Part shown: positions 1 to 64,000 of the stretch, piece by piece | Position numbering within the stretch: position 1 is the first letter of the stretch | Layout of the letters: the number at the start of each line of letters is the position of its first letter | NCBI RefSeq assembly: GCF_016859125.1 | Contig: NZ_CP069338.1 | Coordinates: forward strand, 3,560,501-3,624,500 | Length of the DNA stretch: 64,000 bases | DNA from: Archangium violaceum | GTDB taxonomy: Bacteria > Myxococcota > Myxococcia > Myxococcales > Myxococcaceae | Reading direction: 5' to 3' | The notes under the pieces: generated by a model | Told to the model about the DNA's origin: nothing | Seen by the model: the letters and a program-made list of their open reading frames with translations, nothing else | Database searches by the model: none | Program-made: the position numbers and the translations under genes

Positions 1-722
1 GGGTACTGCTCCGCGGTCTTGATTTTTCGAAGGCGGGCGACCCGGACGAGCGCGGTTCCCTCGAGGAACACATTCGCCTCCGTCCGGTCATGGAAGGGGT
101 CCACCGTGCCTGAGTCGCGCTCGCTCTCGATACCCTCCCGCCACTCGGAGGTGACCGCCTCCAGCGCATCCTCGAAGTCGCGCTCGTGGTTGCGCAGCAG
201 TGCGTCCAGGGCCTTCAGGCGAGGAGTATCGAGCTCCGCGAGCAGCCGCGCCAGCCGCTGGGTGTCTTCCGCCGGTGGTGACTCCGGGCCCACGCCCGGC
301 GTGAGCGCGGGAAGGAGCTTGAGGTACAGGAAGTCCTCTTCGTTCTCCGAGTCGGGCATCCACGCCGCGGGCAGGGCCTCATCGATTTCGCGGGTGAGCG
401 CCACGTCACCGGCGCAGAGCGCATCCAGCAGGAACTCTCCCCGGCCGCGGGCCAGGTAATACCGGGTCTTGTCGTCCACCTCGGAGAGGGGCTCGTGCGC
501 CCGCAGGAACATCAGGAACATCCGCGCGCTCTCGGAGAGCCGCTCGCGGCAGGTGCCTGTGTCATGGCTTGCCAGCAGGACACCACAGCCGATGCGGCGA
601 TAGAGGCGGCAGGTCTCGAGCGTGAGGTCGGGCACGGGCCCGTCCTCGGAGAGGCGCCCCAGGTTGTCCCGCAGCCGGGATTCCATGCTGTGGATGAGGA
701 GCTCGAGCTTCTTGAGGCCCAT
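1..722 (-). CDS. Imm49-like immunity protein (partial, 3' end outside window)
   Basis: This is an open frame of about 240 codons with no stop before the window edge, so the C-terminus is missing. It starts MGLKKLELLIHS and is helical and rich in Leu, Arg and Glu, with no signal peptide or membrane segment. The segment around residues 35-75 (RRIGCGVLLASHD, then RLSESARMFLMFLRAHEP) resembles the helical Imm49 immunity family common in myxobacterial toxin islands; this is recognition by eye. It starts 5 bp after the stop of the upstream Imm11-like gene, so the two are almost certainly co-transcribed with the AHH nuclease gene. Its likely job is cytoplasmic protection against a polymorphic toxin. 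It could instead be a general repeat protein of unknown role. Confidence 0.5.
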   Translation of the reverse strand, partial: MGLKKLELLIHSMESRLRDNLGRLSEDGPVPDLTLETCRLYRRIGCGVLLASHDTGTCRERLSESARMFLMFLRAHEPLSEVDDKTRYYLARGRGEFLLDALCAGDVALTREIDEALPAAWMPDSENEEDFLYLKLLPALTPGVGPESPPAEDTQRLARLLAELDTPRLKALDALLRNHERDFEDALEAVTSEWREGIESERDSGTVDPFHDRTEANVFLEGTALVRVARLRKIKTAEQY

Positions 723-727
723 GCGTC

Positions 728-1342
728 CTACTCCAGCAACTCACCGAGGGCGATGCCGCGCAGCCCTTCCATGCCCGCCGCCTGGAGCTTCTCCAGCAGG
801 TCCGTGCGCATGAGCGTGGCGTTGGGGTGCTCTGCCAGGCGGAACAGCTTCGCATCCTCGGGAATCTTGTCCGGGATGACTTGAAGCCGAGAGATGCCCG
901 CGAACCCGGCCCCGGGCTCATCGGAGAGCGGGGTGTAGTCGGACTTCTCGAAGTCGAAGCAGGGCACCTTCAATAGCGGATTGACGAAACCGTACTTCTC
1001 GGGCCGGGTTTTTCCCTTCCGGTCCTTGAGGACGAAGGGAAGGTACTCGACATGTTCCTCCTTCACGCCTTCCGCCCTCATCAAGTCCCATGCTCGTGGA
1101 GAGGCGAGGATGACGCCGGTCGTCGTGTAGATGAAGTCCGTGAAGCGGTTGCCGGACCTGGTCGACAGGGTGATTTCCGTCGAGGGCGGAAACTGGGCGG
1201 CCAGCGGCACGCCCCGCCGCGCCATGACGGGGAGTGGCAGGGCCTTGCTCACGGGGTCAGTCGCGGCGATCTCCGGTCCAGGGAAGTAGGGGACGACGAC
1301 ATACGAGAAGTGTGCTTGGGTCATGGATGGCTCGTCCGTCAC
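728..1342 (-). CDS. Imm11-family immunity protein
   Basis: A 204-residue soluble protein with no signal peptide. It matches the general pattern of the Imm11-type proteins encoded after nuclease toxins in myxobacteria: a beta-rich N-terminal half, then a segment ending in short motifs such as GISRLQVIP and AGMEGLRGIALGELLE. Its predicted role is to bind and neutralise the AHH nuclease encoded immediately upstream (14 bp between stop and start). The longest frame begins with GTG at 1342. An ATG six codons later (1324) is an equally plausible start and leaves the family core intact. A second immunity-like gene follows at once, so one toxin gene is trailed by two candidate antidotes. The family assignment rests on context plus remembered sequence features. 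Confidence 0.6.
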   Translation of the reverse strand: MTDEPSMTQAHFSYVVVPYFPGPEIAATDPVSKALPLPVMARRGVPLAAQFPPSTEITLSTRSGNRFTDFIYTTTGVILASPRAWDLMRAEGVKEEHVEYLPFVLKDRKGKTRPEKYGFVNPLLKVPCFDFEKSDYTPLSDEPGAGFAGISRLQVIPDKIPEDAKLFRLAEHPNATLMRTDLLEKLQAAGMEGLRGIALGELLE

Positions 1343-1356
1343 GCGGAGGGTTCCTC

Positions 1357-2385
1357 TCAGGAGAGGAGGACCTGATTCGTCTTTATCTGGGTCAGAAGGT
1401 CTTTTGCCAAGGCATTCAAGCGTTTGTACAGCTTGGCCCCGGCACGTTTTTCCACGTCGTGCGGCTCTCCCTCTTCGCTGAGGTCTCCTTCCATCTCTTC
1501 CGCGATTTCAGTAAGGCGCCTCTCCACCATGTTGGAATAGACCATGTGCCCCCTCGCGCCCCACGGGCAATGGGCGGGCAGACTGATGATCCTCGCAACA
1601 ATTGGGTTCTCGGCCAGCAGGATGATGTTCTGCGGGTTGTGCATGTTCCACTTCGACTCCGAGACGGTCGCGAGTCGGCGCTCGAAGGGAACGCTCGTCG
1701 GCTGACGCAGGATCGCGGACCTGAGCGCCGCGCGCGGAATGATGTGGTGGTACTCGTGGTCGTACGGGAACCACGCACCCAGTCGCTGGCCATGCCGATC
1801 CGGAGCGAAGTTCACGGGCTGGCTGATGCCCTTGGTCTTCGCCTGCATGTAGCCATGGCCCCCGAGGTACTCCCTTGTGACGAGTGAGCTATTGATTGCG
1901 TGCCCCACATTCCAGGCTTCCTTGTTCAGGGAGAGGCGGTGCAGGGGCTGGCCATAGCCAGCGATGTGTTTCTGGAGGAAGTCACGGGCCTTGGTCGTGA
2001 GCTCCCTCAACCGCCCTTCGGCTGCGAAGTAGCGGAAATAGTCACGCCCCACGAGCTTCTCTCCGCTGGCGCGGCGCTCCTGCTGTCGGGCCATCTCCTC
2101 GCGGGCCTTGTTGACTTCCCCCCGGTACTCACCCGCCGTGTCCTCGCGAATCTTCTTCCTGTCGCGATTGACTTCGTCAACCTTGTCCTGGGGCGGGACG
2201 TACATGTTGAAGCGGGAGCCCTTCGATTCCTCGAAGCCGTTGTTCTGATAGTGACAGGGGTGCGTCTTCCAACTGTCCCCCCTGCCGAAGTCGGCATGCT
2301 CCCAGATGCAGCCGGTCGTCTTGGGCTCCTTCTTGTGCTCCGCGAGCAGCGCTGGCTGTGACTTGTAGTGCTTCCTCTTGGCCAT
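1357..2385 (-). CDS. AHH-type HNH/EndoVII nuclease toxin
   Basis: A 342-residue protein. Residues 1-150 are charged, with a helical, coiled-coil-prone stretch rich in Arg, Glu and Lys (about 65-140). The C-terminal part carries the nuclease signature: YHHIIP at 212-217, followed by NPQNIILL at about 250-257 and conserved His residues near 272 and 280. This is the layout of the AHH branch of the HNH/endonuclease VII fold, a common toxin tip in polymorphic and type VI effectors, so DNA or RNA cleavage is expected. The ATG at 2385 was chosen because upstream codons look non-coding. It lies downstream of a TIGR02270 HEAT protein and DUF2169/DUF6484 remnants and is followed by two immunity-like genes, which is typical of a type VI cargo island. 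No signal peptide is seen, which fits contact-dependent delivery. Confidence 0.75.
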   Translation of the reverse strand: MAKRKHYKSQPALLAEHKKEPKTTGCIWEHADFGRGDSWKTHPCHYQNNGFEESKGSRFNMYVPPQDKVDEVNRDRKKIREDTAGEYRGEVNKAREEMARQQERRASGEKLVGRDYFRYFAAEGRLRELTTKARDFLQKHIAGYGQPLHRLSLNKEAWNVGHAINSSLVTREYLGGHGYMQAKTKGISQPVNFAPDRHGQRLGAWFPYDHEYHHIIPRAALRSAILRQPTSVPFERRLATVSESKWNMHNPQNIILLAENPIVARIISLPAHCPWGARGHMVYSNMVERRLTEIAEEMEGDLSEEGEPHDVEKRAGAKLYKRLNALAKDLLTQIKTNQVLLS

Positions 2386-2417
2386 GGAGGACTCCTTCGA
2401 CGGCCTGTCAGTGTACC

Positions 2418-3734
2418 TCAGCCGCGAAGCCTCTCGGTGAAGGGGCGGCTGAATGCGGTGGTTGGCGCCGCGCGGATGGCCCTCCAACGGGCGAGCTGGT
2501 GTTCCACGAACGCACGTGTCGGAACCTGATGCGCGCCCTGGCTGCGCAGCGCCAGCTCCAGGGCCAGCGCATGGCGGCGCCTCATGGGCGCGCTGACGAG
2601 CGCGTCGAGCAACGCCTGGGGTGTGAAGGGCTGACCCGCCAGATAGCGCTGCCTTGAGTCCAGCCGGACCCGGGCCTCCCGCCACCACGCCGCCACCTGC
2701 TCGGGGTGGGGCATTGGCAGTGCGTCCTCGGGCTTGGGGCTGAGGTCCGCGTCGAGGTCGTCTCCAGCATCCTCTTCCTGCTCCTCCTTCGCGGTGGAAT
2801 GGACGCCTTCGATGCGCAGCCCGGTGATGGCGCTGAAGGACTCGCCAGCGAGCGCGGCGACAGGCGTTTCCCGCATCAGCGTCACGCAGGCGTCGGCCGC
2901 GGCCACGCGCCCGGAGAAGCCGAGTGCCCATAGCACGTTCGCCCGGAGTGTCTCGTCGGAGAGCAGCTCCAACAGCCGCTTCAGGTCCCGCTCGTCGCCC
3001 CCCAATCCCAGCAGCAGCAGCGGCAGTCGGCCATCGGGCACGCGTGAATCAGCCGCGGCCCTGCAAGCCGCCCATGCCTCCGGGTGGCTCCCCATCAGCC
3101 CCGCCAGGATGGCGGCATCGCGCAAGGCGGGCACCTTCGAATTCAGTGTGCGTTGGAGAAGGGCGGGCTCCAGTGGCAGCCGCGCGCGGCTGGCGGCGCG
3201 CAGCGCGGCGGCGGCAACTTCCGGCTCGGGGTGCGAGAGGAACGGCGTACACCGCGCGGCCGTGGCCAGCCCATGTACGCCCAGCGTGTCGAGCACGAGG
3301 GCACACAGAGCGGGGGTTGCGTCTTCCTTCTCGAGAAGCGAAGGGAGAGGGGCCGGAATGGCGGAGGAGGGGGCCAGCTCGAACGCACGCCGGAGGCTGG
3401 CCAGCGCAGGTGGCTCGGCCAGGGGGAGCGCGGCGAGCACCGCGGCGGACCCGGAGGGCTCTTCGGCGCGCAGCAGCGCCCGCGCGGCGGTGACGATGCG
3501 CTCGGGCTCGTCCGAGGCCAGCGCGGGCTCCAGGAGGCGCCGGGCCACGGGCGCTCCTCCCAAAATCAGGCCGTCCGGGTGCGCGGCGAACCGCTCCTCC
3601 AACTCTGCCGTGTCCGCCAGGGTGAAGTCGGGCGCGTCGAGTGCTGCCTCCCATTGGCTCCAACGGAAGGCGGCCTCATCGAGGTGCGTCTCGTAGATAT
3701 CCCAGCGCAGCGACCGCCTGATGTGCTCGACCAT
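2418..3734 (-). CDS. TIGR02270-family HEAT-repeat protein
   Basis: A 438-residue cytoplasmic protein made almost entirely of alpha-helical HEAT-like repeats (Ala, Leu and Glu rich, with recurring patterns such as PEVAAAALRAASRA and NVLWALGFSGRVAAADACV). The N-terminus (about 1-60) begins VEHIRRSLRWDIYETHLDEAAFRWSQWE in pieces typical of the TIGR02270 family. Members are found beside VgrG, DUF2169 and effector genes in type VI islands of myxobacteria and other proteobacteria; their molecular role is not established, and an adaptor or chaperone for effector loading is the usual guess. Its ATG lies 5 bp after the stop of the DUF6484 remnant, and the AHH toxin starts about 30 bp downstream. The gene looks intact although its upstream neighbour is broken. 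Confidence 0.8.
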   Translation of the reverse strand: MVEHIRRSLRWDIYETHLDEAAFRWSQWEAALDAPDFTLADTAELEERFAAHPDGLILGGAPVARRLLEPALASDEPERIVTAARALLRAEEPSGSAAVLAALPLAEPPALASLRRAFELAPSSAIPAPLPSLLEKEDATPALCALVLDTLGVHGLATAARCTPFLSHPEPEVAAAALRAASRARLPLEPALLQRTLNSKVPALRDAAILAGLMGSHPEAWAACRAAADSRVPDGRLPLLLLGLGGDERDLKRLLELLSDETLRANVLWALGFSGRVAAADACVTLMRETPVAALAGESFSAITGLRIEGVHSTAKEEQEEDAGDDLDADLSPKPEDALPMPHPEQVAAWWREARVRLDSRQRYLAGQPFTPQALLDALVSAPMRRRHALALELALRSQGAHQVPTRAFVEHQLARWRAIRAAPTTAFSRPFTERLRG

Positions 3735-3738
3735 CGCG

Positions 3739-4664
3739 TTAGTTGATTTCCACCGAGCCGCCCTTGATGCGGTGGGTGCCGGTGGCCTTCGACTCGAGGT
3801 TCGTGCCCTTCACGATGACCTTGCCGTTGCGGCGCAGGGTAATGCTGGCCTCTCCGCATTTGAGGACGATTTCGTCCTGGCCCTCGATGACCACCCGTTT
3901 GCCATCCACACGGGCTTCCATCGAAGGCCGGGACTGCGCGGGAGGGCTCTCCAGCAGCGCGTCCAGTAGGGGCGTGGCGGTGGGCTCCTGGATGAGCCCC
4001 ATGATGAACGGCAGACGTGGGTCTCCATTCTCGAAGAGGAGGACCACTTTCTGTCGCTGGGCCACGGCGGACTGAAGCGTCCTGGCGTCCACCACCACTC
4101 CGCCGGATCCTCCAGGTTGGGCAGCTTCAGCCCCTCCTCGAAGTGACGCGAGCTGGCTCGGAAGCCCGTGCCCACGGGGTTGCGCGGCTCGAAGGAGGGC
4201 TTCGCCGGATCCGTTCGATCCCAGCCGCCGAAGGCGCGCTCCCAGGTGAGGGGCAGCTTGTCGAAGGGCAGTGGCTTCGTCGCGGCGACGCTGCCCATGC
4301 TTCGGAACCACGTCCGCTCGCCCACCACGCGCACGGCCTTCTTCAGCGGGCCCACCTGGAGGGCCACCATCCCCTCCGTGGCGCCCTTCTGTGGCGCGTA
4401 TGCGTGGCCGATGAGCACCACGTCCGTGGTGGGCTTGATGAACGCGCTCTCCGGCTCGTACTTGTCGCTGGACTCGCCGGGCTCGCCCCAGGACTCGCCG
4501 CCCCACTTCACCGGCACCTGCGTGTCCGCGAGCTTCAACCCGGAGGCATCGAAGGCGTAGGTGGCCTTCACCACGAGCAGCAGCAACGGCCGCCCCTCCT
4601 CGTCGGCGAGGCCCATCATGTCGAAGGCGAAGGGGGTTTCGTTGTCGACGGTCGGGTGTCCCAT
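3739..4664 (-). pseudogene. DUF2169 (5' part) / DUF6484 (3' part) deletion fusion, out of frame
   Basis: Two type VI accessory genes have been joined by a deletion. From the ATG at 4664 the frame encodes a normal DUF2169 N-terminus (MGHPTVDNETPFAFD, a KWGGE motif, WERAFGGWDRTD) down to about residue 187 (PNLEDPAEW, near 4105). Immediately after that the sequence matches the second half of a DUF6484 protein (VDARTLQSAVAQRQK ... ITLRRNGKVIVKG ... RIKGGSVEIN), but in another frame, ending with TAA at 3739. The C-terminal half of DUF2169, the N-terminal half of DUF6484 and whatever lay between are absent. The DUF2169 frame continues as nonsense to about 3810. No functional product is expected unless the DUF6484 tail is internally initiated. 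A chimeric assembly join is the alternative explanation. Confidence 0.75.
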
Positions 4665-4943
4665 GATGTGTTCGGGTCCGCCTGAATGGGGTGGCCCATC
4701 GGGCGGGCCCCGCAGCGTAGCACCCACGTGGGGCGGAGGCCGGGCCCACGACCACGGCCCCGACGAACGGGGGAGGTAGGAAATCGAACGGACTCCGTCA
4801 CTCCTCCGGGCGCGGGAATCTCCCGCGACTTCCCCAGGGGAAGTGGGGGGGGCGCTGAGTCTGACCACCCTGGCGGGAGTGGCATGTGGACCGGCGCTGC
4901 TCGAGGACGAGCGCTCCTCCGCTCCACGGGAATGGCCGGGAGC

Positions 4944-5384
4944 CTACGGCTTCGTCCCGGCCGGGTCGGCGCCGAGCTGCTGCATCAGGGAGAAGAGGTT
5001 CGCGACTCCCCAGTGCTCGGAGATCTTCCCATCGCGCACGCGCATGGCGTCGACGGTCTCGAAGTGGATCTTCCGGCCCGTCGGCGCCACGCCCAGGAAG
5101 GTCCCCAGGTGCGTGCCGTGGTACGTCTTGTACGTCGTCACGAGGTCGCCCTCGGCGGTCTGCCAATGGATTTCCGCGCGGAAGTCCGGGAACGCGGCCC
5201 GTAGCACGTGGTACAGCGCGCGAGCACCTTCCTTGTCCGGCGAGCGGTTCGGCTGCGGCGTGTGGTCGAGGAAGTCGTCGGCGAAGAGCTCCTCGAAGAG
5301 CTCGAAGTTCCCGCGGCTCTGCACCTCCTCGGTATTGCGGCGGACGACAGCCTTCGCGGCCTCACTCAGTGCATTGTCATTCAT
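4944..5384 (-). CDS. SnoaL-like ester cyclase / NTF2-fold protein
   Basis: A 146-residue protein of NTF2-like cone-fold size. The N-terminal helix is followed by FELFEELFADDFLDHTPQP and ends with VDAMRVRDGKISEHWGVAN, the pattern of the SnoaL-like polyketide cyclase family (small ligand-binding or isomerase-like proteins). The ATG at 5384 overlaps the stop of the preceding short-chain dehydrogenase (ATGA), which implies translational coupling. The three-gene unit (reductase, SDR, SnoaL) lies opposite a LysR gene. It is probably a detoxification or small-molecule reduction operon; the substrate cannot be deduced. No signal peptide. Confidence 0.75.
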   Translation of the reverse strand: MNDNALSEAAKAVVRRNTEEVQSRGNFELFEELFADDFLDHTPQPNRSPDKEGARALYHVLRAAFPDFRAEIHWQTAEGDLVTTYKTYHGTHLGTFLGVAPTGRKIHFETVDAMRVRDGKISEHWGVANLFSLMQQLGADPAGTKP

Positions 5385-6196
5385 GGTGTTTCTCCTGTGG
5401 AACCGGGTGTCTGGGTGTTGGGTTGGAATTCGAAGCCGCCGATCGTCATCCCGCCATCGACCACGAGCATCTGGCCCATGACGTAGCTGGACTCGGGCGA
5501 GCACAGCCACACGGCCGCGGCGGCGATCTCGGCGGGCTGGCCGCCGCGTCTGGAGGGGATGGCGGCGCGGGCCTTCTCCGCGAAGGCGGGGTTCTGCGCG
5601 CTGTTGGCGATGACCATCGGCGTCTCCGTCCAGCCGGGGGCGAGCGCGTTGACGCGGATGCCATGGGCCGCGTTCTCCATCGCGGCGACGCGCGTCAGGC
5701 CCTGGATGCCGTGCTTCGAGGCGGCGTAGGCGCTCATGCCGCCGGGCCCGGTCAGGGCGGCCACCGAGGCGGTGTTGACGATGGCGCCGCCACCCCCGCG
5801 CTTCATCAGCGGCAGCTCGTATTTCATGCCGAGGAACACGCCGCGGAGATTGACCCGGAGCACCTTGTCGAAGTCGTCCGTGGGGTAGTCCTCGAGCCGG
5901 TGGGCCCCTCCGGTGATTCCGGCGTTGTTGAACGCCGCGTCCAGCCGTCCCGCCTCCGTCTCGATGCGCTTCACGAAGGCGGAGAACTGCTCCTCGGCCG
6001 AGACGTCGATGCGAGCGATCCGGGCCTTCCCGCCAGCCTTCACGATGAGCGTCTGGGTTTCGGCCAGGCCCTTCTCGTCGAGGTCCGCGCCGTAGACGAG
6101 CGCGCCGCGGCTGGCGAAGGCGCGGGCCGCCTCACGTCCGATGCCGGAAGCAGCGCCCGTGACCAGGACGACCTTCTCCTTGAAATCGTTCGACAT
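5381..6196 (-). CDS. Short-chain dehydrogenase/reductase (SDR), classical type
   Basis: A 271-residue NAD(P)-dependent oxidoreductase. The Rossmann motif TGAASGIG is at about 13-20, the acidic residue D38 after the second strand favours NAD(H), NNAG is at 90-93, and the catalytic triad is S144, Y157 and K161 (YAASK). The C-terminal PAEIAAAAVWLCSPESSYVMGQMLVVDGG is a textbook SDR ending. Start ATG at 6196. The stop overlaps the start of the SnoaL-like gene by 4 bp, and the upstream reductase ends 44 bp away, so all three are likely one transcript. The LysR protein encoded divergently is the obvious candidate regulator. The substrate is unknown. Confidence 0.9.
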   Translation of the reverse strand: MSNDFKEKVVLVTGAASGIGREAARAFASRGALVYGADLDEKGLAETQTLIVKAGGKARIARIDVSAEEQFSAFVKRIETEAGRLDAAFNNAGITGGAHRLEDYPTDDFDKVLRVNLRGVFLGMKYELPLMKRGGGGAIVNTASVAALTGPGGMSAYAASKHGIQGLTRVAAMENAAHGIRVNALAPGWTETPMVIANSAQNPAFAEKARAAIPSRRGGQPAEIAAAAVWLCSPESSYVMGQMLVVDGGMTIGGFEFQPNTQTPGSTGETP

Positions 6197-6240
6197 GGTT
6201 CTTCTCCTGGATGCAAGGGATTGAGTGTCAGAGGAAGGGC

Positions 6241-6837
6241 TCAGTCGCGCTTGAGCAGGTTGTGGACCATCAACGGCCCGCCGAACTGCTGGAGCCGGCC
6301 GCCGTCGGCGAGCTTGCCGAGCTCGATGGGCGCGAAGCCGAGCTGTTGAATCAATCCAGCGACCTCGGCATTGGCCCGCGCGTTGTTGCCCGACAGGAAG
6401 AGGACCCGCCGCCCGCCATCCATCTCCGGAACGCTGGCCAGAAGGGCCGCGGGGAGCGTGTTGAAGGCCTTCACCACCTGGGCACCCGGGACCGCGTCCG
6501 CCACGACTTCGCTCGAGAGACGGCCGCCCAGGTCGCTGGGCTTGAAGTTGGAGAAGTTGATCGCGTTCGTCGCGTCGACGACGATCTTCCCTCCCCAGCT
6601 CGCGACGCTTCCGACGACGTCGGGCACGGCCTTGAACGGCACGGCCAGGATGACGATGTCCGCCCGGGTCGCCTCCTCGACGGAGACCGGGAGGATGTTC
6701 TTGCCCAGCTCCTTCTCGAGGCGGGCGAGTGACTCGGGCCCACGGCTGTTGGCGATGAGGACGTCGATGCCCTTGCGGGCGAACTGACGGGCGAGGGCGC
6801 TGCCGATCGCACCGGAACCGATGATGGCGTAGGTCAT
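6241..6837 (-). CDS. NADPH-dependent F420-reductase-like / NAD(P)-binding protein
   Basis: A 198-residue protein with an N-terminal nucleotide-binding motif (MTYAIIGSGAIGSALA, GSGAIG at 7-12) and the later segments DIVILAVPF, VVDATNAIN and VVKAFNTLPA, typical of the NADP oxidoreductase family that includes F420:NADP reductases. Many bacterial members do not use F420, so the cofactor partner is uncertain. It is the first gene of a minus-strand unit with an SDR and a SnoaL-like protein, divergent from a LysR gene about 156 bp away, an arrangement typical of quinone- or aldehyde-responsive detoxification operons. Cytoplasmic; no unusual residues noted. Confidence 0.8.
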   Translation of the reverse strand: MTYAIIGSGAIGSALARQFARKGIDVLIANSRGPESLARLEKELGKNILPVSVEEATRADIVILAVPFKAVPDVVGSVASWGGKIVVDATNAINFSNFKPSDLGGRLSSEVVADAVPGAQVVKAFNTLPAALLASVPEMDGGRRVLFLSGNNARANAEVAGLIQQLGFAPIELGKLADGGRLQQFGGPLMVHNLLKRD

Positions 6838-6993
6838 GACGAGCTCCCGACCGGGCAGAGGCGCGTGGGTCGAGGTTCGCCTCGGGCCTCACGTCCTCGC
6901 CCCGGTTCGTTGGGGTTGATGAGGAAGATGTAAGGCCATTCACGTGACGACGAAACGGGTATAAGTTGGGTCGAAACGTTCGAGGAAATCGAT

Positions 6994-7896
6994 ATGTTCT
7001 CAGAGCCTGGAATGCCGACCCTGGACCAGCTGCGGGTCTTCCTGACGGTGGTGGAGGTGGGCAGCTTCGCCGGGGCGGCGCGCCAGCTGGGGCGGGCGAC
7101 GTCGGTCATCAGCTACACGATCGCCAACCTGGAGGCGCAGCTCGGCGTGTCACTGTTCGACCGCGAGTCGACGCGGAAGCCGCAGCTGACGGAGGCGGGG
7201 CGGACGGTGCTGGCGGAGGCGCGCACCGTGTCCAACAGCGTGGATGGGCTGCGCGCCAAGGTGAGGGGCCTTCTCCAGGGACTCGAGGCGGAGCTCCACG
7301 TCGTGCTCGACGTGCTGCTGCCCGCGTCGCGCGTGGTCGACGCGCTCAAGGCCTTCCGGGAGCAGTTTCCGACGGTGTCGCTGCACCTGCACATCGAGGC
7401 GCTCGGCGCGGTGACACAGCGGGTGCTCGATGGCTCGGCGACGGTCGGCGTCTGCGGACCCATCGAAGTGGCCGCCGACGAGATCGAGCGCATCCGGATT
7501 GGCAGTGTTCAGATGCTCCCCGTCGCGGCACCGGATCACCCGCTGGCGAAGGCGAAGCGGAATCGCCCCGGTGCCGGACGCGAGCATGTCCAACTGGTGC
7601 TGACGGACCGCTCACAGCTCACGCAAGGCAAGGACTTCGCGGTCCTGGGCAGCCGGACGTGGCGGCTTGCGGACCTGGGCTCCAAGCACATGCTGCTGAG
7701 AGAGGGGATTGGCTGGGGCAACATGCCCATCGAGATGATTCGAGAGGACCTCGAATCCGGACGCCTCGTCCACCTGGACATGCCCGATTACAAGGGGGGC
7801 ATCTACACCTTCGATGCCATCTACCGGGCGGACACTCCGCCGGGGCCGGCCGCCTCCTGGCTCATCTCCCGCTTCAAGGGCCAGGCTTCGGAGTAG
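6994..7896 (+). CDS. LysR-family transcriptional regulator
   Basis: A 300-residue regulator. The N-terminal winged helix-turn-helix (about 7-65) reads LDQLRVFLTVVEVGSFAGAA and then LGVSLFDRES, followed by a linker helix and an effector-binding domain (about 95-295). The ATG at 6994 has a good Shine-Dalgarno (GAGGAA, 7 bp upstream); an internal ATG at 7012 is a possible alternative. It faces the reductase/SDR/SnoaL genes across a 156 bp gap, the usual position for a LysR activator of a divergent operon. The inducer is unknown. Confidence 0.9.
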   Translation: MFSEPGMPTLDQLRVFLTVVEVGSFAGAARQLGRATSVISYTIANLEAQLGVSLFDRESTRKPQLTEAGRTVLAEARTVSNSVDGLRAKVRGLLQGLEAELHVVLDVLLPASRVVDALKAFREQFPTVSLHLHIEALGAVTQRVLDGSATVGVCGPIEVAADEIERIRIGSVQMLPVAAPDHPLAKAKRNRPGAGREHVQLVLTDRSQLTQGKDFAVLGSRTWRLADLGSKHMLLREGIGWGNMPIEMIREDLESGRLVHLDMPDYKGGIYTFDAIYRADTPPGPAASWLISRFKGQASE

Positions 7897-8154
7897 GCCA
7901 GACTGGAGAGAGCCGCCCTCCACTGGAGAGGAACTCTGTGAGCATAAGCTCTCCTTTCATGGTTACCCCGTCTCCATCACGTACGCCGATGTCGACGAGT
8001 ACTGCCACGACAAGCAGGGGCTGGAGCAGGCATTGAGCCAACTCCTCGGGCATCCCACGACGGGAGAAGTGGCCCGCGAACCTGCCCGTATGGATGGCGG
8101 GCGAGCATCGGGGGATGGCTCCCTGCCATCCCGGGCAGTGCACAGGGTGATTTC

Positions 8155-8457
8155 ATGCTCGGCAACAGAACGTGGGATGACTGGATTTCAGAGTACTCGA
8201 AGAGTCATACCCACTCCGTCAATCGCTTCTGCCATACCCTGGGCATTCCGATGATCGCGGCCTCGGTGCCGCTCGCGCTCGCCTCGCCTTTCGTCCCGGG
8301 GCTGTGGAAGGTCCCCGCGAGCCTCTTCACGGTGGGCTGGGGCTTCCAGTTCGCCGGCCACGCCTTCGAGCGCAAGCCACCCGAGTTCCTCAAGGACTGG
8401 CGCTTCCTCTTCGTGGGCCTGCGCTGGTGGGCCGCCAAGATGGCCGGCCGGGCCTGA
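8155..8457 (+). CDS. Mpo1-like (DUF962) membrane protein
   Basis: A 100-residue protein with conserved His-containing segments: the N-terminal HTHSVNRFCHTLGIP and the hallmark GHAFERKPP, plus two short hydrophobic stretches (about 33-50 and 55-68) that would be membrane helices. This is the pattern of the DUF962/Mpo1-like family, whose yeast member is an iron-dependent dioxygenase in fatty-acid alpha-oxidation; the bacterial role is inferred. It stands alone. The 258 bp upstream (7897-8154) hold no recognisable gene. Confidence 0.8.
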   Translation: MLGNRTWDDWISEYSKSHTHSVNRFCHTLGIPMIAASVPLALASPFVPGLWKVPASLFTVGWGFQFAGHAFERKPPEFLKDWRFLFVGLRWWAAKMAGRA

Positions 8458-8497
8458 CGCATACGACGCCTCGAGGGCTCGGCCCCCGTGCGCCTCG

Positions 8498-8672
8498 TCA
8501 CCGGCTCCCGGACGAGGCAGCGCCTTCATCCAGCACCTGCGCGCCGACCTTCCTGGCCGCCTCGAGGAGCTCGTCACTGAGGCGCGTGCCGCGAACGGCT
8601 CGTGACAACGACAGCGCGCCATACATGAGGGCGAGCAGCGCCAGCGCCTTCTCCCGGGGCTTCTCGCCCGGA
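8498..8672 (-). pseudogene. 3' remnant of a TetR/AcrR regulator
   Basis: On the minus strand, an in-frame stretch of roughly 55 codons ending with TGA at 8498 reads GEKPREKALALLALMYGALS and SRAVRGTRLSDELLEAARK. This is the usual last two helices of TetR-family regulators. No HTH domain precedes it; an in-frame stop lies near 8690. It is therefore a truncated relic, not an expressed regulator. It sits next to another short open frame (8689-8823) that also looks like a cut gene, which suggests a past deletion here. Confidence 0.55.
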
Positions 8673-8688
8673 CCAACGAGGAGGAATC

Positions 8689-8823
8689 ATGAACGGCCGA
8701 GTCGCTGCTCCCAAGACCACGCGGCACCTCCAGGAGTTGGAGCAGATCCTTAGCGCGCGCGAGGTGCGCCCGGGTGCCGTGCTCACCCCGGCGTTCGGCG
8801 CGAGCTCAGTAATTGGATGCTGA
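8689..8823 (+). CDS. Short ORF, possible truncated gene start (unrecognised)
   Basis: A 44-residue frame beginning MNGRVAAPKTTRHLQELEQI, with a strong Shine-Dalgarno (GAGGAGG) a few bases before the ATG. It runs 18 bp into the 3' end of the convergent GlxA-type regulator gene, where its stop lies. The good ribosome site and sudden end suggest the 5' fragment of a longer gene whose remainder was deleted, but no family is recognised. It may equally be a real small protein. It abuts a truncated TetR relic. Confidence 0.3.
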   Translation: MNGRVAAPKTTRHLQELEQILSAREVRPGAVLTPAFGASSVIGC

Positions 8824-9762
8824 GGCGCGCGGCACACCGGCCGCGCGTTGAAGCGCTCGAGGCGGTTGCCCGAACGCCCGGACGAACGAGCGCCGCATCC
8901 TCTCGCGATTGCCGAAGCCGTTCTCGCGGGCCACCTCTTCGACCGAGAAGCGGCCGGACTCCATCATCACTCGCGCGGACTCGATGCGCAGCCGTTCGAT
9001 GGCCTTCGCCGGAGACTGCCCCGTCTCCTCGCGGAACAGGCGGCTGAACTGTCGCGGGCTCAGGTGAGCGGCGCGGGCCAGTTCCCGGACGGACAGCTCG
9101 GCGCCGAGGTGTTCCCTCGCGTAGGCGAGGGCGGTCTGGACCCGGTCGGATTTCGCGTCGAGGTCCAGCAACGCCGAGTACTGCGATTGGCCGCCGGCAC
9201 GCCGGTGGTAGACGACGAGCTTCCTGGCGACCATCCGCGCCGTCTCGGTGCCAAGGTCCTTCTCCACGAGCGCCAGCGCGAGATCGACACCGGCGCTCAT
9301 GCCGGCCGAAGTCCAGATGGGCCCGTCGACGACGAAGATGCGATCCGCGTCCACTTCGATCTTCGGGTACTTCTGCTGCAACGTGCGTGCGAAGTGCCAA
9401 TGCGTGGTCGCTCGCCGGCCATCGAGCAGACCCGCCTCGGCCAGGATGAATGCGCCGGTGCAGATGGACGCGATCCTGCGTGTCCGGCTTCCGGCGCCGC
9501 GAAGGTAGCTCAACAGGCCCGCCGAGGCCGACGCGCCTTCGCTGTTGCCAGCGACGATCAACGTGTCGAACGCGCGGCGCTTGAAGGCCGCCGTCTGGAG
9601 CTCGTATCCCAGCGAGGTCGCGACGAGCCCGCCGTGCTCCGAAAGCAGGCTGAGCTTGTACTCGGTCGTCCCGGTCTGCTGGTTCGCCATCTCGAACACG
9701 GAGGTGACGGCGAGGCTCATGGCCGAAAACGAGGGGTAGAGAACCAGTCCGATCGTCCGCAT
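8806..9762 (-). CDS. GlxA-type AraC regulator with DJ-1/PfpI domain
   Basis: A 318-residue protein with two domains. Residues 1-185 form a DJ-1/PfpI-like (class I amidotransferase fold) sensor domain with Cys101 in the nucleophile-elbow-like motif SICTGAF. Residues 205-310 form an AraC double helix-turn-helix (LSVRELARAAHLSPRQFSRL, then FSVEEVARENGFGNRERMRR). Such proteins regulate catabolic or stress genes. The ATG at 9762 was preferred over an earlier in-frame start at 9798 because it begins directly with the family N-terminus (MRTIGLVLYPSF). It is divergent from the SDR gene at 9891, its most likely target. Confidence 0.85.
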   Translation of the reverse strand: MRTIGLVLYPSFSAMSLAVTSVFEMANQQTGTTEYKLSLLSEHGGLVATSLGYELQTAAFKRRAFDTLIVAGNSEGASASAGLLSYLRGAGSRTRRIASICTGAFILAEAGLLDGRRATTHWHFARTLQQKYPKIEVDADRIFVVDGPIWTSAGMSAGVDLALALVEKDLGTETARMVARKLVVYHRRAGGQSQYSALLDLDAKSDRVQTALAYAREHLGAELSVRELARAAHLSPRQFSRLFREETGQSPAKAIERLRIESARVMMESGRFSVEEVARENGFGNRERMRRSFVRAFGQPPRALQRAAGVPRASASNY

Positions 9763-9890
9763 GGAGGCTCCTGGATGAACCATGTTCGAATGTCCCAAAA
9801 GGTGGCATCTACGACATTCGGGACATGCGGCAGCACGCTACGCTTCTCACCATCAACCAGCAACACAGCTGGCCGAAAGGGAGAACGAAG

Positions 9891-10694
9891 ATGGGCAGCG
9901 TCTCGAACAAGGGGAAGGCGGTCATCACTGGCGCGTCGTCGGGCATCGGAGCCGAGTACGCCCTGCAGCTGGCCGTGCGTGGCTACGATCTCATCCTGGT
10001 TGCTCGTAATCGGGCCCGGCTGGATGCGCTCGCGGCGCGGCTGAACGGCATGACGGGACGTCAGGTCGAGGTGGTCGAGGCGGACCTGGTGGCGCCCGAG
10101 GGCGTGCGTCGCGTGGAAGAGGTCCTGCGCTCCGATCCGCACATCACCCTGCTGGTCAACAACGCCGGCGTCGGCGCGGTCGCTCCCCTGCTCGAGTCCG
10201 ACCCCGACAAGATGAGTGAGATGATCGCGATCAATGTCCTGGCGCTCACGCGGCTCACGATGGCTGCCGCACCGGGGTTCGTCTCGCGAGGTGGCGGAAC
10301 GATCATCAACATCGCATCGATCGTGGCGATCAAACCCGAGCTGCTCAACGGCGTGTACGGCGGGACCAAGGCCTTCGTGGTCGCCTACACGCAGTCCTTG
10401 CATCATGAGCTGCGCGACAAGGGCGCGCGTGTCCAGGCGGTGCTGCCGGGGGCGACGCGAACGGAGTTCTGGGACATCGCCGGTGCACCGGTTCACACCC
10501 TCCCGAATGAGATCGTGATGAGCGCGTCGGACATGGTCGGTGCCGCGCTCGCGGGCCTCGATCAAGGCGAGCTCGTGACCATCCCCTCGCTGCCAGAATT
10601 TCCAGCATTTAGATCGAAGAGCGAGCCATCGGCGCATGAGACGGATGAGGGCCCAGTTGAAGAGGGGGGCAGGGCCTCAAGAACTGTGTGCTAG
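9891..10694 (+). CDS. SDR oxidoreductase with altered C-terminus
   Basis: A 267-residue short-chain dehydrogenase: TGASSGIG at 13-20, NNAG at 90-93, catalytic S143, Y156 and K160 (YGGTK). The body up to about residue 235 (GELVTIPSLPE) is normal for the YqjQ/DltE-like group. After that the family's usual tail is missing and is replaced by about 30 unrelated, polar residues ending in SRTVC. The replaced part (from about 10597) reads on the other strand like the end of a transposase, so the gene may have been clipped by an insertion event. The active site is intact, so activity may persist. A hairpin terminator follows 12 bp after the stop. Divergent from a GlxA-type regulator. Confidence 0.8.
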   Translation: MGSVSNKGKAVITGASSGIGAEYALQLAVRGYDLILVARNRARLDALAARLNGMTGRQVEVVEADLVAPEGVRRVEEVLRSDPHITLLVNNAGVGAVAPLLESDPDKMSEMIAINVLALTRLTMAAAPGFVSRGGGTIINIASIVAIKPELLNGVYGGTKAFVVAYTQSLHHELRDKGARVQAVLPGATRTEFWDIAGAPVHTLPNEIVMSASDMVGAALAGLDQGELVTIPSLPEFPAFRSKSEPSAHETDEGPVEEGGRASRTVC

Positions 10695-10705
10695 GCTGGT
10701 GTAGA

Positions 10706-10724
10706 GGCGGTGCAGCCGCCTTTT
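10706..10724 (+). terminator. Rho-independent terminator after the SDR gene
   Basis: A GGCGG stem, TGCAG loop and CCGCC stem followed by TTTT, beginning 12 bp after the SDR stop codon. It is short but has the classic layout. Confidence 0.6.
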
Positions 10725-10954
10725 GGGCACATGCTGCGCTCCTATGACGGCTTGCAGCATTATTGAGGTTGCCGTGAAGGGCACTACGGTGGGGTTGGGC
10801 AGCCCGAAGCGTGCGACCTTGCCGCGGCGGAAGAGTGCTGGCGCCTTTTCGGGGAACTCCTGTACGCATCGACACGGGCGGCACGTGGTTGTTTCCGGAA
10901 GGAAAAGGTGCGCTGCGCCCGAGGGCTTTCGCTTCGTTGGCTGGGAGGTGGACA

Positions 10955-12486
10955 ATGGTCGTTGAGTCGTCACGGGCACCGTGGGCGGGCCTGCTGATCA
11001 CCATGGCTCTGCTGTCCGTCGGCTGCGCTTCGCTGACGCCACCGCCAAGCCGGGAGATGGACCTGCGCTATACGCCGCTCGAGGTCGTAAGACCTGCGTT
11101 GGCTGAAGGGCCGGGCGAGGAATCTTCGTTCGCCCGCCTCTCCCCGCCAACCTCGCAGCCTGAGCCCGAGGAGCCGGAGCGGCTACGCCGACGCCGGGCT
11201 TCCCGAGAGGTCGTGCCGGGCGCTACGGGAGCTGCGCGGCAGACTGCTCTCGCGACTCACTTGGCGTTTCGTGGTGCCGTTCACGACGTCTCGGGCTCGA
11301 CCCTCCGCATCTCCGGTGAGCTCTCCAGATTGTAGGCCAGCAAGTGGGGCATCGCCGGCAATGCCGCCGGCCTCTTCGTCCGCTACCTCGATTATGGCGA
11401 ACGTCAACTGCGGTGGATTGACGCCGAACTTGCCGCCGCCACCCGGCTTGCCACCTCCGCTTCAGAGCTGGATGACCCGGACATGCAGCTTGCCCTCCTG
11501 CGCCTCGCTGGCCCACGACTCGAGGCTGCCATGCTCGGCTCCATCCTGCTCGCGGCATGGCTCGACTTCCTCAATCTTGTCGATGTGGTGCTCAAACAGG
11601 GTTTTATCAGCGTGGAGACGTTGTTCGTGAGCATGGAGCGCTGGCAGAAGATGCTCGAGCCCTCCATGAGGGCTCTCTCCTCTCTGGAGCGAGGGCATGT
11701 GGAGGCTGTTGCGAACGACATTCTCGCGCTGATGGGCCATCTCTCCGGCGAGTTCAATTCGACCGCTGAGACCATTCGCGTGGCGATGAAGCGCGGTGAG
11801 CAGGCGATGCTGCTGGCGCAGTTCCTTGAGATGGTCACCATGTTATCGGCGATGAAGCTTTCGTTGCCTTCGCTGCCGCCATCCGCCCCCGCCACGCTCG
11901 GCATGAGCCTGATGGTGGGGGGCGACGGCGTGATGATGGGCACGCGAATCGTCGTGTCAGCCGAGTGGATGGATATGATGCGCCGGCTCGTGAGGGCGGG
12001 AGTCATCTCTCTTCCCGCCGTCAGCGCCGCTGTGCGGATTCAGGCCGGTCAGGTGATGATGGCGCAGGCGCACGACGAGTTACCGCAGGGCGTGCGCAAC
12101 GCGCTCGGCGACGGGCCAGAGGTGCGGGGAATGCGTGTGACGGACAGAGCGGGGGCCGGCATGACCGAGCCACCGCGGCACCATGTCCTGCCGCGAGAGT
12201 TCCGTGAGTGGTTCGAGAAGCGCGGCTTTACCGGCGACATGAGCATCGATCAGTTCTGCGTCAGAATGGAGCAGGCACGTCACGAGGCGATTCATGGAGG
12301 TGGCAACTGGCGCCTCGGTCGCACATGGCCCGGCGAATGGAACCAGATGATCATGGAGACCCTGCGTGATGCCGAGACCAAGGCGGGCCGGATGTTGACG
12401 CGGGGCGAGATCCTGAACATCTCGTCGCGGAGAACATGCGGGACTACCGTATTCCGATGAAATTCATCCCTTGGGGAGCGCGATGA
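10955..12486 (+). pseudogene. SitA/DUF2380-type lipoprotein nuclease toxin, disrupted
   Basis: The ATG at 10955 has a good Shine-Dalgarno (GGGAGG) and starts a lipoprotein signal (LLITMALLSVGC, lipid Cys24). The frame is stopped by an in-frame TAG at 11333-11335, then continues in the same frame (SKWGIAGNAAGLFVRY ... LGMSLMVGGDG) into a C-terminal domain with His-rich motifs (HHVLPREFREWFEKRGF and AIHGGGNW) of the DUF2380/TIGR02269 myxobacterial toxin family. Near 12421 a one-base shift replaces the expected ending (AENMRDYRIPMKF...IPWGAR) with a short nonsense tail stopping at 12460. The ancestral frame would end in TGA at 12484-12486, overlapping the ATG of the next gene. Such lipoproteins are delivered between kin by outer-membrane exchange in Myxococcus (known biology); that it applied here is inference. 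The downstream immunity gene is intact. Confidence 0.75.
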
Positions 12487-12953
12487 ACGAGGACCGTTCT
12501 TGGGACGGCAACTGGAAGGTCCGCCTCTATGAGCGGGTCCGAGAGCGTGGTTTTGATTCGCTCACCTCCTTTGCAAAGGCTCGCCCTGCCGTTCCACTGT
12601 ATTTGCTGGCCGAGGAGCTTGGTCCGGACGATGTCGCCGCTGTGCAGGTGTTGAGTGGATTGCTCGCGGAGGCGGAGCGAAGCCATCAGGTCACTCGCTT
12701 TGTGCGCGATGTGCTCGCGCGCGAGCTGTCGCAGAGTGTACCTGATGGCTGGCCGGCCGTACTGGACGATGCCAACCGCTTCAAGGTCGCCAAGGCACTC
12801 GGCCGCTGGACTGCCTACTCCCCAGAAACCCATAAGGTGCGTGTAAAGCAGATCGGCGATGCGCTCATCGCTACACCGCCGCCACCAGGTTGGCGCCCGC
12901 TCGGGCCTGACGACGAGCTGCTGCGTACGCTCCTTCCCGATGAGGAAGTCTGA
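12483..12953 (+). CDS. Putative immunity protein of the SitA-like toxin
   Basis: A 156-residue soluble, charged, mostly helical protein (MNEDRSWDGNWKVRLYERV ... LGRWTAYSPE ... GWRPLGPDDELLRTLLPDEE). No catalytic motif is visible. Its ATG overlaps the ancestral stop of the toxin gene (ATGA), the arrangement expected for a toxin-immunity pair that is co-translated. Proteins of this shape follow DUF2380 toxin genes in other myxobacteria, from memory. Here the toxin is broken while this frame is clean, which fits retention for protection against siblings that still carry the toxin. Confidence 0.6.
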   Translation: MNEDRSWDGNWKVRLYERVRERGFDSLTSFAKARPAVPLYLLAEELGPDDVAAVQVLSGLLAEAERSHQVTRFVRDVLARELSQSVPDGWPAVLDDANRFKVAKALGRWTAYSPETHKVRVKQIGDALIATPPPPGWRPLGPDDELLRTLLPDEEV

Positions 12954-13003
12954 ACTTCACCCCTGGAGAGGGTAGCGAGTTCCAGGGGGCGGTAGGAGGC
13001 GCG

Positions 13004-14599
13004 CTACTCCTCACGGAGGATGAGGAGTCCGCGTGCCATGTCCACGACGTACACGTAGCCGTCTCCCGGGACGCGCAGGCCAATGGCGCCGTCGAGGAAG
13101 TCGTCCCGGCCGGGGTCCGTCTCCCGGTAGGTGTTGAAGTACGCCACCTGGGTGGGTTTCGTGGGATTGGAGACGTCCAGGACCCGCAGGCCCTCCTGAT
13201 ACCAGGCGATGTAGAGGCGCTGGCCCACCAACACCATGTTGTGGATGGAGATGGCGTCGCGCAGGCGGAACTCGCCAATCTTCACCATCCGGGCCGGGTC
13301 CGTGATGTCCAGCACGCGCAGGTGCGCGTCGATGTTCTCCCCGCCCTCGAAGGCAATGGTGCGGCCGGCGAAGGTGCCCACCACGGTGGCGTGGCTGTAC
13401 TGGTTGGGGAAGCTGTAGGTGCCGAGCGTGCGGACATCGCTCGGATTGCTCGCATCGGCCACGACGAGGCCCACGGAGCCATGGGCGACGTACAGCTGCC
13501 CATCCCGGGCGAACATGTCGTGAGGAGCGGGGAAGCCCACGGTGTTGGGCGCCAGGTATTGGTTGAGCAGGGTGGGAGACTGGGGCGTCGAGATGTCGAA
13601 GATCAGCACGCCCGAGTCGGAGGTGGTGGCGGCGTACAGGCGGTTGCCATCGACGAAGACCGTGTGGACGTTGATGGACCTGCCCGGTACGTCCTTCAAC
13701 AGCCACGGGTCCGCTGGCTGGGAGATGTCGAAGACGAGGACGCCGCGTTCGTCGCTGGCCACGTAGAGGGTGTTGTCCTGGGTCCAGGCGCTGTTCCAAT
13801 AGCTGTCGCTGGGCAGGGTGACGACCTTCTTGAGGACCGGGGCGCTCTTGTCGCTCACGTCGAAGACGGTGAGTCCGCCCGTGCGTCCCTTGTAATCCAT
13901 GGACACCACGTAGGCGTATCCCCGGGTGACATGGACGTCCGCCGGCCGGCCCAGGGCCACGTGGCTCTCTGAGACGAGCCGCAGGCCGGAGGACTCGGAC
14001 TCGCCCTCGCGCCACGTCAGACGGGTGGCGCGGAAGGTGCTCCCCTTGCCGTTGACCCGCCCATTGGTGCAGGTGAAGTAGCAGCCGGTGAAGTCCGTGC
14101 CGCCAGGGGACTCGCAGGCGGCCAAGTTGTAGCTCTGGGTGCCTCCGTCCGATTGGGTGGTCTGCGCGGAGAAATGGAGGGTCCGTCCATCCTGCAGGAG
14201 GGTGGTGATGGGTCTGCCATTGGCGAGGCCGGTCCCCCCGTCCGCCGAGAAGAGGACGTTGCCTCCGAAGAGCGTGCCCGCCGCCTCGCTGCGGAGGACC
14301 AGGTTGTAGTGACCGCCCCGCGGCACCTGGGCGAGCGTGTCCCGGTTGCACGCCGAGAGGTCGACGTAGCTGGGGTCACCGCAATGCTCCGAGGTGCCTC
14401 CGTCGTTGATGATCCGGCAGGCGGAGAGGCGGCCGGGGTCCACCAGGTCGCCCAACTCCTCGAGGGGCGTGGCCGTCCCATCCCAGGCGCTCCCGGCATC
14501 GAGCCCCGCATCGGGCGTGGGTTGGCTCGGGTTGTCCGGGCAGCCCAGGAGGGCGACGAGAGGAATGAGAGCAGGTGCACCTGGGTGACACGGGTCCAA
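13004..14599 (-). CDS. LVIVD-repeat beta-propeller lipoprotein
   Basis: A secreted protein of about 530 residues. The C-terminal two thirds hold tandem LVIVD-type repeats (for example GGLTVFDVSDKSAPVL, GVLVFDISQPADPWLL, GVLIFDISTPQSPTLL, HLRVLDITDPARMV, GLRVLDVSNPTKPT), predicted to fold as a beta-propeller at the cell surface. The N-terminal third is Cys-containing and may be a separate domain. The N-terminus is uncertain: a lipobox-like stretch (LIPLVALLGC) follows a TTG at 14599 used here, but a better start (ATG 14604, MNWTRVTQ, with GGAG upstream) lies in another frame, so a one-base error or frameshift near 14580 is possible. The frame itself stays open to a TTG at 14662. Function unknown; probably adhesion or regulation at the surface. 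Confidence 0.75.
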   Translation of the reverse strand: MDPCHPGAPALIPLVALLGCPDNPSQPTPDAGLDAGSAWDGTATPLEELGDLVDPGRLSACRIINDGGTSEHCGDPSYVDLSACNRDTLAQVPRGGHYNLVLRSEAAGTLFGGNVLFSADGGTGLANGRPITTLLQDGRTLHFSAQTTQSDGGTQSYNLAACESPGGTDFTGCYFTCTNGRVNGKGSTFRATRLTWREGESESSGLRLVSESHVALGRPADVHVTRGYAYVVSMDYKGRTGGLTVFDVSDKSAPVLKKVVTLPSDSYWNSAWTQDNTLYVASDERGVLVFDISQPADPWLLKDVPGRSINVHTVFVDGNRLYAATTSDSGVLIFDISTPQSPTLLNQYLAPNTVGFPAPHDMFARDGQLYVAHGSVGLVVADASNPSDVRTLGTYSFPNQYSHATVVGTFAGRTIAFEGGENIDAHLRVLDITDPARMVKIGEFRLRDAISIHNMVLVGQRLYIAWYQEGLRVLDVSNPTKPTQVAYFNTYRETDPGRDDFLDGAIGLRVPGDGYVYVVDMARGLLILREE

Positions 14600-14691
14600 T
14601 TCATTCGAATTGCTCCAGGAGGAAAGGGGGACATCCTCTCCAGGTCCTCCTTCACGGTGCAAGTCATTGGCACCGGTGTAGATTCCAGGCC

Positions 14692-16710
14692 ATGCGGTCT
14701 TCTCGCAAAGGGTGGGGCCTCTTCATCGGAGCCGTCCTGTTGGCCGGGGTGCTCTGGTTCGCGGGGCGGCCCTCGGAGCCGGCTCCTTCCGTCGTCCCCC
14801 CGCGTGCTCCGGCCACCCGTGCGCCGGTCACCTCCGGGAACGGGGCCTCCGTACGAGCGGAGGATGCGCGGGACTCGTCACAGCGGGGTGTTTCCCTGGC
14901 GCCGTCCGGGAGCATGGAGCGCTGCCTGGAGCTCGACTCCTGCGAGTCGCGGACGCTCGACATCACGTTGCCGCACGGCGTGCTCGTGCGTGGCAGGGTG
15001 GTGGACGAGGCCGGACACCCCGTGGACGGGGTTCGAGTGGCGCTGAGCCGTCCTCCTCCAGGGGGAGGGGAGGATGCGCCTGTCTTCGTCTCCACCGTGT
15101 CCGACGCGGAGGGGACGTTCAGCCTGGATGCGCCGGAGCCCGGGGACTACACCGCTCACCTGTCGCACCCGGACTTCCTCGTCACCGAGGGGCCCGTGTC
15201 GGCTCCGGTGGAGGGGGCTCGGCTGGTGCTGCGCTCCGGCACGCACGTGGAGGTCGAGGTGGTGGACGAGTCCGGACGGCCCGTCGCCGAGGCCGAGGTG
15301 TCCGTCCGCGTCGCGGGCGCCGAGGATTCCCATGAGGAGAAGACGGGCACCACGGACGAGCGCGGCAAGGTGACGCTGAAGGGCTTCGAGCCCGGGAAGT
15401 ACGTGGTGACGGCCCAGCTCCCCTTGGAGGGGCATCTGCGCAGGGTGCGTCGGAGCGTGGAGTCCCGCGGCGCGGAGTTGCTACGGGTGCGTCTGTCTTT
15501 CGAGGCGGGCCTGGAGCTCTCGGGGGTGGTGGTGGATGGCGAGGGCCTGCCGGTGGAGGGCGCGCGGGTCGAACTGGCGCCCGTTCCCCTGAGGGACTCG
15601 CGTGAGGGGCATGACACACGGGAGGAGTCCGTTCCCGAGTCCCTGGCGGATGCGTGGGACTCCGAGTCGGTGCGTCCGCTCCTGACGGATGCGCGGGGGC
15701 GGTTCACCATGAAGCATCTGAGGCCGGGCTACTACCAGGTGACGGTGCTGAAGGAGGGGTATGTCCTCCGAGCGCCGACGGCGCAGGGGGAGATGGACTC
15801 CACGCCGAGCGTCATCGTGTCCGCCGGGGCGCGCGAGGTCCGCCTGGTGCTCGACTTCCTGGGTATGGTGAAGGGGAGGGTGGTCCGTGCGGATGGCTCG
15901 CCGGTGACCCGCTTCCGGCTCAATGACCTTCCCGTGGAGGACGAGCAGGGCGTGTTCCGTTGGCCCATCGAAGAGGATGGAGAGCTGGTGCTGACCTTCG
16001 CCGCGCAGGACCTGGCGGGCACGGAGCGGAAGGAGCGTGTGCGGCGGGGCGAGGCCGTGGACCTGGGCGACATCGTGCTGCGGCTCGGGCGCGAGGTGCG
16101 CGTGCGGGTGGTGGACGCGGAGAGCGCCAGGCCGGTGCGCGGCGCCCTCCTGGACCTGCGGACGCCCGAGCAGGGGGGCGCGGCTTCGACGCGCTCGTTG
16201 CTCTTCCGGGAGACGGCGATCTCTCGGTACAGCGGTCGGTTCCGCATGTCGACGCGCCTCATCCTGACGAACGAGGAGGGCGTGGGGGTGCTCCCCCATG
16301 TGGAGTCGCAACCGCTGCTGCTGATCGCGCGCCATGATGATTTCCTGGAGACGCGTGTGCCGCTCGGAGCGGAGCAGCGGGAGGTGGTGGTGCCGCTGAA
16401 CGCGGGGGCCAGGGTGGTGGGCACCGTGCGGGCCGGGACGGTCGCTGTCGACAGCGGCACGGTGCTGTTGTGTTCGCCGGACGGAGGGCCCTCCGTGCTC
16501 GCCGTCATCCACGAGGGAGCGTATTCGTCCGGGCCCTTGAGGGCGGGGCGCTACACCCTCCAGGTGGCGGTGGGGAACGTTTCCTCCGACGAGCCGCCCC
16601 CCGTCTTCCTCCCCCGTTCCGTGGAGGTGCCCGCGAGCGGGAAGGTGACGCTGGACTTCGAGGCCGCGCCGCGCGGGACCGCCGTGGAGCCCCAGGCGAC
16701 ATGCCGCTGA
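14692..16710 (+). CDS. Surface protein with carboxypeptidase-regulatory-like (CarboxypepD_reg/Cna-B) repeats
   Basis: A 672-residue protein with an N-terminal basic-hydrophobic anchor (RKGWGLFIGAVLLAGVLWFA) followed by a low-complexity Pro/Ala/Ser linker and at least five beta-sandwich repeats of the type GRVVDEAGHPVDGVRVAL, VEVVDESGRPVAEAEVSV, GVVVDGEGLPVEGARVEL and GRVVRADGSPVTRFR. These repeats are structural, common in myxobacterial envelope proteins. No enzymatic domain is visible. The ATG at 14692 directly precedes the anchor sequence. It is divergent from the LVIVD protein, and its stop lies about 30 bp before the likely promoter of the lanthipeptide operon. Export to the periplasm or cell surface is predicted. 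Confidence 0.75.
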   Translation: MRSSRKGWGLFIGAVLLAGVLWFAGRPSEPAPSVVPPRAPATRAPVTSGNGASVRAEDARDSSQRGVSLAPSGSMERCLELDSCESRTLDITLPHGVLVRGRVVDEAGHPVDGVRVALSRPPPGGGEDAPVFVSTVSDAEGTFSLDAPEPGDYTAHLSHPDFLVTEGPVSAPVEGARLVLRSGTHVEVEVVDESGRPVAEAEVSVRVAGAEDSHEEKTGTTDERGKVTLKGFEPGKYVVTAQLPLEGHLRRVRRSVESRGAELLRVRLSFEAGLELSGVVVDGEGLPVEGARVELAPVPLRDSREGHDTREESVPESLADAWDSESVRPLLTDARGRFTMKHLRPGYYQVTVLKEGYVLRAPTAQGEMDSTPSVIVSAGAREVRLVLDFLGMVKGRVVRADGSPVTRFRLNDLPVEDEQGVFRWPIEEDGELVLTFAAQDLAGTERKERVRRGEAVDLGDIVLRLGREVRVRVVDAESARPVRGALLDLRTPEQGGAASTRSLLFRETAISRYSGRFRMSTRLILTNEEGVGVLPHVESQPLLLIARHDDFLETRVPLGAEQREVVVPLNAGARVVGTVRAGTVAVDSGTVLLCSPDGGPSVLAVIHEGAYSSGPLRAGRYTLQVAVGNVSSDEPPPVFLPRSVEVPASGKVTLDFEAAPRGTAVEPQATCR

Positions 16711-16739
16711 GCCCTTCCACGGTATTGGGCTTTTCCGGC

Positions 16740-16769
16740 TTGACTGGATAACTCGTGGCGGACTTCTAA
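16740..16769 (+). promoter_or_regulatory. Likely promoter of the lanthipeptide precursor operon
   Basis: TTGACT (16740-16745) and TTCTAA (16764-16769) are spaced 18 bp, leaving a short leader before the precursor ATG at 16808. It is the best sigma-70-like match in the 97 bp gap. Prediction by eye. Confidence 0.4.
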
Positions 16770-16807
16770 TGGATGTCTTCACCCGGAGTTGAAGAGGAGA
16801 AGAGCCG

Positions 16808-16990
16808 ATGAACCCGTCCAACAACTCGAAGCCCACCAAGTCCCTGAAGAAGCTCGTCCTGAACACGGAGACCGTGCGCGTCCTCACCCAGTCCGAGACG
16901 GCGGCCCCGGGCGTCGGCCGCGATGCCGGCCCCCGTCCGTCCGGCTCCGACTATTGCGGCGACTCCATCTTCCTCGTCTGCGGCTGCTAG
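16808..16990 (+). CDS. Class I lanthipeptide precursor peptide (LanA-like)
   Basis: A 60-residue peptide with a strong ribosome site (GAGGAGA). The leader-like N-terminal half contains KSLKKLVLNTETVRVLTQSE, the amphipathic Leu/Val-rich motif with a Thr-Glu-Thr step that LanB-associated precursors of Gram-negative bacteria use for recognition. A Gly/Ala/Pro-rich linker (residues 32-44) precedes a core ending SGSDYCGDSIFLVCGC. In the last 16 residues there are three Ser (45, 47, 53) and three Cys (50, 58, 60), the right number for three (methyl)lanthionine rings. It heads a plus-strand operon with a LanC-like gene; LanB and an intact LanC are encoded 6 kb away in the convergent operon. No Thr is present in the core, so only Dha-derived lanthionines would form. 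The cleavage site is not clear; PG or GR in the linker are candidates. Confidence 0.75.
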   Translation: MNPSNNSKPTKSLKKLVLNTETVRVLTQSETAAPGVGRDAGPRPSGSDYCGDSIFLVCGC

Positions 16991-17068
16991 TATCGGCCCG
17001 TAGCGAGCGACGTGCCGGCTCACCGTCGGCGGCCATCCCCTTCGCGTGGCTCGTCGCAGAGAAACCGA

Positions 17069-18289
17069 ATGGTCCCCATCGGCGGTGAGCAGTTTCCGGG
17101 TGACGGAGCGTGGCGCCCCCTCCTGGAGGGACAGGCGCGCCAGTCCGCCACCACCCTCCTCCGCTCCCTGGCGGAGGCCCTGCGTTCCCCTTCGAGTCAT
17201 CCGACTCCCTCGCTCGGCAGTGGCTCCGCGGGGGCCGCCCTGTGTCTGGCCTACGTGGGCACCGCGATCGGTGAGGAGCCGCTCGTCGACGACGCCGTCA
17301 CCCTGCTGTCCTCGGCCATCGAGCAGGCGGGCGCGCGCCAGATGTCCCCGGCTTTCGCCGAGGGCCTCGCCGGCGTGGGGTGGGCCATCGAGCACCTGCG
17401 GAAGGAGCTCGGGTGGGGCGACGGGGATGATCCCAACGAGATGCTCGATGACGTGCTCCTGCGGCATGTCTCCCGGGACGCGTGGCTCCAGCCCTGGGGA
17501 CACCTCGAGGGACTGACGGGGGTGGGCGCCTACTTCCTGGAGCGGCTTCCCTCGCCCCGGGCTCGCGCGGGCCTGGAGCGGATCGTCCTGCACCTGCTCG
17601 AGGGGGCCTGGTCCACCCAGGGCCTCGGCCGCACCTGGTGGACGATGCGGCAGCTCCTGCCCGAGCCCCTGCGCTCCCGGCATCGGTTCGGCCACTATGA
17701 CCTGGGCGTCGCTCACGGCGTCCCCGGCATCCTCGGCTTCCTGGGCCAGGTGTCCGCCGCGGGCATCGCCCGGCCGGAGAGCCAGGGGGTGGCTTCCAAG
17801 GCCATGGAGTGGCTCTGGTCGAGGCGCACGTCCGAGGAGCCGTCCCGCTTCCCCGCGTATGACGGCTCGGAGGTGCCCCACCCTCCCGCTCCCGAGGGCT
17901 GGGAGCATGGCGCCATCGGCCTGGGGAGCGCGCTGCTCGTCACCGCGGACGCGCTCGGGGATACGGGGCGGGCCTCCTCGCTGCTGTCCTGGCTCCGCGC
18001 CACGGCGCTCGCGAATACGGAGATCTCGGGCGACGACGTCGGGCTGCGCCGCGGCGCCGCGGGGCTGGGCCACCTCTACAACCGGCTCCACCAGCGGACC
18101 GGAGAGGCGGTCTTCGCCGAACGGGCCCGCGCGTGGCTGCTGCACGCGATGGAGCGGGCCGCACGGCAGACGCGGCTGGGGCTGCTCGATGGGGCAGCCG
18201 GAACGGCGCTGGCGCTCCTGGCGGCCACCTCGTCCCAGGCGCCGGCCTGGGATCGCCTGTTGTTGCTCTCCACTCGAGGCTCACCATGA
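17069..18289 (+). CDS. LanC-like protein lacking zinc ligands (predicted pseudo-cyclase)
   Basis: A 406-residue protein with the alpha/alpha-barrel pattern of LanC cyclases, including AHGVPG (His216). Compared with the intact LanC in the same locus, every other active-site position is changed: the catalytic Asp motif is LEGLTGVG (Glu147), the WCYG zinc Cys is replaced in GWEHG (Glu279), the Arg four residues before it is Pro, and the second zinc pair CHG is GLRRG (Arg327, Arg328). It therefore should not bind zinc or cyclise. A scaffold, chaperone or regulatory subunit is the likely role. ATG 17069 is used; a GTG at 17012 is an alternative. It follows the precursor by 78 bp, and its stop overlaps the next gene (ATGA). 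Confidence 0.8.
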   Translation: MVPIGGEQFPGDGAWRPLLEGQARQSATTLLRSLAEALRSPSSHPTPSLGSGSAGAALCLAYVGTAIGEEPLVDDAVTLLSSAIEQAGARQMSPAFAEGLAGVGWAIEHLRKELGWGDGDDPNEMLDDVLLRHVSRDAWLQPWGHLEGLTGVGAYFLERLPSPRARAGLERIVLHLLEGAWSTQGLGRTWWTMRQLLPEPLRSRHRFGHYDLGVAHGVPGILGFLGQVSAAGIARPESQGVASKAMEWLWSRRTSEEPSRFPAYDGSEVPHPPAPEGWEHGAIGLGSALLVTADALGDTGRASSLLSWLRATALANTEISGDDVGLRRGAAGLGHLYNRLHQRTGEAVFAERARAWLLHAMERAARQTRLGLLDGAAGTALALLAATSSQAPAWDRLLLLSTRGSP

Positions 18290-19260
18290 CTCCCGCGCAG
18301 GACTTCGCGCACCGGGTGGAGGCCTTCCTCGAGAGCCTCCGCCAACAGGACACCCTGGCCATCATCCAGTACGGCAGCTCGCTGCGCCCGGCGGACTTCG
18401 TGCCCGGCCAGAGCGATCTGGATCTCATCGTCATCTCGCACGAGCCGCTGCGGGATGTGGCCAATGATCTCGGCTACAGCTACACCTTCATCCCCCCGCG
18501 CGAGTTCATCGCGAGCATCACCGCCGGGGACATGTTCTGGTTGTCCGCCCTGCAGTCCGGGCAGGTGCGCCATGATCCCCAGGGCTTCCTGCGCAACCTC
18601 CAGGCGCTCATCGCCAGCGGGCTCGACCTGAGGCCCAACCTCACGACGATCCGCAGCTGCGCCGTGCTCATCGGCACCCAGCTCGAATCCGCCATGTCGC
18701 TCTACTTCTCGGGAGGGGAGGGCGCGTCGGCTCGCATCCTTCGCCTGCTCTATTCGGCGGCGAAGGGGATTGGCGGCTACATCGCGATCGCCGCCACCGG
18801 GGAGGATCCCCACGGCTTCGAGGGCATCGCACGCACCCTGGAGGGCTCCTACCCGGAGACCGCCGCGCTCATGCGCACCACCCGCGAGCGCATGCGCCAG
18901 CCCGAGCGTTTCCCGCACCAGCCCCGTCCCCGCACGCACCTCGAGGACGATGCGCTGGGCCGTTGCATCCTCGAGGTCGAGCGCGCCTACATCGAAGGGG
19001 TCGCGCTCGTCCCGGGGCGGCGGATGACCAACACGCTCATCGACGAGTACCAGCGCGGCCCCACGCCCCTGGGGGCCACGTTGTTCGTGCGCATGGACAA
19101 CAACCGGCACACGCACTTCGTGGTCGGCCGCTCCGGGGGCGGCTACTGCCTGTTCGGCCTGTCGGACACGCGCCAGCCCCAGGGCCCCTTCTTCCGCCAG
19201 AACTTCCCCGATCGCCAGGGCCTCGAGAGTGTCCTCGGTCCGGTGGCCCTCCCTTCGTGA
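18286..19260 (+). CDS. Nucleotidyltransferase-fold protein of the lanthipeptide operon
   Basis: A 324-residue cytoplasmic protein. Near the N-terminus it has the polymerase-beta-type nucleotidyltransferase signature: G30-S31 in YGSSLRPADF, then S43-D44-L45-D46 (SDLDLIVIS) with two metal-binding aspartates. The middle is helical and resembles the helical domains that follow such catalytic modules; the C-terminal 80 residues (TPLGATLFVRMDN, HTHFVVGRSGGGYCLFGL) look like an additional beta-rich domain. The third catalytic acidic residue is not assigned. The start overlaps the upstream LanC-like stop by 4 bp, and the carbamoyltransferase follows 18 bp later. It may transfer a nucleotide to the peptide, to a tailoring intermediate or to an antibiotic; the substrate is unknown. 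Uncommon in lanthipeptide clusters. Confidence 0.65.
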   Translation: MTPAQDFAHRVEAFLESLRQQDTLAIIQYGSSLRPADFVPGQSDLDLIVISHEPLRDVANDLGYSYTFIPPREFIASITAGDMFWLSALQSGQVRHDPQGFLRNLQALIASGLDLRPNLTTIRSCAVLIGTQLESAMSLYFSGGEGASARILRLLYSAAKGIGGYIAIAATGEDPHGFEGIARTLEGSYPETAALMRTTRERMRQPERFPHQPRPRTHLEDDALGRCILEVERAYIEGVALVPGRRMTNTLIDEYQRGPTPLGATLFVRMDNNRHTHFVVGRSGGGYCLFGLSDTRQPQGPFFRQNFPDRQGLESVLGPVALPS

Positions 19261-19278
19261 GCAGCAGGAGCACTCGAG

Positions 19279-21261
19279 ATGATCGTCCTCGGTTTCAACC
19301 ACGGTGGTGTCGGTGACGCGGAGACGCCGTTCGGCCATGACGCGGGGGCCGCCCTCGTCATCGGCGGGAAGGTGGTGGCCGCCGCCGAGGAGGAGCGCTT
19401 CGCGCGCGTCAAGCACACCTCCCGCTTCCCCGCCGGAGCCATTACGTACTGCCTGGAGACGGCCGGCATCGGCCTGGAGCAGGTGGATTGCTTCTGCTTC
19501 CCCTGGAACCCGGAGCTGGACCGGCAGAACGTGGCGCGCGCGGACATCGAGCTGTCCTTGATTTTCAACCGTCACAGCCTGCGCTCGCTCGTCCACGCCG
19601 AGCTCTTCGACGGGTTCCGCGCCCACTTCGGCTTCACCGTCCCCGAGCAGCGTCGCCGCCGCGTGCCCCACCACCTGGCCCATGCGGCGAGCACCTTCTT
19701 CTGCTCGCCCTTCGAGCAGGCCGCGTACCTGGTGGTGGATGCATACGGTGAGATGGTCAGCACCTCGTACGGCCGGGGCCGGGACACGCACCTGGAGCCC
19801 ATGGAGCACACGCTGCTGCCGACGAGCATCGGGGTGCTCTACGCGGACGTCACCCGCCTGCTCGGCTTCCACAGCCGCGAGGACGAGTACAAGGTCATGG
19901 GTCTGGCCGCTCATGGCTCCCCGGAGCGCTTCCGCGAGCTGTTCCGCTGCCAGTGGCGCCCCACGTCCACCGGTGTGGAGCAGGTCAGCGACGAGCGCTC
20001 CCGTGCCGCCGTGCTCGAGCTGACCCGCTACCGGCGTCTCCCCCGGACGCCCGTCACCGCCGAGCACCAGGACATCGCCGCCGCGCTGCAGGAGTGTCTG
20101 GAGGAGCAGATGCTCCACCTGGCCCGGGTCGTCCGGGAGCAGACGGGGGAGCGCCACCTGTGCCTCGCGGGAGGTGTCGCCCTCAACAGCACCGCCAACG
20201 GCAAGCTGGCGCGCTCGGGCCTCTTCGAGGGGCTCTTCATCCAGCCCGCCGCCAATGACGCCGGCACCCCGCTCGGAGCGGCGCTCTTCGAGGCCCACCG
20301 GCACAGCGGCCGGCGCAAGGGCTCCTTCTCCGCGTATCTCGGCCCCGCGTTTCCGGAGAGCCGCATCGACGCGGCCTGTGAGCGGCGCAAGGCGGAGCTC
20401 GTCGTCACCCGGCCGGAGGATCTGCTCTCCGAGACCGTGCGCCGGCTGGCCCGGGGGCAGATCCTCGGGTGGTACCAGGGGCGCATGGAGTTCGGGCCGC
20501 GCGCGCTCGGCAACCGCAGCATCCTCGCCGATCCGAGGAAAGCGGGGATGAAGGATCGCATCAACCACGTGGTGAAGCACCGTGAGTCCTTCCGCCCCTT
20601 CGCGCCCGCGGTGCTCGCCGAGCACGCCTCCGAGTACTTCGCCATGGGGCCGGTCGCGGAGTCTCCGTTCATGTTGATGACCGTGCCCGTGAACCCGGAG
20701 CGCCGCGGCTCGCTCGAGGCGACTGTTCATCTGGACGGCACGGCGCGCGTGCAGACCGTCTCCGCCGAGCAGAACCCGCTCTTCTGGCGGTTGCTCCAGC
20801 GCTTCCACGAGGAGACGGGCGTCCCGGCCCTGCTCAACACGTCCTTCAACGTCAATGGCGAGCCCATCGTGTGCACGCCGGAGGACGCCATCGAGAGCTT
20901 CCTGTCCACGGAGCTCGATGCCCTGGTGCTCGGTGACAGGCTCATCGAGCGGCGTGCGTTGAGTCTGGAGGACCTCCTCCCGCTGCGCCCGCGTCTCCAG
21001 GAGGGCGTGCGGCTGCGCACCTCGCTCACGGCTCCGGGCGAAGGGGTGGTGTGGCGCAACACCGTCGTCAGCCGCCGCCATTTCCAGGCCGAGCTCCAGG
21101 AGGATGCCGCGGCCCTGCTGCTCGCATGTGATGGGACGAAGACCGTGGCCGCCCTGCTGGAGGAGCTGGCCTCGGGTGGGGAGGAGCGCTCGCAAGTCGC
21201 GGCGAGCCTCTCCGCGCTCCTCGAACGCTTCCTGCGGCTGCGCCTCATCTGTCTGGAGTGA
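19279..21261 (+). CDS. O-carbamoyltransferase with C-terminal PqqD-like extension
   Basis: A 660-residue enzyme. The N-terminal Kae1-like domain has H20-D21 (GHDAGAALV), HHLAHAAS (131-138) and D154. The YrdC-like C-domain has the hallmark EFGPRALGNRSILADPR (about 404-420), RESFRPFAPAVL and LLNTSFNVNGEPIV. These define the NodU/CmcH carbamoyltransferases, which move a carbamoyl group from carbamoyl phosphate via carbamoyl-AMP to a hydroxyl. Such enzymes usually end near here, but this one has about 85 more residues (about 575-660) with the pattern FQAELQEDAAALLLACDGTK, VAALLEELA and LLERFLRLRL, which resembles the PqqD-type RiPP recognition element. The fusion suggests the acceptor is the leader-bearing peptide. 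The stop overlaps a GTG of the next frame. Confidence 0.8.
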   Translation: MIVLGFNHGGVGDAETPFGHDAGAALVIGGKVVAAAEEERFARVKHTSRFPAGAITYCLETAGIGLEQVDCFCFPWNPELDRQNVARADIELSLIFNRHSLRSLVHAELFDGFRAHFGFTVPEQRRRRVPHHLAHAASTFFCSPFEQAAYLVVDAYGEMVSTSYGRGRDTHLEPMEHTLLPTSIGVLYADVTRLLGFHSREDEYKVMGLAAHGSPERFRELFRCQWRPTSTGVEQVSDERSRAAVLELTRYRRLPRTPVTAEHQDIAAALQECLEEQMLHLARVVREQTGERHLCLAGGVALNSTANGKLARSGLFEGLFIQPAANDAGTPLGAALFEAHRHSGRRKGSFSAYLGPAFPESRIDAACERRKAELVVTRPEDLLSETVRRLARGQILGWYQGRMEFGPRALGNRSILADPRKAGMKDRINHVVKHRESFRPFAPAVLAEHASEYFAMGPVAESPFMLMTVPVNPERRGSLEATVHLDGTARVQTVSAEQNPLFWRLLQRFHEETGVPALLNTSFNVNGEPIVCTPEDAIESFLSTELDALVLGDRLIERRALSLEDLLPLRPRLQEGVRLRTSLTAPGEGVVWRNTVVSRRHFQAELQEDAAALLLACDGTKTVAALLEELASGGEERSQVAASLSALLERFLRLRLICLE

Positions 21262-21284
21262 GCCGACGCCAGGACCGGGTTCCC

Positions 21285-22226
21285 ATGATCGATCTCCTCG
21301 ACACCATCCGCGGCCTGGTGGAGCCGCTTGCCCACGGTGAATACGTGGCGGACTGGCAGGCACGCGCGGCGCGGCTGTCGGCGCTCGGCGATTACTATTC
21401 GCTGCGCATGCGCGACAACCCGTTCCTCGAGTCGGAGGACGCCGGCCTCGGCGGACCCTTCGGCTCACCCGCGCACCTGCGCTCCCAGATGCACGCCCAC
21501 TTCGACGAGGCGATGGCGGCCCGCTCCGTCTCCTATGGCTTCGCCCTCGGGCCACTGACCGGGACCGATCGGGAGCTGTTCGCTCGCGCGTACCACCAGG
21601 TCGACTCCGTCGAGAAGATGGCCATGAGCGCGATCGCCCATGCCCTCTACCGGCTCCAGCCCCCGCTTCCGGTGGCCCTCCAGCTCTGCGGCGTCCTCTA
21701 CGACGAGGCCCTCCACCTCACGGCCCTGAGCTCGCTGCTGGCCATCCCTCAGGAGAAGGAGCCGTGGATCACCCCCAAGCGCGAGCCCTTCTGGCACGAG
21801 CTCCGGCGGACGGAGGATCTCCTCTCGTATGTCTTCCTCCAGCACTGCCTGTCGGAAGCGGAGGGCAGCATCGCGGCGGCGGAGAAGTGGCGGCAGCTCC
21901 AGCAAGCCGGCGCGGGCCCCACCGCGACGCGGGTGGCCCATCGCATCTTCGTCGAGGAGACCGGACACGCGCTCACTGGCTATATGGTGTTGAAGCAGCT
22001 CGACGAGTCCTTGCCCGCGAGCGTCTTTCACCGGCTCGTGGAGCGCTATCTGGAGAGCGAGCCGCTCGTGGAAGCCTCCACGCGCAAGGGACAGCGGCAG
22101 CGGTTCGCCCTGCGACTGGCGGAGCTGTACATCACCCGGAGGAGCCTCACGCAGGTGCACGCGGAGCTGATGCGATGCGCACGGGCGGCGGCGCTCCCTC
22201 TCCCTCTGGGAGAGGGCGGGGGGTGA
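21285..22226 (+). CDS. Ferritin-like diiron protein (DUF455-like layout)
   Basis: A 313-residue helical protein with the four-helix diiron-carboxylate spacing: E110 (DSVEKMAMSA), E141-x-x-H144 (YDEALHLTAL), E191/E193 (LSEAEGSIAAAE), and E225-x-x-H228 (VEETGHALTGY). The order and spacing resemble DUF455 ferritin-like proteins and related oxygenases. It is the last gene of the precursor operon and is probably a tailoring oxidase acting on the peptide; an iron-storage role is less likely in this context. An in-frame GTG at 21258 overlaps the carbamoyltransferase stop (GTGA) and is an alternative start that would give tight coupling. The final ten codons (ALPLPLGEGGG region) lie inside an intergenic hairpin repeat, which supplies the stop codon. 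Confidence 0.65.
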   Translation: MIDLLDTIRGLVEPLAHGEYVADWQARAARLSALGDYYSLRMRDNPFLESEDAGLGGPFGSPAHLRSQMHAHFDEAMAARSVSYGFALGPLTGTDRELFARAYHQVDSVEKMAMSAIAHALYRLQPPLPVALQLCGVLYDEALHLTALSSLLAIPQEKEPWITPKREPFWHELRRTEDLLSYVFLQHCLSEAEGSIAAAEKWRQLQQAGAGPTATRVAHRIFVEETGHALTGYMVLKQLDESLPASVFHRLVERYLESEPLVEASTRKGQRQRFALRLAELYITRRSLTQVHAELMRCARAAALPLPLGEGGG

Positions 22227-22231
22227 GGGTA
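22195..22231 (+). repeat. REP-like hairpin repeat, left copy
   Basis: CCCTCTCCC, a 3-base loop, GGGAGAGGG (22196-22216), then a G-rich tail ending GGTGAGGGTA. The same element occurs inverted at 22332. It overlaps the last codons of the ferritin-like gene. It could serve as a terminator for the plus-strand operon. Confidence 0.7.
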
Positions 22232-22331
22232 TTCGACTCCGTGTTCCTCACCTGGCTTCAATCGCGGTACGTCCGTGTCCCATCGGTGCCCGCTGTCTCG
22301 GGTTCCCGAGTGGGGACACACTTCAGGCAGA

Positions 22332-22367
22332 TACCCTCACCCTAGCCCTCTCCCGGAGGGAGAGGGG
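22332..22367 (-). repeat. REP-like hairpin repeat, right copy (inverted)
   Basis: TACCCTCACCC, then CCCTCTCCC, a 3-base loop and GGGAGAGGG (22346-22366). It is the reverse complement of the element at 22195 apart from a few bases. It lies 24 bp from the stop of the minus-strand LanC gene, so the pair flanks the gap between two convergent operons. Confidence 0.7.
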
Positions 22368-22390
22368 ACATCCACGGATTCAACCCGGGC

Positions 22391-23626
22391 TCAACGCGCC
22401 GAGGCCAGGAACAACCGATCCCACTCTGGCTCCACCGGACCGAGGGCCGCGAGCAGCGCCAGTCCAACCCCCGAGGCACCACTGAGCAGCCCGGGAGAGG
22501 CAATCCACGACTCCCCGCTCGCGTCCTGTTGCCAGACGCGGAACCCGGCGAAGCCCTCGCCCTCGTGTCGGAGCTCCAGCGTGTGCACGAGCCAGGCGCG
22601 CGAGGCCTCACGGAACACAGCTTCCCCCGAGGCGCTGTACAAGCGATGAAAGAGATGAGCGTTTCCAGCGGCGCCGTGACACAGGCCGGCGTCCCGGACT
22701 CCCGACTCCCCGGAAGGCCGCTCCGCGGCGCGTCGAGCGGTGCGCAGGGCTTCATCTTCCCAGTCGCTCCTCCCCACGCTCCGAGCGGCCTGGAGCAGCG
22801 CCACCGACAGTCCGAGATCTCCGTAGCACCAGGCGATGCGCGAGGGGCGCCGCACGGGGGCGCCCGCGGAGATGACCGTTCCGAAGCTGGCCCGAGCGTC
22901 CCGCGAATCGCGCTGCGCCAGGAGCCACCGCACCGCGCCCTCCAGGAGCATCCGAGCCCGCTCCTCGGCGACGCCATGCACGCACGCCCGAGCGAGCAGC
23001 AGGATGACTCCTGGAACGCCATGGGCCACGCCCAGGTTGTAGTAACCCTGGGGGTAGAGCGCCCGCTGCCACTCGGGCAACAGCTCCGGGGGCGTGTACC
23101 AGGAGAGGCCCTCCGTCCGGGACACCGCCAGCTCCTCCAACCGCAGCACCACCTGCTCGAGGATGGCCCGCCCTCGAGGGGAGCCGATGCGCTCGCAGGC
23201 ATACACGCCATACCCCACCAGGCCGTCGATCAGCTCATAGGCGCCGCGCCAGGGGCTCCGCCCGACATGCGTGAGCAGCAACTCATCCACGTCGGCGGTG
23301 GGCTCCTCGTCCTCGGACAAGCCCAGCTCCCGGCTCAGGTGGAGCAGTGCCCAGGCCACACCGGTGAAGCCTCCGAACAGGGAGGGCGGCTGCTGGGATT
23401 CGGCCAACAGCTCCATCGCTCGGGACATCAGCTCCTGGGCCCGCTCCGCCGAGGGCTCGTGCTGGAACGTCCGGTGGAAGTAGGCGTGGAACACGGCCAT
23501 TCCCGCCAGTCCCGAGGACAGGCCGGGGAGCTCCCGGGTGACACCGCTCAGGGCGGTGGAGATCTCCTCGACGGTCCGCCGTACCTGGAGCGCCAGGGCC
23601 TCGTCGCTCGAGAGCAGTGGTGTCAT
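22391..23626 (-). CDS. lanC: Lanthionine synthetase C family protein (LanC cyclase)
   Basis: A 411-residue zinc-dependent cyclase that adds Cys thiols to dehydroamino acids to close (methyl)lanthionine rings. All catalytic residues expected from NisC are present: Asp134 (LIDGLVGYG), His202 (AHGVPG), Arg263 and the zinc ligand Cys267 (SRIAWCYGDLG), and Cys316-His317 (GLCHGAAGNAHL). The ATG at 23626 overlaps the LanB stop (ATGA), so dehydratase and cyclase are co-translated. It is the functional partner for the precursor at 16808; the second LanC-like protein in the locus lacks these residues. Cytoplasmic, acting in complex with LanB. Confidence 0.92.
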   Translation of the reverse strand: MTPLLSSDEALALQVRRTVEEISTALSGVTRELPGLSSGLAGMAVFHAYFHRTFQHEPSAERAQELMSRAMELLAESQQPPSLFGGFTGVAWALLHLSRELGLSEDEEPTADVDELLLTHVGRSPWRGAYELIDGLVGYGVYACERIGSPRGRAILEQVVLRLEELAVSRTEGLSWYTPPELLPEWQRALYPQGYYNLGVAHGVPGVILLLARACVHGVAEERARMLLEGAVRWLLAQRDSRDARASFGTVISAGAPVRRPSRIAWCYGDLGLSVALLQAARSVGRSDWEDEALRTARRAAERPSGESGVRDAGLCHGAAGNAHLFHRLYSASGEAVFREASRAWLVHTLELRHEGEGFAGFRVWQQDASGESWIASPGLLSGASGVGLALLAALGPVEPEWDRLFLASAR

Positions 23627-26600
23627 GGGAGCCTCCGGGCTCGGGCCGCTTGCGATTCGTACAGGCGGGAGAGGAAATCGTAGAGCACCAGCTCCTGCGC
23701 ACGGTGAGCGGCGCGCAGCATCCGGTTGACGTGCATGTGCATGTAGCTGCCCGCGAGCAGTTCGAGGGGCACGCGAAGGTGGCCCCGCTGCTCGAGCGCC
23801 TTCAACTCCGACACCACGGGCGCCAGGGCTCGCGAGCGGTGCTCCAGCACTCCGAACCCCTGCGCGAGTGGATGACCGGCCGGCGCGAGCAACAGCTCCT
23901 CCAGCGAGCGCCGCTCCTCGCGGTAACGCGCCGAGAGCTGCGCCCCGAGCGTCTTGTCCAGACGGTGCTCGTGAGCCATCAACGCACGCGCCTGACGCAC
24001 CACCCGGAGCCTTGCCTCGAGCTCCAACCCGAGCTCCACCAGCAACCGGTGGCACCCATACAGCGCGAGCCGCCACCGCGCGTCCGCCCCTTCTTCTCCG
24101 CCCGCGAGCATCGGCATGAGCGCCAGCACGGCCTCGCTGTCATGGTGGAAGAGCCGCTCGGCCAGCTCCACGCCCTCGTCCCCGCCGTAGCGCTCCACCT
24201 CCCGCTCGTACGTGTCCAGCACCAACCGCCGGACGAGCCCCTCGCGTGTCAGGGACTCCACCCGCGAGGACAGCTCCGGTAGCACCTCGCCCAGAAGCCG
24301 AGCGGGCTCGCCCAGGAAGCGCAGGCGCACGTGCCAGTCCGGGTCACCGTAACGGAGGAAGAACCAGCGCCCGGTTGCGCCCGAGTCCTTCACCTCCTCG
24401 ATGAAGGGCGCGAGGTGCTCGCGCAGCAGCACATCCGCGCTGGCGGTGCCCGTGTACAGCTTCGCGTAGAGCCACGCCGAGCCGGGGGCGAACGAGCGAG
24501 GCTTCGGGACGGAGGTGCTCGAGGACTGTGGCGCCACGGTGGGCGACGGCTCGGGCGGGTTGCGCAGGAAGGGAACGACGAGCTCGTGCACGAAGGCGCC
24601 CTCGGGACCCTGGACGGCCAGGGCCTCGGGCCCGGGGAGAAGCTCCCGCAGCACCGCGAGCTCCCGCCCCTTCACGAGTTGGACGAAGGTCTCCGCGCAG
24701 AGCACGTTCTCCAGGTCCAGCGGCAGGACATTGTCCCCGTCCACCAGGGCCACATGGCGAGGGAGGCCTCGCCGCTCCACCAGCGTGCGCAGGCCCTCCA
24801 CGAGCGCGGCTCCCGCCAGCGTCCCCAGCGACTGCAACTCCCGTGTGTCGAGCCGCCAACGCGCCCGGGCCAGCACCACCCGGCCACAACGCACCCGCGG
24901 CAGGAAGGGGGATTGCTCCAGGACGCCCCACCTCCACCCCAATCGCTCGACCACCCCCTGGGCCTGGAGCGCGCACAGGAAGCGGTACACGCCCAGACTC
25001 CTCAGCCCGTAGTTGTGAGCGCTCGTCAGGCGGGGAATCACCTCACGGCCCAGCCGCGCGCTGCGCAGCACCACCCGCTCTCCCTCCACCCGGAGGCGGA
25101 GATCGGCCAGCGGGAGCTGTGACTCGCGCGGCGCGCCCGAGTTCCCCAGGAAGGCAATCTCCTGCTGGCGGAGCACCGGCCGGCACAGGAGGTTGCCGAT
25201 CCGCCCCTCGGGCAGATGGACGATCTCCGCGAAGACGGCACCCGGCCGGAGCGCCTCCTCCGCGCGCAGGTGCGCCTCCACGTGGCGATGCAGCTCCGGA
25301 TCCGCGTGGCAGAACCGCCCGAGCAATCGCATCCCCGAGGGGCCGGCGACTCCCTCCAGGGCCACCGAATAGTCACCCTCCGCGAGCCGCTCGGGCGTCC
25401 CGATGAGGGTGGCCATGACCGAGAGCGAGTCGGGCAGCCGCGGCGGCGTCCCGGGAAGGAGGGTGTCGAGCTCCTCGGGGGAGAGCTGGAGCTCCAGGGC
25501 CCCGGCGCGGCGCGCCTCGTCCACCTTGCGCAGGAGCAGTCCGGCCACCGCGGGGCGGACACTCACGGTGGGCTCGGGCGAGGGGAAGCGCAGACCTTCC
25601 AGGAGCGGCGCTCCCTCCGCCAGACGTTCATCCGCGTTGCCGAATCCAATCCCGGACTCCTCGTCCAGGGCCTCCAACAAGGGCACCTCACGCCCCTCGT
25701 AGCGCGAGCGGAAGGCGTCGCGGAAGCGAGCCAGTTCCTCGTCTTGCGGCAGGACGAGCCGGCGCAGCACCTCCACACCGCGCCACAGCTCGGCCGCCAC
25801 GCGCCGGCCCAGGGTGGCTCCGGGCGCGGGCTTCACCATGTCCACCTGGAAGAGCCTGGGCAGCTCCACCGGGGCTGGCAGGCCCTCCAACCCTCGAGCC
25901 ACGTCCCGGTAGCGCGAGGGAGGCACCCCGAGCCCCGCCGCATCGATTTCCGCCAGCACGTCGCGCGCGGCCTCCAACCTCGCCGCCGCGCCACCGCCCG
26001 GGGGAAGCCCGCGCAGCAGGGAGATCATCGCGTGGATGGGCTCCTCACCCGTCACGCGCGGAGGCAGGTCCGATTCGAGGAGCTGGGCCTCGATGAGCTG
26101 GTCGATGAACCCGGCGGCCTCCTCGGCGGAGATGTCCTCCGACACCAGGGCGGCGGCCAGCTCGCCGGGCTTCGCGCCGGGACGTGCGCGCTCGAGCGTC
26201 TCCAGCAGATAATCGGAGGGTTCCACGGCCACGAGGTGGTACGCGCGTGCCTTGCCCTCCAGATGGGCGCGTGCGTAACGCAGACGCCCGGCCGCGCGGT
26301 ACAGACTGGAACCCGGCCGCCACGGCAGCGCGGCCCGAAGCTCCGGCTCCCGAGCCAACCCCTCGGCGAGCGCGAAGAGGTAGTCCATGTCCAGCCGCGT
26401 GTGTCGGCGGTAGGCCTCGCGGCCAGCGAGCCGCAGCCGGGTCTCCTCGCCGAGCAGGCCCATGGAGCAGCCGGCGAACAAGCCGAACGGCGTGGGACGC
26501 GAGCACAACCGCGACAGGTAGCGCACCAGCGCGCGCTCCACCTTCTGGCCCCGCTCGCCCTCCGGCGCCGACAGCCAGTACGGCAGACTCGCTTCCAGGT

Positions 26601-26826
26601 CCGGAGAGGCGATCCACAGCGCGTCGCGTACCTCCGGGCGCTCGAGCAGGACACGGAGCCGCTCCCGCACGCGTTCCCGGTCCCTCTGCACGGCGGCCCC
26701 GCTCTCCGAGGACCCGGAGCGCCAGGCCTCCAAGCCCTGGCCCCAGTCCAGCCACTCGGCGAGCGGGAGGAGCGGTGTGCGCAGCGCGAAGAAGCCGTCG
26801 GGATGGTGGGAGTGCGAATCGCTCAC
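23623..26826 (-). CDS. lanB: Class I lantibiotic dehydratase (LanB), full length
   Basis: A 1067-residue dehydratase. The N-terminal glutamylation domain (about 60-700; for example PFGLFAGCSMGLL, ARAHLEGKARAYHL, NLLCRPVLRQQEIAFLGNSG) uses glutamyl-tRNA to activate Ser/Thr. The C-terminal elimination (SpaB_C) domain (about 780-1050; AWLYAKLYTGTASADVLL, WFFLRYGDPDWHVRLRF, REVERYGGDEGVELAERLF) removes glutamate to give dehydro residues. Both halves are in one chain, unlike split LanBs of thiopeptides, so a true lanthipeptide product is expected. The start is GTG (26826); no better ATG is nearby. It is co-translated with LanC, and the operon converges on the precursor operon. No precursor-like ORF was found upstream on this strand. 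Confidence 0.92.
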   Translation of the reverse strand: MSDSHSHHPDGFFALRTPLLPLAEWLDWGQGLEAWRSGSSESGAAVQRDRERVRERLRVLLERPEVRDALWIASPDLEASLPYWLSAPEGERGQKVERALVRYLSRLCSRPTPFGLFAGCSMGLLGEETRLRLAGREAYRRHTRLDMDYLFALAEGLAREPELRAALPWRPGSSLYRAAGRLRYARAHLEGKARAYHLVAVEPSDYLLETLERARPGAKPGELAAALVSEDISAEEAAGFIDQLIEAQLLESDLPPRVTGEEPIHAMISLLRGLPPGGGAAARLEAARDVLAEIDAAGLGVPPSRYRDVARGLEGLPAPVELPRLFQVDMVKPAPGATLGRRVAAELWRGVEVLRRLVLPQDEELARFRDAFRSRYEGREVPLLEALDEESGIGFGNADERLAEGAPLLEGLRFPSPEPTVSVRPAVAGLLLRKVDEARRAGALELQLSPEELDTLLPGTPPRLPDSLSVMATLIGTPERLAEGDYSVALEGVAGPSGMRLLGRFCHADPELHRHVEAHLRAEEALRPGAVFAEIVHLPEGRIGNLLCRPVLRQQEIAFLGNSGAPRESQLPLADLRLRVEGERVVLRSARLGREVIPRLTSAHNYGLRSLGVYRFLCALQAQGVVERLGWRWGVLEQSPFLPRVRCGRVVLARARWRLDTRELQSLGTLAGAALVEGLRTLVERRGLPRHVALVDGDNVLPLDLENVLCAETFVQLVKGRELAVLRELLPGPEALAVQGPEGAFVHELVVPFLRNPPEPSPTVAPQSSSTSVPKPRSFAPGSAWLYAKLYTGTASADVLLREHLAPFIEEVKDSGATGRWFFLRYGDPDWHVRLRFLGEPARLLGEVLPELSSRVESLTREGLVRRLVLDTYEREVERYGGDEGVELAERLFHHDSEAVLALMPMLAGGEEGADARWRLALYGCHRLLVELGLELEARLRVVRQARALMAHEHRLDKTLGAQLSARYREERRSLEELLLAPAGHPLAQGFGVLEHRSRALAPVVSELKALEQRGHLRVPLELLAGSYMHMHVNRMLRAAHRAQELVLYDFLSRLYESQAARARRLP

Positions 26827-27025
26827 CGTCCCCGCTTATAGTCCAACGACCTCGCGACGCACAGGTGGCGGAGCCTCAACGACGGTGAAGGGCTCGCGCG
26901 TGGTTCGAATCGAAGGCCGAGACATTCATGCCGTGAAGCATGGGCTTTTCCACGATCAAGTTCCGCGAAGGTACGCGGCGGCCTATTCATTTCGCGAAGT
27001 CAACCCGTGCTACTGGAGACACATC

Positions 27026-27973
27026 ATGACCTATCGCCATCTCGTCGACCCCGCGCTCGCGCCGATGCTCGAGAATGACTTCCCGACCCTCTCAGCGGCC
27101 AACCTGAAGGATGTCCGGGCCGCGGTGGTCCACCTGTTCGATTCGGGGCCCAGCCCGGCGATTCGCTCCGTGGTGCGGGTGCGCACCCGCGACGGAAGCC
27201 CGGATGTCCGTCTGATCATCCACACCCCTCACGGTGGTGGTACGAATCGACCGGCCATCTTCTTCATCCATGGCGGAGGCATGGTGCTCGGCGATGCGGC
27301 GATGGGCGAGAGCGTCCATGGAGCGCTCGCACTGCGGCATGAGGCCGTCGTCGTCTCCGTCGACTATCGCCTCGCGCCGGAGACGCCCTTTCCGGGCGCC
27401 ATTGAAGATTGCTTCGCGGGCCTGAAGTGGCTGTTCGCCAATGCATCCGAACTCGGCGTCGACCCGTCCCGGGTGGTGCTGATGGGGGAGAGTGCCGGAG
27501 GGGGCCTGGCCGCGTCGCTCGCCCAGCTCTCGCGAGACGAGGGAGGCCCGCGGGCCCGCGCGCAGATCCTCATCTACCCGATGCTCGATCACCGCACGGG
27601 GAGCAAGGACGACCCGCACCCGAATCCCGTTACGGGCGAGTTCTCCTGGTCGCGCGAGAACAACCGCTTCGGCTGGAATGCGCTCCGCGGCGACTACGTC
27701 CCGACCGACGCGCGAGCAGGCCATTTCTCCGCGGCGCTCGGGCGGGACCTCTCCAACCTGCCGCCCGCCTTCATCGCGACGGGCTCGCTCGACCTCTTCT
27801 TCGAGGAGATACTCGAGTACTCGCGGCGGCTCTGCCGGGCGGGTGTGCCCGTCGAGCTCCACAGCTACCCCGGCGCCATCCATGGCTTCAACTCGGTGCC
27901 TGGCGCGTGGATGACGGAGAGCTTCAATCGGGACCTCGACGGCGCCTTGTCACGTGCTCTCGGCAAGAGGTGA
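27026..27973 (+). CDS. Alpha/beta hydrolase, hormone-sensitive-lipase type esterase
   Basis: A 315-residue esterase. The oxyanion-hole motif HGGG (IFFIHGGGMVLGD) is followed by the nucleophile motif GESAGGG, an Asp in TGSLDLFFEE, and the catalytic His in PGAIHGFNSVP: the full hormone-sensitive-lipase (family IV) triad. The ATG at 27026 has TGGAG upstream. It has no signal peptide, so it acts in the cytoplasm on small esters. It lies 200 bp from the divergent LanB gene; a role in the lanthipeptide pathway is possible but unsupported. Its 3' end overlaps the convergent CHAT protease gene by 24 bp. Confidence 0.85.
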   Translation: MTYRHLVDPALAPMLENDFPTLSAANLKDVRAAVVHLFDSGPSPAIRSVVRVRTRDGSPDVRLIIHTPHGGGTNRPAIFFIHGGGMVLGDAAMGESVHGALALRHEAVVVSVDYRLAPETPFPGAIEDCFAGLKWLFANASELGVDPSRVVLMGESAGGGLAASLAQLSRDEGGPRARAQILIYPMLDHRTGSKDDPHPNPVTGEFSWSRENNRFGWNALRGDYVPTDARAGHFSAALGRDLSNLPPAFIATGSLDLFFEEILEYSRRLCRAGVPVELHSYPGAIHGFNSVPGAWMTESFNRDLDGALSRALGKR

Positions 27974-30205
27974 TGAGGGCGCGGCCTCCTGCTCGAGGTG
28001 AAGGGCGGACAAGGCGAAGGGCAGGTACACCAGCCCGAGTGGGTTGAAGTCGTGTTGCAGGATGCCGAGACGCGCCTCGCGAATGGCTGCCCCCAGCGGC
28101 AGCTTGCGCCGCAGGAATGCATCGAGGAACCGGCTGCCGAAGGCAACCGCCAGCGGCTCGAAGATGGTGACCTCGGTCCCGATGACTCCCGCGGCTCCGG
28201 CCCGCTCCACGAAGCCCGACACCAGCTCGATGGCCTGTTCGGGCTCGAGCTCGGTGGTGTGGCAGCCGTTGATGAAGACCAGCGGATGGCGCGCTGGTTC
28301 GCTCCATTGGATGCCATGGGTCCTCAGGTTGTCCCGGAAGATGTACGGGTCCTCGAGTGGGCCGACCTGGAGGTAGGGCGCGCGAGTCGTGGGGTCGATC
28401 CCCCCATGGCAGTAGAAGTACACGAGGTGGCCCGGCTGGCGCAGCAGCGTGAGGGTCTGCTTGCGGCTGCGGGCCACCTGGATGGGTGCGACGCCGGACA
28501 GGACCCGCAGCCGCGCGACATGGTTGTCGCGCAACACGAAGTTGGGATCCTCGGAGACGGCGATGAGCATTCCGGGAGTCTCACGGAAGCGCAGCACGCC
28601 GGGCAGGTCGAACTGCCCCTGCTCGCCCTGGGTCGCCATGCCGAAGGGCAGCGACAGGGTGTGCCGGAAGCCCCAGAAGCCGCTCGGGCAGACCACCTCC
28701 AGGTCTCCCCGGTGGGGACAGTCACCCTGGAAGCAGGCGCTCGTCTCCAGCGGTTCGCTGGCCGCCGAGGCGCGGACGAACGCATCACACAGGGCGAGCT
28801 CCTTCACCGCTGTATCGAGGGGATGGTCGTAGAAGATCGACAGGGGGACCAGGTGGCGGGCCCCCTGCCGCAGGGCGAGCTGGATCTGCCCGGGGCGGCG
28901 CATCCGCTCGCGCAGCGCGTCCGCTCCATTCGCCCCCTGGCCGAGCCGCTCGGCCAGCAGATCATAGAGGCGATAGCCAATGCGTGCCATCCGCACGAGG
29001 TCCTCGCGCAACCGAGACACCGATTGCGTGCCCTGGTAGCGGTAGGGGGGAGGTGGGGAGACCGCCTCGTAACGCTCCGTGCTTCCCCAGGAGGCCTGCC
29101 GGAAGGCCTGTCGCGACAGGGCAATCATCTCCTGGAGCATGGGGTCATCGAGGTGCACCGAGGCGTGGTAGTCACCGCCTCCCACGAAGCGGAAGCCATG
29201 GGTGCCCTGATCGCCGTCGTTGAGCAGCACACTGAGCGTGGCGGAGCCGAGCTCCCGCAGGTGGGAGGGATGGAGCGTCCGGGAGAGGGCGTAGTCCACC
29301 CGGGAGCGCAACGCACCGCTCTGTCGCTGGGGCTGCTTCGCCACGGTGAGCACCACGTCACGTGACTGCACCAGGAGTCCTTCGTGGTGGATGTTGCAGC
29401 GCAGCCGGTAGGAGCCGGGCTCCTGGGGCGTACGGACCGGGAAGAACAGCCGCCGGGCCAGCAGCTCCCGCGTCGCGAGTGGCGGCGGTACCCAGGCCGG
29501 GCACTCCACCACGATGCGGCCATCGCCCTCGATGCGCAGCACGCCCCGCTCCGCACCCGGCTGCAGCGCGAGCCCTCCCGGGTTGCTGAACAAGAGCACC
29601 TGGAGCCGTGCTCCGGCCGGCAGGTCCTCGGGGAGGGACACGGGCTGGACCTCGATGGACCCCTCGACGAGTGCACCCACCTCCAACCAGAAGCAATACG
29701 CGTGGTCGGTGACGAGGCACTGGTCCTGGCTCAGCGGGCTCTCGGGCCGTTCGGCCTCACTGAGGCCGGTGTTCACGAGCCGGAAGGGAGGCTCCGCGAA
29801 GGAGAAGTCCATGGGCGGCTGCGGGGGCGGGTTGGTGAAGCGCGCCACCGGCACCGCCTTGGGACCCGTCACCCCAGGGAGCGGAGAGCGGAACTCCCCG
29901 TCCTTCTCCCTCGGGGCACTTCTCCACGAGTTGGCCACCCGCTCGATGTCCGCCTTCCTCGAGGGCCTGCTCTGCTGGAGATGGCTCCAGAAGAACAGGT
30001 TGATGTGCCCCTCGCGCTCCAGGCTGACGATGACTCGCGTGAGCTCGGATGTGGAAGGGCGCCGGTATCCCTCCCTCCAATCCCGGAGGGAGGGTCTTCC
30101 CAGGGAGCGGAGGAGGTCATCCAGGAAGTCCCTCAACGCCTCTCCTGGGAACAGGGACTCGAGCAGCAGCGCCAGTTCCAGGTGCCGCTTGTCTGGGTTC
30201 GCCAT
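27950..30205 (-). CDS. CHAT-domain caspase-like protease, partner of gasdermin
   Basis: A 751-residue protein. Residues 7-85 form a helical death-like/effector-associated domain (LELALLLESLFPGEALRDFL ... SHLQQSRPSRK), followed by a beta-rich middle region (about 150-310). The C-terminal half is a CHAT protease with the catalytic His about 600 (YFYCHGG) and Cys about 648 (FINGCHTTEL). Bacterial gasdermins are activated by such neighbouring proteases, which cut off a short inhibitory tail (known from Runella and myxobacterial systems). The gasdermin gene ends 45 bp upstream on the same strand, so the pair is one operon. The effector-associated domain is the likely sensor interface; the trigger, probably phage infection, is inferred. 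The 3' end overlaps the convergent esterase gene. Confidence 0.85.
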   Translation of the reverse strand: MANPDKRHLELALLLESLFPGEALRDFLDDLLRSLGRPSLRDWREGYRRPSTSELTRVIVSLEREGHINLFFWSHLQQSRPSRKADIERVANSWRSAPREKDGEFRSPLPGVTGPKAVPVARFTNPPPQPPMDFSFAEPPFRLVNTGLSEAERPESPLSQDQCLVTDHAYCFWLEVGALVEGSIEVQPVSLPEDLPAGARLQVLLFSNPGGLALQPGAERGVLRIEGDGRIVVECPAWVPPPLATRELLARRLFFPVRTPQEPGSYRLRCNIHHEGLLVQSRDVVLTVAKQPQRQSGALRSRVDYALSRTLHPSHLRELGSATLSVLLNDGDQGTHGFRFVGGGDYHASVHLDDPMLQEMIALSRQAFRQASWGSTERYEAVSPPPPYRYQGTQSVSRLREDLVRMARIGYRLYDLLAERLGQGANGADALRERMRRPGQIQLALRQGARHLVPLSIFYDHPLDTAVKELALCDAFVRASAASEPLETSACFQGDCPHRGDLEVVCPSGFWGFRHTLSLPFGMATQGEQGQFDLPGVLRFRETPGMLIAVSEDPNFVLRDNHVARLRVLSGVAPIQVARSRKQTLTLLRQPGHLVYFYCHGGIDPTTRAPYLQVGPLEDPYIFRDNLRTHGIQWSEPARHPLVFINGCHTTELEPEQAIELVSGFVERAGAAGVIGTEVTIFEPLAVAFGSRFLDAFLRRKLPLGAAIREARLGILQHDFNPLGLVYLPFALSALHLEQEAAPSSPLAEST

Positions 30206-30249
30206 GGTCGGTCCTTCTCCGCTCCAGCCTCACTCAGCCCGTGTCAGCG

Positions 30250-31050
30250 TTAGATGCCCTCGAGCTCCAGCAGGCCGCCCTCGTCGAGGAGGGTGGAATC
30301 GCCCGGCACGACACCGGTGGAGCTGTTGATCGCCATCGCGACGGCACCGGGCTGGGCGGTGAACAGGGTGATGTCCCCGTCCTTCACGCCCACCTCGAAG
30401 CACTTGAAGCCGAACACGAGCTGCTTGTCGCCCTTGTAGGTCACCGTGTTCTGCTGGCCCGCCGAGGCCTCCACCTTCAGCTTGCCGCCGACGACGTCCT
30501 GGAGCTGCGGCACATCGAGCTGGACGTCGCCGCCGCCCGACTTCTCGGCCGAGACGGTGAACTCGTTCGACTTGATGACCTCGGTAATCACATACAACCG
30601 GCCCTTGCCGAGCACGTACTGCTTCAGTACCGGGTTGTCGGCGTCCACCTCGGCCTTCTTGAGGAACTGCCCCACGGCCAGCGGCTCGACGGAGTCCGCG
30701 AGGACGTTGCTGAACTCGAAGCGCACCTTGCGCGCCTGTTGGTATTGGGCCTCGATGCCGGCCCCGGCGCCGAACTGCGCCAGGATGCCCTTGAGGATGT
30801 TGATTCCGATGCTCAGCGACAGGTTGTCCGTCTTCTGTCCGTTGATACCCGCGGCGGCCTGGTCGCGGGTGGTGACCGGGGGATCGGCGGGCGGCCGGGT
30901 GATGAGCTTCTCGAGAGAACCGAGGTACTCCACGGTCCCGTTCTGACGCCCCAGCAGGTGCAGCGGCTGGATGTTCTCACGCGGGAGCCGGACGACGTTG
31001 TAGCCGAGACGCTTGAGATAGGTGGTAGCGGGATCGGTGCACAAACCCAT
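30250..31050 (-). CDS. Bacterial gasdermin (bGSDM), pore-forming death effector
   Basis: A 266-residue protein with the bacterial gasdermin N-terminus: MGLC with Cys4, the residue that is palmitoylated in characterised homologues, then YLKRLGYNVVRLPRENIQPL and HLLGRQNG. The body is beta-rich, as expected for the pore-forming fold. The last 20 or so residues (GVVPGDSTLLDEGGLLELEG) form the short autoinhibitory tail, and the protease cut probably falls just before or within it. After cleavage the protein oligomerises in the inner membrane and kills the cell, which aborts phage spread. It is followed by a CHAT protease gene, the typical activator. Assignment is from the N-terminal signature plus gene neighbourhood; bGSDM structures from the related genus Vitiosangium are known in the literature. 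Confidence 0.85.
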   Translation of the reverse strand: MGLCTDPATTYLKRLGYNVVRLPRENIQPLHLLGRQNGTVEYLGSLEKLITRPPADPPVTTRDQAAAGINGQKTDNLSLSIGINILKGILAQFGAGAGIEAQYQQARKVRFEFSNVLADSVEPLAVGQFLKKAEVDADNPVLKQYVLGKGRLYVITEVIKSNEFTVSAEKSGGGDVQLDVPQLQDVVGGKLKVEASAGQQNTVTYKGDKQLVFGFKCFEVGVKDGDITLFTAQPGAVAMAINSSTGVVPGDSTLLDEGGLLELEGI

Positions 31051-31397
31051 GGACTGCTCCTTCGAGAGTGATGAGGAAACATCCGGGGCTCCCCCCAGGG
31101 AACACCCGCCTGACGCGGGCGCTTGAACCTAGCACGCCACTTCGACTCGTCACTCACCTACAGCCACAGGGGAGGGAGGCCCGGGTAGGCGAGTGCCTCC
31201 AGGGGGCCGCACCGCCTCTACACCCGCACCCGTCAAACCACCGGGTAGACGGTGAAGCTTCGCCCATTGAGATACGCACTCCGGGCTCTGCGAGCTTGGG
31301 GGTTCTCTTGACGGATTTGTTGCTCGGCCCCCGGGCCCGTTCCACCACCATGCGCCGCTCGCGCTGCATGTGCAGTGCATCCACAGTTGAGGAGTCC
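31051..31397. other. Intergenic region between gasdermin and phytase genes
   Basis: 347 bp between divergent genes. No coding frame with convincing codon use is visible. It should hold both promoters. The only structures seen are a small inverted repeat (CTGCA TG TGCAG, about 31364-31375) near the phytase start and a TTGACG hexamer near 31310. Confidence 0.4.
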
Positions 31398-32963
31398 ATG
31401 TTCGCAAAGCGTTGTGTCCTGGGAAGCACCTCACTGGCGCTCGTGCTGGTTCCGCTCGTGTCGCTCGCCGAGTCTCCCGTCGTCATTCCTCCGAGCGCGG
31501 AGACACCCGTGTTGCACGGGTATGACGACGCACCGCGCACCCCGGACTCGGATGACCCGGCCATCTGGGTCCACCCGAGTCGTCCGGAGCGGGGCCTCGT
31601 CATTGGCGTGCTCAAGGAGGCCGGCCTGCAGGTCTACGATCTGCGGGGACGGGTGGTGCAGACGGTTCTGCCGCCGAACCGCCCGGCGCTCTCGGCCGAG
31701 GACCCCGCGGCTCCCGGTCCGAGGCCCGAGGCGGGGACCTCCGCGTGCCCGGAGAGCGAGAGCGGCGAGACGTTCGGACGCTTCAACAACGTGGACATCC
31801 AGTACGGCTTTCCGCTGCGCGGCGCGGATGGACGGGTCCGGAAGGTGGACCTGGCGGTGGTGACGGACCGTGGGTGTGACCGGCTTCGCATCTATGCCAT
31901 CGAGCCCGGGCGCGCGGGCGGACCGCTGTTCGATGTCACCGCGCGCACGGCGGGGCGCGTCTTTCCAGAGCGGTACGTGCAGCCGTCTCCCTTCCAGCCC
32001 ACCGGAGAGCCGGTGGGCTCGCGGCCCAATCCGCTGGATGACCAGAGCACGGCCTACGGGCTCGGGCTGTACCACGACCCCTCCGACCGCTTTCACGCGT
32101 TCGTGACGCAGCGCAGCCGCAGTGTGGTCGCCTGGCTCGAGTTGTACGAGGCGGGTACGGAGCAGGTGGGCTACCGGAAGGTGCGCGAGTTCCGTTTCAA
32201 CCCGCGCTTCTCGCTCCCCGCGCCGGACGGCCGCGGACAGCTGTCGTGGTCGCCCTGCCGGGAGGAGCCGGCGGAGGATCCGCAGTTCGAGGGGCTCGTG
32301 GTGGACCAGCGGGAGGGCATCCTCTACGCGGCGCAGGAGGTGGTGGGGCTGTGGAAGGTGCCGCTGAGCGCGTCGCTCCCGCGCGTGGTGGACGTCCCGC
32401 CGAGCCGCCTCATCGAGCCGGTGAAGTCCTTCGGGGCTCCGTATTGGGCCGTCCCGGATGACGGCGAATACGCCTGTGAGCTGGAGGCTCCGGCCGAGGC
32501 GCCCGAGGGAACCATCGCCGTGCCGGGCAACCCGGCGGTAGGTGGCAAGCACCTGGAGGCGGACGTCGAGGGGCTCGCGCTGTACTACAGGGAGGACGAG
32601 GAGGGTTACCTCCTCGTCTCCAGCCAGGGAGACGACACGCTCCACATCTATGACCGCGAGGGGGGATGGACGCGCGAGCGCGGCAATCGCCATCTCGGGA
32701 GCTTCCAGGTGGAAGGCGTGGGCGAGACGGATGGGCATGACGTGGTGAACGTGCCCATGGGGCCCTATTTCCCGAGGGGGCTCGTCGTCCTGCAGACGGG
32801 CAAGGCCCCGCCACCGCCGAGCACCGAGCCGGTGAATGGCTACGAGTACGATGGCTCGACGCAGTTCAAGCTCGTGCGCTGGGACGACATCGCGGAGGCG
32901 GTGCCTCCCGGCTTCAAGGTGGACACGGACGGTTACGACCCGCGTGACCCGCACGACGACTGA
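31398..32963 (+). CDS. Secreted beta-propeller phytase
   Basis: A 521-residue protein with a signal peptide (MFAKRCVLGSTSLALVLVPL, cut near residue 24) and the beta-propeller phytase layout: TPDSDDPAIWVHPSRPERGL, a long acidic insert, NNVDIQYGF, TDRGCDRLRIYAIE, DPQFEGLVVDQREGILYAAQE, LEADVEGLALYYRE and the C-terminal QGDDTLHIYDR. These segments carry the Asp/Glu residues that bind calcium and the phosphate substrate. It hydrolyses phytate outside the cell to obtain phosphate. The ATG at 31398 has GAGGAG upstream. It is a single gene, so regulation by phosphate would be expected, but no Pho box was identified. Confidence 0.88.
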   Translation: MFAKRCVLGSTSLALVLVPLVSLAESPVVIPPSAETPVLHGYDDAPRTPDSDDPAIWVHPSRPERGLVIGVLKEAGLQVYDLRGRVVQTVLPPNRPALSAEDPAAPGPRPEAGTSACPESESGETFGRFNNVDIQYGFPLRGADGRVRKVDLAVVTDRGCDRLRIYAIEPGRAGGPLFDVTARTAGRVFPERYVQPSPFQPTGEPVGSRPNPLDDQSTAYGLGLYHDPSDRFHAFVTQRSRSVVAWLELYEAGTEQVGYRKVREFRFNPRFSLPAPDGRGQLSWSPCREEPAEDPQFEGLVVDQREGILYAAQEVVGLWKVPLSASLPRVVDVPPSRLIEPVKSFGAPYWAVPDDGEYACELEAPAEAPEGTIAVPGNPAVGGKHLEADVEGLALYYREDEEGYLLVSSQGDDTLHIYDREGGWTRERGNRHLGSFQVEGVGETDGHDVVNVPMGPYFPRGLVVLQTGKAPPPPSTEPVNGYEYDGSTQFKLVRWDDIAEAVPPGFKVDTDGYDPRDPHDD

Positions 32964-33014
32964 GCCCCGAGAGGTGCCTTGACACCCTCCCGGGGCCCTC
33001 CAGGTGTCCGGCAC

Positions 33015-35099
33015 TCAGGGCGAGCTGGCGGTCTTCTTCATGCAGTCGCGGAGCGCCCGCTCCCCGAACTGGTGCCGGAGGAGCTTCGTCCCCGCTTCGA
33101 GCCCCTGTTCCAGCCGGGTGTCACGCGCGGGGTCCTCGCCCCTGGCTCTGCTCAGGGCCAGGGCGTATCGCGAGCGGGATTCGCACAGCAGTGCGGCATT
33201 CCGCGTGTGCTGGCCCAGCATGAGGAGGGCGGCGCCGAGGTTGCCCTGGCGGGATGCCCACTCCTGGGGCGTCAGCTCGGGGAGCTCGACCTCGAGCGAG
33301 GCACGCAAGGCCTCCACCGCCTGCTGGAGCTGCGCCCGGTTGGGGCTCCGGCTCTCGAGCGCCAGCAGGGTGTTGCCCAGGGCGTATTGTGTCAGGGCCC
33401 AGTGCCAGGGAACTCGCTCCCGGGTCCTTTCCTCCAGGGCAGCCTGGTAGGCGGCCTTCGCCTCTTCGAGGAGGCGCGTCCCGGGTTGGCGCATTCCAAG
33501 CACCAGGAGTGTGTCTCCCAGGTGGGTCTGGGTCTCTGCCCACAATAGGGGCGCATGTTGCCGGGGCATCTCGCTCAGGGCCGAGCGATAGGCGGCGACG
33601 GCCCGCTCGAGGCCTGCCGTGCCGAGCTCTTGTGGATGGGGGCCCCTGAGGGTGTCTCCCCGGTTGGAGTGCTTCTTGGCGCGTGCGAGGGCCTCGTGCC
33701 ACCCCGCGGGCTGCGGTCTGACCAGCATCAGCCGGACGCGCTCGGGACGCAGGTAGGTGCGCAGGTAATCGGCCAGTTCCGTCTCGGAGGTGATGAGGGT
33801 CTGAATCTGCTGCCGCTGGATGTTGATGTGATCCGGCCGACCCGTTGCACGCAGGGTCATGGCCATGTGGTCGGTGGGAATTTTTTTCGCCAACTCCTGG
33901 AGGAGTTGGTTTCCGTACGCGGCAAGTGCGCGTCTCGCATGGTCGATGCTGTCCGGGCTCAACACGCGAGCGAGCCTTTCCTGGACCCGTCGCACGAGCG
34001 CCTGCGCCTCATCCGTGTCTCGAACGTCCACCTGCGCGGCGAGCAGCATCATGCCATCCGTCATGTGGTCCTTGACCTCGAAATGGAGGACCCGGGGAGA
34101 GGCTTCGAGCTCTCTTCGCAACACTTCCTCGAACAGGGCTCGGGTGAACTGGAAATGGAAGACCTTTCCCGAGAAGACGCCGGGCATCGTCCAGGCCATG
34201 TACAGACGTGGAGACTGCACGGGCCCTTCCAGCTGCACCATGGGAGTACCGGGAGGCGGCTCCTGGGGAATGGGAGGTGCGATGCGCCGCACCGGGGGAA
34301 CAGGCGTGGATGCATCCGTTCCGGTGAGGCCCACGAAGGCCTGCGCCACTTCGAACTTCGCATCCGTGGCGGACAGGGGGCCGGCCACCACCACCACGGC
34401 GTGGGCGGGGGTGTAGTGTTGTTTGACGAAGGCGCGCACGTCCTCCAGGGTGAGGCGCTCGACCGACTCGGGAGTGCCCATGGGGACACGGCCATAGGGA
34501 TGGCCTGGCAGCAGTCGCTCGTACAGCCACCACGTCATGATGCCACCGGGGAGGTCCTGCTGGCGCAGCCTCTCCGCGAGCAGGCTGCGCTGGTGCAGGA
34601 ATTCGGCCTCGGTGAGCTGGCCCAGGGGGTCTTTCATCCGCTGTGCCTCCACCGACAGCACCCGTGAGAGCTTTTCCGGGGGAATCGTGAGGATGAAATC
34701 CGTGGTGTCATGGGTGAAGGAGGGGTGGATTCGAGCGCCTTCGAATTCCAATTGCGGCTGGAGTGGCAGGGACGGGTGCTTCTGGTGGCGCGTGAGGGTG
34801 AGAAAGGCGGACAGGTGCGCCAGACCCTCCTTGCCCGCGGGGTCATCCGTGGCGCCCACCCGGTAGGACACGGTCATGGAGACCTCGGCGGCACCGGGGA
34901 CTTCATTCACCAGCAAGCGCATCCCACTGGGGTACGTCACGAAGGCACCCCGGACGGCGGGGGGCTCCAGCGGTGGCTCGCTCCGAGAGGACGAGGAGGT
35001 CGCGCAGCCCGAGGGGACGAGCAGCAGCAGGACGGCGGTGAGCATCATCCAGACGAGCCGGGCCGCGGTACGGGAGCGGGGGCTGGGACGAACTTTCAT
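33015..35099 (-). CDS. M16-like (inactive) peptidase lipoprotein with TPR C-terminus
   Basis: A 694-residue lipoprotein: a signal with the lipid-modified Cys32 (LLLLVPSGC), an M16-type insulinase/processing-peptidase N-domain and second domain (about 50-480), then a TPR-like helical region (about 500-690; repeats such as AEGTQ-type pairs ETQTHLGDTLLVLGMRQPG and TQYALGNTLLALESRSPN). The catalytic motif HxxEH is degenerate: the matching stretch is EGLAHLSAFL, where His95 remains but the Glu and second His are gone. So it should not bind zinc and is probably a binding or scaffold subunit. ATG 35099 is used; an in-frame start at 35132 is further upstream. No active M16 partner lies beside it. Confidence 0.75.
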   Translation of the reverse strand: MKVRPSPRSRTAARLVWMMLTAVLLLLVPSGCATSSSSRSEPPLEPPAVRGAFVTYPSGMRLLVNEVPGAAEVSMTVSYRVGATDDPAGKEGLAHLSAFLTLTRHQKHPSLPLQPQLEFEGARIHPSFTHDTTDFILTIPPEKLSRVLSVEAQRMKDPLGQLTEAEFLHQRSLLAERLRQQDLPGGIMTWWLYERLLPGHPYGRVPMGTPESVERLTLEDVRAFVKQHYTPAHAVVVVAGPLSATDAKFEVAQAFVGLTGTDASTPVPPVRRIAPPIPQEPPPGTPMVQLEGPVQSPRLYMAWTMPGVFSGKVFHFQFTRALFEEVLRRELEASPRVLHFEVKDHMTDGMMLLAAQVDVRDTDEAQALVRRVQERLARVLSPDSIDHARRALAAYGNQLLQELAKKIPTDHMAMTLRATGRPDHINIQRQQIQTLITSETELADYLRTYLRPERVRLMLVRPQPAGWHEALARAKKHSNRGDTLRGPHPQELGTAGLERAVAAYRSALSEMPRQHAPLLWAETQTHLGDTLLVLGMRQPGTRLLEEAKAAYQAALEERTRERVPWHWALTQYALGNTLLALESRSPNRAQLQQAVEALRASLEVELPELTPQEWASRQGNLGAALLMLGQHTRNAALLCESRSRYALALSRARGEDPARDTRLEQGLEAGTKLLRHQFGERALRDCMKKTASSP

Positions 35100-35321
35100 G
35101 ATGGAGAGTCCAGGGTTGATTCCGTGTTTCACGGAAGTGGGTGGCTACCCCCTGGAGCAGAAAATCCAGCCGGTGGTTACAGCGGGAAGGGTGACAGTTC
35201 TGTGAATGGCCGGGCCGGGCGCTCGTGCATGACCTGGAAGGTGTTGCCGAGATGTCACTGGCCGTCACGGGTTGTATTTCGTCGCTTCTCGAGTCATCTA
35301 TGGGGAAAAGAGCTGGAGGCG

Positions 35322-35644
35322 ATGGGCTCTTCTCTGCGGCATACACAGGCGCGGGCCCGTATTGCAGCAGGAGGGGATTATTCCCTGGCGGTGCGTCCGG
35401 ATGGCACGGTCTGGGCAGCGGGCAATAACAACAATGGTCAACTGGGGGATGGGACCACGACCAGCAGCCCCACGCCGGTGCAGGTGAAAGGATTGAACGG
35501 GGTGGTGGCCATGGCGGCAGGGGTAGCCACTCGCTGGCGGTGAGCTCCGACGGCACCGTGTGGGCCTGGGGCGACAACGGCGCCGGCCAGCTCGGCAATC
35601 AAAACCCTCCGCTCGTCCCCACCCCCGTTCGCTCCCTGCTGTAG
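35322..35644 (+). pseudogene. RCC1-repeat protein remnant, frameshifted
   Basis: Two RCC1 propeller repeats are readable: AAGGDYSLAVRPDGTVWAAG with QLGDGTTTSSPTPVQV, then HSLAVSSDGTVWAWGDNGAG with QLGNQNPPLVPTPV, ending TAG at 35642. A one-base deletion in a G run near 35520 (GGCAGGGGTAGC) separates the two frames. Full-length myxobacterial RCC1 proteins have many more repeats and a signal peptide, so this is a truncated relic. The first in-frame ATG is at 35322. Confidence 0.6.
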
Positions 35645-35717
35645 GCGGTGAGCGCGACGCGCGGGCGCCCTGGAGCCCGCGCGGGTCCCCTTCTCCGTCG
35701 TCTATACGACTCTTTCG

Positions 35718-35745
35718 TTGAAAAACAAGCAATCTATGTTTTAAT
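35718..35745 (+). promoter_or_regulatory. AT-rich promoter candidate of the ricin-GH16 gene
   Basis: TTGAAA (35718-35723) and TTTAAT (35740-35745) lie 16 bp apart in an unusually AT-rich stretch for this genome, about 55 bp before the ATG. By-eye prediction. Confidence 0.35.
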
Positions 35746-35797
35746 TGAATTTCATGGGTGTGCTTGAATCCTGACACTCCAGGAGGATGCGTACCCG

Positions 35798-37495
35798 ATG
35801 GAATCATTCAAGAAGCTACTTCGGCGATGTGGCACGGCAGCCGTCGTCACGGGGGTGGTATTCGCCGCCCCCTCCGCGCTCGCGGCGACCACGACCATCG
35901 TCGCTCAGCATTCGAACAAATGTCTGGATGTTCGCGGTGGGCCCACGGCCACCGCGGATGGCGCGCTGATCGAACAATGGAGTTGCAGTGGCGAGGCCAA
36001 CCAGGCATGGACGCTGACCGACAAGGGCAACGGCCAATATCAACTGGTCGCGAGCAGCAGCGGCAAATGCGTCGAGGTGATCAATGGCGCGACCGCGAAT
36101 GGAGCGGGAATCCAGCAAGCGACCTGCTCGGGCCTGGCCAGACAACTCTGGAATCTCAGGAGCAAGGGGTCGGGCCGGTACGAAATCGTCGCCGTTTCCG
36201 GGGGACGCTGCCTGGATGTGACCGGCGGCCCCACCGCCACCGGGGATGGCGTACTGACCGAGCTATGGGATTGCACCGGCGAGGCCAACCAGTCGTGGGC
36301 GCTGACGCTTCCGCCCTCGACCTCGACCTCCGCGAAACCGCTCGTGGCGAGGCACTCCGGCAAGTGCATGGGAGTGAGGGGCGGGGTGACGGCCACCGCC
36401 AACGGCGACCGCATCGAGCAATGGAGCTGCACCGGCCAGTCCAACCAGGATTGGACGCTGAAGGACATGGGAAGCGGGCAGTACGAGCTCATCGCCAGGA
36501 ATAGCGGCAAGTGCATCGAGGCGATCAACGGCGGCACCGCCAACCTGACCGGCATCCAGCAGTGGGACTGCACGGGCCAACCCAGGCAATTGTGGAGCAT
36601 GCAGAGTGCCGGTGCCGCGGGTGAGTACAGGTTCGTCCACGTGCCCAGTGGCCGCTGCCTGGATGTGACCGGCGGCCCCACCGCCACCGGAGATGGCGCG
36701 CCGCTGGAGCTCTGGGATTGTACCGGTGAGGCCAACCAGACGTGGACGATCGGTGCGCCGACCACCCCACCGCCCCCTGGTGGCACTCCAGGCCCCTTCG
36801 GCCAGGACGCGAGCCTCTATACGCTGACGTTCTCCGACGAATTCGAGGGCACCAGCCTCGACACGAGCAAGTGGGTCGACCATCTCTGGTATCTGCCCTC
36901 GGACCCGACCCCGAACTACACGGTCGGTGGCGGCAGCCTCAAGATCTTCCCGGTGGCTGGCACCCCGTACATCCGCGATTACCGGCACATCACGACCGAC
37001 GGCAAGTACTACCAGACCTATGGCTATTTCGAGATCGAAGCCCGGCTGCCGTATGGAAGGGGGCCGTGGCCGGCGTTCTGGCTCTACAACCACGATTACG
37101 CGGATCCCTATCGCCCCGAGATCGACATCATGGAGGCCTATCCCGGAGGCGGTCCGACCAGCGGCTGGTCCAACTCGAGCCTGCGTCCCACGGCGTATGG
37201 CGCGACCATCTGGACGGGAGAGCCCGGGGTTCAAGGCGGCGCCAAGATGGTCCAGGCTGGCGTCGATCTCTCGGCCGGGTACCACAAGTACGCCGTGAAG
37301 TGGGAGCCCAACAGGCAGTCCTTCTATCTTGATGGCAACCTGGTCTACACCGCGAACGTGAGCATGCCCGACCGCATGTACATCCTGCTGAGCTTCCAGT
37401 TCGGAAGTGCCAGCGGCTCGGGCGATGCGTCGACGCCGACAGGACAGGGGAACGCGTTCGACATCCGCTACATCCGGGCTTGGAAGTTCAAGTAG
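35798..37495 (+). CDS. Secreted ricin-lectin and GH16 glucanase
   Basis: A 565-residue secreted protein. A Sec signal (ends near residue 30, SALAATTT) is followed by two ricin-type lectin domains (about 30-170 and 178-315), each built of repeats with the motifs KCLDVRGGPTATADGALIEQ-like and QxW (ANQAWTL, ARQLWNL). A Pro/Gly linker (PTTPPPPGGTPGP) joins them to a glycoside hydrolase family 16 domain (about 335-565) with the catalytic EIDIME at 441-446 (nucleophile and acid/base Glu). It probably cleaves beta-1,3-glucan or a related polymer while the lectins hold the substrate, fitting fungal-wall predation. ATG 35798 with AGGAGG 11 bp upstream. Followed 11 bp later by the convergent phosphotransferase gene. 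Confidence 0.9.
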   Translation: MESFKKLLRRCGTAAVVTGVVFAAPSALAATTTIVAQHSNKCLDVRGGPTATADGALIEQWSCSGEANQAWTLTDKGNGQYQLVASSSGKCVEVINGATANGAGIQQATCSGLARQLWNLRSKGSGRYEIVAVSGGRCLDVTGGPTATGDGVLTELWDCTGEANQSWALTLPPSTSTSAKPLVARHSGKCMGVRGGVTATANGDRIEQWSCTGQSNQDWTLKDMGSGQYELIARNSGKCIEAINGGTANLTGIQQWDCTGQPRQLWSMQSAGAAGEYRFVHVPSGRCLDVTGGPTATGDGAPLELWDCTGEANQTWTIGAPTTPPPPGGTPGPFGQDASLYTLTFSDEFEGTSLDTSKWVDHLWYLPSDPTPNYTVGGGSLKIFPVAGTPYIRDYRHITTDGKYYQTYGYFEIEARLPYGRGPWPAFWLYNHDYADPYRPEIDIMEAYPGGGPTSGWSNSSLRPTAYGATIWTGEPGVQGGAKMVQAGVDLSAGYHKYAVKWEPNRQSFYLDGNLVYTANVSMPDRMYILLSFQFGSASGSGDASTPTGQGNAFDIRYIRAWKFK

Positions 37496-37506
37496 CGGGT
37501 CGGCTT

Positions 37507-38447
37507 CTAGCGCGCGAGGTTGTCCTTCAGCAGGGCGAGACCGAACCCCCAGTGGCCGTCCGCCGTGCCGAGCTTCAGCGCGCCGGCCCGCATCCGCTGA
37601 TAGAACTCGCCGAGCGAGGGGACGGAGTCGAGCGTCTCCTCGCCGGTGGCTCCCGCGTGCTTCAGCTGGCGGGCGAGGTGTAGCTGGAACGAGCCGGCGA
37701 GTGCCGCCGCCAGCCGGCGGGTGTAGGTGAAGCGGTGGGGGAGCTCCGCGAACCGCGTGCCCTCGTAGGCCGAGAGCAGGCGCATGCAGGTTCCTTCGTC
37801 CATGCGCAGGAAGACGGAGAGCACCGCGAGATCGTAGTAGGCGTCCATCGGCCCGGCGGTGGCCCAGTCGAGTATGAGGATCGCCTCGCCGTCGTAGACG
37901 AGGTTGGTGGGGTTGAGGTCGTTGTGGCCGAGGACCAGGGCACGTTCGCGGGTGGGTGGATTCTCGCTGAGCACGCGCTGGACCGTGTCGCCGACGAAGT
38001 CCGGGAGGGCGAAGCCGGCCAGGAGGCCGTCCCAGACCTGGGCGAGGAACTCGCGGGGCTCTCGCATGCGCGCATCGGCGGGGAGGGGGAGCGCGTGGAT
38101 GCGGCGCACGGTACGGCCGAGCTGGGTGAGCGCGGCTTCGTGGGTGCGCGGGTCCCCGTAGAAGGCCCCGAACGAGCGGTCGGAGACGAATGCGGTCAAG
38201 ACCGCGCGCCGCGCCTCGTCGACGTGGACGATGCGAGGCGCGAGGCCCGCGTCGGCGGCGAGCCGTTGGATATGGAGCGCGGGGCGCCAGTCGGCATCGT
38301 TCTCTGCCTCGCCGGCGATCTTGAGCACGAATGACTGACCGGCGGTCTCGACGCGGTAGACGCCGGCGCCCGAGAGCCCCGCGGCGATCCGGGTGATGGT
38401 GGTGGTGGGTCCTCTGAGGTCCGGGGCAAGCAGTCTGCGACGGTCAT
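37507..38447 (-). pseudogene. Aminoglycoside-phosphotransferase-family kinase, probable N-terminal frameshift
   Basis: The kinase body is intact: N-lobe TTTITRIAAGLSGAGVYRVE with the Lys in SFVLKIAGEA, catalytic loop LVLGHNDLNPTNLVY and metal-binding LILDWATAG. These are the marks of the APH/choline-kinase-like fold. The first clear ATG (38447, MTVA) is in a different frame; one missing base near 38434 would connect MTVA to LLAPDLRG. The body's own frame has no upstream ATG and its first GTG (38328) lies inside the N-lobe. Either the gene is frameshifted, there is a base error, or a non-standard start (CTG) is used. The substrate could be a sugar, amino alcohol or antibiotic; no resistance claim is possible. 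Confidence 0.65.
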
Positions 38448-38554
38448 GTTCGACTCCGGCGCGAGGGGCGCGGGTCAGTCGCGCGAGGCGGAGTCTATAC
38501 CATGCGTTGGCCGGCTCGGGTCCACGGCCGCCCCGGCGGTTGCATCGCGTTGAA

Positions 38555-38773
38555 TCAGCGGGCCGTGCGTGCCCGCGGCAACAGGCGGACCAGCAGGGCA
38601 GCCAGCGCCGAGGCGGTCTCCAGCAACGTCACCGCCACCCACCCCCACCGGGCCAGCATGAGGCTGCCGCTTGCCGCTCCGATGAACACGCTGACGAACA
38701 ACACGGCGTTGAGCCTGCTGCGTGCTGCGGGAGCGATGCCAAAGACGATCGTCTGATGTGCCACGAGCGTGAG
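38555..38773 (-). pseudogene. 3' remnant of an MFS transporter
   Basis: About 70 codons end at 38555 and match the last two helices of a major facilitator transporter: HQTIVFGIAPAARSRLNAVL, FVSVFIGAASGSLM, then RWGWVAVTLLETASALAALL. The other ten helices are absent and no start is visible, so it is a relic of a deleted gene. Confidence 0.55.
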
Positions 38774-38952
38774 CTTTAGAGCGCCAGGCGCCTCGGGCCT
38801 GTGTCTACCCTCCGGGCGTGGCGTCGCGGCTGACACGCCCATGACGCGTCAGCAGCGCCCGATGGACACGTCCGATGCCTCAGCATACCGGCGCCGCGCA
38901 CGGCCTTGCTAGTATCCTCCGTCAATGGCGCCGTAGCGAAAAGAGGTGTGCC

Positions 38953-40578
38953 GTGGCGGAGATCTGGGATTCGTCGAAGCTTGCAGCAAAGATGCAGGAG
39001 AACCCCTCGCTGTGGAGTTCCTTGCCCGAAGAGTGGAGGGCCCCGGTTGCTGGTATCGTCCTGGCCGACAAAGGGATGCGCAAGCTGAACCGCATTAGCG
39101 GCCGCCTGAAGCGTGGCGCGGTGTCTCAATTCCAGAATGCAGCCGATGTTGCGGCGTCGCTCGATGCGACCATCCTTGGCCGTTACGCGCTGTTGCGATT
39201 CTGGTGCTCGGAGAAAAAGCCGAACGAGCAGCAGTTTTATATCAACAACCAGTTGCTCACGGCGATGGCCGCTGCTGGCACGGACGACGAAGTCGTGAGC
39301 GAGCTTACCGACAGGCTTGATGCGCAGTGGAAGGAGCGAAACCTGCGCTCGAACGTGATCGTCATCGCGCATCGTGGAGACGGTGCCACTTTCGAGAAGG
39401 TTCGTAAGGTATACGAGCGGCAACTGTTCGACAGTCTTTTCTATACGCACGAGAACGAGAACAGCGAAGCGGCCGTGGTCAAGGCGCTCGATGCATGGCG
39501 GCAAAAGAAGCTGAGCGGTGTCGAATGCGACGTCTGGTTCAGTCAGGATCGAGTTCCCGTTGTCACCCATACGCAACACATTGAGGCGCTGTATCAGCAA
39601 GAGCAGGATAAGACCCGGTTGCCCTCTGGTGGGGTGCGGATCAACCAGGTAAACGCCAACAGTCTGCCGCCGAGGTTCCTCACTCTCGATCGATGGCTTC
39701 AAATCGTCGAGGCTTATGTGGGGGTGCATTCAGCCGAGCTCACTGGCGATAAGATGCTTCGTCTTGAAATCGAGATGAAGGACACCAACCTCGCGTTCGG
39801 CGGGGGCGTTCCGCAAGACACCAAGACAGCGGTTCTGGAGAGATGGCGGGCCATCGAGCGGGTGGTGAGCCGGTTCCTGAAGTCTTGCAACAGGCCCAGC
39901 CTCTACCAGGTCGCCCTCTTCAACGGATCAGAGGCTCCCAAGAGCGCCTTGGACAAGGCCATGGGGGAAAATAAGACACTTCGCTCGAGCGTCGTGTACG
40001 GGGGGAGCCCCGTTGATCCAGACACCGCTGGCCTGCAGGAGGTCCGGTATGGTTTGCACAGCAGCGGACTTCTGCGGATGATGTACAGCGGCAAGTTCGC
40101 GGGAAGAATCGTGACACTCGCACCGGGAGTCGAAGCGCTCCCGGTCTCACTGGACATGACGACTCAGCTGAGTACGCTCGGAGAGTGGATCGAGAACATC
40201 GAGTCCTTGACGGTCGAGCAAGCAATCCAGTGCGCGAGGTTGCGCGTGCTTCTGGATTTGTTCGACCAGATGAAGACTGGCGCACTGCCCGTGGAGCGAA
40301 AGCCGCTTCGCATCCAGGTCCTTACGGACTTTTGCTCCCTTGGAGCGAAATTCATCGTCAAGAAGCGGGCAACGCCCATCGCGAAGGGGCTTTTTTCAAG
40401 GCCTTATGATGTGAATCTGCTGCGCTGTGTATGGCAGAAGTACGGCCTTGACAAGCCCGACCATCAAGATGTGAGGCAGAGGGTCTGCGAGGCGTTGAAT
40501 ACGTGCGGCAGCGATCAGGAGAAGCTGATCGAGTTCGGAAGTAGGTTCCTCCAGTTGATCGGTGATTGGTACAACTGA
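38953..40578 (+). CDS. GDPD-domain protein with large C-terminal region, possibly acquired
   Basis: A 541-residue cytoplasmic protein. The glycerophosphodiester phosphodiesterase motif set is visible at about 135-220: VIVIAHRGDG, HENENSEAAVVKALDAW, GVECDVWFSQDRVPVVTHT (catalytic His pair and metal-binding Glu/Asp). Another metal-site candidate, RLEIEMKD, follows at about 272. The N-terminal 130 and C-terminal 200 residues are not recognised. It starts at GTG 38953 (AGAGG upstream); an earlier in-frame ATG at 38875 is possible. Base composition is lower in G+C than its neighbours (about 53% in one counted 60-base row), which suggests transfer. It may be a lone hydrolase or an effector with phosphodiesterase activity. 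Confidence 0.65.
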   Translation: MAEIWDSSKLAAKMQENPSLWSSLPEEWRAPVAGIVLADKGMRKLNRISGRLKRGAVSQFQNAADVAASLDATILGRYALLRFWCSEKKPNEQQFYINNQLLTAMAAAGTDDEVVSELTDRLDAQWKERNLRSNVIVIAHRGDGATFEKVRKVYERQLFDSLFYTHENENSEAAVVKALDAWRQKKLSGVECDVWFSQDRVPVVTHTQHIEALYQQEQDKTRLPSGGVRINQVNANSLPPRFLTLDRWLQIVEAYVGVHSAELTGDKMLRLEIEMKDTNLAFGGGVPQDTKTAVLERWRAIERVVSRFLKSCNRPSLYQVALFNGSEAPKSALDKAMGENKTLRSSVVYGGSPVDPDTAGLQEVRYGLHSSGLLRMMYSGKFAGRIVTLAPGVEALPVSLDMTTQLSTLGEWIENIESLTVEQAIQCARLRVLLDLFDQMKTGALPVERKPLRIQVLTDFCSLGAKFIVKKRATPIAKGLFSRPYDVNLLRCVWQKYGLDKPDHQDVRQRVCEALNTCGSDQEKLIEFGSRFLQLIGDWYN

Positions 40579-40820
40579 TCAGCGAAAGCGAGGAGGGCCC
40601 TCGCTGAGGTCTTTTGAAAGGGTGGCCTTTGGAACCAGCCCTTTCAAGGTGCTGGAGGTGGTGCTTCCAGATCGCACTGGACGTCTTCGCCTGTGCCCTC
40701 CGTGGCGGCAGGCTCACAGGGGGGCCAGGAGCGCGAGCGTTGCTCTGCTTCGTCCCCGCCTCCACCTCACGAACCAGGGCCTCGGGACTCTACCTTTCCC
40801 TGTAGCGCGAGGAGTCGCCC

Positions 40821-43800
40821 ATGGGGGATGGTGCGGAGGAACTCGAGGACTTCACTGACTTCAGTGACTCCTTCCTGAAGGAGATCGCTCGGGCGCCCGT
40901 TCCCTCCCGGATGCCGGCGCCTGGCTCACTGCTGGGTGGCCGGGACGAGCGCCGGTTCGAGGTTCTCGACGCGCTGGGGGGCGGCGCCATGGGGCAGGTC
41001 TTCCGTGCTCGGGACGCGGAGCTGCAGCGCGTCGTGGCCCTCAAGTTCTTCCTGCCACGTGTCGCGGGAACGAAGGAGGAGGCGCTTGGCGCGATGCTGC
41101 GTCAGGAAGCACGCGCCATCGCTCAGCTCGACCACGAGAACATCGTCCGCATCTTCGATATGGGCGAGTGGGGCGGCGCACCCTGGGAGCCCCTGGTCCC
41201 CTTCCTCGTCATGGAGTGTCTGGACGGGGAGTCACTCGGTTCGCTCCTCAGCCGGGAGCGTCCGGGGCTGCGGCGTGTGCTGGGCATCATGCAGGGCGTG
41301 GCCAGGGGGCTGGCGCATGCGCACGAGCGCCACATCGTCCACCGTGACCTCAAGCCGAGCAATGTCTTCCTCACCCGGCAAGGCACGGTGAAGCTGCTCG
41401 ACTTCGGACTGGCGCACCTCCTGGGGTCCGGCTCGCACGTGCCCTTCCTCCCCACGGCCGGAACGCCCCCCTACATGGCACCGGAGCAGTGGCGGGGTGA
41501 GCCGCAGGATGCGCGCACCGATCTCTGGGCCGCGGGGGTGATGCTCTACGAGCTGCTCACCGGCGAGCTGCCCTATCCAAGCGTCAACCTGGAGGAGCTG
41601 CGTGCCCGCGTGCTCTCTCCCGAGCCGGTGCCCTCGGTCCGCGAGCGGGCTCCAGAGCTGTCCCAAGAGGTAGCGCGGCTGGTGTCCCTGCTGCTGGAGA
41701 AGGAGCCTGGCCGGCGGCTGCCCAGCGCGACCGCGTTGGCCGAGCGGCTGCACCAATTGGAGACGCAACTCGGGCCGTGGCGCGAGGAGCCGCATGCCCT
41801 GGGTCCTCAGCGCCGGCAGGTGGCGCTCGTGTCCTGCGGGTTGGTGGGATTGGCTCGGCTCTCCGAGAAGCCCGACCCCGAGGATTCCCTCGAGATGGAG
41901 GAAGACTTCCACCGCAGGTGCTCGCGGGTCATCCAGCGGCACGAGGGCTTCGTCACCCATTGGCTCGGCCAGGAGGTGCTCGCCTGTTTCGGCTACCCGG
42001 TGGCCCGTGAGGACGATTCGGTACGTGCGGTGCGTGCGGGGCTCGACCTGCTCAGGTGCTTTCAGGAGGAGCCGCCTCGCCTGCCGGGGCACGCGCTCTC
42101 CGTGGGGGTGGGGATCCACACCGACGCGGTGGTGTTCACCGTCTCCGCCCAGCAGTCGTCAGGGACAGCACCCGCCATCCAGGGAGAGGCACAGCAGATC
42201 GCTTCCCGGCTGGCGGAGCTGGCGGGGTCTGGAGGCGTGGCAATCGGCGGTAACACCTTGCTGCTGGTGCGCGGCGCCTTCGAGACCGAGCCTCTCGTCA
42301 ACCAGGATCCCCCTGGGCCGGTGGGCGGACAGCGCCTGGACGCCTGGCGTGTGCTGCGCGAGCGCGAGGCGGTGATGCGCTTCGAGCGGGTGCTCGCCAC
42401 CGGTCACGTCTCCCGCATGGTGGGGCGGGAGCGGGAGCTTCGGATGCTCCTCGCTCTCTGGGAGGAGGCCCGGGAAGGGCGGGGCTCCTTCGTGCTCATC
42501 CGTGGGGAGGCGGGTATCGGTAAGTCCCGTCTCATCCAGGAGCTGAGCAGCCGGCTTTCCCCGGAGTCGGCCTACCTCGTCCAGGGCCAGTGCTGGCCGC
42601 GGCTCGAGAGCAGCGCCTTTGCTCCCGTCATCGATTTGCTATGGCGGCGCTTCTTTCCTGGCGAACCCCGCGTGCGCTCGCGGCGGGAGCTGCGCGGCCA
42701 TCTCGAGTCGTTGCTGGGTGCTCTGGGTCTGCTTCGCGAGCCCAAACTGGATGCGCGGTACATCGACGGTCTCGCGTCCCTGCTCTCGCCAGCCGGCGCG
42801 GAGGAGACTCCGTCCATTGGGCTCTCGTTGGAGCAGCGGGAGAGCAAGCGGTGGCTCCTCGATGCGCTGCGGGCCCTGCTCTTGCGGATGGCGGAACATC
42901 GGCCGGTTCTCTCCGTGATGGAGGACCTGCACTGGGCTGATCCGTCCACCCTGGAGCTGCTCGGAGTCATGTTGGAGCACATCGGGAAGGAGCGGGTGCT
43001 CGTCGTGCTCAGCGCGCGCACCGGGTTCGAGCCTCCCTGGCCGCCGCGGCCCGGGTTCCATCGGCTCGAGCTCGGCCGGCTGTCGGAGGAGTCCACTTCT
43101 GCCCTGGTGCGGGAGGTGGCCAGGGGCCGGGAGCTGCCGGAAGAGCGGCTCGCGCAGCTCGTGGCGAAGACGGAGGGCATCCCGCTCTTCATCGAGGAGA
43201 TGGCTCGCCTGATGATCGAGCGGGCACCTGGCGCGATACCGCTCACCCTTCACGAGTTGCTCGCGAGCCGGCTCGACGCGCTCGCGCCCCGGCAGCGGAC
43301 GTTGGTCTGGTTCGCTGCCGGGGTGGGCCGCCGCTTCACCGGGGCCTTGCTGGCCGCGCTCACTCGACGGAGTGAGGCCGAGCTGCGTGAGGACCTCGCG
43401 TCCCTGGTGGCGGCCGGAATCTTCCAGCGGGACGACTCCGAGGAGCCGGGCTACCAGTTCCACCATGCGCTGCTGCAGGATGTGGCCTGGCAATCCCTTC
43501 CGCGTGGTCGCCGGCGGGAGTTCCACCGGCACATCGCCCAGGTGCTGGAGGCGCGGTTCCCCGGCGTGGTGGGCGCCCAGCCCGAGGTGCTCGCCCATCA
43601 CTACACCGAGGCGGGGGAGCTCGAGCGGGCCCTTCGCTACCGGATGCGCGCTGTGACTCTTGCGTTCCAGCGTTCGGCCAACCTGGAGGCCATCGTGCAT
43701 GTGCGGCGGGCGCTGGCTCTGCTGCGAAGCCTTCCGGATGCCTCACGACGGAGCGGCGAAGAGATGATGCTGCTCAATTCGCTCGGCATCGCGCTGATGA

Positions 43801-44942
43801 GCACCCAGGGCTATGGCGTGCCCGAGATCGAGCAGACCTACACCCGCGCGTTGGAGCTCTTCGAGCAGGAGGGGGAGTCTCTCCCGTACCTCGAGCTGCT
43901 GTGGACGTGGTTGTGCACCTACTTCATCTCCGGCGGGCGTCTCTCGCTGGCGCACGAGCTGGCCGTGCGGCTCCTGACCCTGGGCCAGAGACGGGGAGAC
44001 AAGAGATTGAGTGCCCATGCCTACCGGAATCTGGCGAGCATCTCCCGCCAACGGGGGGAGCTCCTCGAGAGTCTGGAACTGCTCGACCAGGCGAGGGTGC
44101 TTTCCGCGGAAGAGTCGCTCCTGGCCTTTCCCCTCAGCGGTCTTTGGGTTGATTTGGAGGTGTTGGATTCGAGCTTCATCTGTCTCACCCGGCTGGCCCT
44201 GGGCGATGTGCGGCGGGCGTGGCAGCTCGGCCTCGAGGCATTGGCGCGAGCCAGACGGATGAACCACCCCGGGACCCTGAACCTCGTGCTGGTCTGCCTG
44301 ACGAGTGCCGCCCAGCTCCACCGGGATGTCCAACGTACCCTGGAGTGGGCGGAAGAGGGCATGCTCGCCGCGTCCAGGGTCTGGCTCAGGCCCTCGGAGG
44401 AGGTATTGAGGGGCTTCCGTGGCTGGGCATTGGCCAGACTGGGGCGACGCAAGGAGGGGCTCGAAGCTCTGCGCAAGAGCTTCGGGCAGTTGAGGCGGAT
44501 GGAGGCCTGGAGCTTCGTCCCCTACCTCCAGGGACTGCTCGCGGAGGTGCAGGGGAGTCTGGGGCAGGTACACGAGGGACTGGCCTCGGTGGAGGAGGCC
44601 CTGGAATGCATGGACAAGCTCGGTGACCGCTTTGTCGTTCCCGAAATGCACCGCATCCGGGGGGAACTCCTGCGGTTGCGCGGAGAGAACGGCGAGGCGA
44701 TGCGTTGTTTCCTCCGGGCCTGCATCATGGCCCATCGCGAAAGGGCCGCCCTGCTCGAGCTGCGCGCGACGGTCGCTCTGGCTCGGCTGCTGCGGGACAC
44801 GGGGCACGACGTGCAGGCCCGCCGGAGGTTGGTGCGGGCCTTCTACGGGTCCAGGGTGGATTCCGAGGCCGTGGACTTCCAGGATGCCCGGGTCCTGCTC
44901 GAGCAGTTCTCGACGCCGCAGGAGGGCCTTGAGGCCCGGTGA
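40821..44942 (+). CDS. Ser/Thr kinase - degenerate cyclase - AAA ATPase - TPR fusion protein
   Basis: A 1373-residue protein with four parts. (1) Ser/Thr kinase, about 45-305: GGGAMG loop at 53-58, Lys75, HRDLKPSN (174-181), DFG (194-196), APEQ; all catalytic residues present. (2) Class III cyclase-like region, about 330-500, in which both metal-binding Asp are lost: the normal FCDLVGST reads SCGLVGLA, and YLGDGLL reads WLGQEVL. So no cyclic nucleotide is made; it may bind ligand. (3) AAA/STAND ATPase, about 530-800, with Walker A GEAGIGKSRLI near 563. (4) TPR-rich helical tail, about 880-1350. This matches the large signalling ATPases abundant in myxobacteria. ATG 40821 with GAGGAG upstream. 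Targets unknown. Confidence 0.85.
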   Translation: MGDGAEELEDFTDFSDSFLKEIARAPVPSRMPAPGSLLGGRDERRFEVLDALGGGAMGQVFRARDAELQRVVALKFFLPRVAGTKEEALGAMLRQEARAIAQLDHENIVRIFDMGEWGGAPWEPLVPFLVMECLDGESLGSLLSRERPGLRRVLGIMQGVARGLAHAHERHIVHRDLKPSNVFLTRQGTVKLLDFGLAHLLGSGSHVPFLPTAGTPPYMAPEQWRGEPQDARTDLWAAGVMLYELLTGELPYPSVNLEELRARVLSPEPVPSVRERAPELSQEVARLVSLLLEKEPGRRLPSATALAERLHQLETQLGPWREEPHALGPQRRQVALVSCGLVGLARLSEKPDPEDSLEMEEDFHRRCSRVIQRHEGFVTHWLGQEVLACFGYPVAREDDSVRAVRAGLDLLRCFQEEPPRLPGHALSVGVGIHTDAVVFTVSAQQSSGTAPAIQGEAQQIASRLAELAGSGGVAIGGNTLLLVRGAFETEPLVNQDPPGPVGGQRLDAWRVLREREAVMRFERVLATGHVSRMVGRERELRMLLALWEEAREGRGSFVLIRGEAGIGKSRLIQELSSRLSPESAYLVQGQCWPRLESSAFAPVIDLLWRRFFPGEPRVRSRRELRGHLESLLGALGLLREPKLDARYIDGLASLLSPAGAEETPSIGLSLEQRESKRWLLDALRALLLRMAEHRPVLSVMEDLHWADPSTLELLGVMLEHIGKERVLVVLSARTGFEPPWPPRPGFHRLELGRLSEESTSALVREVARGRELPEERLAQLVAKTEGIPLFIEEMARLMIERAPGAIPLTLHELLASRLDALAPRQRTLVWFAAGVGRRFTGALLAALTRRSEAELREDLASLVAAGIFQRDDSEEPGYQFHHALLQDVAWQSLPRGRRREFHRHIAQVLEARFPGVVGAQPEVLAHHYTEAGELERALRYRMRAVTLAFQRSANLEAIVHVRRALALLRSLPDASRRSGEEMMLLNSLGIALMSTQGYGVPEIEQTYTRALELFEQEGESLPYLELLWTWLCTYFISGGRLSLAHELAVRLLTLGQRRGDKRLSAHAYRNLASISRQRGELLESLELLDQARVLSAEESLLAFPLSGLWVDLEVLDSSFICLTRLALGDVRRAWQLGLEALARARRMNHPGTLNLVLVCLTSAAQLHRDVQRTLEWAEEGMLAASRVWLRPSEEVLRGFRGWALARLGRRKEGLEALRKSFGQLRRMEAWSFVPYLQGLLAEVQGSLGQVHEGLASVEEALECMDKLGDRFVVPEMHRIRGELLRLRGENGEAMRCFLRACIMAHRERAALLELRATVALARLLRDTGHDVQARRRLVRAFYGSRVDSEAVDFQDARVLLEQFSTPQEGLEAR

Positions 44943-45502
44943 CGGGCGGAGGGTGTCAGGGAAGTTGAGCGGCACCACGTGGCACGAAGGCAATAGTCCG
45001 ACCAGTGCCCGTCAAACATTATTTCCCTGTTTGAATCCATCCAACGTATTGACACGCCTTCACGCGATTCATCGGCGTCTCACCGGGCGCGGTGAAGCGG
45101 AATCGGGAAGCCGCGGACGGCGTACGACGGTGGAGCCGACCCGCTCCGGTTCCCTGGCCAGCGACTACCTCTTGCGCCTGCCCAGGGGCGCGCGCCCCTC
45201 AAGGGCGCGGCAAGCAGGTCGTCCGGCGTCGGATAGCAGAACAGGCTCGCCGAGAATGTCCGCCGAATCCCCCACGGCTCACCGGGACGCGCGTGAAAAA
45301 TGCGCGCAGGCTCCACCTCGTCCGTGCTCCGCTGCAAGAGCGCGAAGTTCTCGGGCGGCTGTCGACGGGTGGAGGCTTGGTGCATGGCCGCTGCGGTTAT
45401 TAAGACAGGGGGTGCAGACCGCGTGCGCGCGTGCAATCGTGGGGGCTGACGTAACGGCACGGGCGTCCTGATGTCTCAGGCCCTTTCACGCACGGAGTTT
45501 CC
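44943..45502. other. Intergenic region with no recognised gene
   Basis: 560 bp. No frame has convincing coding character on either strand. A 14-bp perfect palindrome (GGGGCGCGCGCCCC, about 45184-45197) and an AT-richer patch around 45010-45060 (promoter-like) are the only notable marks. Confidence 0.4.
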
Positions 45503-46777
45503 ATGTTTGGTCGCGCGGTCGTCGCAGCGTTCGCTTCACTCTCGCTCATCGGGTGTGGAGGAGAGGTGTTCTCCGGCGGCACTGATGCCTCCGAGCCCGG
45601 TCCGAATCACGATGCTGGGACGAGCCAGCCGGAGGCGGACGCGGGAACGCCACCGGAAGTCGAGCCAGATGCGGGCAGCACCGACCCCTCCGACAAGCCC
45701 ATCACCCACTTCGACGTCATCATCGGCACCGGAAGCGGACAGATCCACCTGCCTTCTGGCATCTCCGGAGTGAACTGCGGCGACGTCGTGGGGATTCGAG
45801 CAGGAACCTATTACGGGATTGGCATCGTCGGCGTGAACGGCTGCGCCGGTAACCCGATCACCATCGCGAATCATGGCGGGCAGGTGAAGGTCGTCGGCAC
45901 CCAGCAGGGCAACTGGGGTATCAGCTTCGAGAACAGCTCTCATGTGGTCTTCCGCTCGGCCGTTCCCGGTGAGTACGGCTTCTACGTGAGGAACTCCGTC
46001 GGCCGCGGCGGGTTCGAGGTGTCCGGCACCTCCCACGACATGGAGATCAGCGGTGTCCACGTCGCGGAAGCCGCACACGGGATCATGATCAAAGAGGATC
46101 CTCGCTGCAGTCGCCCCAAGGCCTGGCACCCTTTCGTCATGAGAAACTTCGTGGTCAAGAACAATCGATTCGAGAACACGCTCTGGGAAGGGACCTATTT
46201 TGGTTTCCACAACGCCGAGAGCATGACGATGAGCTGCAATGGCTCCGATGTGCAGGTGAAGGCCGCGCGCCTTGCGAATGTGAAGACCCTCAACAACATC
46301 TTCCGGAACAACGGAAACAACGCCATCAAAGTCAGGCTTTGTCTGGAGGGTTGTGAGACGGCCTATAACGATGTCTACGGATACGCCCTCAACAAGGACA
46401 CCGGCTGGGATTCAGGCATCACCTACGGCTACGAAACCTATGGCTCCATTCACCACAACCGGGTGGAAAGGGGCTATGGCAACGCCATCGAGATCATCGG
46501 CAGGGTTCAGAGCACCATAAAGATTCACGACAACACGATCGTCAGTCCGGGCACGATGCCCGATGGATCGAAGGGCCAGACCTGGGCGAGAGGGATCGCA
46601 GCGGACTTCCGGTCGACCGGTATGCGGGTCGAGATCTTCGACAACTCGATCTCCAACCCGATCGCGGGAGACGTCTCGTTGACCAACTACGAGAATCTGT
46701 CCGGTGTCACCGGGAAGGTCTGCAACAGCGGAAGCCGCATCGAGAACGTGAACGTCCAGCTCGACGCCTGCCCTTGA
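45503..46777 (+). CDS. Right-handed beta-helix lipoprotein
   Basis: A 424-residue lipoprotein: a signal with lipobox LIGC near residue 18, an acidic Asp/Glu/Pro/Thr-rich linker to about residue 68, then a parallel beta-helix domain with repeated short strands (GNPITIANHGGQVKVV, HDMEISGVHVAEAAHGI, VKNNRFENTLWEG, SIHHNRVERGYGNAIEI, TIKIHDNTIVSPG). Such domains form pectate-lyase-like or adhesin-like surface proteins. No clear catalytic residue set is visible, so polysaccharide binding or cleavage is only a suggestion. ATG 45503. It stands alone after a long intergenic gap. Confidence 0.75.
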   Translation: MFGRAVVAAFASLSLIGCGGEVFSGGTDASEPGPNHDAGTSQPEADAGTPPEVEPDAGSTDPSDKPITHFDVIIGTGSGQIHLPSGISGVNCGDVVGIRAGTYYGIGIVGVNGCAGNPITIANHGGQVKVVGTQQGNWGISFENSSHVVFRSAVPGEYGFYVRNSVGRGGFEVSGTSHDMEISGVHVAEAAHGIMIKEDPRCSRPKAWHPFVMRNFVVKNNRFENTLWEGTYFGFHNAESMTMSCNGSDVQVKAARLANVKTLNNIFRNNGNNAIKVRLCLEGCETAYNDVYGYALNKDTGWDSGITYGYETYGSIHHNRVERGYGNAIEIIGRVQSTIKIHDNTIVSPGTMPDGSKGQTWARGIAADFRSTGMRVEIFDNSISNPIAGDVSLTNYENLSGVTGKVCNSGSRIENVNVQLDACP

Positions 46778-46914
46778 GCGAACCACAGCTAACGCCATCC
46801 ACGGCTTCTTATACGCCTCCGGATTTGGTCCAAACTCGGTTCAAAGCGGCGGGTTGCTCTGCATGGAAGCGGCGGGAATCGAAGCCGCCGCCTGGTGCCT
46901 CTGGCGGCGTCAGC

Positions 46915-49364
46915 TCACTCCCGGGTGACGGTCGTCGTCTCGAGGACTGGCGAGCTGGCGATCTCCTGCTCGGAGAAGAGGATGGGCCGCCACTGCTTCT
47001 GGGCGAAGAGCTGGAGCTGGTCGTTGAGGTGGGACGGGTCCTCGGACTCGCCGTAGGTGAGCAGGGCCCGGGCCTCCAGGCCGCTGTCGGTGTAGCGCAT
47101 GGCCATGAGGAAGCTCGTCCCATGGTTGATGACGTAGCCGTCGGTGGTGAGGCCCGTCGTGGAATTGATGACCGTACCGCGCGGTGTCGGCTCGTCCAGC
47201 GTGGACTTCAGGGTGCGGTAGCTGACGACGTTCATCGTGCCATCCACCGCCACGCCACCATGGAGCGGAGTGCGGCCACCTCGTGGCGAGAACTGCACCT
47301 GGCCCAGCGGTGCATCCACCGCGATGCCGGCATCTCCCAGGCGCAGCACGGCCTCGGCCAGCTTGTCCAGGAGCGGATCCGCCCCCGACGCGGGCGCTGG
47401 CACGAGCGTGTTCGGCGTCTCCATGGGCTGTGAGGGAGAGAAGGCCGTGGCGAAGAGGGTGCCCGCGTTCTGCAGGGCCGCGGTGCCGTAGACGCCCATC
47501 AGCTCGCGCCAGAGGGGGGCTCCCACGCTGCTCGTGTCGTAGTGGCCATCCCACGCCGCCAGCACGGCACAGGCCTGGGTGAGGTCCACCCCCTGGCCCC
47601 GGGCGGTGCCCATGGGGTTGCCCTGGCAGCGCTGGACCACCTGCGCGCGCAGCAGCTCGGCCGTCATGCCGCGGTTGTCGAGAACGGTGGCCTGCAGCTC
47701 CTCGAGGGTGAACCGGCCATCGGGGCCGGAGGCGCCTCCCTCGCGCACCTCGGTGAGCGCGACGAGGTTCATCCGGGTACGGGGCGACTGGGGCACGCGC
47801 TCGAAGCCGTGCAGGGGGGAGAAGCCCTCCAGGGGCTCCGCGGGGTTGGCCAGCCAATAGCTGTCATTGGCGTTGAAGACGAAGTCGCGGCGGGACAGCT
47901 GTGGCACCCGCGAGAAGGGAACGAGCCCCGGGCTGCGCGCTCCGGGCTCCACCACCCACTCGTTGACGGCGGTGCTCCCGTCGAGCAGCACGATGCCCTG
48001 GGCCTGCAGCGCGGCCTGCGGCGAGCCGGGCGTGGCGACCGCCTGCCGCCACCTCGCCAGAGCCTCGGCACTGAGGTTGGGCGTGGGTGAGGCATCCGTG
48101 TACCAGACGTTCCCCTCGCGATCCGCGGCCATGGTGTTCACCCAGGGGCTGCCCTGCGCGGTGGCGAAGACCTCCTGGTACTGCTGGAGGCTGGTGGCCC
48201 GTCCCATGTCCAGGAACTGGGTGAAGAAGGTGGTGTTGTCGAGGTTGGCGTCCCGGTAGCTGACGGCGGTGGAGCCGGTCCACCCCAGGCCGGGCAGGGC
48301 CAGCAGGGGGCCGTGGTGGCTGCTGTAGAGGGTACGGGAGACGTCCTTCAGCGAGCCATCGGGCTGCAGCACCTGGACGGTGAAGGTCCGGGCCGTCATC
48401 TCCCGCTCCTGGCCCTCATACTCATACGTGGTGGGCCTTCCGGGGACGAGCTTCAACAGGTAGGCCGTGAAGCGCGAGCCGGACGAGAAGGTATGCGTCC
48501 AGGCCACGTCCTTGTTGAAGCCGATGAGGACACCGGGCGCGCCGAGCAGGGAGACGCCGTAGACGTCGAGCTGGCCGGGCACGGTGAGGTGGCTCTCCCA
48601 CAGCCGCAGCTCGCCCTCCCAGGGGAAGTGCGGGTTGGCCAGCACCATGCCGCGCCCGTTGGCCGTGCGCTCGGCGCCCAGCGCCCAGCCGTTGCTGGCG
48701 AGGCCCGCCTCCTCGCGCGGAGGCAGGGGGGGCGGTACGGACTGCACGCCCTTCGGGCTGGGGGGCTGCGCCGCGGCGATGGTGTCGATGAGGCGGTAGC
48801 CGCTGGCCGTCAGCGTGATGTTGATGAGGTAGGCCACCATCTCGTCCGCGCCGATGGGGCGCAGCCAGGGCTGCCCGGCGCAGGACAACCGCGTGGCCCC
48901 GGGGCTCTCCAGGAAGTGGTTGTAGCCGGCGGTGAACCCTTCGAGGAATTGACGGGAGTCCTCGGGCTGGGTTTCGAGGCCGGCCCGGCCTCGCTCGAGC
49001 AGGTCCAGGGCGTGGTAGGCGAAGTCGCTGGAGAGATGGGCGTCCCCGGGGCCTGCCCCGAAGAAGCGGGCGCGCTCGCCGCGAACCTTGATGATCTGAT
49101 CCGCCAGGGTGCAGGCATGATCCTGGGCGAAGGCATACCCCTGACCGAAGCCCGCGCCGCCGAGGTTGGGGGCGGTGATGTGGGGAATGCCGTGGGCGGT
49201 GCGGCGGATGGTGGCCCGGTAACGGGGCTCGGGGGCTTCGGCTCCGGGTCCGGGCAGCCCGTGGAGGCCACCAGGGCCAGGGACAGGAGGAGGGTGGGCC
49301 AGCGAGGCGGACGCGCGGACGCGTCAGACCGTACGAAGCAGTCCGAAGGAGGGGCGGTGTGCAT
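46915..49364 (-). pseudogene. Penicillin-acylase-family lipoprotein with a frame break after the signal peptide
   Basis: The mature enzyme frame is intact: alpha-chain part TAHGIPHITAPNLGGAGFG...QDHACTLADQI, then the beta-chain nucleophile Ser at EEAGLASNGWALG and further beta-chain motifs (ANPHFPWEGE, NTMAADREGNVWY, HGTSFLMAMR). The lipoprotein signal (MHTAPPSD...LLLSLALVASTGC) is encoded from an ATG at 49364 in another frame. One shift in the run of C residues near 49225-49245 joins the two. Without it the frame has only a TTG start at 48888, inside the alpha chain. Expected function: Ntn-hydrolase cleaving amide bonds such as acyl-homoserine lactones or beta-lactams, lipid-anchored in the envelope. 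An assembly error in a C-rich tract is a serious alternative to true decay. Confidence 0.8.
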
Positions 49365-49404
49365 GGGGATGGCCCCAAGTGTAGCGACGCCGCCCCCCCC
49401 CCGT

Positions 49405-52400
49405 TCAATTCGTGGGCTCTGGAAGACGCGCCTCTCGGGGTTCCACGGTCCTCGGGCTGAGCAGCCGCATGATGAAGACGTAGAAGACCGGCACGAAGAT
49501 CACCGCGAGCACCGTGGCGGACAGCATCCCCCCGAGCACCCCCGTGCCGATGGCGCGCTGGCTGGCGGCGCCGGGTCCATTCGCGATGGCGAGCGGGACC
49601 ACGCCCAGCGTGAAGGCGAGCGAGGTCATGAGGATGGGACGGAAGCGCAGCTGCGCGGCCTCGAGGGCCGCGTCCAGGAGCGGCCTGCCCTGTTCCCGGA
49701 GCTCCTTGGCGAACTCGATGATCAGAATGGCGTTCTTCGCCGACAGGCCGATGATGGTGATGAGCCCGACCTTGAAGTAGACATCGTTGCTCATTCCCCG
49801 GAGCATGACGGCCAGCACCGAGCCGAGCACTCCCAGGGGAACGACGAGCATCACGGCCAGGGGAATGGACCAGCTCTCATAGAGGGCGGCCAGGCACAGG
49901 AACACGAACAGCATGGACAGGGCGATCAGGAACGGGGCCTGCGAGCCCGACTGGATTTCCTGCAGGGATTGTCCGCTCCAATCAAAGCCAAACCCCCGGG
50001 GGAGCTGGCTCGCCAGGCGCTCCATCTCCTGGAGGGCCTCACCGCTCGAATGACCGGGAGCCGCGTTGCCGCTGATGCGGGCCGCGGGGTAGCCGTTGTA
50101 GCCGATGACCTGGGAGGACCCCACCCGCCAGTCCACCGTGGCGAAGGCGGAGAGGGGCACCAGGGTGCCCTCGCGGTTGCGCACGTTGAGCGCGAGGAGA
50201 TCCTCCGTCTGCATGCGCCGGCTTCCCTCCGCCTGGACGATCACCCGCTGCATCCGGCCCGCGTTGGGAAAGTCATTGGAGTAGGCCGAGCCCAGGTTGG
50301 TGGAGAGGGTCTCGTTGATTTCCGCGAACGTGAGCCCGAGCGCGCTGGCCTTCTCGCGATCGATGCGCAGCTCGACCTGCGGTGCGTTCGCCAGACCCTC
50401 GAACATCACGCCGGTGAGGACGGGACTCTGGGCGGCGGCCGCCAGCAGTTGATCCCTCGCGGCGGCGAGCGCCTCCTGTCCCAGGCCCGCCCGGTCTTCC
50501 AGCCGGAAGGAGAAGCCGCCCGTGTTTCCCAGTCCCTCGATGGGCGGAGGCGAGAGCGCGAAGATGAAGGCATCCCGCACCGCCGAAAGCGCCGCGTTCG
50601 CCCGCGCGGCGATGGCTTCCGCGCTGTCATCCGCTCCTCGCTCCTCCCAGGGCTTCAGCGTCGCGAAGCTCAGGGCCGCGTTCTGCCCCTGGCCGGAGAA
50701 GCTGAAGCCCAGGATGGCCACGACCCGGGCCACTCCCGGCTCGGCCAGCAGCGTCTTCTCCATCTGGACCACCGCATCCAGCGTCCGGTTGACCGTGGCC
50801 TCCGGTGGCGCCTGCACGCCGAGGATGATGAAGCCCTGGTCCTCGTTCGGGATGAAGGACGAGGGGAGCTGGACGAACAGCCAGCCGAGGGCCGCGAGCA
50901 CCGCGGCGTAGATGAGCATGAACCGGCCCGCACGATGCAGGGTGCGGCTCACGAGTCCACGGTAGGCGTGGGAGGTGCGCTCGAAGCCGCGGTTGAACCA
51001 GCCGAAGAACCCCGAGCTCGCGTGCGCGTGTCCTCGGATGACGGGCTTGAGGAAGGTCGCGCAGAGCGCTGGCGTCAGGGACAGGGCGAGCAGCGCCGAG
51101 AACAGGATGGACACCACCATGGTCAGCGAGAACTGCTTGTAGATGACGCCGACGGAACCGGGGAAGAAGGCCATGGGCACGAAGACGGCGCTGAGCACGA
51201 GCGTGATGCCGATGACGGCCCCGGTAATCTGCTTCATGGCCTTCTGCGTGGCCTCGCGTGGAGACAGGCCCTCCTCGCTCATGATGCGCTCCACGTTCTC
51301 GATGACCACGATGGCGTCGTCCACGAGGATGCCGATCGCGAGCACCATGGCGAACATGGTGAGCACGTTGATGGAGAAGCCCATCGCGAACATCACCGCG
51401 CAGGTGCCGAGCAGGGCGATGGGGACGATGAGGGTGGGAATGAGCGTGTAGCGGATGTTCTGGAGGAACAGGAACATCACCAGGAAGACCAGGAGCACCG
51501 CCTCGGCGAGCGTGTGGAGGACCTTCTCGATGGACACGCCCACGAACGGGGCCGTGTCATAGGGAATGTCGTATGCGATGCCCGCCGGGAAGAACCGGGA
51601 CAGCTCCTCCATCTTCGCGCGGACGGCCGTCGAGGTCGCGAGCGCATTGCCCGTGGGGGACAGCTGGACACCGATCGCCGCGCTCGGCTGACCATTGAGC
51701 CGAGAGGAGATGGAATAATTCTGACCGCCCAGCTCCACGCGGGCCACATCCCGCAGGCGCACGGAGGAACCATCCGCGTTCGCGCGAAGCACGATCGCTC
51801 CGAACTCCTCCGGCGAGGTCAACTGGCCCTTCACCAGCACGGTCGCCGCGACCTTCTGGGTCGCCGGTCCGGGTTGCGCTCCGAGCGAGCCCGCCGCGAC
51901 CTGGGCGTTCTGCGCGCGGATGGCGTTCGTCACGTCCTGGGAGGTGAGGCCCAGTCCCTGCAGCCTGGTGGGATCCACCCAGATGCGCATGGCGCGCTCG
52001 AAGGAGAAGAGCTGCGCCCGGCCCACGCCCGGGATGCGCCGCAACTCATTGAGCACGTTGCGCGAGAGGTAATCCCCCAGGCCGATCTCGTCGAAGCTGT
52101 CGTCGATGGACCGCAACGTCACCATCATGAGGAAGCCGCTGCCCGCTTCCTCGATCTGCAGGCCCTGCTGTGACACGGCGAGCGGCAACCGGGGCTCGAC
52201 CCGTTTGACACGGTTCTGGAGATCCACGGCGGCCAGGGAGGGGTCCGTCCCCGGCGCGAAGGTCGCGGTGATGGTGACCGCTCCCGTCGCCTCACTGGTC
52301 GACTCGAAGTAGAGCAACGACTTCGTGCCGTTGAGCTCCTCCTCGATGATGCGCGTGACGCTCTGGTAGAGCTCCTCGGGCGATGCGCCCGGATAGAAGG

Positions 52401-52539
52401 TCGAGATGGTGATCTGCGGCGGCGCCACGTTGGGGTACTGCGCCACGGGCAGGTTGGGGATGGCGAGCACGCCCCCCATGATGATGAACAGCGCGATGAC
52501 CCAGGCGAAGATGGGCCTGTCGATGAAGAAACGAGGCAT
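49405..52539 (-). CDS. RND multidrug efflux pump, inner-membrane subunit (HAE-1 type)
   Basis: A 1044-residue pump of AcrB/MexB type. MPRFFIDRPIFAWVIALFI at the start is diagnostic. Proton-relay residues are present (GILVDDAIVVIENVERIM, two adjacent Asp in TM4), the two large periplasmic loops are full length, and the late TM segments (YFKVGLITIIGLSAKNAILI) are normal. It works with a periplasmic adaptor and an outer-membrane channel to expel drugs and solvents. The adaptor gene overlaps in operon order directly upstream (11 bp apart). No outer-membrane channel gene is nearby, so a shared TolC-type protein is needed. A 10-base C run lies just after the stop. Confidence 0.95.
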   Translation of the reverse strand: MPRFFIDRPIFAWVIALFIIMGGVLAIPNLPVAQYPNVAPPQITISTFYPGASPEELYQSVTRIIEEELNGTKSLLYFESTSEATGAVTITATFAPGTDPSLAAVDLQNRVKRVEPRLPLAVSQQGLQIEEAGSGFLMMVTLRSIDDSFDEIGLGDYLSRNVLNELRRIPGVGRAQLFSFERAMRIWVDPTRLQGLGLTSQDVTNAIRAQNAQVAAGSLGAQPGPATQKVAATVLVKGQLTSPEEFGAIVLRANADGSSVRLRDVARVELGGQNYSISSRLNGQPSAAIGVQLSPTGNALATSTAVRAKMEELSRFFPAGIAYDIPYDTAPFVGVSIEKVLHTLAEAVLLVFLVMFLFLQNIRYTLIPTLIVPIALLGTCAVMFAMGFSINVLTMFAMVLAIGILVDDAIVVIENVERIMSEEGLSPREATQKAMKQITGAVIGITLVLSAVFVPMAFFPGSVGVIYKQFSLTMVVSILFSALLALSLTPALCATFLKPVIRGHAHASSGFFGWFNRGFERTSHAYRGLVSRTLHRAGRFMLIYAAVLAALGWLFVQLPSSFIPNEDQGFIILGVQAPPEATVNRTLDAVVQMEKTLLAEPGVARVVAILGFSFSGQGQNAALSFATLKPWEERGADDSAEAIAARANAALSAVRDAFIFALSPPPIEGLGNTGGFSFRLEDRAGLGQEALAAARDQLLAAAAQSPVLTGVMFEGLANAPQVELRIDREKASALGLTFAEINETLSTNLGSAYSNDFPNAGRMQRVIVQAEGSRRMQTEDLLALNVRNREGTLVPLSAFATVDWRVGSSQVIGYNGYPAARISGNAAPGHSSGEALQEMERLASQLPRGFGFDWSGQSLQEIQSGSQAPFLIALSMLFVFLCLAALYESWSIPLAVMLVVPLGVLGSVLAVMLRGMSNDVYFKVGLITIIGLSAKNAILIIEFAKELREQGRPLLDAALEAAQLRFRPILMTSLAFTLGVVPLAIANGPGAASQRAIGTGVLGGMLSATVLAVIFVPVFYVFIMRLLSPRTVEPREARLPEPTN

Positions 52540-52550
52540 GGCGGTGGGCC

Positions 52551-53732
52551 CTATCGAGGCTGGGAGGGGTTGATTCCGGTTCCAGGCGCGGTCCAGGCCA
52601 CCGGCTTGACCGGTGCGCCCGCGGCGATCTTCTGGAAGCCATCGACGATGACCTGATCGCCCGCCTTCAGGCCTTCCTGGATCACCGCCTGCTCCTGATA
52701 GACGCGGGAGACGCGCACCGGGCGCACCTCGGCGGTGCCATCGCGCGCGACCACGAAGACCTGGGACTTGCCCGCGTTGTCCCGCTGGATGGCCTGCTGG
52801 GGCACGGCGAGCGCCTCGCTGAGGGTGCCCTGCTCGATGCGTCCCCGCACGTACATGCCAGGAAGGAGCTCGGCATCCGGATTGGGGAACTCACCGCGCA
52901 CCGTCACCTGCCCGCTGCCGGGATCCACCGTCACGTCCGAGAAGAGCAGCCGCCCCGCCTTCGCATAGAGGGAACCATCGTCGAGGACCAGCTGGATGTT
53001 CGCCTGCTCGGGGGTGCTGCCCTGGATGCGCCCGTCCTTGAATGCCTGGCGCAGGCGGCGGAGCTCCATCGCGGGCTGGGTGAAGTCCACGTAGACCGGA
53101 TCGAGCTGCTGGATGAGCGCGAGCGCGGTGGGCTCTCCCGCGCTCACGAGCGCGCCTTCCGTCACCAGGGCCCGGCCGATCCTTCCGCCGATGGGCGCGC
53201 GGATCGTCGTGTACTCCAGGTTGAGCTCCGCGCGGCGCACCGCCGCCCGGGCCGCCGCGACATCGGCCTCGGCACGCCGGAGCGCGGCCTGGAGCGTTTC
53301 GTGCTGCTCCTGGGTGACGACGCCGCTGGCCAGGAGCGTGTCGCCCCGTTCCGCCTGCTGGCGGGCCTCCGCGGCCGTCACCTCGGCCTTCGCCAACACG
53401 GCCCTCGCGCTGGCACGTTCGACCTCGTACATCGACGCGTCGAGCTTGAAGAGCACGTCCCCCGCCTTCACGCTGCCACCCTGCCGGAAGACGCGCTCGA
53501 CGATGATGCCGGACACGCGCGGACGCACCTCGGCGCTCCGTGTCGGAGCGATGCGCCCCGGCAATTCATCGAGCACCGGAATGCTCGAGGGTTGCACGGT
53601 GATCGTCCCCACCTCCACGGCTGGAGGTGCGGCCGGAGGAGGCGCTTCGGAGGGCTTGCAGGCCGCACCCCCCAGGACGGAAACGAGGGCGAGGGTGCGG
53701 AAGAAGGGCGTCCGGTTTCGGGCGGAGTGCAT
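52551..53732 (-). CDS. RND efflux periplasmic adaptor lipoprotein (membrane fusion protein)
   Basis: A 393-residue lipoprotein: signal ending GGAAC (lipid Cys near residue 25), then the adaptor layout of a lipoyl/barrel-sandwich (GTITVQPSSIPVLDELPGRI, RVSGIIVERVFRQGGSVKAGD), a coiled-coil hairpin (about 110-165, Ala/Glu/Arg rich), beta-barrel and membrane-proximal domains. It links the RND pump to the outer-membrane channel. ATG 53732 with AGGA upstream was chosen over in-frame starts at 53759 and 53801 because it begins the signal peptide directly. First gene of the efflux operon; its promoter must lie in the 218 bp before the MFS gene. Confidence 0.92.
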   Translation of the reverse strand: MHSARNRTPFFRTLALVSVLGGAACKPSEAPPPAAPPAVEVGTITVQPSSIPVLDELPGRIAPTRSAEVRPRVSGIIVERVFRQGGSVKAGDVLFKLDASMYEVERASARAVLAKAEVTAAEARQQAERGDTLLASGVVTQEQHETLQAALRRAEADVAAARAAVRRAELNLEYTTIRAPIGGRIGRALVTEGALVSAGEPTALALIQQLDPVYVDFTQPAMELRRLRQAFKDGRIQGSTPEQANIQLVLDDGSLYAKAGRLLFSDVTVDPGSGQVTVRGEFPNPDAELLPGMYVRGRIEQGTLSEALAVPQQAIQRDNAGKSQVFVVARDGTAEVRPVRVSRVYQEQAVIQEGLKAGDQVIVDGFQKIAAGAPVKPVAWTAPGTGINPSQPR

Positions 53733-53950
53733 GGAGCGTTCCTGGACGGTCCAGGACATGGACTGTGACGGGTGAGGGTGAATCGGAGCCAGGGCGCGCA
53801 CCGGCCACGCGGAGGCTCGTGGTCAGGTGGGAAGGCTCGGTATTTCGAAGAGGCCCCCTACCTAGCGGCCGGAGGATGGAGGGTCAATCGAATCGTGGCC
53901 CGGAGAAGTGCGTTCTCCTCATGGCCTTTCTCATCCTCTCAAAGGAGCTC

Positions 53951-55465
53951 CTACAAGGGTGCTTCGAGCCGCTGAGCGCCGCGGCGAGCGGTTTCGCGCT
54001 GGCCGCAGCGCCACACCCACGCGGCCGTCACCAACAGCATGCCCGTGGCCGTCGTCAGCACGGCCACGAACGCGCTGTCGAATGCCGAGCGGGCGAGCGC
54101 GCGGATGAGCAAGCCCGATGCGGGTGGCAGGCCCTCGGCGACGCTCAGCGCCTCGTCCAGGCTGTCCTGGACCACGGTGGGCAGAGCCAGGTTTGCCGGG
54201 ACGGAAAGCGACGCCGCATAGACCGCGGACAGGATGCTGCCCATCACCGTCACGCCAAGCGCGCCGCCCAGCTCGTAGGACACCTCCTCGACTGACGCCG
54301 CCATGCCGGCGCGCTCTGGCGGCGCTCGGTGCAGGATCGTGTTGGAGGCCGCCGTCATGGTCGCTCCGATGCCGGCGCCGAGCACCAGCAGGCTCGCGAC
54401 CTGTAGGACGGCAGGAGCGTCATGCGCCAGCAGGTAGCCGCCCATGCCCAATGCGGCGCAGAGCAAAGCGGTCGATATGACCTGGATATCCCCCACCCGC
54501 GCCAACAGCCATCCCGTCAGCGGGCCGGCGACGAAGGAGGCAAGCGGCAGGGGTAGCGTGAACAAACCCACTTGGAGCGGCGACAGTCCGAGCACCAGCT
54601 GCAGTCGCTGGCTGAACACGAGCTGCCAGCCCACCAGGGCGGATGAGGCGATGACAGCCGCCGCCACCGCCGCCATGAAGGCGGGCTGGCGGAACAAGGC
54701 GAAGTCGAGCAGCGGGTGGACGCTGCGGCGCTGCCGGCGCGCGAACACCGCCAGGAAGGTCGCTCCCACGGCGAACGCCAGCAGGGCCGTCGTCCATGAC
54801 GGGGCGCGCTTGCCGCATTCCTTGATCGCATAGACCAGCCCGACCAATCCCATCATCACCTGCACCGAGCCGGCCAGGTCCCAGGGGCGTGAGGTCTCGC
54901 TACGACTCTCGGGAATCAGCCGCCAGGCACACGGCAGTGTCAACACCACGATGGGGACGTTGACCAGGAACACCGCGCCCCACCAGAAATGCGCGAGCAG
55001 CAGCCCGCCCACCAGGGGCCCCAATGCCGCGCCGCCCGATGCGACCGCGGCCCAGATACCAATGGCAACGGCACGCTCGCGGTCATCAGTGAAGGTGATG
55101 CGGATGATGGACAAGGTGGCCGGCATCATCATGGCCGCCCCCACGCCGAGCGCTGCTCGCGACGCGATCAGCGCGGCCGCCGACGGCGAGAAGGCGGCGC
55201 ACGCGGAAGCGCCCCCGAACACCACCAACCCGCCTAGAAACAGCTGCTTATGGCCGATCCGGTCGCCCAGCGAGCCCATGCCGAGGAGCAGGCCTGACAT
55301 GACCAGCGAATAGGCATTGATGACCCACAGCTTGGCGGAAGCCGAGGCGCCCAGCGCGTGGGTCAAGACGGGCAAGGCGGTGTACAGCACCGTCATGTCG
55401 ACGACGATCAACAGCAGCGCGACGGAAACTACCGCCATCACCAACCATTTCTTCTGGGAATTCAC
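53951..55465 (-). CDS. MFS multidrug efflux transporter, DHA2 family (14 TM)
   Basis: A 504-residue transporter of the QacA/SmvA/LfrA type: 14 predicted membrane helices, motif A-like GMGSLGDRIGHKQLFLGG, the motif-C-like ALGPLVGGLLLAHFWWGAVFLVN after helix 5, and a first-helix Asp (VDMTVLYTALP). It exports cationic drugs or dyes by proton antiport. The GTG at 55465 begins the family N-terminus; no better ATG precedes. It is divergent from a TetR repressor gene, and a perfect inverted repeat sits between them, so induction by the transported compound is expected. Confidence 0.9.
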   Translation of the reverse strand: MNSQKKWLVMAVVSVALLLIVVDMTVLYTALPVLTHALGASASAKLWVINAYSLVMSGLLLGMGSLGDRIGHKQLFLGGLVVFGGASACAAFSPSAAALIASRAALGVGAAMMMPATLSIIRITFTDDRERAVAIGIWAAVASGGAALGPLVGGLLLAHFWWGAVFLVNVPIVVLTLPCAWRLIPESRSETSRPWDLAGSVQVMMGLVGLVYAIKECGKRAPSWTTALLAFAVGATFLAVFARRQRRSVHPLLDFALFRQPAFMAAVAAAVIASSALVGWQLVFSQRLQLVLGLSPLQVGLFTLPLPLASFVAGPLTGWLLARVGDIQVISTALLCAALGMGGYLLAHDAPAVLQVASLLVLGAGIGATMTAASNTILHRAPPERAGMAASVEEVSYELGGALGVTVMGSILSAVYAASLSVPANLALPTVVQDSLDEALSVAEGLPPASGLLIRALARSAFDSAFVAVLTTATGMLLVTAAWVWRCGQRETARRGAQRLEAPL

Positions 55466-55522
55466 GCACTCACCCGATGGAGTCCTGGCCGCGGTGGTGT
55501 CGCGCGCCCGGGGTGGACTATA

Positions 55523-55536
55523 AATACGGGCGTATT
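55523..55536. promoter_or_regulatory. TetR operator candidate between MFS pump and tetR-like gene
   Basis: AATACG GG CGTATT, a perfect 6-bp inverted repeat with a 2-base centre, 18 bp before the TetR start codon and 57 bp before the pump start. Its place between divergent regulator and pump genes is typical for autoregulation and repression. Confidence 0.65.
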
Positions 55537-55554
55537 CAAAAGCAAGGAGGCGCA

Positions 55555-56112
55555 ATGGGGCGTTACCAGGCGGTGGACCGTGACAGCGTCCTGGACGCGG
55601 CGGAGTCGATCGTTCGGACCAGGGGCATCGCGGCGCTGACGATTGATGCCGTGGCCAAGGCAGCGGGCATTTCGAAAGGTGGCGTGCAATCGAGCTTCGG
55701 CACCAAGGACCAGCTGATCGCGGCGATGTACGAGCGGTGGGGAACGGAGTTCTACGCCGAAATCTCGCGACTGGTCGGGGAGGATCCGTCGCCCATGGCG
55801 CGACTGCGCGCCTATATCGAGGTCACGTACCGCACCGACAAGGCCGAGGGGGACCGAGCGGCGGGCATGATGGCGGCCCTGCTCAATGCGCCCGAGTACC
55901 TGAAGCAATTCCACCAGTGGTATGCGTCGCAGTTGGACGGCATCGACGTGTCGACTCCGGAGGGGCGGCGCGCGCGGCTGGCCTTTCTCGCCAACGAAGG
56001 AATCTTCATGCTGCGCACCTTCGGCTTCATGAAGGTGAGCGAGCGGGAGTGGCGAGAGATATATGCCGACATCCGCGGCCTCCTCGATGACGCGGATGGG
56101 CGCAAGACGTGA
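55555..56112 (+). CDS. TetR/AcrR-family transcriptional repressor
   Basis: A 185-residue regulator. The N-terminal helix-turn-helix (about 10-55) reads VLDAAESIVRTRGIAALTID and AVAKAAGISKGGVQSSFGTK; the remainder is the helical ligand domain. The ATG at 55555 has a strong AAGGAGG. It faces the MFS efflux gene, with an inverted-repeat operator between them, so it most likely represses the pump and itself until a drug-like ligand binds. Confidence 0.9.
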   Translation: MGRYQAVDRDSVLDAAESIVRTRGIAALTIDAVAKAAGISKGGVQSSFGTKDQLIAAMYERWGTEFYAEISRLVGEDPSPMARLRAYIEVTYRTDKAEGDRAAGMMAALLNAPEYLKQFHQWYASQLDGIDVSTPEGRRARLAFLANEGIFMLRTFGFMKVSEREWREIYADIRGLLDDADGRKT

Positions 56113-56234
56113 CCAACGGGCTCCAGCGTCAGCGTCCTGCCATGGACGTGCGGCAGCGTCCGCTCCACCAGATGCACCGCATGAGGCCGGCGAGCACGGC
56201 CCCCCGTTCCCATACCAACAAGTAATAAATGACT

Positions 56235-56248
56235 GTGACGGGTGTCAC
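56235..56248. promoter_or_regulatory. Inverted repeat upstream of the lectin gene
   Basis: GTGAC GGGT GTCAC, arms of 5 bp, about 88 bp before the lectin ATG. It could be an operator; no regulator is linked. Confidence 0.3.
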
Positions 56249-56335
56249 GTTTCGCGGATGAAGCCCATCACATCCCGCGAGCCTCGCTCTCCGAACTGTC
56301 CACTCATTCCCGCAGCCCCAAAAGGAGAGGGAACC

Positions 56336-56737
56336 ATGAAGTGGATGCTGAGTGTGATGACGGCGGTGCTGGTGTTCGTGTCTGTCGGTGTTGCGCGTGC
56401 GGCGGATGCTCCTTCTTGTGACGCGAAGACCGCGCCCATCGCCAACCAGCAGGATGCCAACAATCGGTGCCCGGCGGTTTGTACGAGCGCCGGCTACGAG
56501 AAGTGGAACGGGCAGTGGACGAACACGCCGCCCTCCGGGGCCGGGCCCGTCTGCGACTGCTACCTGATGAAGGCCGCGGACGTGAAGACGACGCCCCTGG
56601 CCAACCAGCAGGATGCGGACAAGCGCTGCCCGACCGTGTGCGCCAACGCGAAGGCCACCTGGAACGGGCAGTGGACGAACACGCCGCCCGCTGGTGGCGG
56701 TACCGTCTGCGGTTGCCTCACGCCGGCCTGCGGCTGA
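56336..56737 (+). CDS. Secreted MVL-type mannan-binding lectin
   Basis: A 133-residue secreted protein. A signal peptide (MKWMLSVMTAVLVFVSVG, cut after ARAA) precedes two tandem repeats of about 50 residues, each with the MVL signature: IANQQDANNRCPAVC, WNGQWTNTPP and CDC; then LANQQDADKRCPTVC, WNGQWTNTPP and CGC. The cysteine pattern and NQQDA/WNGQW motifs are those of the Microcystis viridis lectin family, which binds mannose-rich glycans. It has two domains as in MVL. AAGGAGAGGG precedes the ATG. It may recognise prey or cell-surface glycans. The gene is upstream of a strong hairpin. Confidence 0.8.
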   Translation: MKWMLSVMTAVLVFVSVGVARAADAPSCDAKTAPIANQQDANNRCPAVCTSAGYEKWNGQWTNTPPSGAGPVCDCYLMKAADVKTTPLANQQDADKRCPTVCANAKATWNGQWTNTPPAGGGTVCGCLTPACG

Positions 56738-56763
56738 GCGCAAGCCCGCCTGACTGGCAATCA

Positions 56764-56804
56764 GGAGAGGCGCCCCTTCCCAGTCCTGGAGGGGGCCCCT
56801 CTCC
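56764..56804 (+). terminator. Strong hairpin between convergent lectin and GH43 genes
   Basis: GGAGAGGCGCCCC (56764-56776) pairs with GGGGGCCCCTCTCC (56791-56804) with one mismatch. Lacking a T run on the plus strand, it may still stop transcription from both sides. Confidence 0.5.
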
Positions 56805-57013
56805 GGGATAACCCGTCCCTCGTGTTCGGTGCGAAGACGGGACGTCCGGCGGCGGACGGCGATGGTCAACCGGGTGCTCGCGATGACCCGCCGTCCTGCC
56901 TCTTCGCATGGCGCGATCCCCTGCTGGGTATCAAGGTGAACGAGCCCCGCCTCCTGGAGACGGACCTGCGCCGCGAGCCCTGCCAGCCGAAGCAGCCGGA
57001 GCCTCGAGGGCCA

Positions 57014-58438
57014 TCAATCCAGATGGAACGTCGCGTCGGACCGGTCGAGGGCGGTGGAGAGCGTCTGGACGTAGAGCAGGTGGTCGTAGTGGCGGATGTA
57101 CCTGCCGGGGTAGTTGTACGACTCGAAGGACAAGCCACCGCTGTCCGCCAGACCCGCTCTCTGGTGGAAGGACGCGTCGTTCTTGAACGTGGTGGAGCCG
57201 TCGTTCTTCTCCACCCACAGCTCGAAGTTCTTGTGCCGCAGGTAATAGCCCGGGAAGTTCGCCGACTCGAACGAGACCGTGCCGGAGCCGGCGAGCCCTG
57301 GCACGAGCCTGAACTGCGAATCCCCCAGGTTGCTGACGTTCGTCTCGAGCTTCGCCCTGTACTCCCAGTGCCGGATGACGTAGCTCGGCAGGTTGTGGGA
57401 CTTGAACCGGAAGGGGGTGAGCCCTTCCGCGACCGGAATCCCGAAGTTGGGGGTTCCGTCCGCGTTCCAATAGAGCTTTTGCACGCGGGTATGACGGTTC
57501 GGGTCGTAGAGGGGATCTCCGACGATCGTCTTATAGTTCCGCGCATGGTGGACGAGGATGTCGCTCTGCCCGTCCTCGGCTACGACGAAGGAGTTGTGGC
57601 CAGGGCCGTACTGGCTCGTCTTCTCGTTGCTGGTGAAGACGGGATTCGGCGACTTCGTCCAGGATGCCGGATTGAGCAGATCGCTGTTCGCGGAGGCCGT
57701 CAGCAGTCCGATGCAATAGCGGTCATCGGTCTTGCTGGCGGAGTAGGCGACGAAAATCCTTCCGTTCCGCTTGATGACCGCTGGGCCCTCGTTGACCCAG
57801 AAGCCCTGGGTCTCCCAGGTGTACTCGGGCTTCGCGATGAGGACCGCGGGCAGGGTGATGGTGGTGGGACTGCTCATCTTCGCGATGTACAGGTTGCTCT
57901 CCGGGTCCTTCTGCGCCCAGAGCATGTACCGCTGTCCGTTGTGCTCGAAGGTGGTCGCATCGAGCGAGAACGAATCCACGTGTGTGTAGACGCGGCCTTT
58001 CTCGGTCCAGGTGCCGCTCAGGGGATTGGCGCTGGCGTTCTCGAGGGCATAGATGCGGATTCTCCAGATGTCGTTGGAGGCTCCCGCCGCGAAGTAGATG
58101 TACCACTTGCCATTGATGAAGTGGATCTCCGGCGCCCAGATGTGCGCGGCCATCTCGCCGGACGCATGCTTCCTCCAGATGACCGTTTCCGAAGCGGTCG
58201 CCAGGCCTTGGATCGTCTTCGCGCGCCGCAGGATGATCCGGTCGTACTCCGGAACGGACGCGGTGAAGTAGTAATAGCCGTCGGTGTGTTTGTAGATATG
58301 GGGATCGGCCCGTTGCTGAATCAGGGGGTTCGTGTACTGCGGGGCCGCGGCTCCGGCGGTACCCGCCGTCAGCAGCAAGACCAGGGATGCGACAAATAGA
58401 GCGGGGGCGAACTGCCTGGCGAAGGATGACGGGGTCAT
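57014..58438 (-). CDS. Secreted GH43 arabinosidase with AbfB (CBM42) domain
   Basis: A 474-residue secreted glycosidase. Signal peptide to about residue 31. GH43 five-blade propeller with the catalytic triad D45 (RADPHIY, base), D160 (SFSLDATTF, pKa modulator) and E217 (FWVNEGPAV, acid). C-terminal AbfB domain (about 335-474) with the repeated motifs SFESANFPGYYLRH and SFESYNYPGRYIRH and final DATFHLD; this domain binds arabinofuranose side chains. The predicted activity is removal of L-arabinofuranose from arabinan or arabinoxylan. The ATG at 58438 is 24 bp from the preceding paralogue's stop, so the two are one operon, and AraM/AraB lie nearby. It may use the LacI operator upstream of its partner. 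Confidence 0.9.
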   Translation of the reverse strand: MTPSSFARQFAPALFVASLVLLLTAGTAGAAAPQYTNPLIQQRADPHIYKHTDGYYYFTASVPEYDRIILRRAKTIQGLATASETVIWRKHASGEMAAHIWAPEIHFINGKWYIYFAAGASNDIWRIRIYALENASANPLSGTWTEKGRVYTHVDSFSLDATTFEHNGQRYMLWAQKDPESNLYIAKMSSPTTITLPAVLIAKPEYTWETQGFWVNEGPAVIKRNGRIFVAYSASKTDDRYCIGLLTASANSDLLNPASWTKSPNPVFTSNEKTSQYGPGHNSFVVAEDGQSDILVHHARNYKTIVGDPLYDPNRHTRVQKLYWNADGTPNFGIPVAEGLTPFRFKSHNLPSYVIRHWEYRAKLETNVSNLGDSQFRLVPGLAGSGTVSFESANFPGYYLRHKNFELWVEKNDGSTTFKNDASFHQRAGLADSGGLSFESYNYPGRYIRHYDHLLYVQTLSTALDRSDATFHLD

Positions 58439-58461
58439 GGGAATTCCTTCCTTTTGTCGGG

Positions 58462-59808
58462 TCAGGGGGAGACTTCCTTGAACGTCGCGTCCGCTATTTC
58501 GACCGAGGTGGAGATGGGATCCACCCGGAGCACGTAGTCGTAGTGTCGGATGTAGTAACCGGGCAGGTTGTATGACTCGTAGGAGTACCAGCTTGAGTTG
58601 GCCAGACCGGGAACGTCCCTGAAGGTGGCGTCCTGCTTGAACTGGCTCGTGCCGTCATTCTTCGCGAGGACGAGCAGGTAGTTGTCATGCCTCAGGAAGT
58701 AGCCGGGGAAGTTGACGGACTCGAACGAGATGGCGCCGCTGTCGGCCAGGCCGGGGACGATCCGGAACCGCGAGTCCTCGACCGGTGACACATTCGCGTC
58801 GAGGCGGGCCTGATAGTTGTAATGGCGGGCGAAGCGGGTCTGGAAGTTGAAGGACTGGAGACGCCTGATATCGCCGGGCTGCCCCGTTTCCTTCAGCACG
58901 GTGAGGTGCCGGACGAAGCCCGTGAGCGAGGGGAGCTCCTTCCTGGCCGACCAGGAGGCGAAGGTGTTGGTGGAGTCGCTGTAGTAGTACTTCCCGGCGG
59001 TGTACCCGTCGAAGAGGATCCGCCAAGTGCCATCGTCCAGCTGGTACAGGGCCGGGCCTTCCACCCAGTTTCCCCAGCCCGCCCAATCTCCGGTGCCTCG
59101 GAAGGTGTAGGGGCCGGTCAGGCTGGAGGACGTCGCGTACTCGATGTACTTGGTGGTCTCGTTCTTGGTGAACGCGTGGTAGGTGCTCCCCATCTTGACG
59201 ATGAAGGTGTCGATGTAATTGGGACTCAATCCCGCCAGCGGCACGGGCGCGGACCAGGCGGACAGGGAGCTGTTCTGCGCCTTGATGACATGGGGGGTGA
59301 AGTTGCTCGTGCCCGTCGTGCGCAGGGACACGATGATGTTGACGCTGCCATCGCTGTCCTTGAACCACTCCGGCGCCCAGGTGTTCTGCAGGTTCGCGAC
59401 GGGGAGCGTGACATTCCGGAGGAAGGTCCAGTTCACGCGGTCGGTGCTTCGGGCGAAGCCGATCGTGTTGCCTTCCCAGTTCGTGGTGTAGGTGACGTAG
59501 TACATCCCGTCGGTGTGCTTCAGGATGCTGGGATCCCGGATCAACCCCGACGGGGGGGTGTACGCGGGTCCCTTCATCAGCCCGTAATGGGTTCCGTTAT
59601 AGGACTGGTACACATACATGTTCGATTCACTGGAGCTCGTGAATGCGCTCATGGTGTACACGCTCGTGTTCGCGTTCGCCGGGGTTGGCCGGAGCGCGAA
59701 CAGTAGAAGAGCGGCCCACAAAACCGGAAGGAGGGCCAGAGGGGGGGCCCGGCATGTGAGCGCTAACATGCCGGGCCGGGAGTTGCTCACCACTTGCTTT
59801 CGACACAT
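58462..59808 (-). CDS. Secreted GH43-like glycosidase with AbfB (CBM42) domain
   Basis: A 448-residue paralogue of the adjacent GH43. Signal peptide about 45 residues (VLWAALLLFALRPTPANA). Catalytic positions: Asp in LIRDPSILKH, Asp in NYIDTFIVK and Glu in WVEGPALYQ. C-terminal AbfB domain with SFESVNFPGYFLRH and SYESYNLPGYYIRH. ATG 59808 has GAGGA 6 bp upstream; another ATG at 59769 is in frame. The LacI-type palindrome at 59748-59775 lies inside the first coding part of this gene, so a bound repressor could block elongation. First gene of the GH43 operon. The substrate is probably arabinan. Confidence 0.85.
   Translation of the reverse strand: MCRKQVVSNSRPGMLALTCRAPPLALLPVLWAALLLFALRPTPANANTSVYTMSAFTSSSESNMYVYQSYNGTHYGLMKGPAYTPPSGLIRDPSILKHTDGMYYVTYTTNWEGNTIGFARSTDRVNWTFLRNVTLPVANLQNTWAPEWFKDSDGSVNIIVSLRTTGTSNFTPHVIKAQNSSLSAWSAPVPLAGLSPNYIDTFIVKMGSTYHAFTKNETTKYIEYATSSSLTGPYTFRGTGDWAGWGNWVEGPALYQLDDGTWRILFDGYTAGKYYYSDSTNTFASWSARKELPSLTGFVRHLTVLKETGQPGDIRRLQSFNFQTRFARHYNYQARLDANVSPVEDSRFRIVPGLADSGAISFESVNFPGYFLRHDNYLLVLAKNDGTSQFKQDATFRDVPGLANSSWYSYESYNLPGYYIRHYDYVLRVDPISTSVEIADATFKEVSP
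59748..59775. promoter_or_regulatory. LacI-type operator inside the GH43 signal-peptide region
   Basis: A 28-bp near-perfect palindrome (two mismatched positions) centred on AGCGCT, with core TGTGAGCGCTAACA. The same core, as TGTGAGCGCTCACA, occurs at the araB promoter. It covers codons 12-20 of the GH43 gene as annotated. Confidence 0.65.
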
Positions 59809-59911
59809 GGGAGTTCCTCGGGGTTGGGGTGGCGGGACATCGAGGCGAACATCAGGGCGAACGCCTCGAATCGTGTCAGGGTGAATGGACTCCGCACCGA
59901 CGGTCAAGACG

Positions 59912-59930
59912 CTGAATCCAGATAATTCAG
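59912..59930. promoter_or_regulatory. Inverted repeat upstream of the GH43 operon and araM
   Basis: CTGAAT, 7 bases, ATTCAG. It lies in the divergent region between the GH43 operon and araM. Possible regulator site; no factor known. Confidence 0.3.
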
Positions 59931-60153
59931 GCAACGCGCCGCATCATCCATGCAACGCATTGCGGCATAGACTGTCAGGCGGTGAGTGCAGCTCCCGTGC
60001 TGCTTCCCGCGCCCGTTCTGAAGCCAACATTCAGGGCGGCGCCGGTTGCGGCCGAGCGATGTCTGCCTCAACCGCTTGCCTCGGTTCGACGCCCGCCCGG
60101 CGCTTCACCAAAGTGTATGGCGCGTCGCTTCCCGCCTTGGTTAGGTTGCGCGA

Positions 60154-61530
60154 ATGTCCACTTCATCTCTGCGAGAACTCCTCGAGCGCCTCGGTCCGGA
60201 CGGGGTGCTCGCCTGTACCTGTGGGAAGCAGCACCGCATCTCGGTGAAGCAGGTCCTCGTCGGCGAGGATGCACTGCGGGAGTCGGCCGGGCTCCTCCGA
60301 CGGGAGCGGGGGAGCGGTCCGGTGCTCTGGGTGCTGAGTGACGAGCACACGGAAGCCGCCGCGGCGGAGCGGTGGAAGACGGCCGTCAGCGCCAGCCGGA
60401 TTGCCGCGCGCATCCTTCCCGGGGAGCCGAGGCCGGTCCCGACACTGGCGCTGGTGAATGAGCTCTCCGCCGAGGTGCGGGCGCTCTCCCCGGAGCTCCT
60501 GGTCAGCGTGGGCAGCGGTGTCATCAGCGATCTGGTGAAGAAGGTGTCCCTGGACACCGGCATACCCAACTGGTGCGTCGTGACCGCGCCCTCGGTGGAT
60601 GCCTACAGCTCGGCGACCGCGGCGATCCGCATCGCGGGGTACCATCAGGCCGTCCCGGCCCGGCCTTCCGAGGTCATCGTGGGCGATCTGGAGGTGATTG
60701 GCCGGGCCCCCCGCCCGCTGTTCCTCGCGGGCCTGGGAGATCTGCTGGCCAAGTACCTGGCCCATCTCGACTGGAACCTCGCCCGGGTGGTGGCGCGCGA
60801 ATCCCTCTGCGACACCATCGCCGGCCTGGCCCTCGGGTCCGCCCGGGAGGCGCTCGCGGCCGCGCGCACCTGGCAGACCCATCCCCTCGCGGCGGTTCGC
60901 TCTCTCACCGAGGCGGCGCTCGTGTCGGGGTTCGCGATGCAGGCCCTGGGCAGCTCGCGGCCGGCGGCCTCGGCCGAGCACACCCTCGCGCATTTCTGGG
61001 AAATGGCGGGCGCCGTGGCCGAGGAGGAGCACGACCTGCACGGGCTGTTGGTCGGCGCCGCGTGCCGACTCGTCCTGCCCGGCTATGCCGATTGGTACCG
61101 CCGGCTGGCGGAGGCGGAGGTGGACCTGGAGGGGAGGCTCGTGGCGCTCGAGCGTGAGCCGTCATGGGACGAGCGGTTGGAGGCGAGGATGCGCCCCTTC
61201 CGGCAGAAGATCTCGGAGGAGATGAGGGGCCGGGTGCTCGACCGCGCGACGCTGGCCCAACGCCTGGGCGCGTTTGCCCGAGCCAGGGAGTCCATTCAGG
61301 GCATGGCCGAGCCCCTGCTGAAGGAGCTCTCCGACGCGATCGACCTGCTGGCCGGTGCTGGCTTTCCCTTCTCGCTCGACGAGCTGGGGATCGACGAGCA
61401 CTATCGGCTGCTGCCCGTGCGCAACGTCCGTCTGCTCCGGAATCGCTATACGACGTTCGATCTCGCGCACGAGCTGGGCCAGGAGGAGGCGCTCGTCGCC
61501 GCGATCTCTCGCGGCGTGCTGCCCGGGTGA
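60154..61530 (+). CDS. araM: AraM-like sn-glycerol-1-phosphate dehydrogenase
   Basis: A 458-residue enzyme of the iron-containing alcohol dehydrogenase-like group. Family marks: GSGVISDLVKKVS (NAD site), APSVDAYSSATAAI, GLGDLLAKYLAHLDW and AEHTLAHFWEM, with the metal-binding His/Asp residues in these motifs. In Bacillus, AraM lies in the arabinose operon and makes glycerol-1-phosphate from DHAP; its link to arabinose use is by gene association. Here it sits between two GH43 arabinosidases and a LacI/AraB pair, the same association. ATG 60154; no strong Shine-Dalgarno. It converges on the lacI-type gene, 7 bp apart. Confidence 0.8.
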   Translation: MSTSSLRELLERLGPDGVLACTCGKQHRISVKQVLVGEDALRESAGLLRRERGSGPVLWVLSDEHTEAAAAERWKTAVSASRIAARILPGEPRPVPTLALVNELSAEVRALSPELLVSVGSGVISDLVKKVSLDTGIPNWCVVTAPSVDAYSSATAAIRIAGYHQAVPARPSEVIVGDLEVIGRAPRPLFLAGLGDLLAKYLAHLDWNLARVVARESLCDTIAGLALGSAREALAAARTWQTHPLAAVRSLTEAALVSGFAMQALGSSRPAASAEHTLAHFWEMAGAVAEEEHDLHGLLVGAACRLVLPGYADWYRRLAEAEVDLEGRLVALEREPSWDERLEARMRPFRQKISEEMRGRVLDRATLAQRLGAFARARESIQGMAEPLLKELSDAIDLLAGAGFPFSLDELGIDEHYRLLPVRNVRLLRNRYTTFDLAHELGQEEALVAAISRGVLPG

Positions 61531-61537
61531 GGCGGCC

Positions 61538-62584
61538 TCAGCGCCTCTTCGCCGGGGAGGTGCTCTTGCGCAGGATGAGCTGCGTCGGGACCACGACGTG
61601 CTCCCTGGTCCGCGCGGAGCCCTCGAGCTGGCCGAGCAGGAGATGGATGCAGCGCCGCCCGACCTCGGCGAAGTCCTGGCGCACCGTGGTCAGCGGCGGC
61701 GTGAAGTACGCGGCTTCGGGGATGTCGTCGAACCCGACGATGCTGATCTGCCGTGGAATCTCACGGCCGGCCTCGTGGAGCTGGCACAAGAGCCCCAGGG
61801 CCATCTGATCATTGGCCACGAAGACGGCCGTCACGTCGGGCGTCTGGACCAACTGCCGTCCGAGCTCGTAGCCGGAGTGGGCGCTCCAGTCGCCGCGGAG
61901 CAGGGGAGGCGCCGGGGCGCCGGCCTTCTTCAGCGCCGCTCGCCAACCGGCGACCCGCTGCTCGGCCTCGATCCAATCCGCTGGCCCGGCGATGTGCCAG
62001 ACAGTCCGATGTCCCAGGTCGAGCAGGTGCTGCGTGGCGGCCATCGCGCCGCCGCGCTGGTCCACGGCGACCATCGGCACCGGGCTGTTGGCGCCGGCCT
62101 CGACCGTGACCACGGGAACGCCGGGTGGCAGGTGCCGCAGTGCCTCCACCGCCGTCTTTTGTGGCGCGATGACCACGACACCATCCACGCCCTGGTTGCG
62201 CAGGCGCAGCACCGCGTCGAGCACCGAGGCCCGGTTCAGCGACCGCAGGCTGGTGATGCTGATCGCGTAACCCGCCTCGTGCGCGGCCTCCTCGATGCCA
62301 ATCAGGGTCGACGCGGGCCCGTAGAGCGCGGTGTCGAAGCTGACGACCCCGATGACCATCGTCCGCCCCGTGACCAGCGCCTGCGCCACCGTGTTCGGCC
62401 GGTAGTTGAGCTGCCGGATGGCGTCGAGCACGCGCTGGCGGGTGTCGCCTTTCACATGCGGGCTGTCATGCAGCACGCGGGAAACTGTTTGATGGGAGAC
62501 ACGAGCCAGCTTGGCGACGTCCGCCATCACGGGCGGGCGGCTCTTGCGATCTGGGGTTCTGCGTCCCGTCTGGGGTCCACTCAT
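61538..62584 (-). CDS. LacI-family transcriptional repressor
   Basis: A 348-residue repressor. The N-terminal LacI helix-turn-helix is at about 20-45 (VMADVAKLARVSHQTVSRVL) with the hinge helix NYRPNTVAQALVTGRT near 58-73, followed by a periplasmic-binding-protein-like sugar-binding core. It is divergent from araB; the operator at 62738 lies between them. The likely effector is L-arabinose or an arabinan fragment, and the likely regulon is araB plus the GH43 operon, judged from the matching operators. Non-canonical for AraC-type arabinose control, though LacI-type arabinose repressors are known in other phyla. Confidence 0.88.
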   Translation of the reverse strand: MSGPQTGRRTPDRKSRPPVMADVAKLARVSHQTVSRVLHDSPHVKGDTRQRVLDAIRQLNYRPNTVAQALVTGRTMVIGVVSFDTALYGPASTLIGIEEAAHEAGYAISITSLRSLNRASVLDAVLRLRNQGVDGVVVIAPQKTAVEALRHLPPGVPVVTVEAGANSPVPMVAVDQRGGAMAATQHLLDLGHRTVWHIAGPADWIEAEQRVAGWRAALKKAGAPAPPLLRGDWSAHSGYELGRQLVQTPDVTAVFVANDQMALGLLCQLHEAGREIPRQISIVGFDDIPEAAYFTPPLTTVRQDFAEVGRRCIHLLLGQLEGSARTREHVVVPTQLILRKSTSPAKRR

Positions 62585-62681
62585 TTTGACAGCCTATCCT
62601 CATTGCCCTCCGCTCATGGATGCAGACATGATGCCTGTCCAGGTGGGCCGGGATGTTTGTGCGACGCGTCATGCGTTGCGC

Positions 62682-62696
62682 ATCGCATCATGCGAT
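62682..62696. promoter_or_regulatory. Perfect palindrome upstream of araB
   Basis: ATCGCAT C ATGCGAT: 7-bp arms and one central base. It may be a second operator or a site for another factor. Confidence 0.4.
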
Positions 62697-62710
62697 ACAA
62701 ACGTCACGAA

Positions 62711-62724
62711 TGTAAGCGCTTCGC
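62711..62724. promoter_or_regulatory. Weak LacI-type half operator
   Basis: TGTAAGCGCTTCGC shares the AGCGCT centre and left arm with the main operator 27 bp away. A second binding site would allow cooperative repression. Confidence 0.4.
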
Positions 62725-62753
62725 TTGACGCCCCGCATGTGAGCGCTCACAAT
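62725..62753 (+). promoter_or_regulatory. araB promoter with overlapping LacI operator
   Basis: TTGACG (62725-62730) and CACAAT (62748-62753), 17 bp apart, form a sigma-70-like promoter. The perfect operator TGTGAGCGCTCACA (62738-62751) overlaps the spacer and the -10 element, the same arrangement as in lac. Repression by the divergent LacI-type protein is expected. Confidence 0.65.
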
Positions 62754-62824
62754 TCGCCGCCATTCCCGGGTTCGCTCGAGCCCGCTGCTCCCCCTCAATT
62801 CGGTTCACCTGGAGGTCCCTCCCC

Positions 62825-64000
62825 ATGAAGCGCGAGGCGTTTGTCATCGGGATTGATTTTGGAACGGACTCCGTCCGGGCGGTGGTCGTTGACGCGTCGG
62901 ACGGGGAGGTGGTGAGCGTGTCGGTCCAACACTATCCCCGCTGGGCGAAGGGGCTCTACTGCGAGCCGAGCGAGAACCGGTTCCGCCAACACCCCCTCGA
63001 CTATCTGGAGACGATGCAGGCTTCCATCACGGAAGCGCTTGCTCGGGCGGGGAAGGACGTCGCGTCCAGGGTTCGTGGCATCGCGGCGGACACGACCGGT
63101 TCGACGCCTGTCCTCACCGACCGCCGCGGCGTGCCTCTCTCCCTCACGTCTGGGTTCCGGGAGGACCCGGATGCCATGTTCATCTTGTGGAAGGACCACA
63201 CCTCGGTGGCCCAGGCGGAGCGCATCAACCAGACGGCGCGGACCTGGGGCGGCGCCGACTTCACGAAGTACGAGGGCGGCATCTACTCCAGCGAGTGGTT
63301 CTGGGCGAAGGCCCTCCGGGTCGTCGAGACCAATCCCTCCGTGGCCCAGGCCGCGGTCAGTGTCCTGGAGCTCTGTGATTGGGTTCCCGCCGTCCTGACG
63401 GGGTGTGATGATCTTGGAAAGATCAAACGCAGCCGCTGCGCCGCGGGGCACAAGGCGATGTGGCACGCCGAGTTCGGCGGGTACCCCGAGGACGCGTTCC
63501 TCGCCCGGCTCCATCCGCGCCTGGTGGAGCTCAAGGCCTCTCTCGGGCGGGAGACCTTCACCTCGGACATCCCCTTCGGCACCCTCTGCGCGGAGTGGGC
63601 GACGAAGCTCGGTCTGCCGCATGACACCGTCGTCGCCGTGGGCGCCTTCGATGCGCACATGGGCGCCGTGGGCGGAAACATCAAACCGCGCCAGTTGTTG
63701 AAGATCCTGGGGACGAGCTGCCTGGACATGGTCGTGGTGCCCAGGACGCAGGAGCCGGAGAAGCTGGTCCCGGGCATCTGCGGCCAGGTCGATGGCTCCA
63801 TCATCCCGGGAATGCTCGGCTACGAGGCGGGGCAGTCCGCCTTCGGTGACGTCTATGCCTGGTTCAAGAAGCTCCTCGGCTGGCCTCTCGAGGCGATCCT
63901 CCCCGCCCTCTCCGGAGGGGACACGGCGACGAAACAGCCCCTCGCCGACGCGCTCCTGGAGCGTGTCATTCCGGAGCTCGAGCGGGCCGCGAAGGACCTC
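62825..64000 (+). CDS. araB: L-ribulokinase AraB (partial, runs off window)
   Basis: The first 392 residues of a FGGY kinase; no stop occurs before the window end (full length is about 540-560). N-terminal phosphate-1 motif GIDFGTDSVRAVVVD and the ribulokinase-specific segments YPRWAKGLYCEPSENRFRQH, GIAADTTGSTPVL and LWKDHTSVAQAERIN; later GAFDAHMGAVGG and ILGTSCLDMVV. It phosphorylates L-ribulose in arabinose catabolism. ATG 62825 with GGAGG 9 bp upstream. Divergent from the LacI regulator. araA and araD would be expected downstream, outside the window. Confidence 0.88.
   Translation, partial: MKREAFVIGIDFGTDSVRAVVVDASDGEVVSVSVQHYPRWAKGLYCEPSENRFRQHPLDYLETMQASITEALARAGKDVASRVRGIAADTTGSTPVLTDRRGVPLSLTSGFREDPDAMFILWKDHTSVAQAERINQTARTWGGADFTKYEGGIYSSEWFWAKALRVVETNPSVAQAAVSVLELCDWVPAVLTGCDDLGKIKRSRCAAGHKAMWHAEFGGYPEDAFLARLHPRLVELKASLGRETFTSDIPFGTLCAEWATKLGLPHDTVVAVGAFDAHMGAVGGNIKPRQLLKILGTSCLDMVVVPRTQEPEKLVPGICGQVDGSIIPGMLGYEAGQSAFGDVYAWFKKLLGWPLEAILPALSGGDTATKQPLADALLERVIPELERAAKDL

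Follow-up and report, generated by a model that had tools for sequence, protein, structure and literature searches.

A class I lanthipeptide locus in Archangium violaceum with a carbamoyltransferase-like protein, a putative diiron protein, a rare nucleotidyltransferase-like family and a second LanC lacking zinc ligands

Carbamoyltransferases are called "exceedingly rare" in RiPP pathways in the part of the std report drawn on here, which gives crocagin and std as examples (PMC13174530). In the available portions of the two accounts, StdF (PMC13174530) and CgnI of crocagin (PMC11285071) carbamoylate a ribosomal peptide, as is proposed below for CarbT, the carbamoyltransferase of the present locus; StdF differs in being fused to a peptidase S8/S53 domain, in having YcaO-TfuA and MNIO partners and in carbamoylating Lys, and the excerpted description of the std pathway names neither LanB nor LanC (PMC13174530). 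Members of the GdmN/NovN subclade are described, in the section cited, as acting on small molecules (ansamycins, concanamycin or novobiocin; PMC9633730), whereas CarbT, which is of this type, sits in a lanthipeptide locus. Full-text literature searches found no lanthipeptide with a carbamoyltransferase plus a nucleotidyltransferase, none with a ferritin-like diiron protein and, in literature holding both words, no carbamoylated lanthipeptide.

Among the closest known systems are class I clusters of the same phylum, represented by 20 comparison loci with LanB proteins 51-57% identical to the one described here. Nineteen of the 20 have one LanC; relative to the strand of LanB it is upstream in 17 and downstream in one. 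An additional LanC, a CarbT, an NTase (nucleotidyltransferase) or a ferritin-like gene occurs in none of them. The 64-kb window (the whole stretch of DNA analyzed) has all four, with its LanC downstream, and the original prediction of an unusual gene set within a class I lanthipeptide locus holds against both these loci and the literature. Each of its seven named genes, in two convergent operons, lies where it had been predicted (Table 1). The entry 5ehk is MibB.

Table 1. Features of the locus, in window coordinates
Feature	Position	Strand	Remarks
LanA precursor peptide, 60 aa	16808..16990	+	leader pattern; GC3 0.95
LanC2, LanC-like without zinc ligands, 406 aa	17069..18289	+	PF05147 E 1e-20
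NTase (putative nucleotidyltransferase), rare family, 324 aa	18286..19260	+	GS-x12-DxD motif
CarbT, class III carbamoyltransferase of the GdmN type, 660 aa, C-terminal domain present	19279..21261	+	PF02543 2.7e-51, PF16861 6e-73
Ferritin-like diiron protein	21258..22226	+	322 aa from GTG; 313 aa from ATG 21285
LanC1, zinc-type lanthionine cyclase, 411 aa	22391..23626	-	PF05147 3.1e-40
LanB dehydratase, full length, 1067 aa, N- and C-terminal domains both present	23623..26826	-	PF04738 3.8e-158, PF14028 3.5e-66

All seven reading frames are intact. The plus-strand operon (16808-22226) is tightly packed, with only 18 bases between the NTase and CarbT genes, and is separated by 164 bases from the minus-strand LanB-LanC1 operon (22391-26826); four-base overlaps join LanC2 to NTase, LanB to LanC1 and, counted from the GTG start, CarbT to the ferritin-like gene. 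A promoter scan found none, and terminator-like sites numbered 4 against 2.1 expected.

The precursor has a class-typical leader (KSLKKLVLNTETVRVL) and a core with both Ser and Cys (Cys at 50, 58 and 60; Ser at 45, 47 and 53). The leader pattern matched one small ORF in each of the 20 comparison LanB loci, had a single match in the window, the 60-residue peptide itself, and in the same search had none in 10 carbamoyltransferase loci lacking LanB, so that the match is not a matter of chance and the peptide, first proposed as precursor-like, is borne out. LanB carries both dehydratase domains (PF04738 and PF14028) above the Pfam cut-offs, and LanC1 keeps the C/C/H zinc ligands and H212, with Glu at D141; the LanB and intact LanC of the original prediction are confirmed at the level of domains and ligands. 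The plus-strand operon begins with the one LanA that the pattern finds in the window, and this links LanB and LanC1 to that operon as well. Judged from sequence, the locus is a class I lanthipeptide locus.

LanC2 is a different matter. Pfam finds only the LanC domain in it, and at the places of NisC C284, C330 and H331 the alignment has E, R and R, with G at D141 (NisC numbering follows the portion of PMC10604976 cited); it therefore has neither the zinc ligands nor the Asp of a catalytic LanC. Its four close relatives (47-82% identity) show a similar loss: none of the five proteins has all three zinc ligands, C284 is replaced by Glu and H331 lost in all five, C330 is kept in one (P0022), and Asp141 is Gly throughout. 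The earlier description of a degenerate LanC-like protein is right as to the missing ligands, but not if taken to mean simple decay, because loss of the zinc set is common to the whole subfamily. The idea that LanC proteins without zinc ligands are usual in such clusters was rejected: of the 19 comparison loci with a single LanC, 18 have WC/CH. The LanC of locus L059 has WC with CC, and no LanC was found in L053. The CC variant of the ligand motif can also bind zinc.

CarbT aligns with GdmN over residues 17-652 of 660 (E 3e-117), the C-terminal region included, while its alignment with NovN ends at residue 575. It has the Kae1-like and YrdC-like domains of a class III enzyme and, in an alignment read by eye, all five GdmN metal-ligand and base positions, four ligands and a general base His (H131, H135, D154, D327 and H20, equivalent to GdmN H133, H137, D156, D333 and H27), whose roles are given in the part of PMC9633730 drawn on here. 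In this alignment its C-terminal region falls on the dimerization domain of GdmN (about 100 residues), and it is a putative dimerization domain in CarbT as well. This bears on the PqqD-like tail of the original prediction: the resemblance is real, though below the Pfam cut-off (22.6 bits for the isolated tail and 16.4 for the full-length protein, cut-off 23.4), but as proof of leader binding it was rejected, since the tail aligns with the GdmN dimerization domain and the same region is present in relatives from two other genomes (L086 and L087), whose genes adjoin NRPS genes. Counting the other way, the full-length L086 and L087 proteins get no PqqD call from Pfam whereas full-length CarbT gets a weak one, and the CarbT tail looks the more PqqD-like. 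A recurrent pairing of CarbT with LanB was also sought and rejected: 20 of 195 genomes match both, and the two lie within 20 kb only in the window's own genome, with the others sharing a contig at 0.4-2.6 Mb (three) or having the matches on separate contigs (16). Linkage may be masked in these figures where assemblies are fragmented, and not all of the LanB matches are strong.

The NTase has no Pfam match up to E 0.1. Its structure model, of middling confidence (pLDDT 75), suggests an MNT-like domain, a HEPN-like helical domain and a C-terminal alpha/beta part; its resemblance is to HEPN domains as well as to HalB and aminoglycoside nucleotidyltransferases. HalB and the aminoglycoside enzymes likewise combine MNT with a HEPN-like helical domain, but identity is only about 12-16%, the C-terminal part is an addition of the NTase, the NCBIfam HalB model scores 13.1 bits against a cut-off of 190, and PADLOC gives no match. 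The GS-x(n)-DxD motif of the MNT type lies in the MNT-like fold (model pLDDT below 50 at parts of it), and G30, S31, D44 and D46 are invariant in the window's protein and nine homologues. Four of these ten (P0006-P0009) have D or E at place 65, a guess at the third active-site carboxylate, where the window's protein and P0001-P0005 have S/S/V/H/R/H; no such carboxylate was identified, so activity is not assured. The family is very rare: the nine homologues from the protein database are all foreign, none was found in 194 other genomes of the phylum or in viral contigs and plasmids, and a pattern search across 84,980 species genomes (the window's own perhaps excluded) gave only four matches, of 30-45 residues each. 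For this family, which neither Pfam nor NCBIfam nor PADLOC assigns above cut-off, the adjoining precursor peptide is a first candidate substrate.

The ferritin-like protein also has no Pfam match up to E 0.1. E119, E150xxH153, E200/E202 and E234xxH237, a full diiron ligand set, are invariant in 8/8 sequences, and the model (pLDDT 86) resembles aldehyde-deformylating oxygenase (ADO), R2lox and VlmB, with a best Foldseek E of only 0.025. The protein has the two ExxH motifs and additional Glu ligands, set in a modeled helical bundle, of a putative diiron oxygenase. Its family is small and very rare as well: homologues in the protein database are seven, all foreign, one with a precomputed PF04305; the 194 other genomes of the phylum have none.

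Do the plus-strand genes travel together? A contig size of 25387 bases is common to homologues of the NTase (P0001), the ferritin-like protein (P0011) and LanC2 (P0019), and one of 12643 bases to NTase P0002 and LanC2 P0020. From these equal sizes LanC2 and NTase appear to lie together on two metagenome contigs, with the ferritin-like gene on one of them, and the genes probably travel together; no contig size recurs across the sets among the remaining seven NTase, six ferritin-like and two LanC2 homologues. That a LanC subfamily without its zinc site apparently stays beside one partner enzyme makes it possible to test whether LanC folds serve as substrate-holding scaffolds.

The reading favored here, with moderate confidence, is that diiron oxidation and O-carbamoylation tailor a class I lanthipeptide, and that nucleotidylation either tailors it further or protects the producer. 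The substrates, the chemistry and the sequence of steps are all inferred. LanB would dehydrate Ser/Thr of the LanA core and LanC1 close thioether rings to Cys50, Cys58 and Cys60, while LanC2, as a non-catalytic LanC, might hold the peptide for the tailoring enzymes or present it to them. Oxidation of the peptide, most simply a hydroxylation, would fall to the diiron protein; CarbT, using carbamoyl phosphate and ATP, could carbamoylate a hydroxyl, whether of Ser, Thr or Tyr49 or the newly made one, and the NTase might add a nucleotide, either as part of the product or to keep it inactive in the producing cell. Genes elsewhere in the genome would see to leader removal and export. The pathway is supported by the overlap of the gene for LanC2, a peptide-cyclase homologue, with that for the NTase, by the overlapping genes within the operon, by the conserved catalytic positions of CarbT and ligand set of the ferritin-like protein, and by StdF and CgnI as precedents for carbamoylation in RiPPs. 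Against it count the small-molecule substrates of the GdmN/NovN subclade, the NRPS neighbors of the two relatives that match CarbT along its tail, the homologues with no shared contig size, and the third NTase carboxylate that was looked for and not found. A fuller version, in which a hydroxylated and O-carbamoylated peptide is presented by a conserved zinc-free LanC scaffold and nucleotidylated by a new NTase family, either for a pro-drug-like self-protection or because the nucleotide belongs to the product, is put forward tentatively and is rather doubtful. If true, neither carbamoylation nor nucleotidylation would have a precedent among lanthipeptides in the literature searched.

Other readings, not as probable, divide the genes differently. 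The NTase could be an immunity gene that inactivates the finished peptide in the producer, like aminoglycoside and lincosamide nucleotidyltransferases, leaving CarbT and the diiron enzyme as true tailoring enzymes: an unlikely arrangement, but one with a real chance. That the enzymes of the plus-strand operon build or modify a small molecule of their own, for instance a carbamoylated one, with LanA, LanB and LanC1 merely adjoining or attaching it to the peptide, is a good deal harder to credit: the closest solved carbamoyltransferases, GdmN and NovN, do have small-molecule substrates, the tail-bearing relatives of CarbT are beside NRPS genes, and the modeled NTase resembles small-molecule nucleotidyltransferases, but LanA heads the plus-strand operon, LanC2 runs into the NTase gene, and these two apparently recur together on two further contigs.

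LanC2 itself might be a metal-independent cyclase of the kind found in class III LanKC proteins, forming one ring or a labionin-like link. ThurKC, also with a LanC domain lacking the zinc ligands, is reported in the cited part of PMC10604976 to cyclize without them, and the window's LanC2 keeps the catalytic His; however, its E/R/R contrasts with S/F/D at the ligand places of ThurKC, it is a stand-alone protein, and in its subfamily, besides the universal loss of Asp141, NisC His212 is Arg in two of the five members. The idea is improbable. Least probable is a decaying cluster in which LanC2, and perhaps the NTase, are functionless relics: the lost zinc site, the missing third carboxylate and flanks non-syntenic in five same-genus genomes (among the matches listed) would fit, but every frame is open, and LanC2, NTase and ferritin-like homologues at 82-89% identity have one contig size in common, and the set thus appears to be retained as a whole.

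The surroundings of the locus add a few observations. The predicted lack of a protease or exporter gene within it stands across the genes scanned (20 protein queries); a motif search found a C39-peptidase transporter ORF near 7 of the 20 comparison loci and none in the window, and the four peptidase-C39 sites of the genome all lie outside the 64 kb. An M16-like protein at 33018-35132 was ruled out as leader peptidase, no HxxEH motif being found in it. The flanks showed no synteny with five same-genus genomes among the matches listed, so that no locus boundary is established. Just past LanB there is a CHAT protease, but it adjoins a gasdermin gene.

The window is part of a 12.68-Mb, probably myxobacterial genome in a single contig (G000:C1:3560501-3624500), and its lanthipeptide locus comprises seven genes in two convergent operons, five on the plus strand and two on the minus strand. 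Four-base overlaps between the genes for LanC2 (a LanC-like protein without zinc ligands) and a nucleotidyltransferase (NTase), and between those for LanB and LanC1, suggest that translation of each pair is coupled.

Genes of the two convergent operons, in window coordinates
Gene	Position	Strand	Operon
LanA (precursor peptide)	16808-16990	+	plus-strand
LanC2	17069-18289	+	plus-strand
NTase	18286-19260	+	plus-strand
CarbT (carbamoyltransferase)	19279-21261	+	plus-strand
Ferritin-like protein	21258 or 21285 to 22226	+	plus-strand
LanB (dehydratase)	23623-26826	-	minus-strand
LanC1 (cyclase)	22391-23626	-	minus-strand

Both Pfam domains are present in LanB, which can be aligned to lantibiotic dehydratases of solved structure. 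In LanC1 the zinc ligands (all three) and the catalytic His are conserved, and NisC Asp141 is replaced by Glu; alignment with NisC confirmed these residue places. Matches to LanB at E 0.001 or better, weak or partial ones counted, occur in 53 of 195 same-phylum genomes; 20 of the places listed (~19 kb each, 19 genomes) formed a comparison set, which includes a further class I LanB locus from the genome that holds the window (L046, G000:C1:9164810-9168016) with its own LanC and a Cys-rich precursor-like ORF. A pattern loosened from the LanA leader (L-x-L-[NKDRSGQH]-x-x-T-[LVI], followed by a Cys-containing stretch of 20-90 residues) matched one ORF in the 64-kb window, one in each of the 20 comparison loci and, by the same search, none in ten carbamoyltransferase loci without LanB. 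Most matches have the form [KR]-L-x-L-x-x-E-T; that in comparison locus L065 has no Met start within 30 residues.

By tblastn, NTase, CarbT and the ferritin-like protein are each absent from all 20 comparison loci, and LanC is found once per locus in 19. Profile searches placed NTase and the ferritin-like protein each in one of the 195 genomes, the window's own, and in the 20 genomes matching both LanB and CarbT the two lie within 20 kb only there. A 5.8-billion-protein collection, searched by scoring the ~8000 candidates with most words in common (distant homologues may escape), yielded nine NTase and eight ferritin-like homologues, own copy counted among the latter. The collection reports the longest contig per protein: a size of 25387 bases is common to P0001 (NTase), P0011 (ferritin-like) and P0019 (LanC2), and one of 12643 bases to P0002 (NTase) and P0020 (LanC2). 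Equal sizes among so few matches are unlikely by chance and suggest that these genes are probably linked. Among the remaining homologues of NTase (seven), the ferritin-like protein (six) and LanC2 (two), no size recurs across sets; many of their contigs are short, exceptions being 18962 (NTase) and 10024, 8613 and 7122 bases (ferritin-like).

The best 120 of 826 proteins matching LanC2 are itself, four at 47-82% identity and 115 at 41% or less. When these five were aligned with LanC1 and seven of the 115, C284/C330/H331 (NisC numbering) read E/R/R, E/R/R, E/S/G, E/A/R and E/C/R in the subfamily and C/C/H in all eight others; at Asp141 all five have Gly, the seven retain Asp and LanC1 has Glu, and His212 is kept in three of the five. 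This loss of zinc ligands is no proof of lost activity, by analogy with class III ThurKC, which works zinc-free (PMC10604976). LanC proteins of the comparison loci (n = 19) have WC/CH in 18 cases and WC/CC in one, the LanC at L059:5262-6617, which lies near a LanB with a luciferase-like ORF (by eye) between them.

The nearest solved relatives of CarbT are GdmN (E 3e-117), whose alignment covers residues 17-652 of 660, and NovN, whose alignment stops at 575. Because the GdmN paper (PMC9633730) describes a subclade with an additional C-terminal domain of ~100 residues forming a homodimer, and the four metal ligands and base named for GdmN are all conserved, the tail, PqqD-like in the original prediction, is best read as that dimer domain. 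It may nevertheless bind the leader: according to a 2025 study (PMC12710340), RRE domains occur as fusions with PF02543 carbamoyltransferases, which may or may not be of GdmN type. Tail-bearing relatives at loci L086 and L087 adjoin genes with condensation and AMP-binding domains; at L086:1830-7176, two GdmN-like carbamoyltransferases, with one acyl-CoA dehydrogenase-domain gene between them, lie beside an NRPS gene.

The genes probably form one pathway, inferred in all steps beyond gene identity: LanB and LanC1 would make a thioether peptide, which LanC2 would present; the ferritin-like protein, as a diiron enzyme, would oxidise it, CarbT would carbamoylate a hydroxyl, and NTase would nucleotidylate the product, for structure or protection. 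Against this count the small-molecule habit of GdmN relatives, an uncertain third carboxylate in NTase, and the dependence of linkage on contig sizes rather than contigs read. Literature outside most subscription journals yielded neither lanthipeptide with carbamoyltransferase and nucleotidyltransferase nor lanthipeptide with ferritin-like and diiron. Lanthipeptides and carbamoylation are co-mentioned in four papers: PMC13174530 (on std), PMC11285071 (on crocagin), PMC8365161 and PMC10880069, the last of which mentions carbamoylation once, for viomycin-type NRPS chemistry.

Directly past the LanB operon, a CHAT-domain gene (PF12770) and then a gene for a bacterial gasdermin (bGSDM by PADLOC, E 4e-86) at 27953-31050 (-) are likely a gasdermin-protease defence pair. 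An APH-type phosphotransferase-like protein (PF01636) is encoded at 37510-38328 (-), and ~10760-12970 has dozens of scattered matches, at ~71-82% identity, across its own and all five same-genus genomes.
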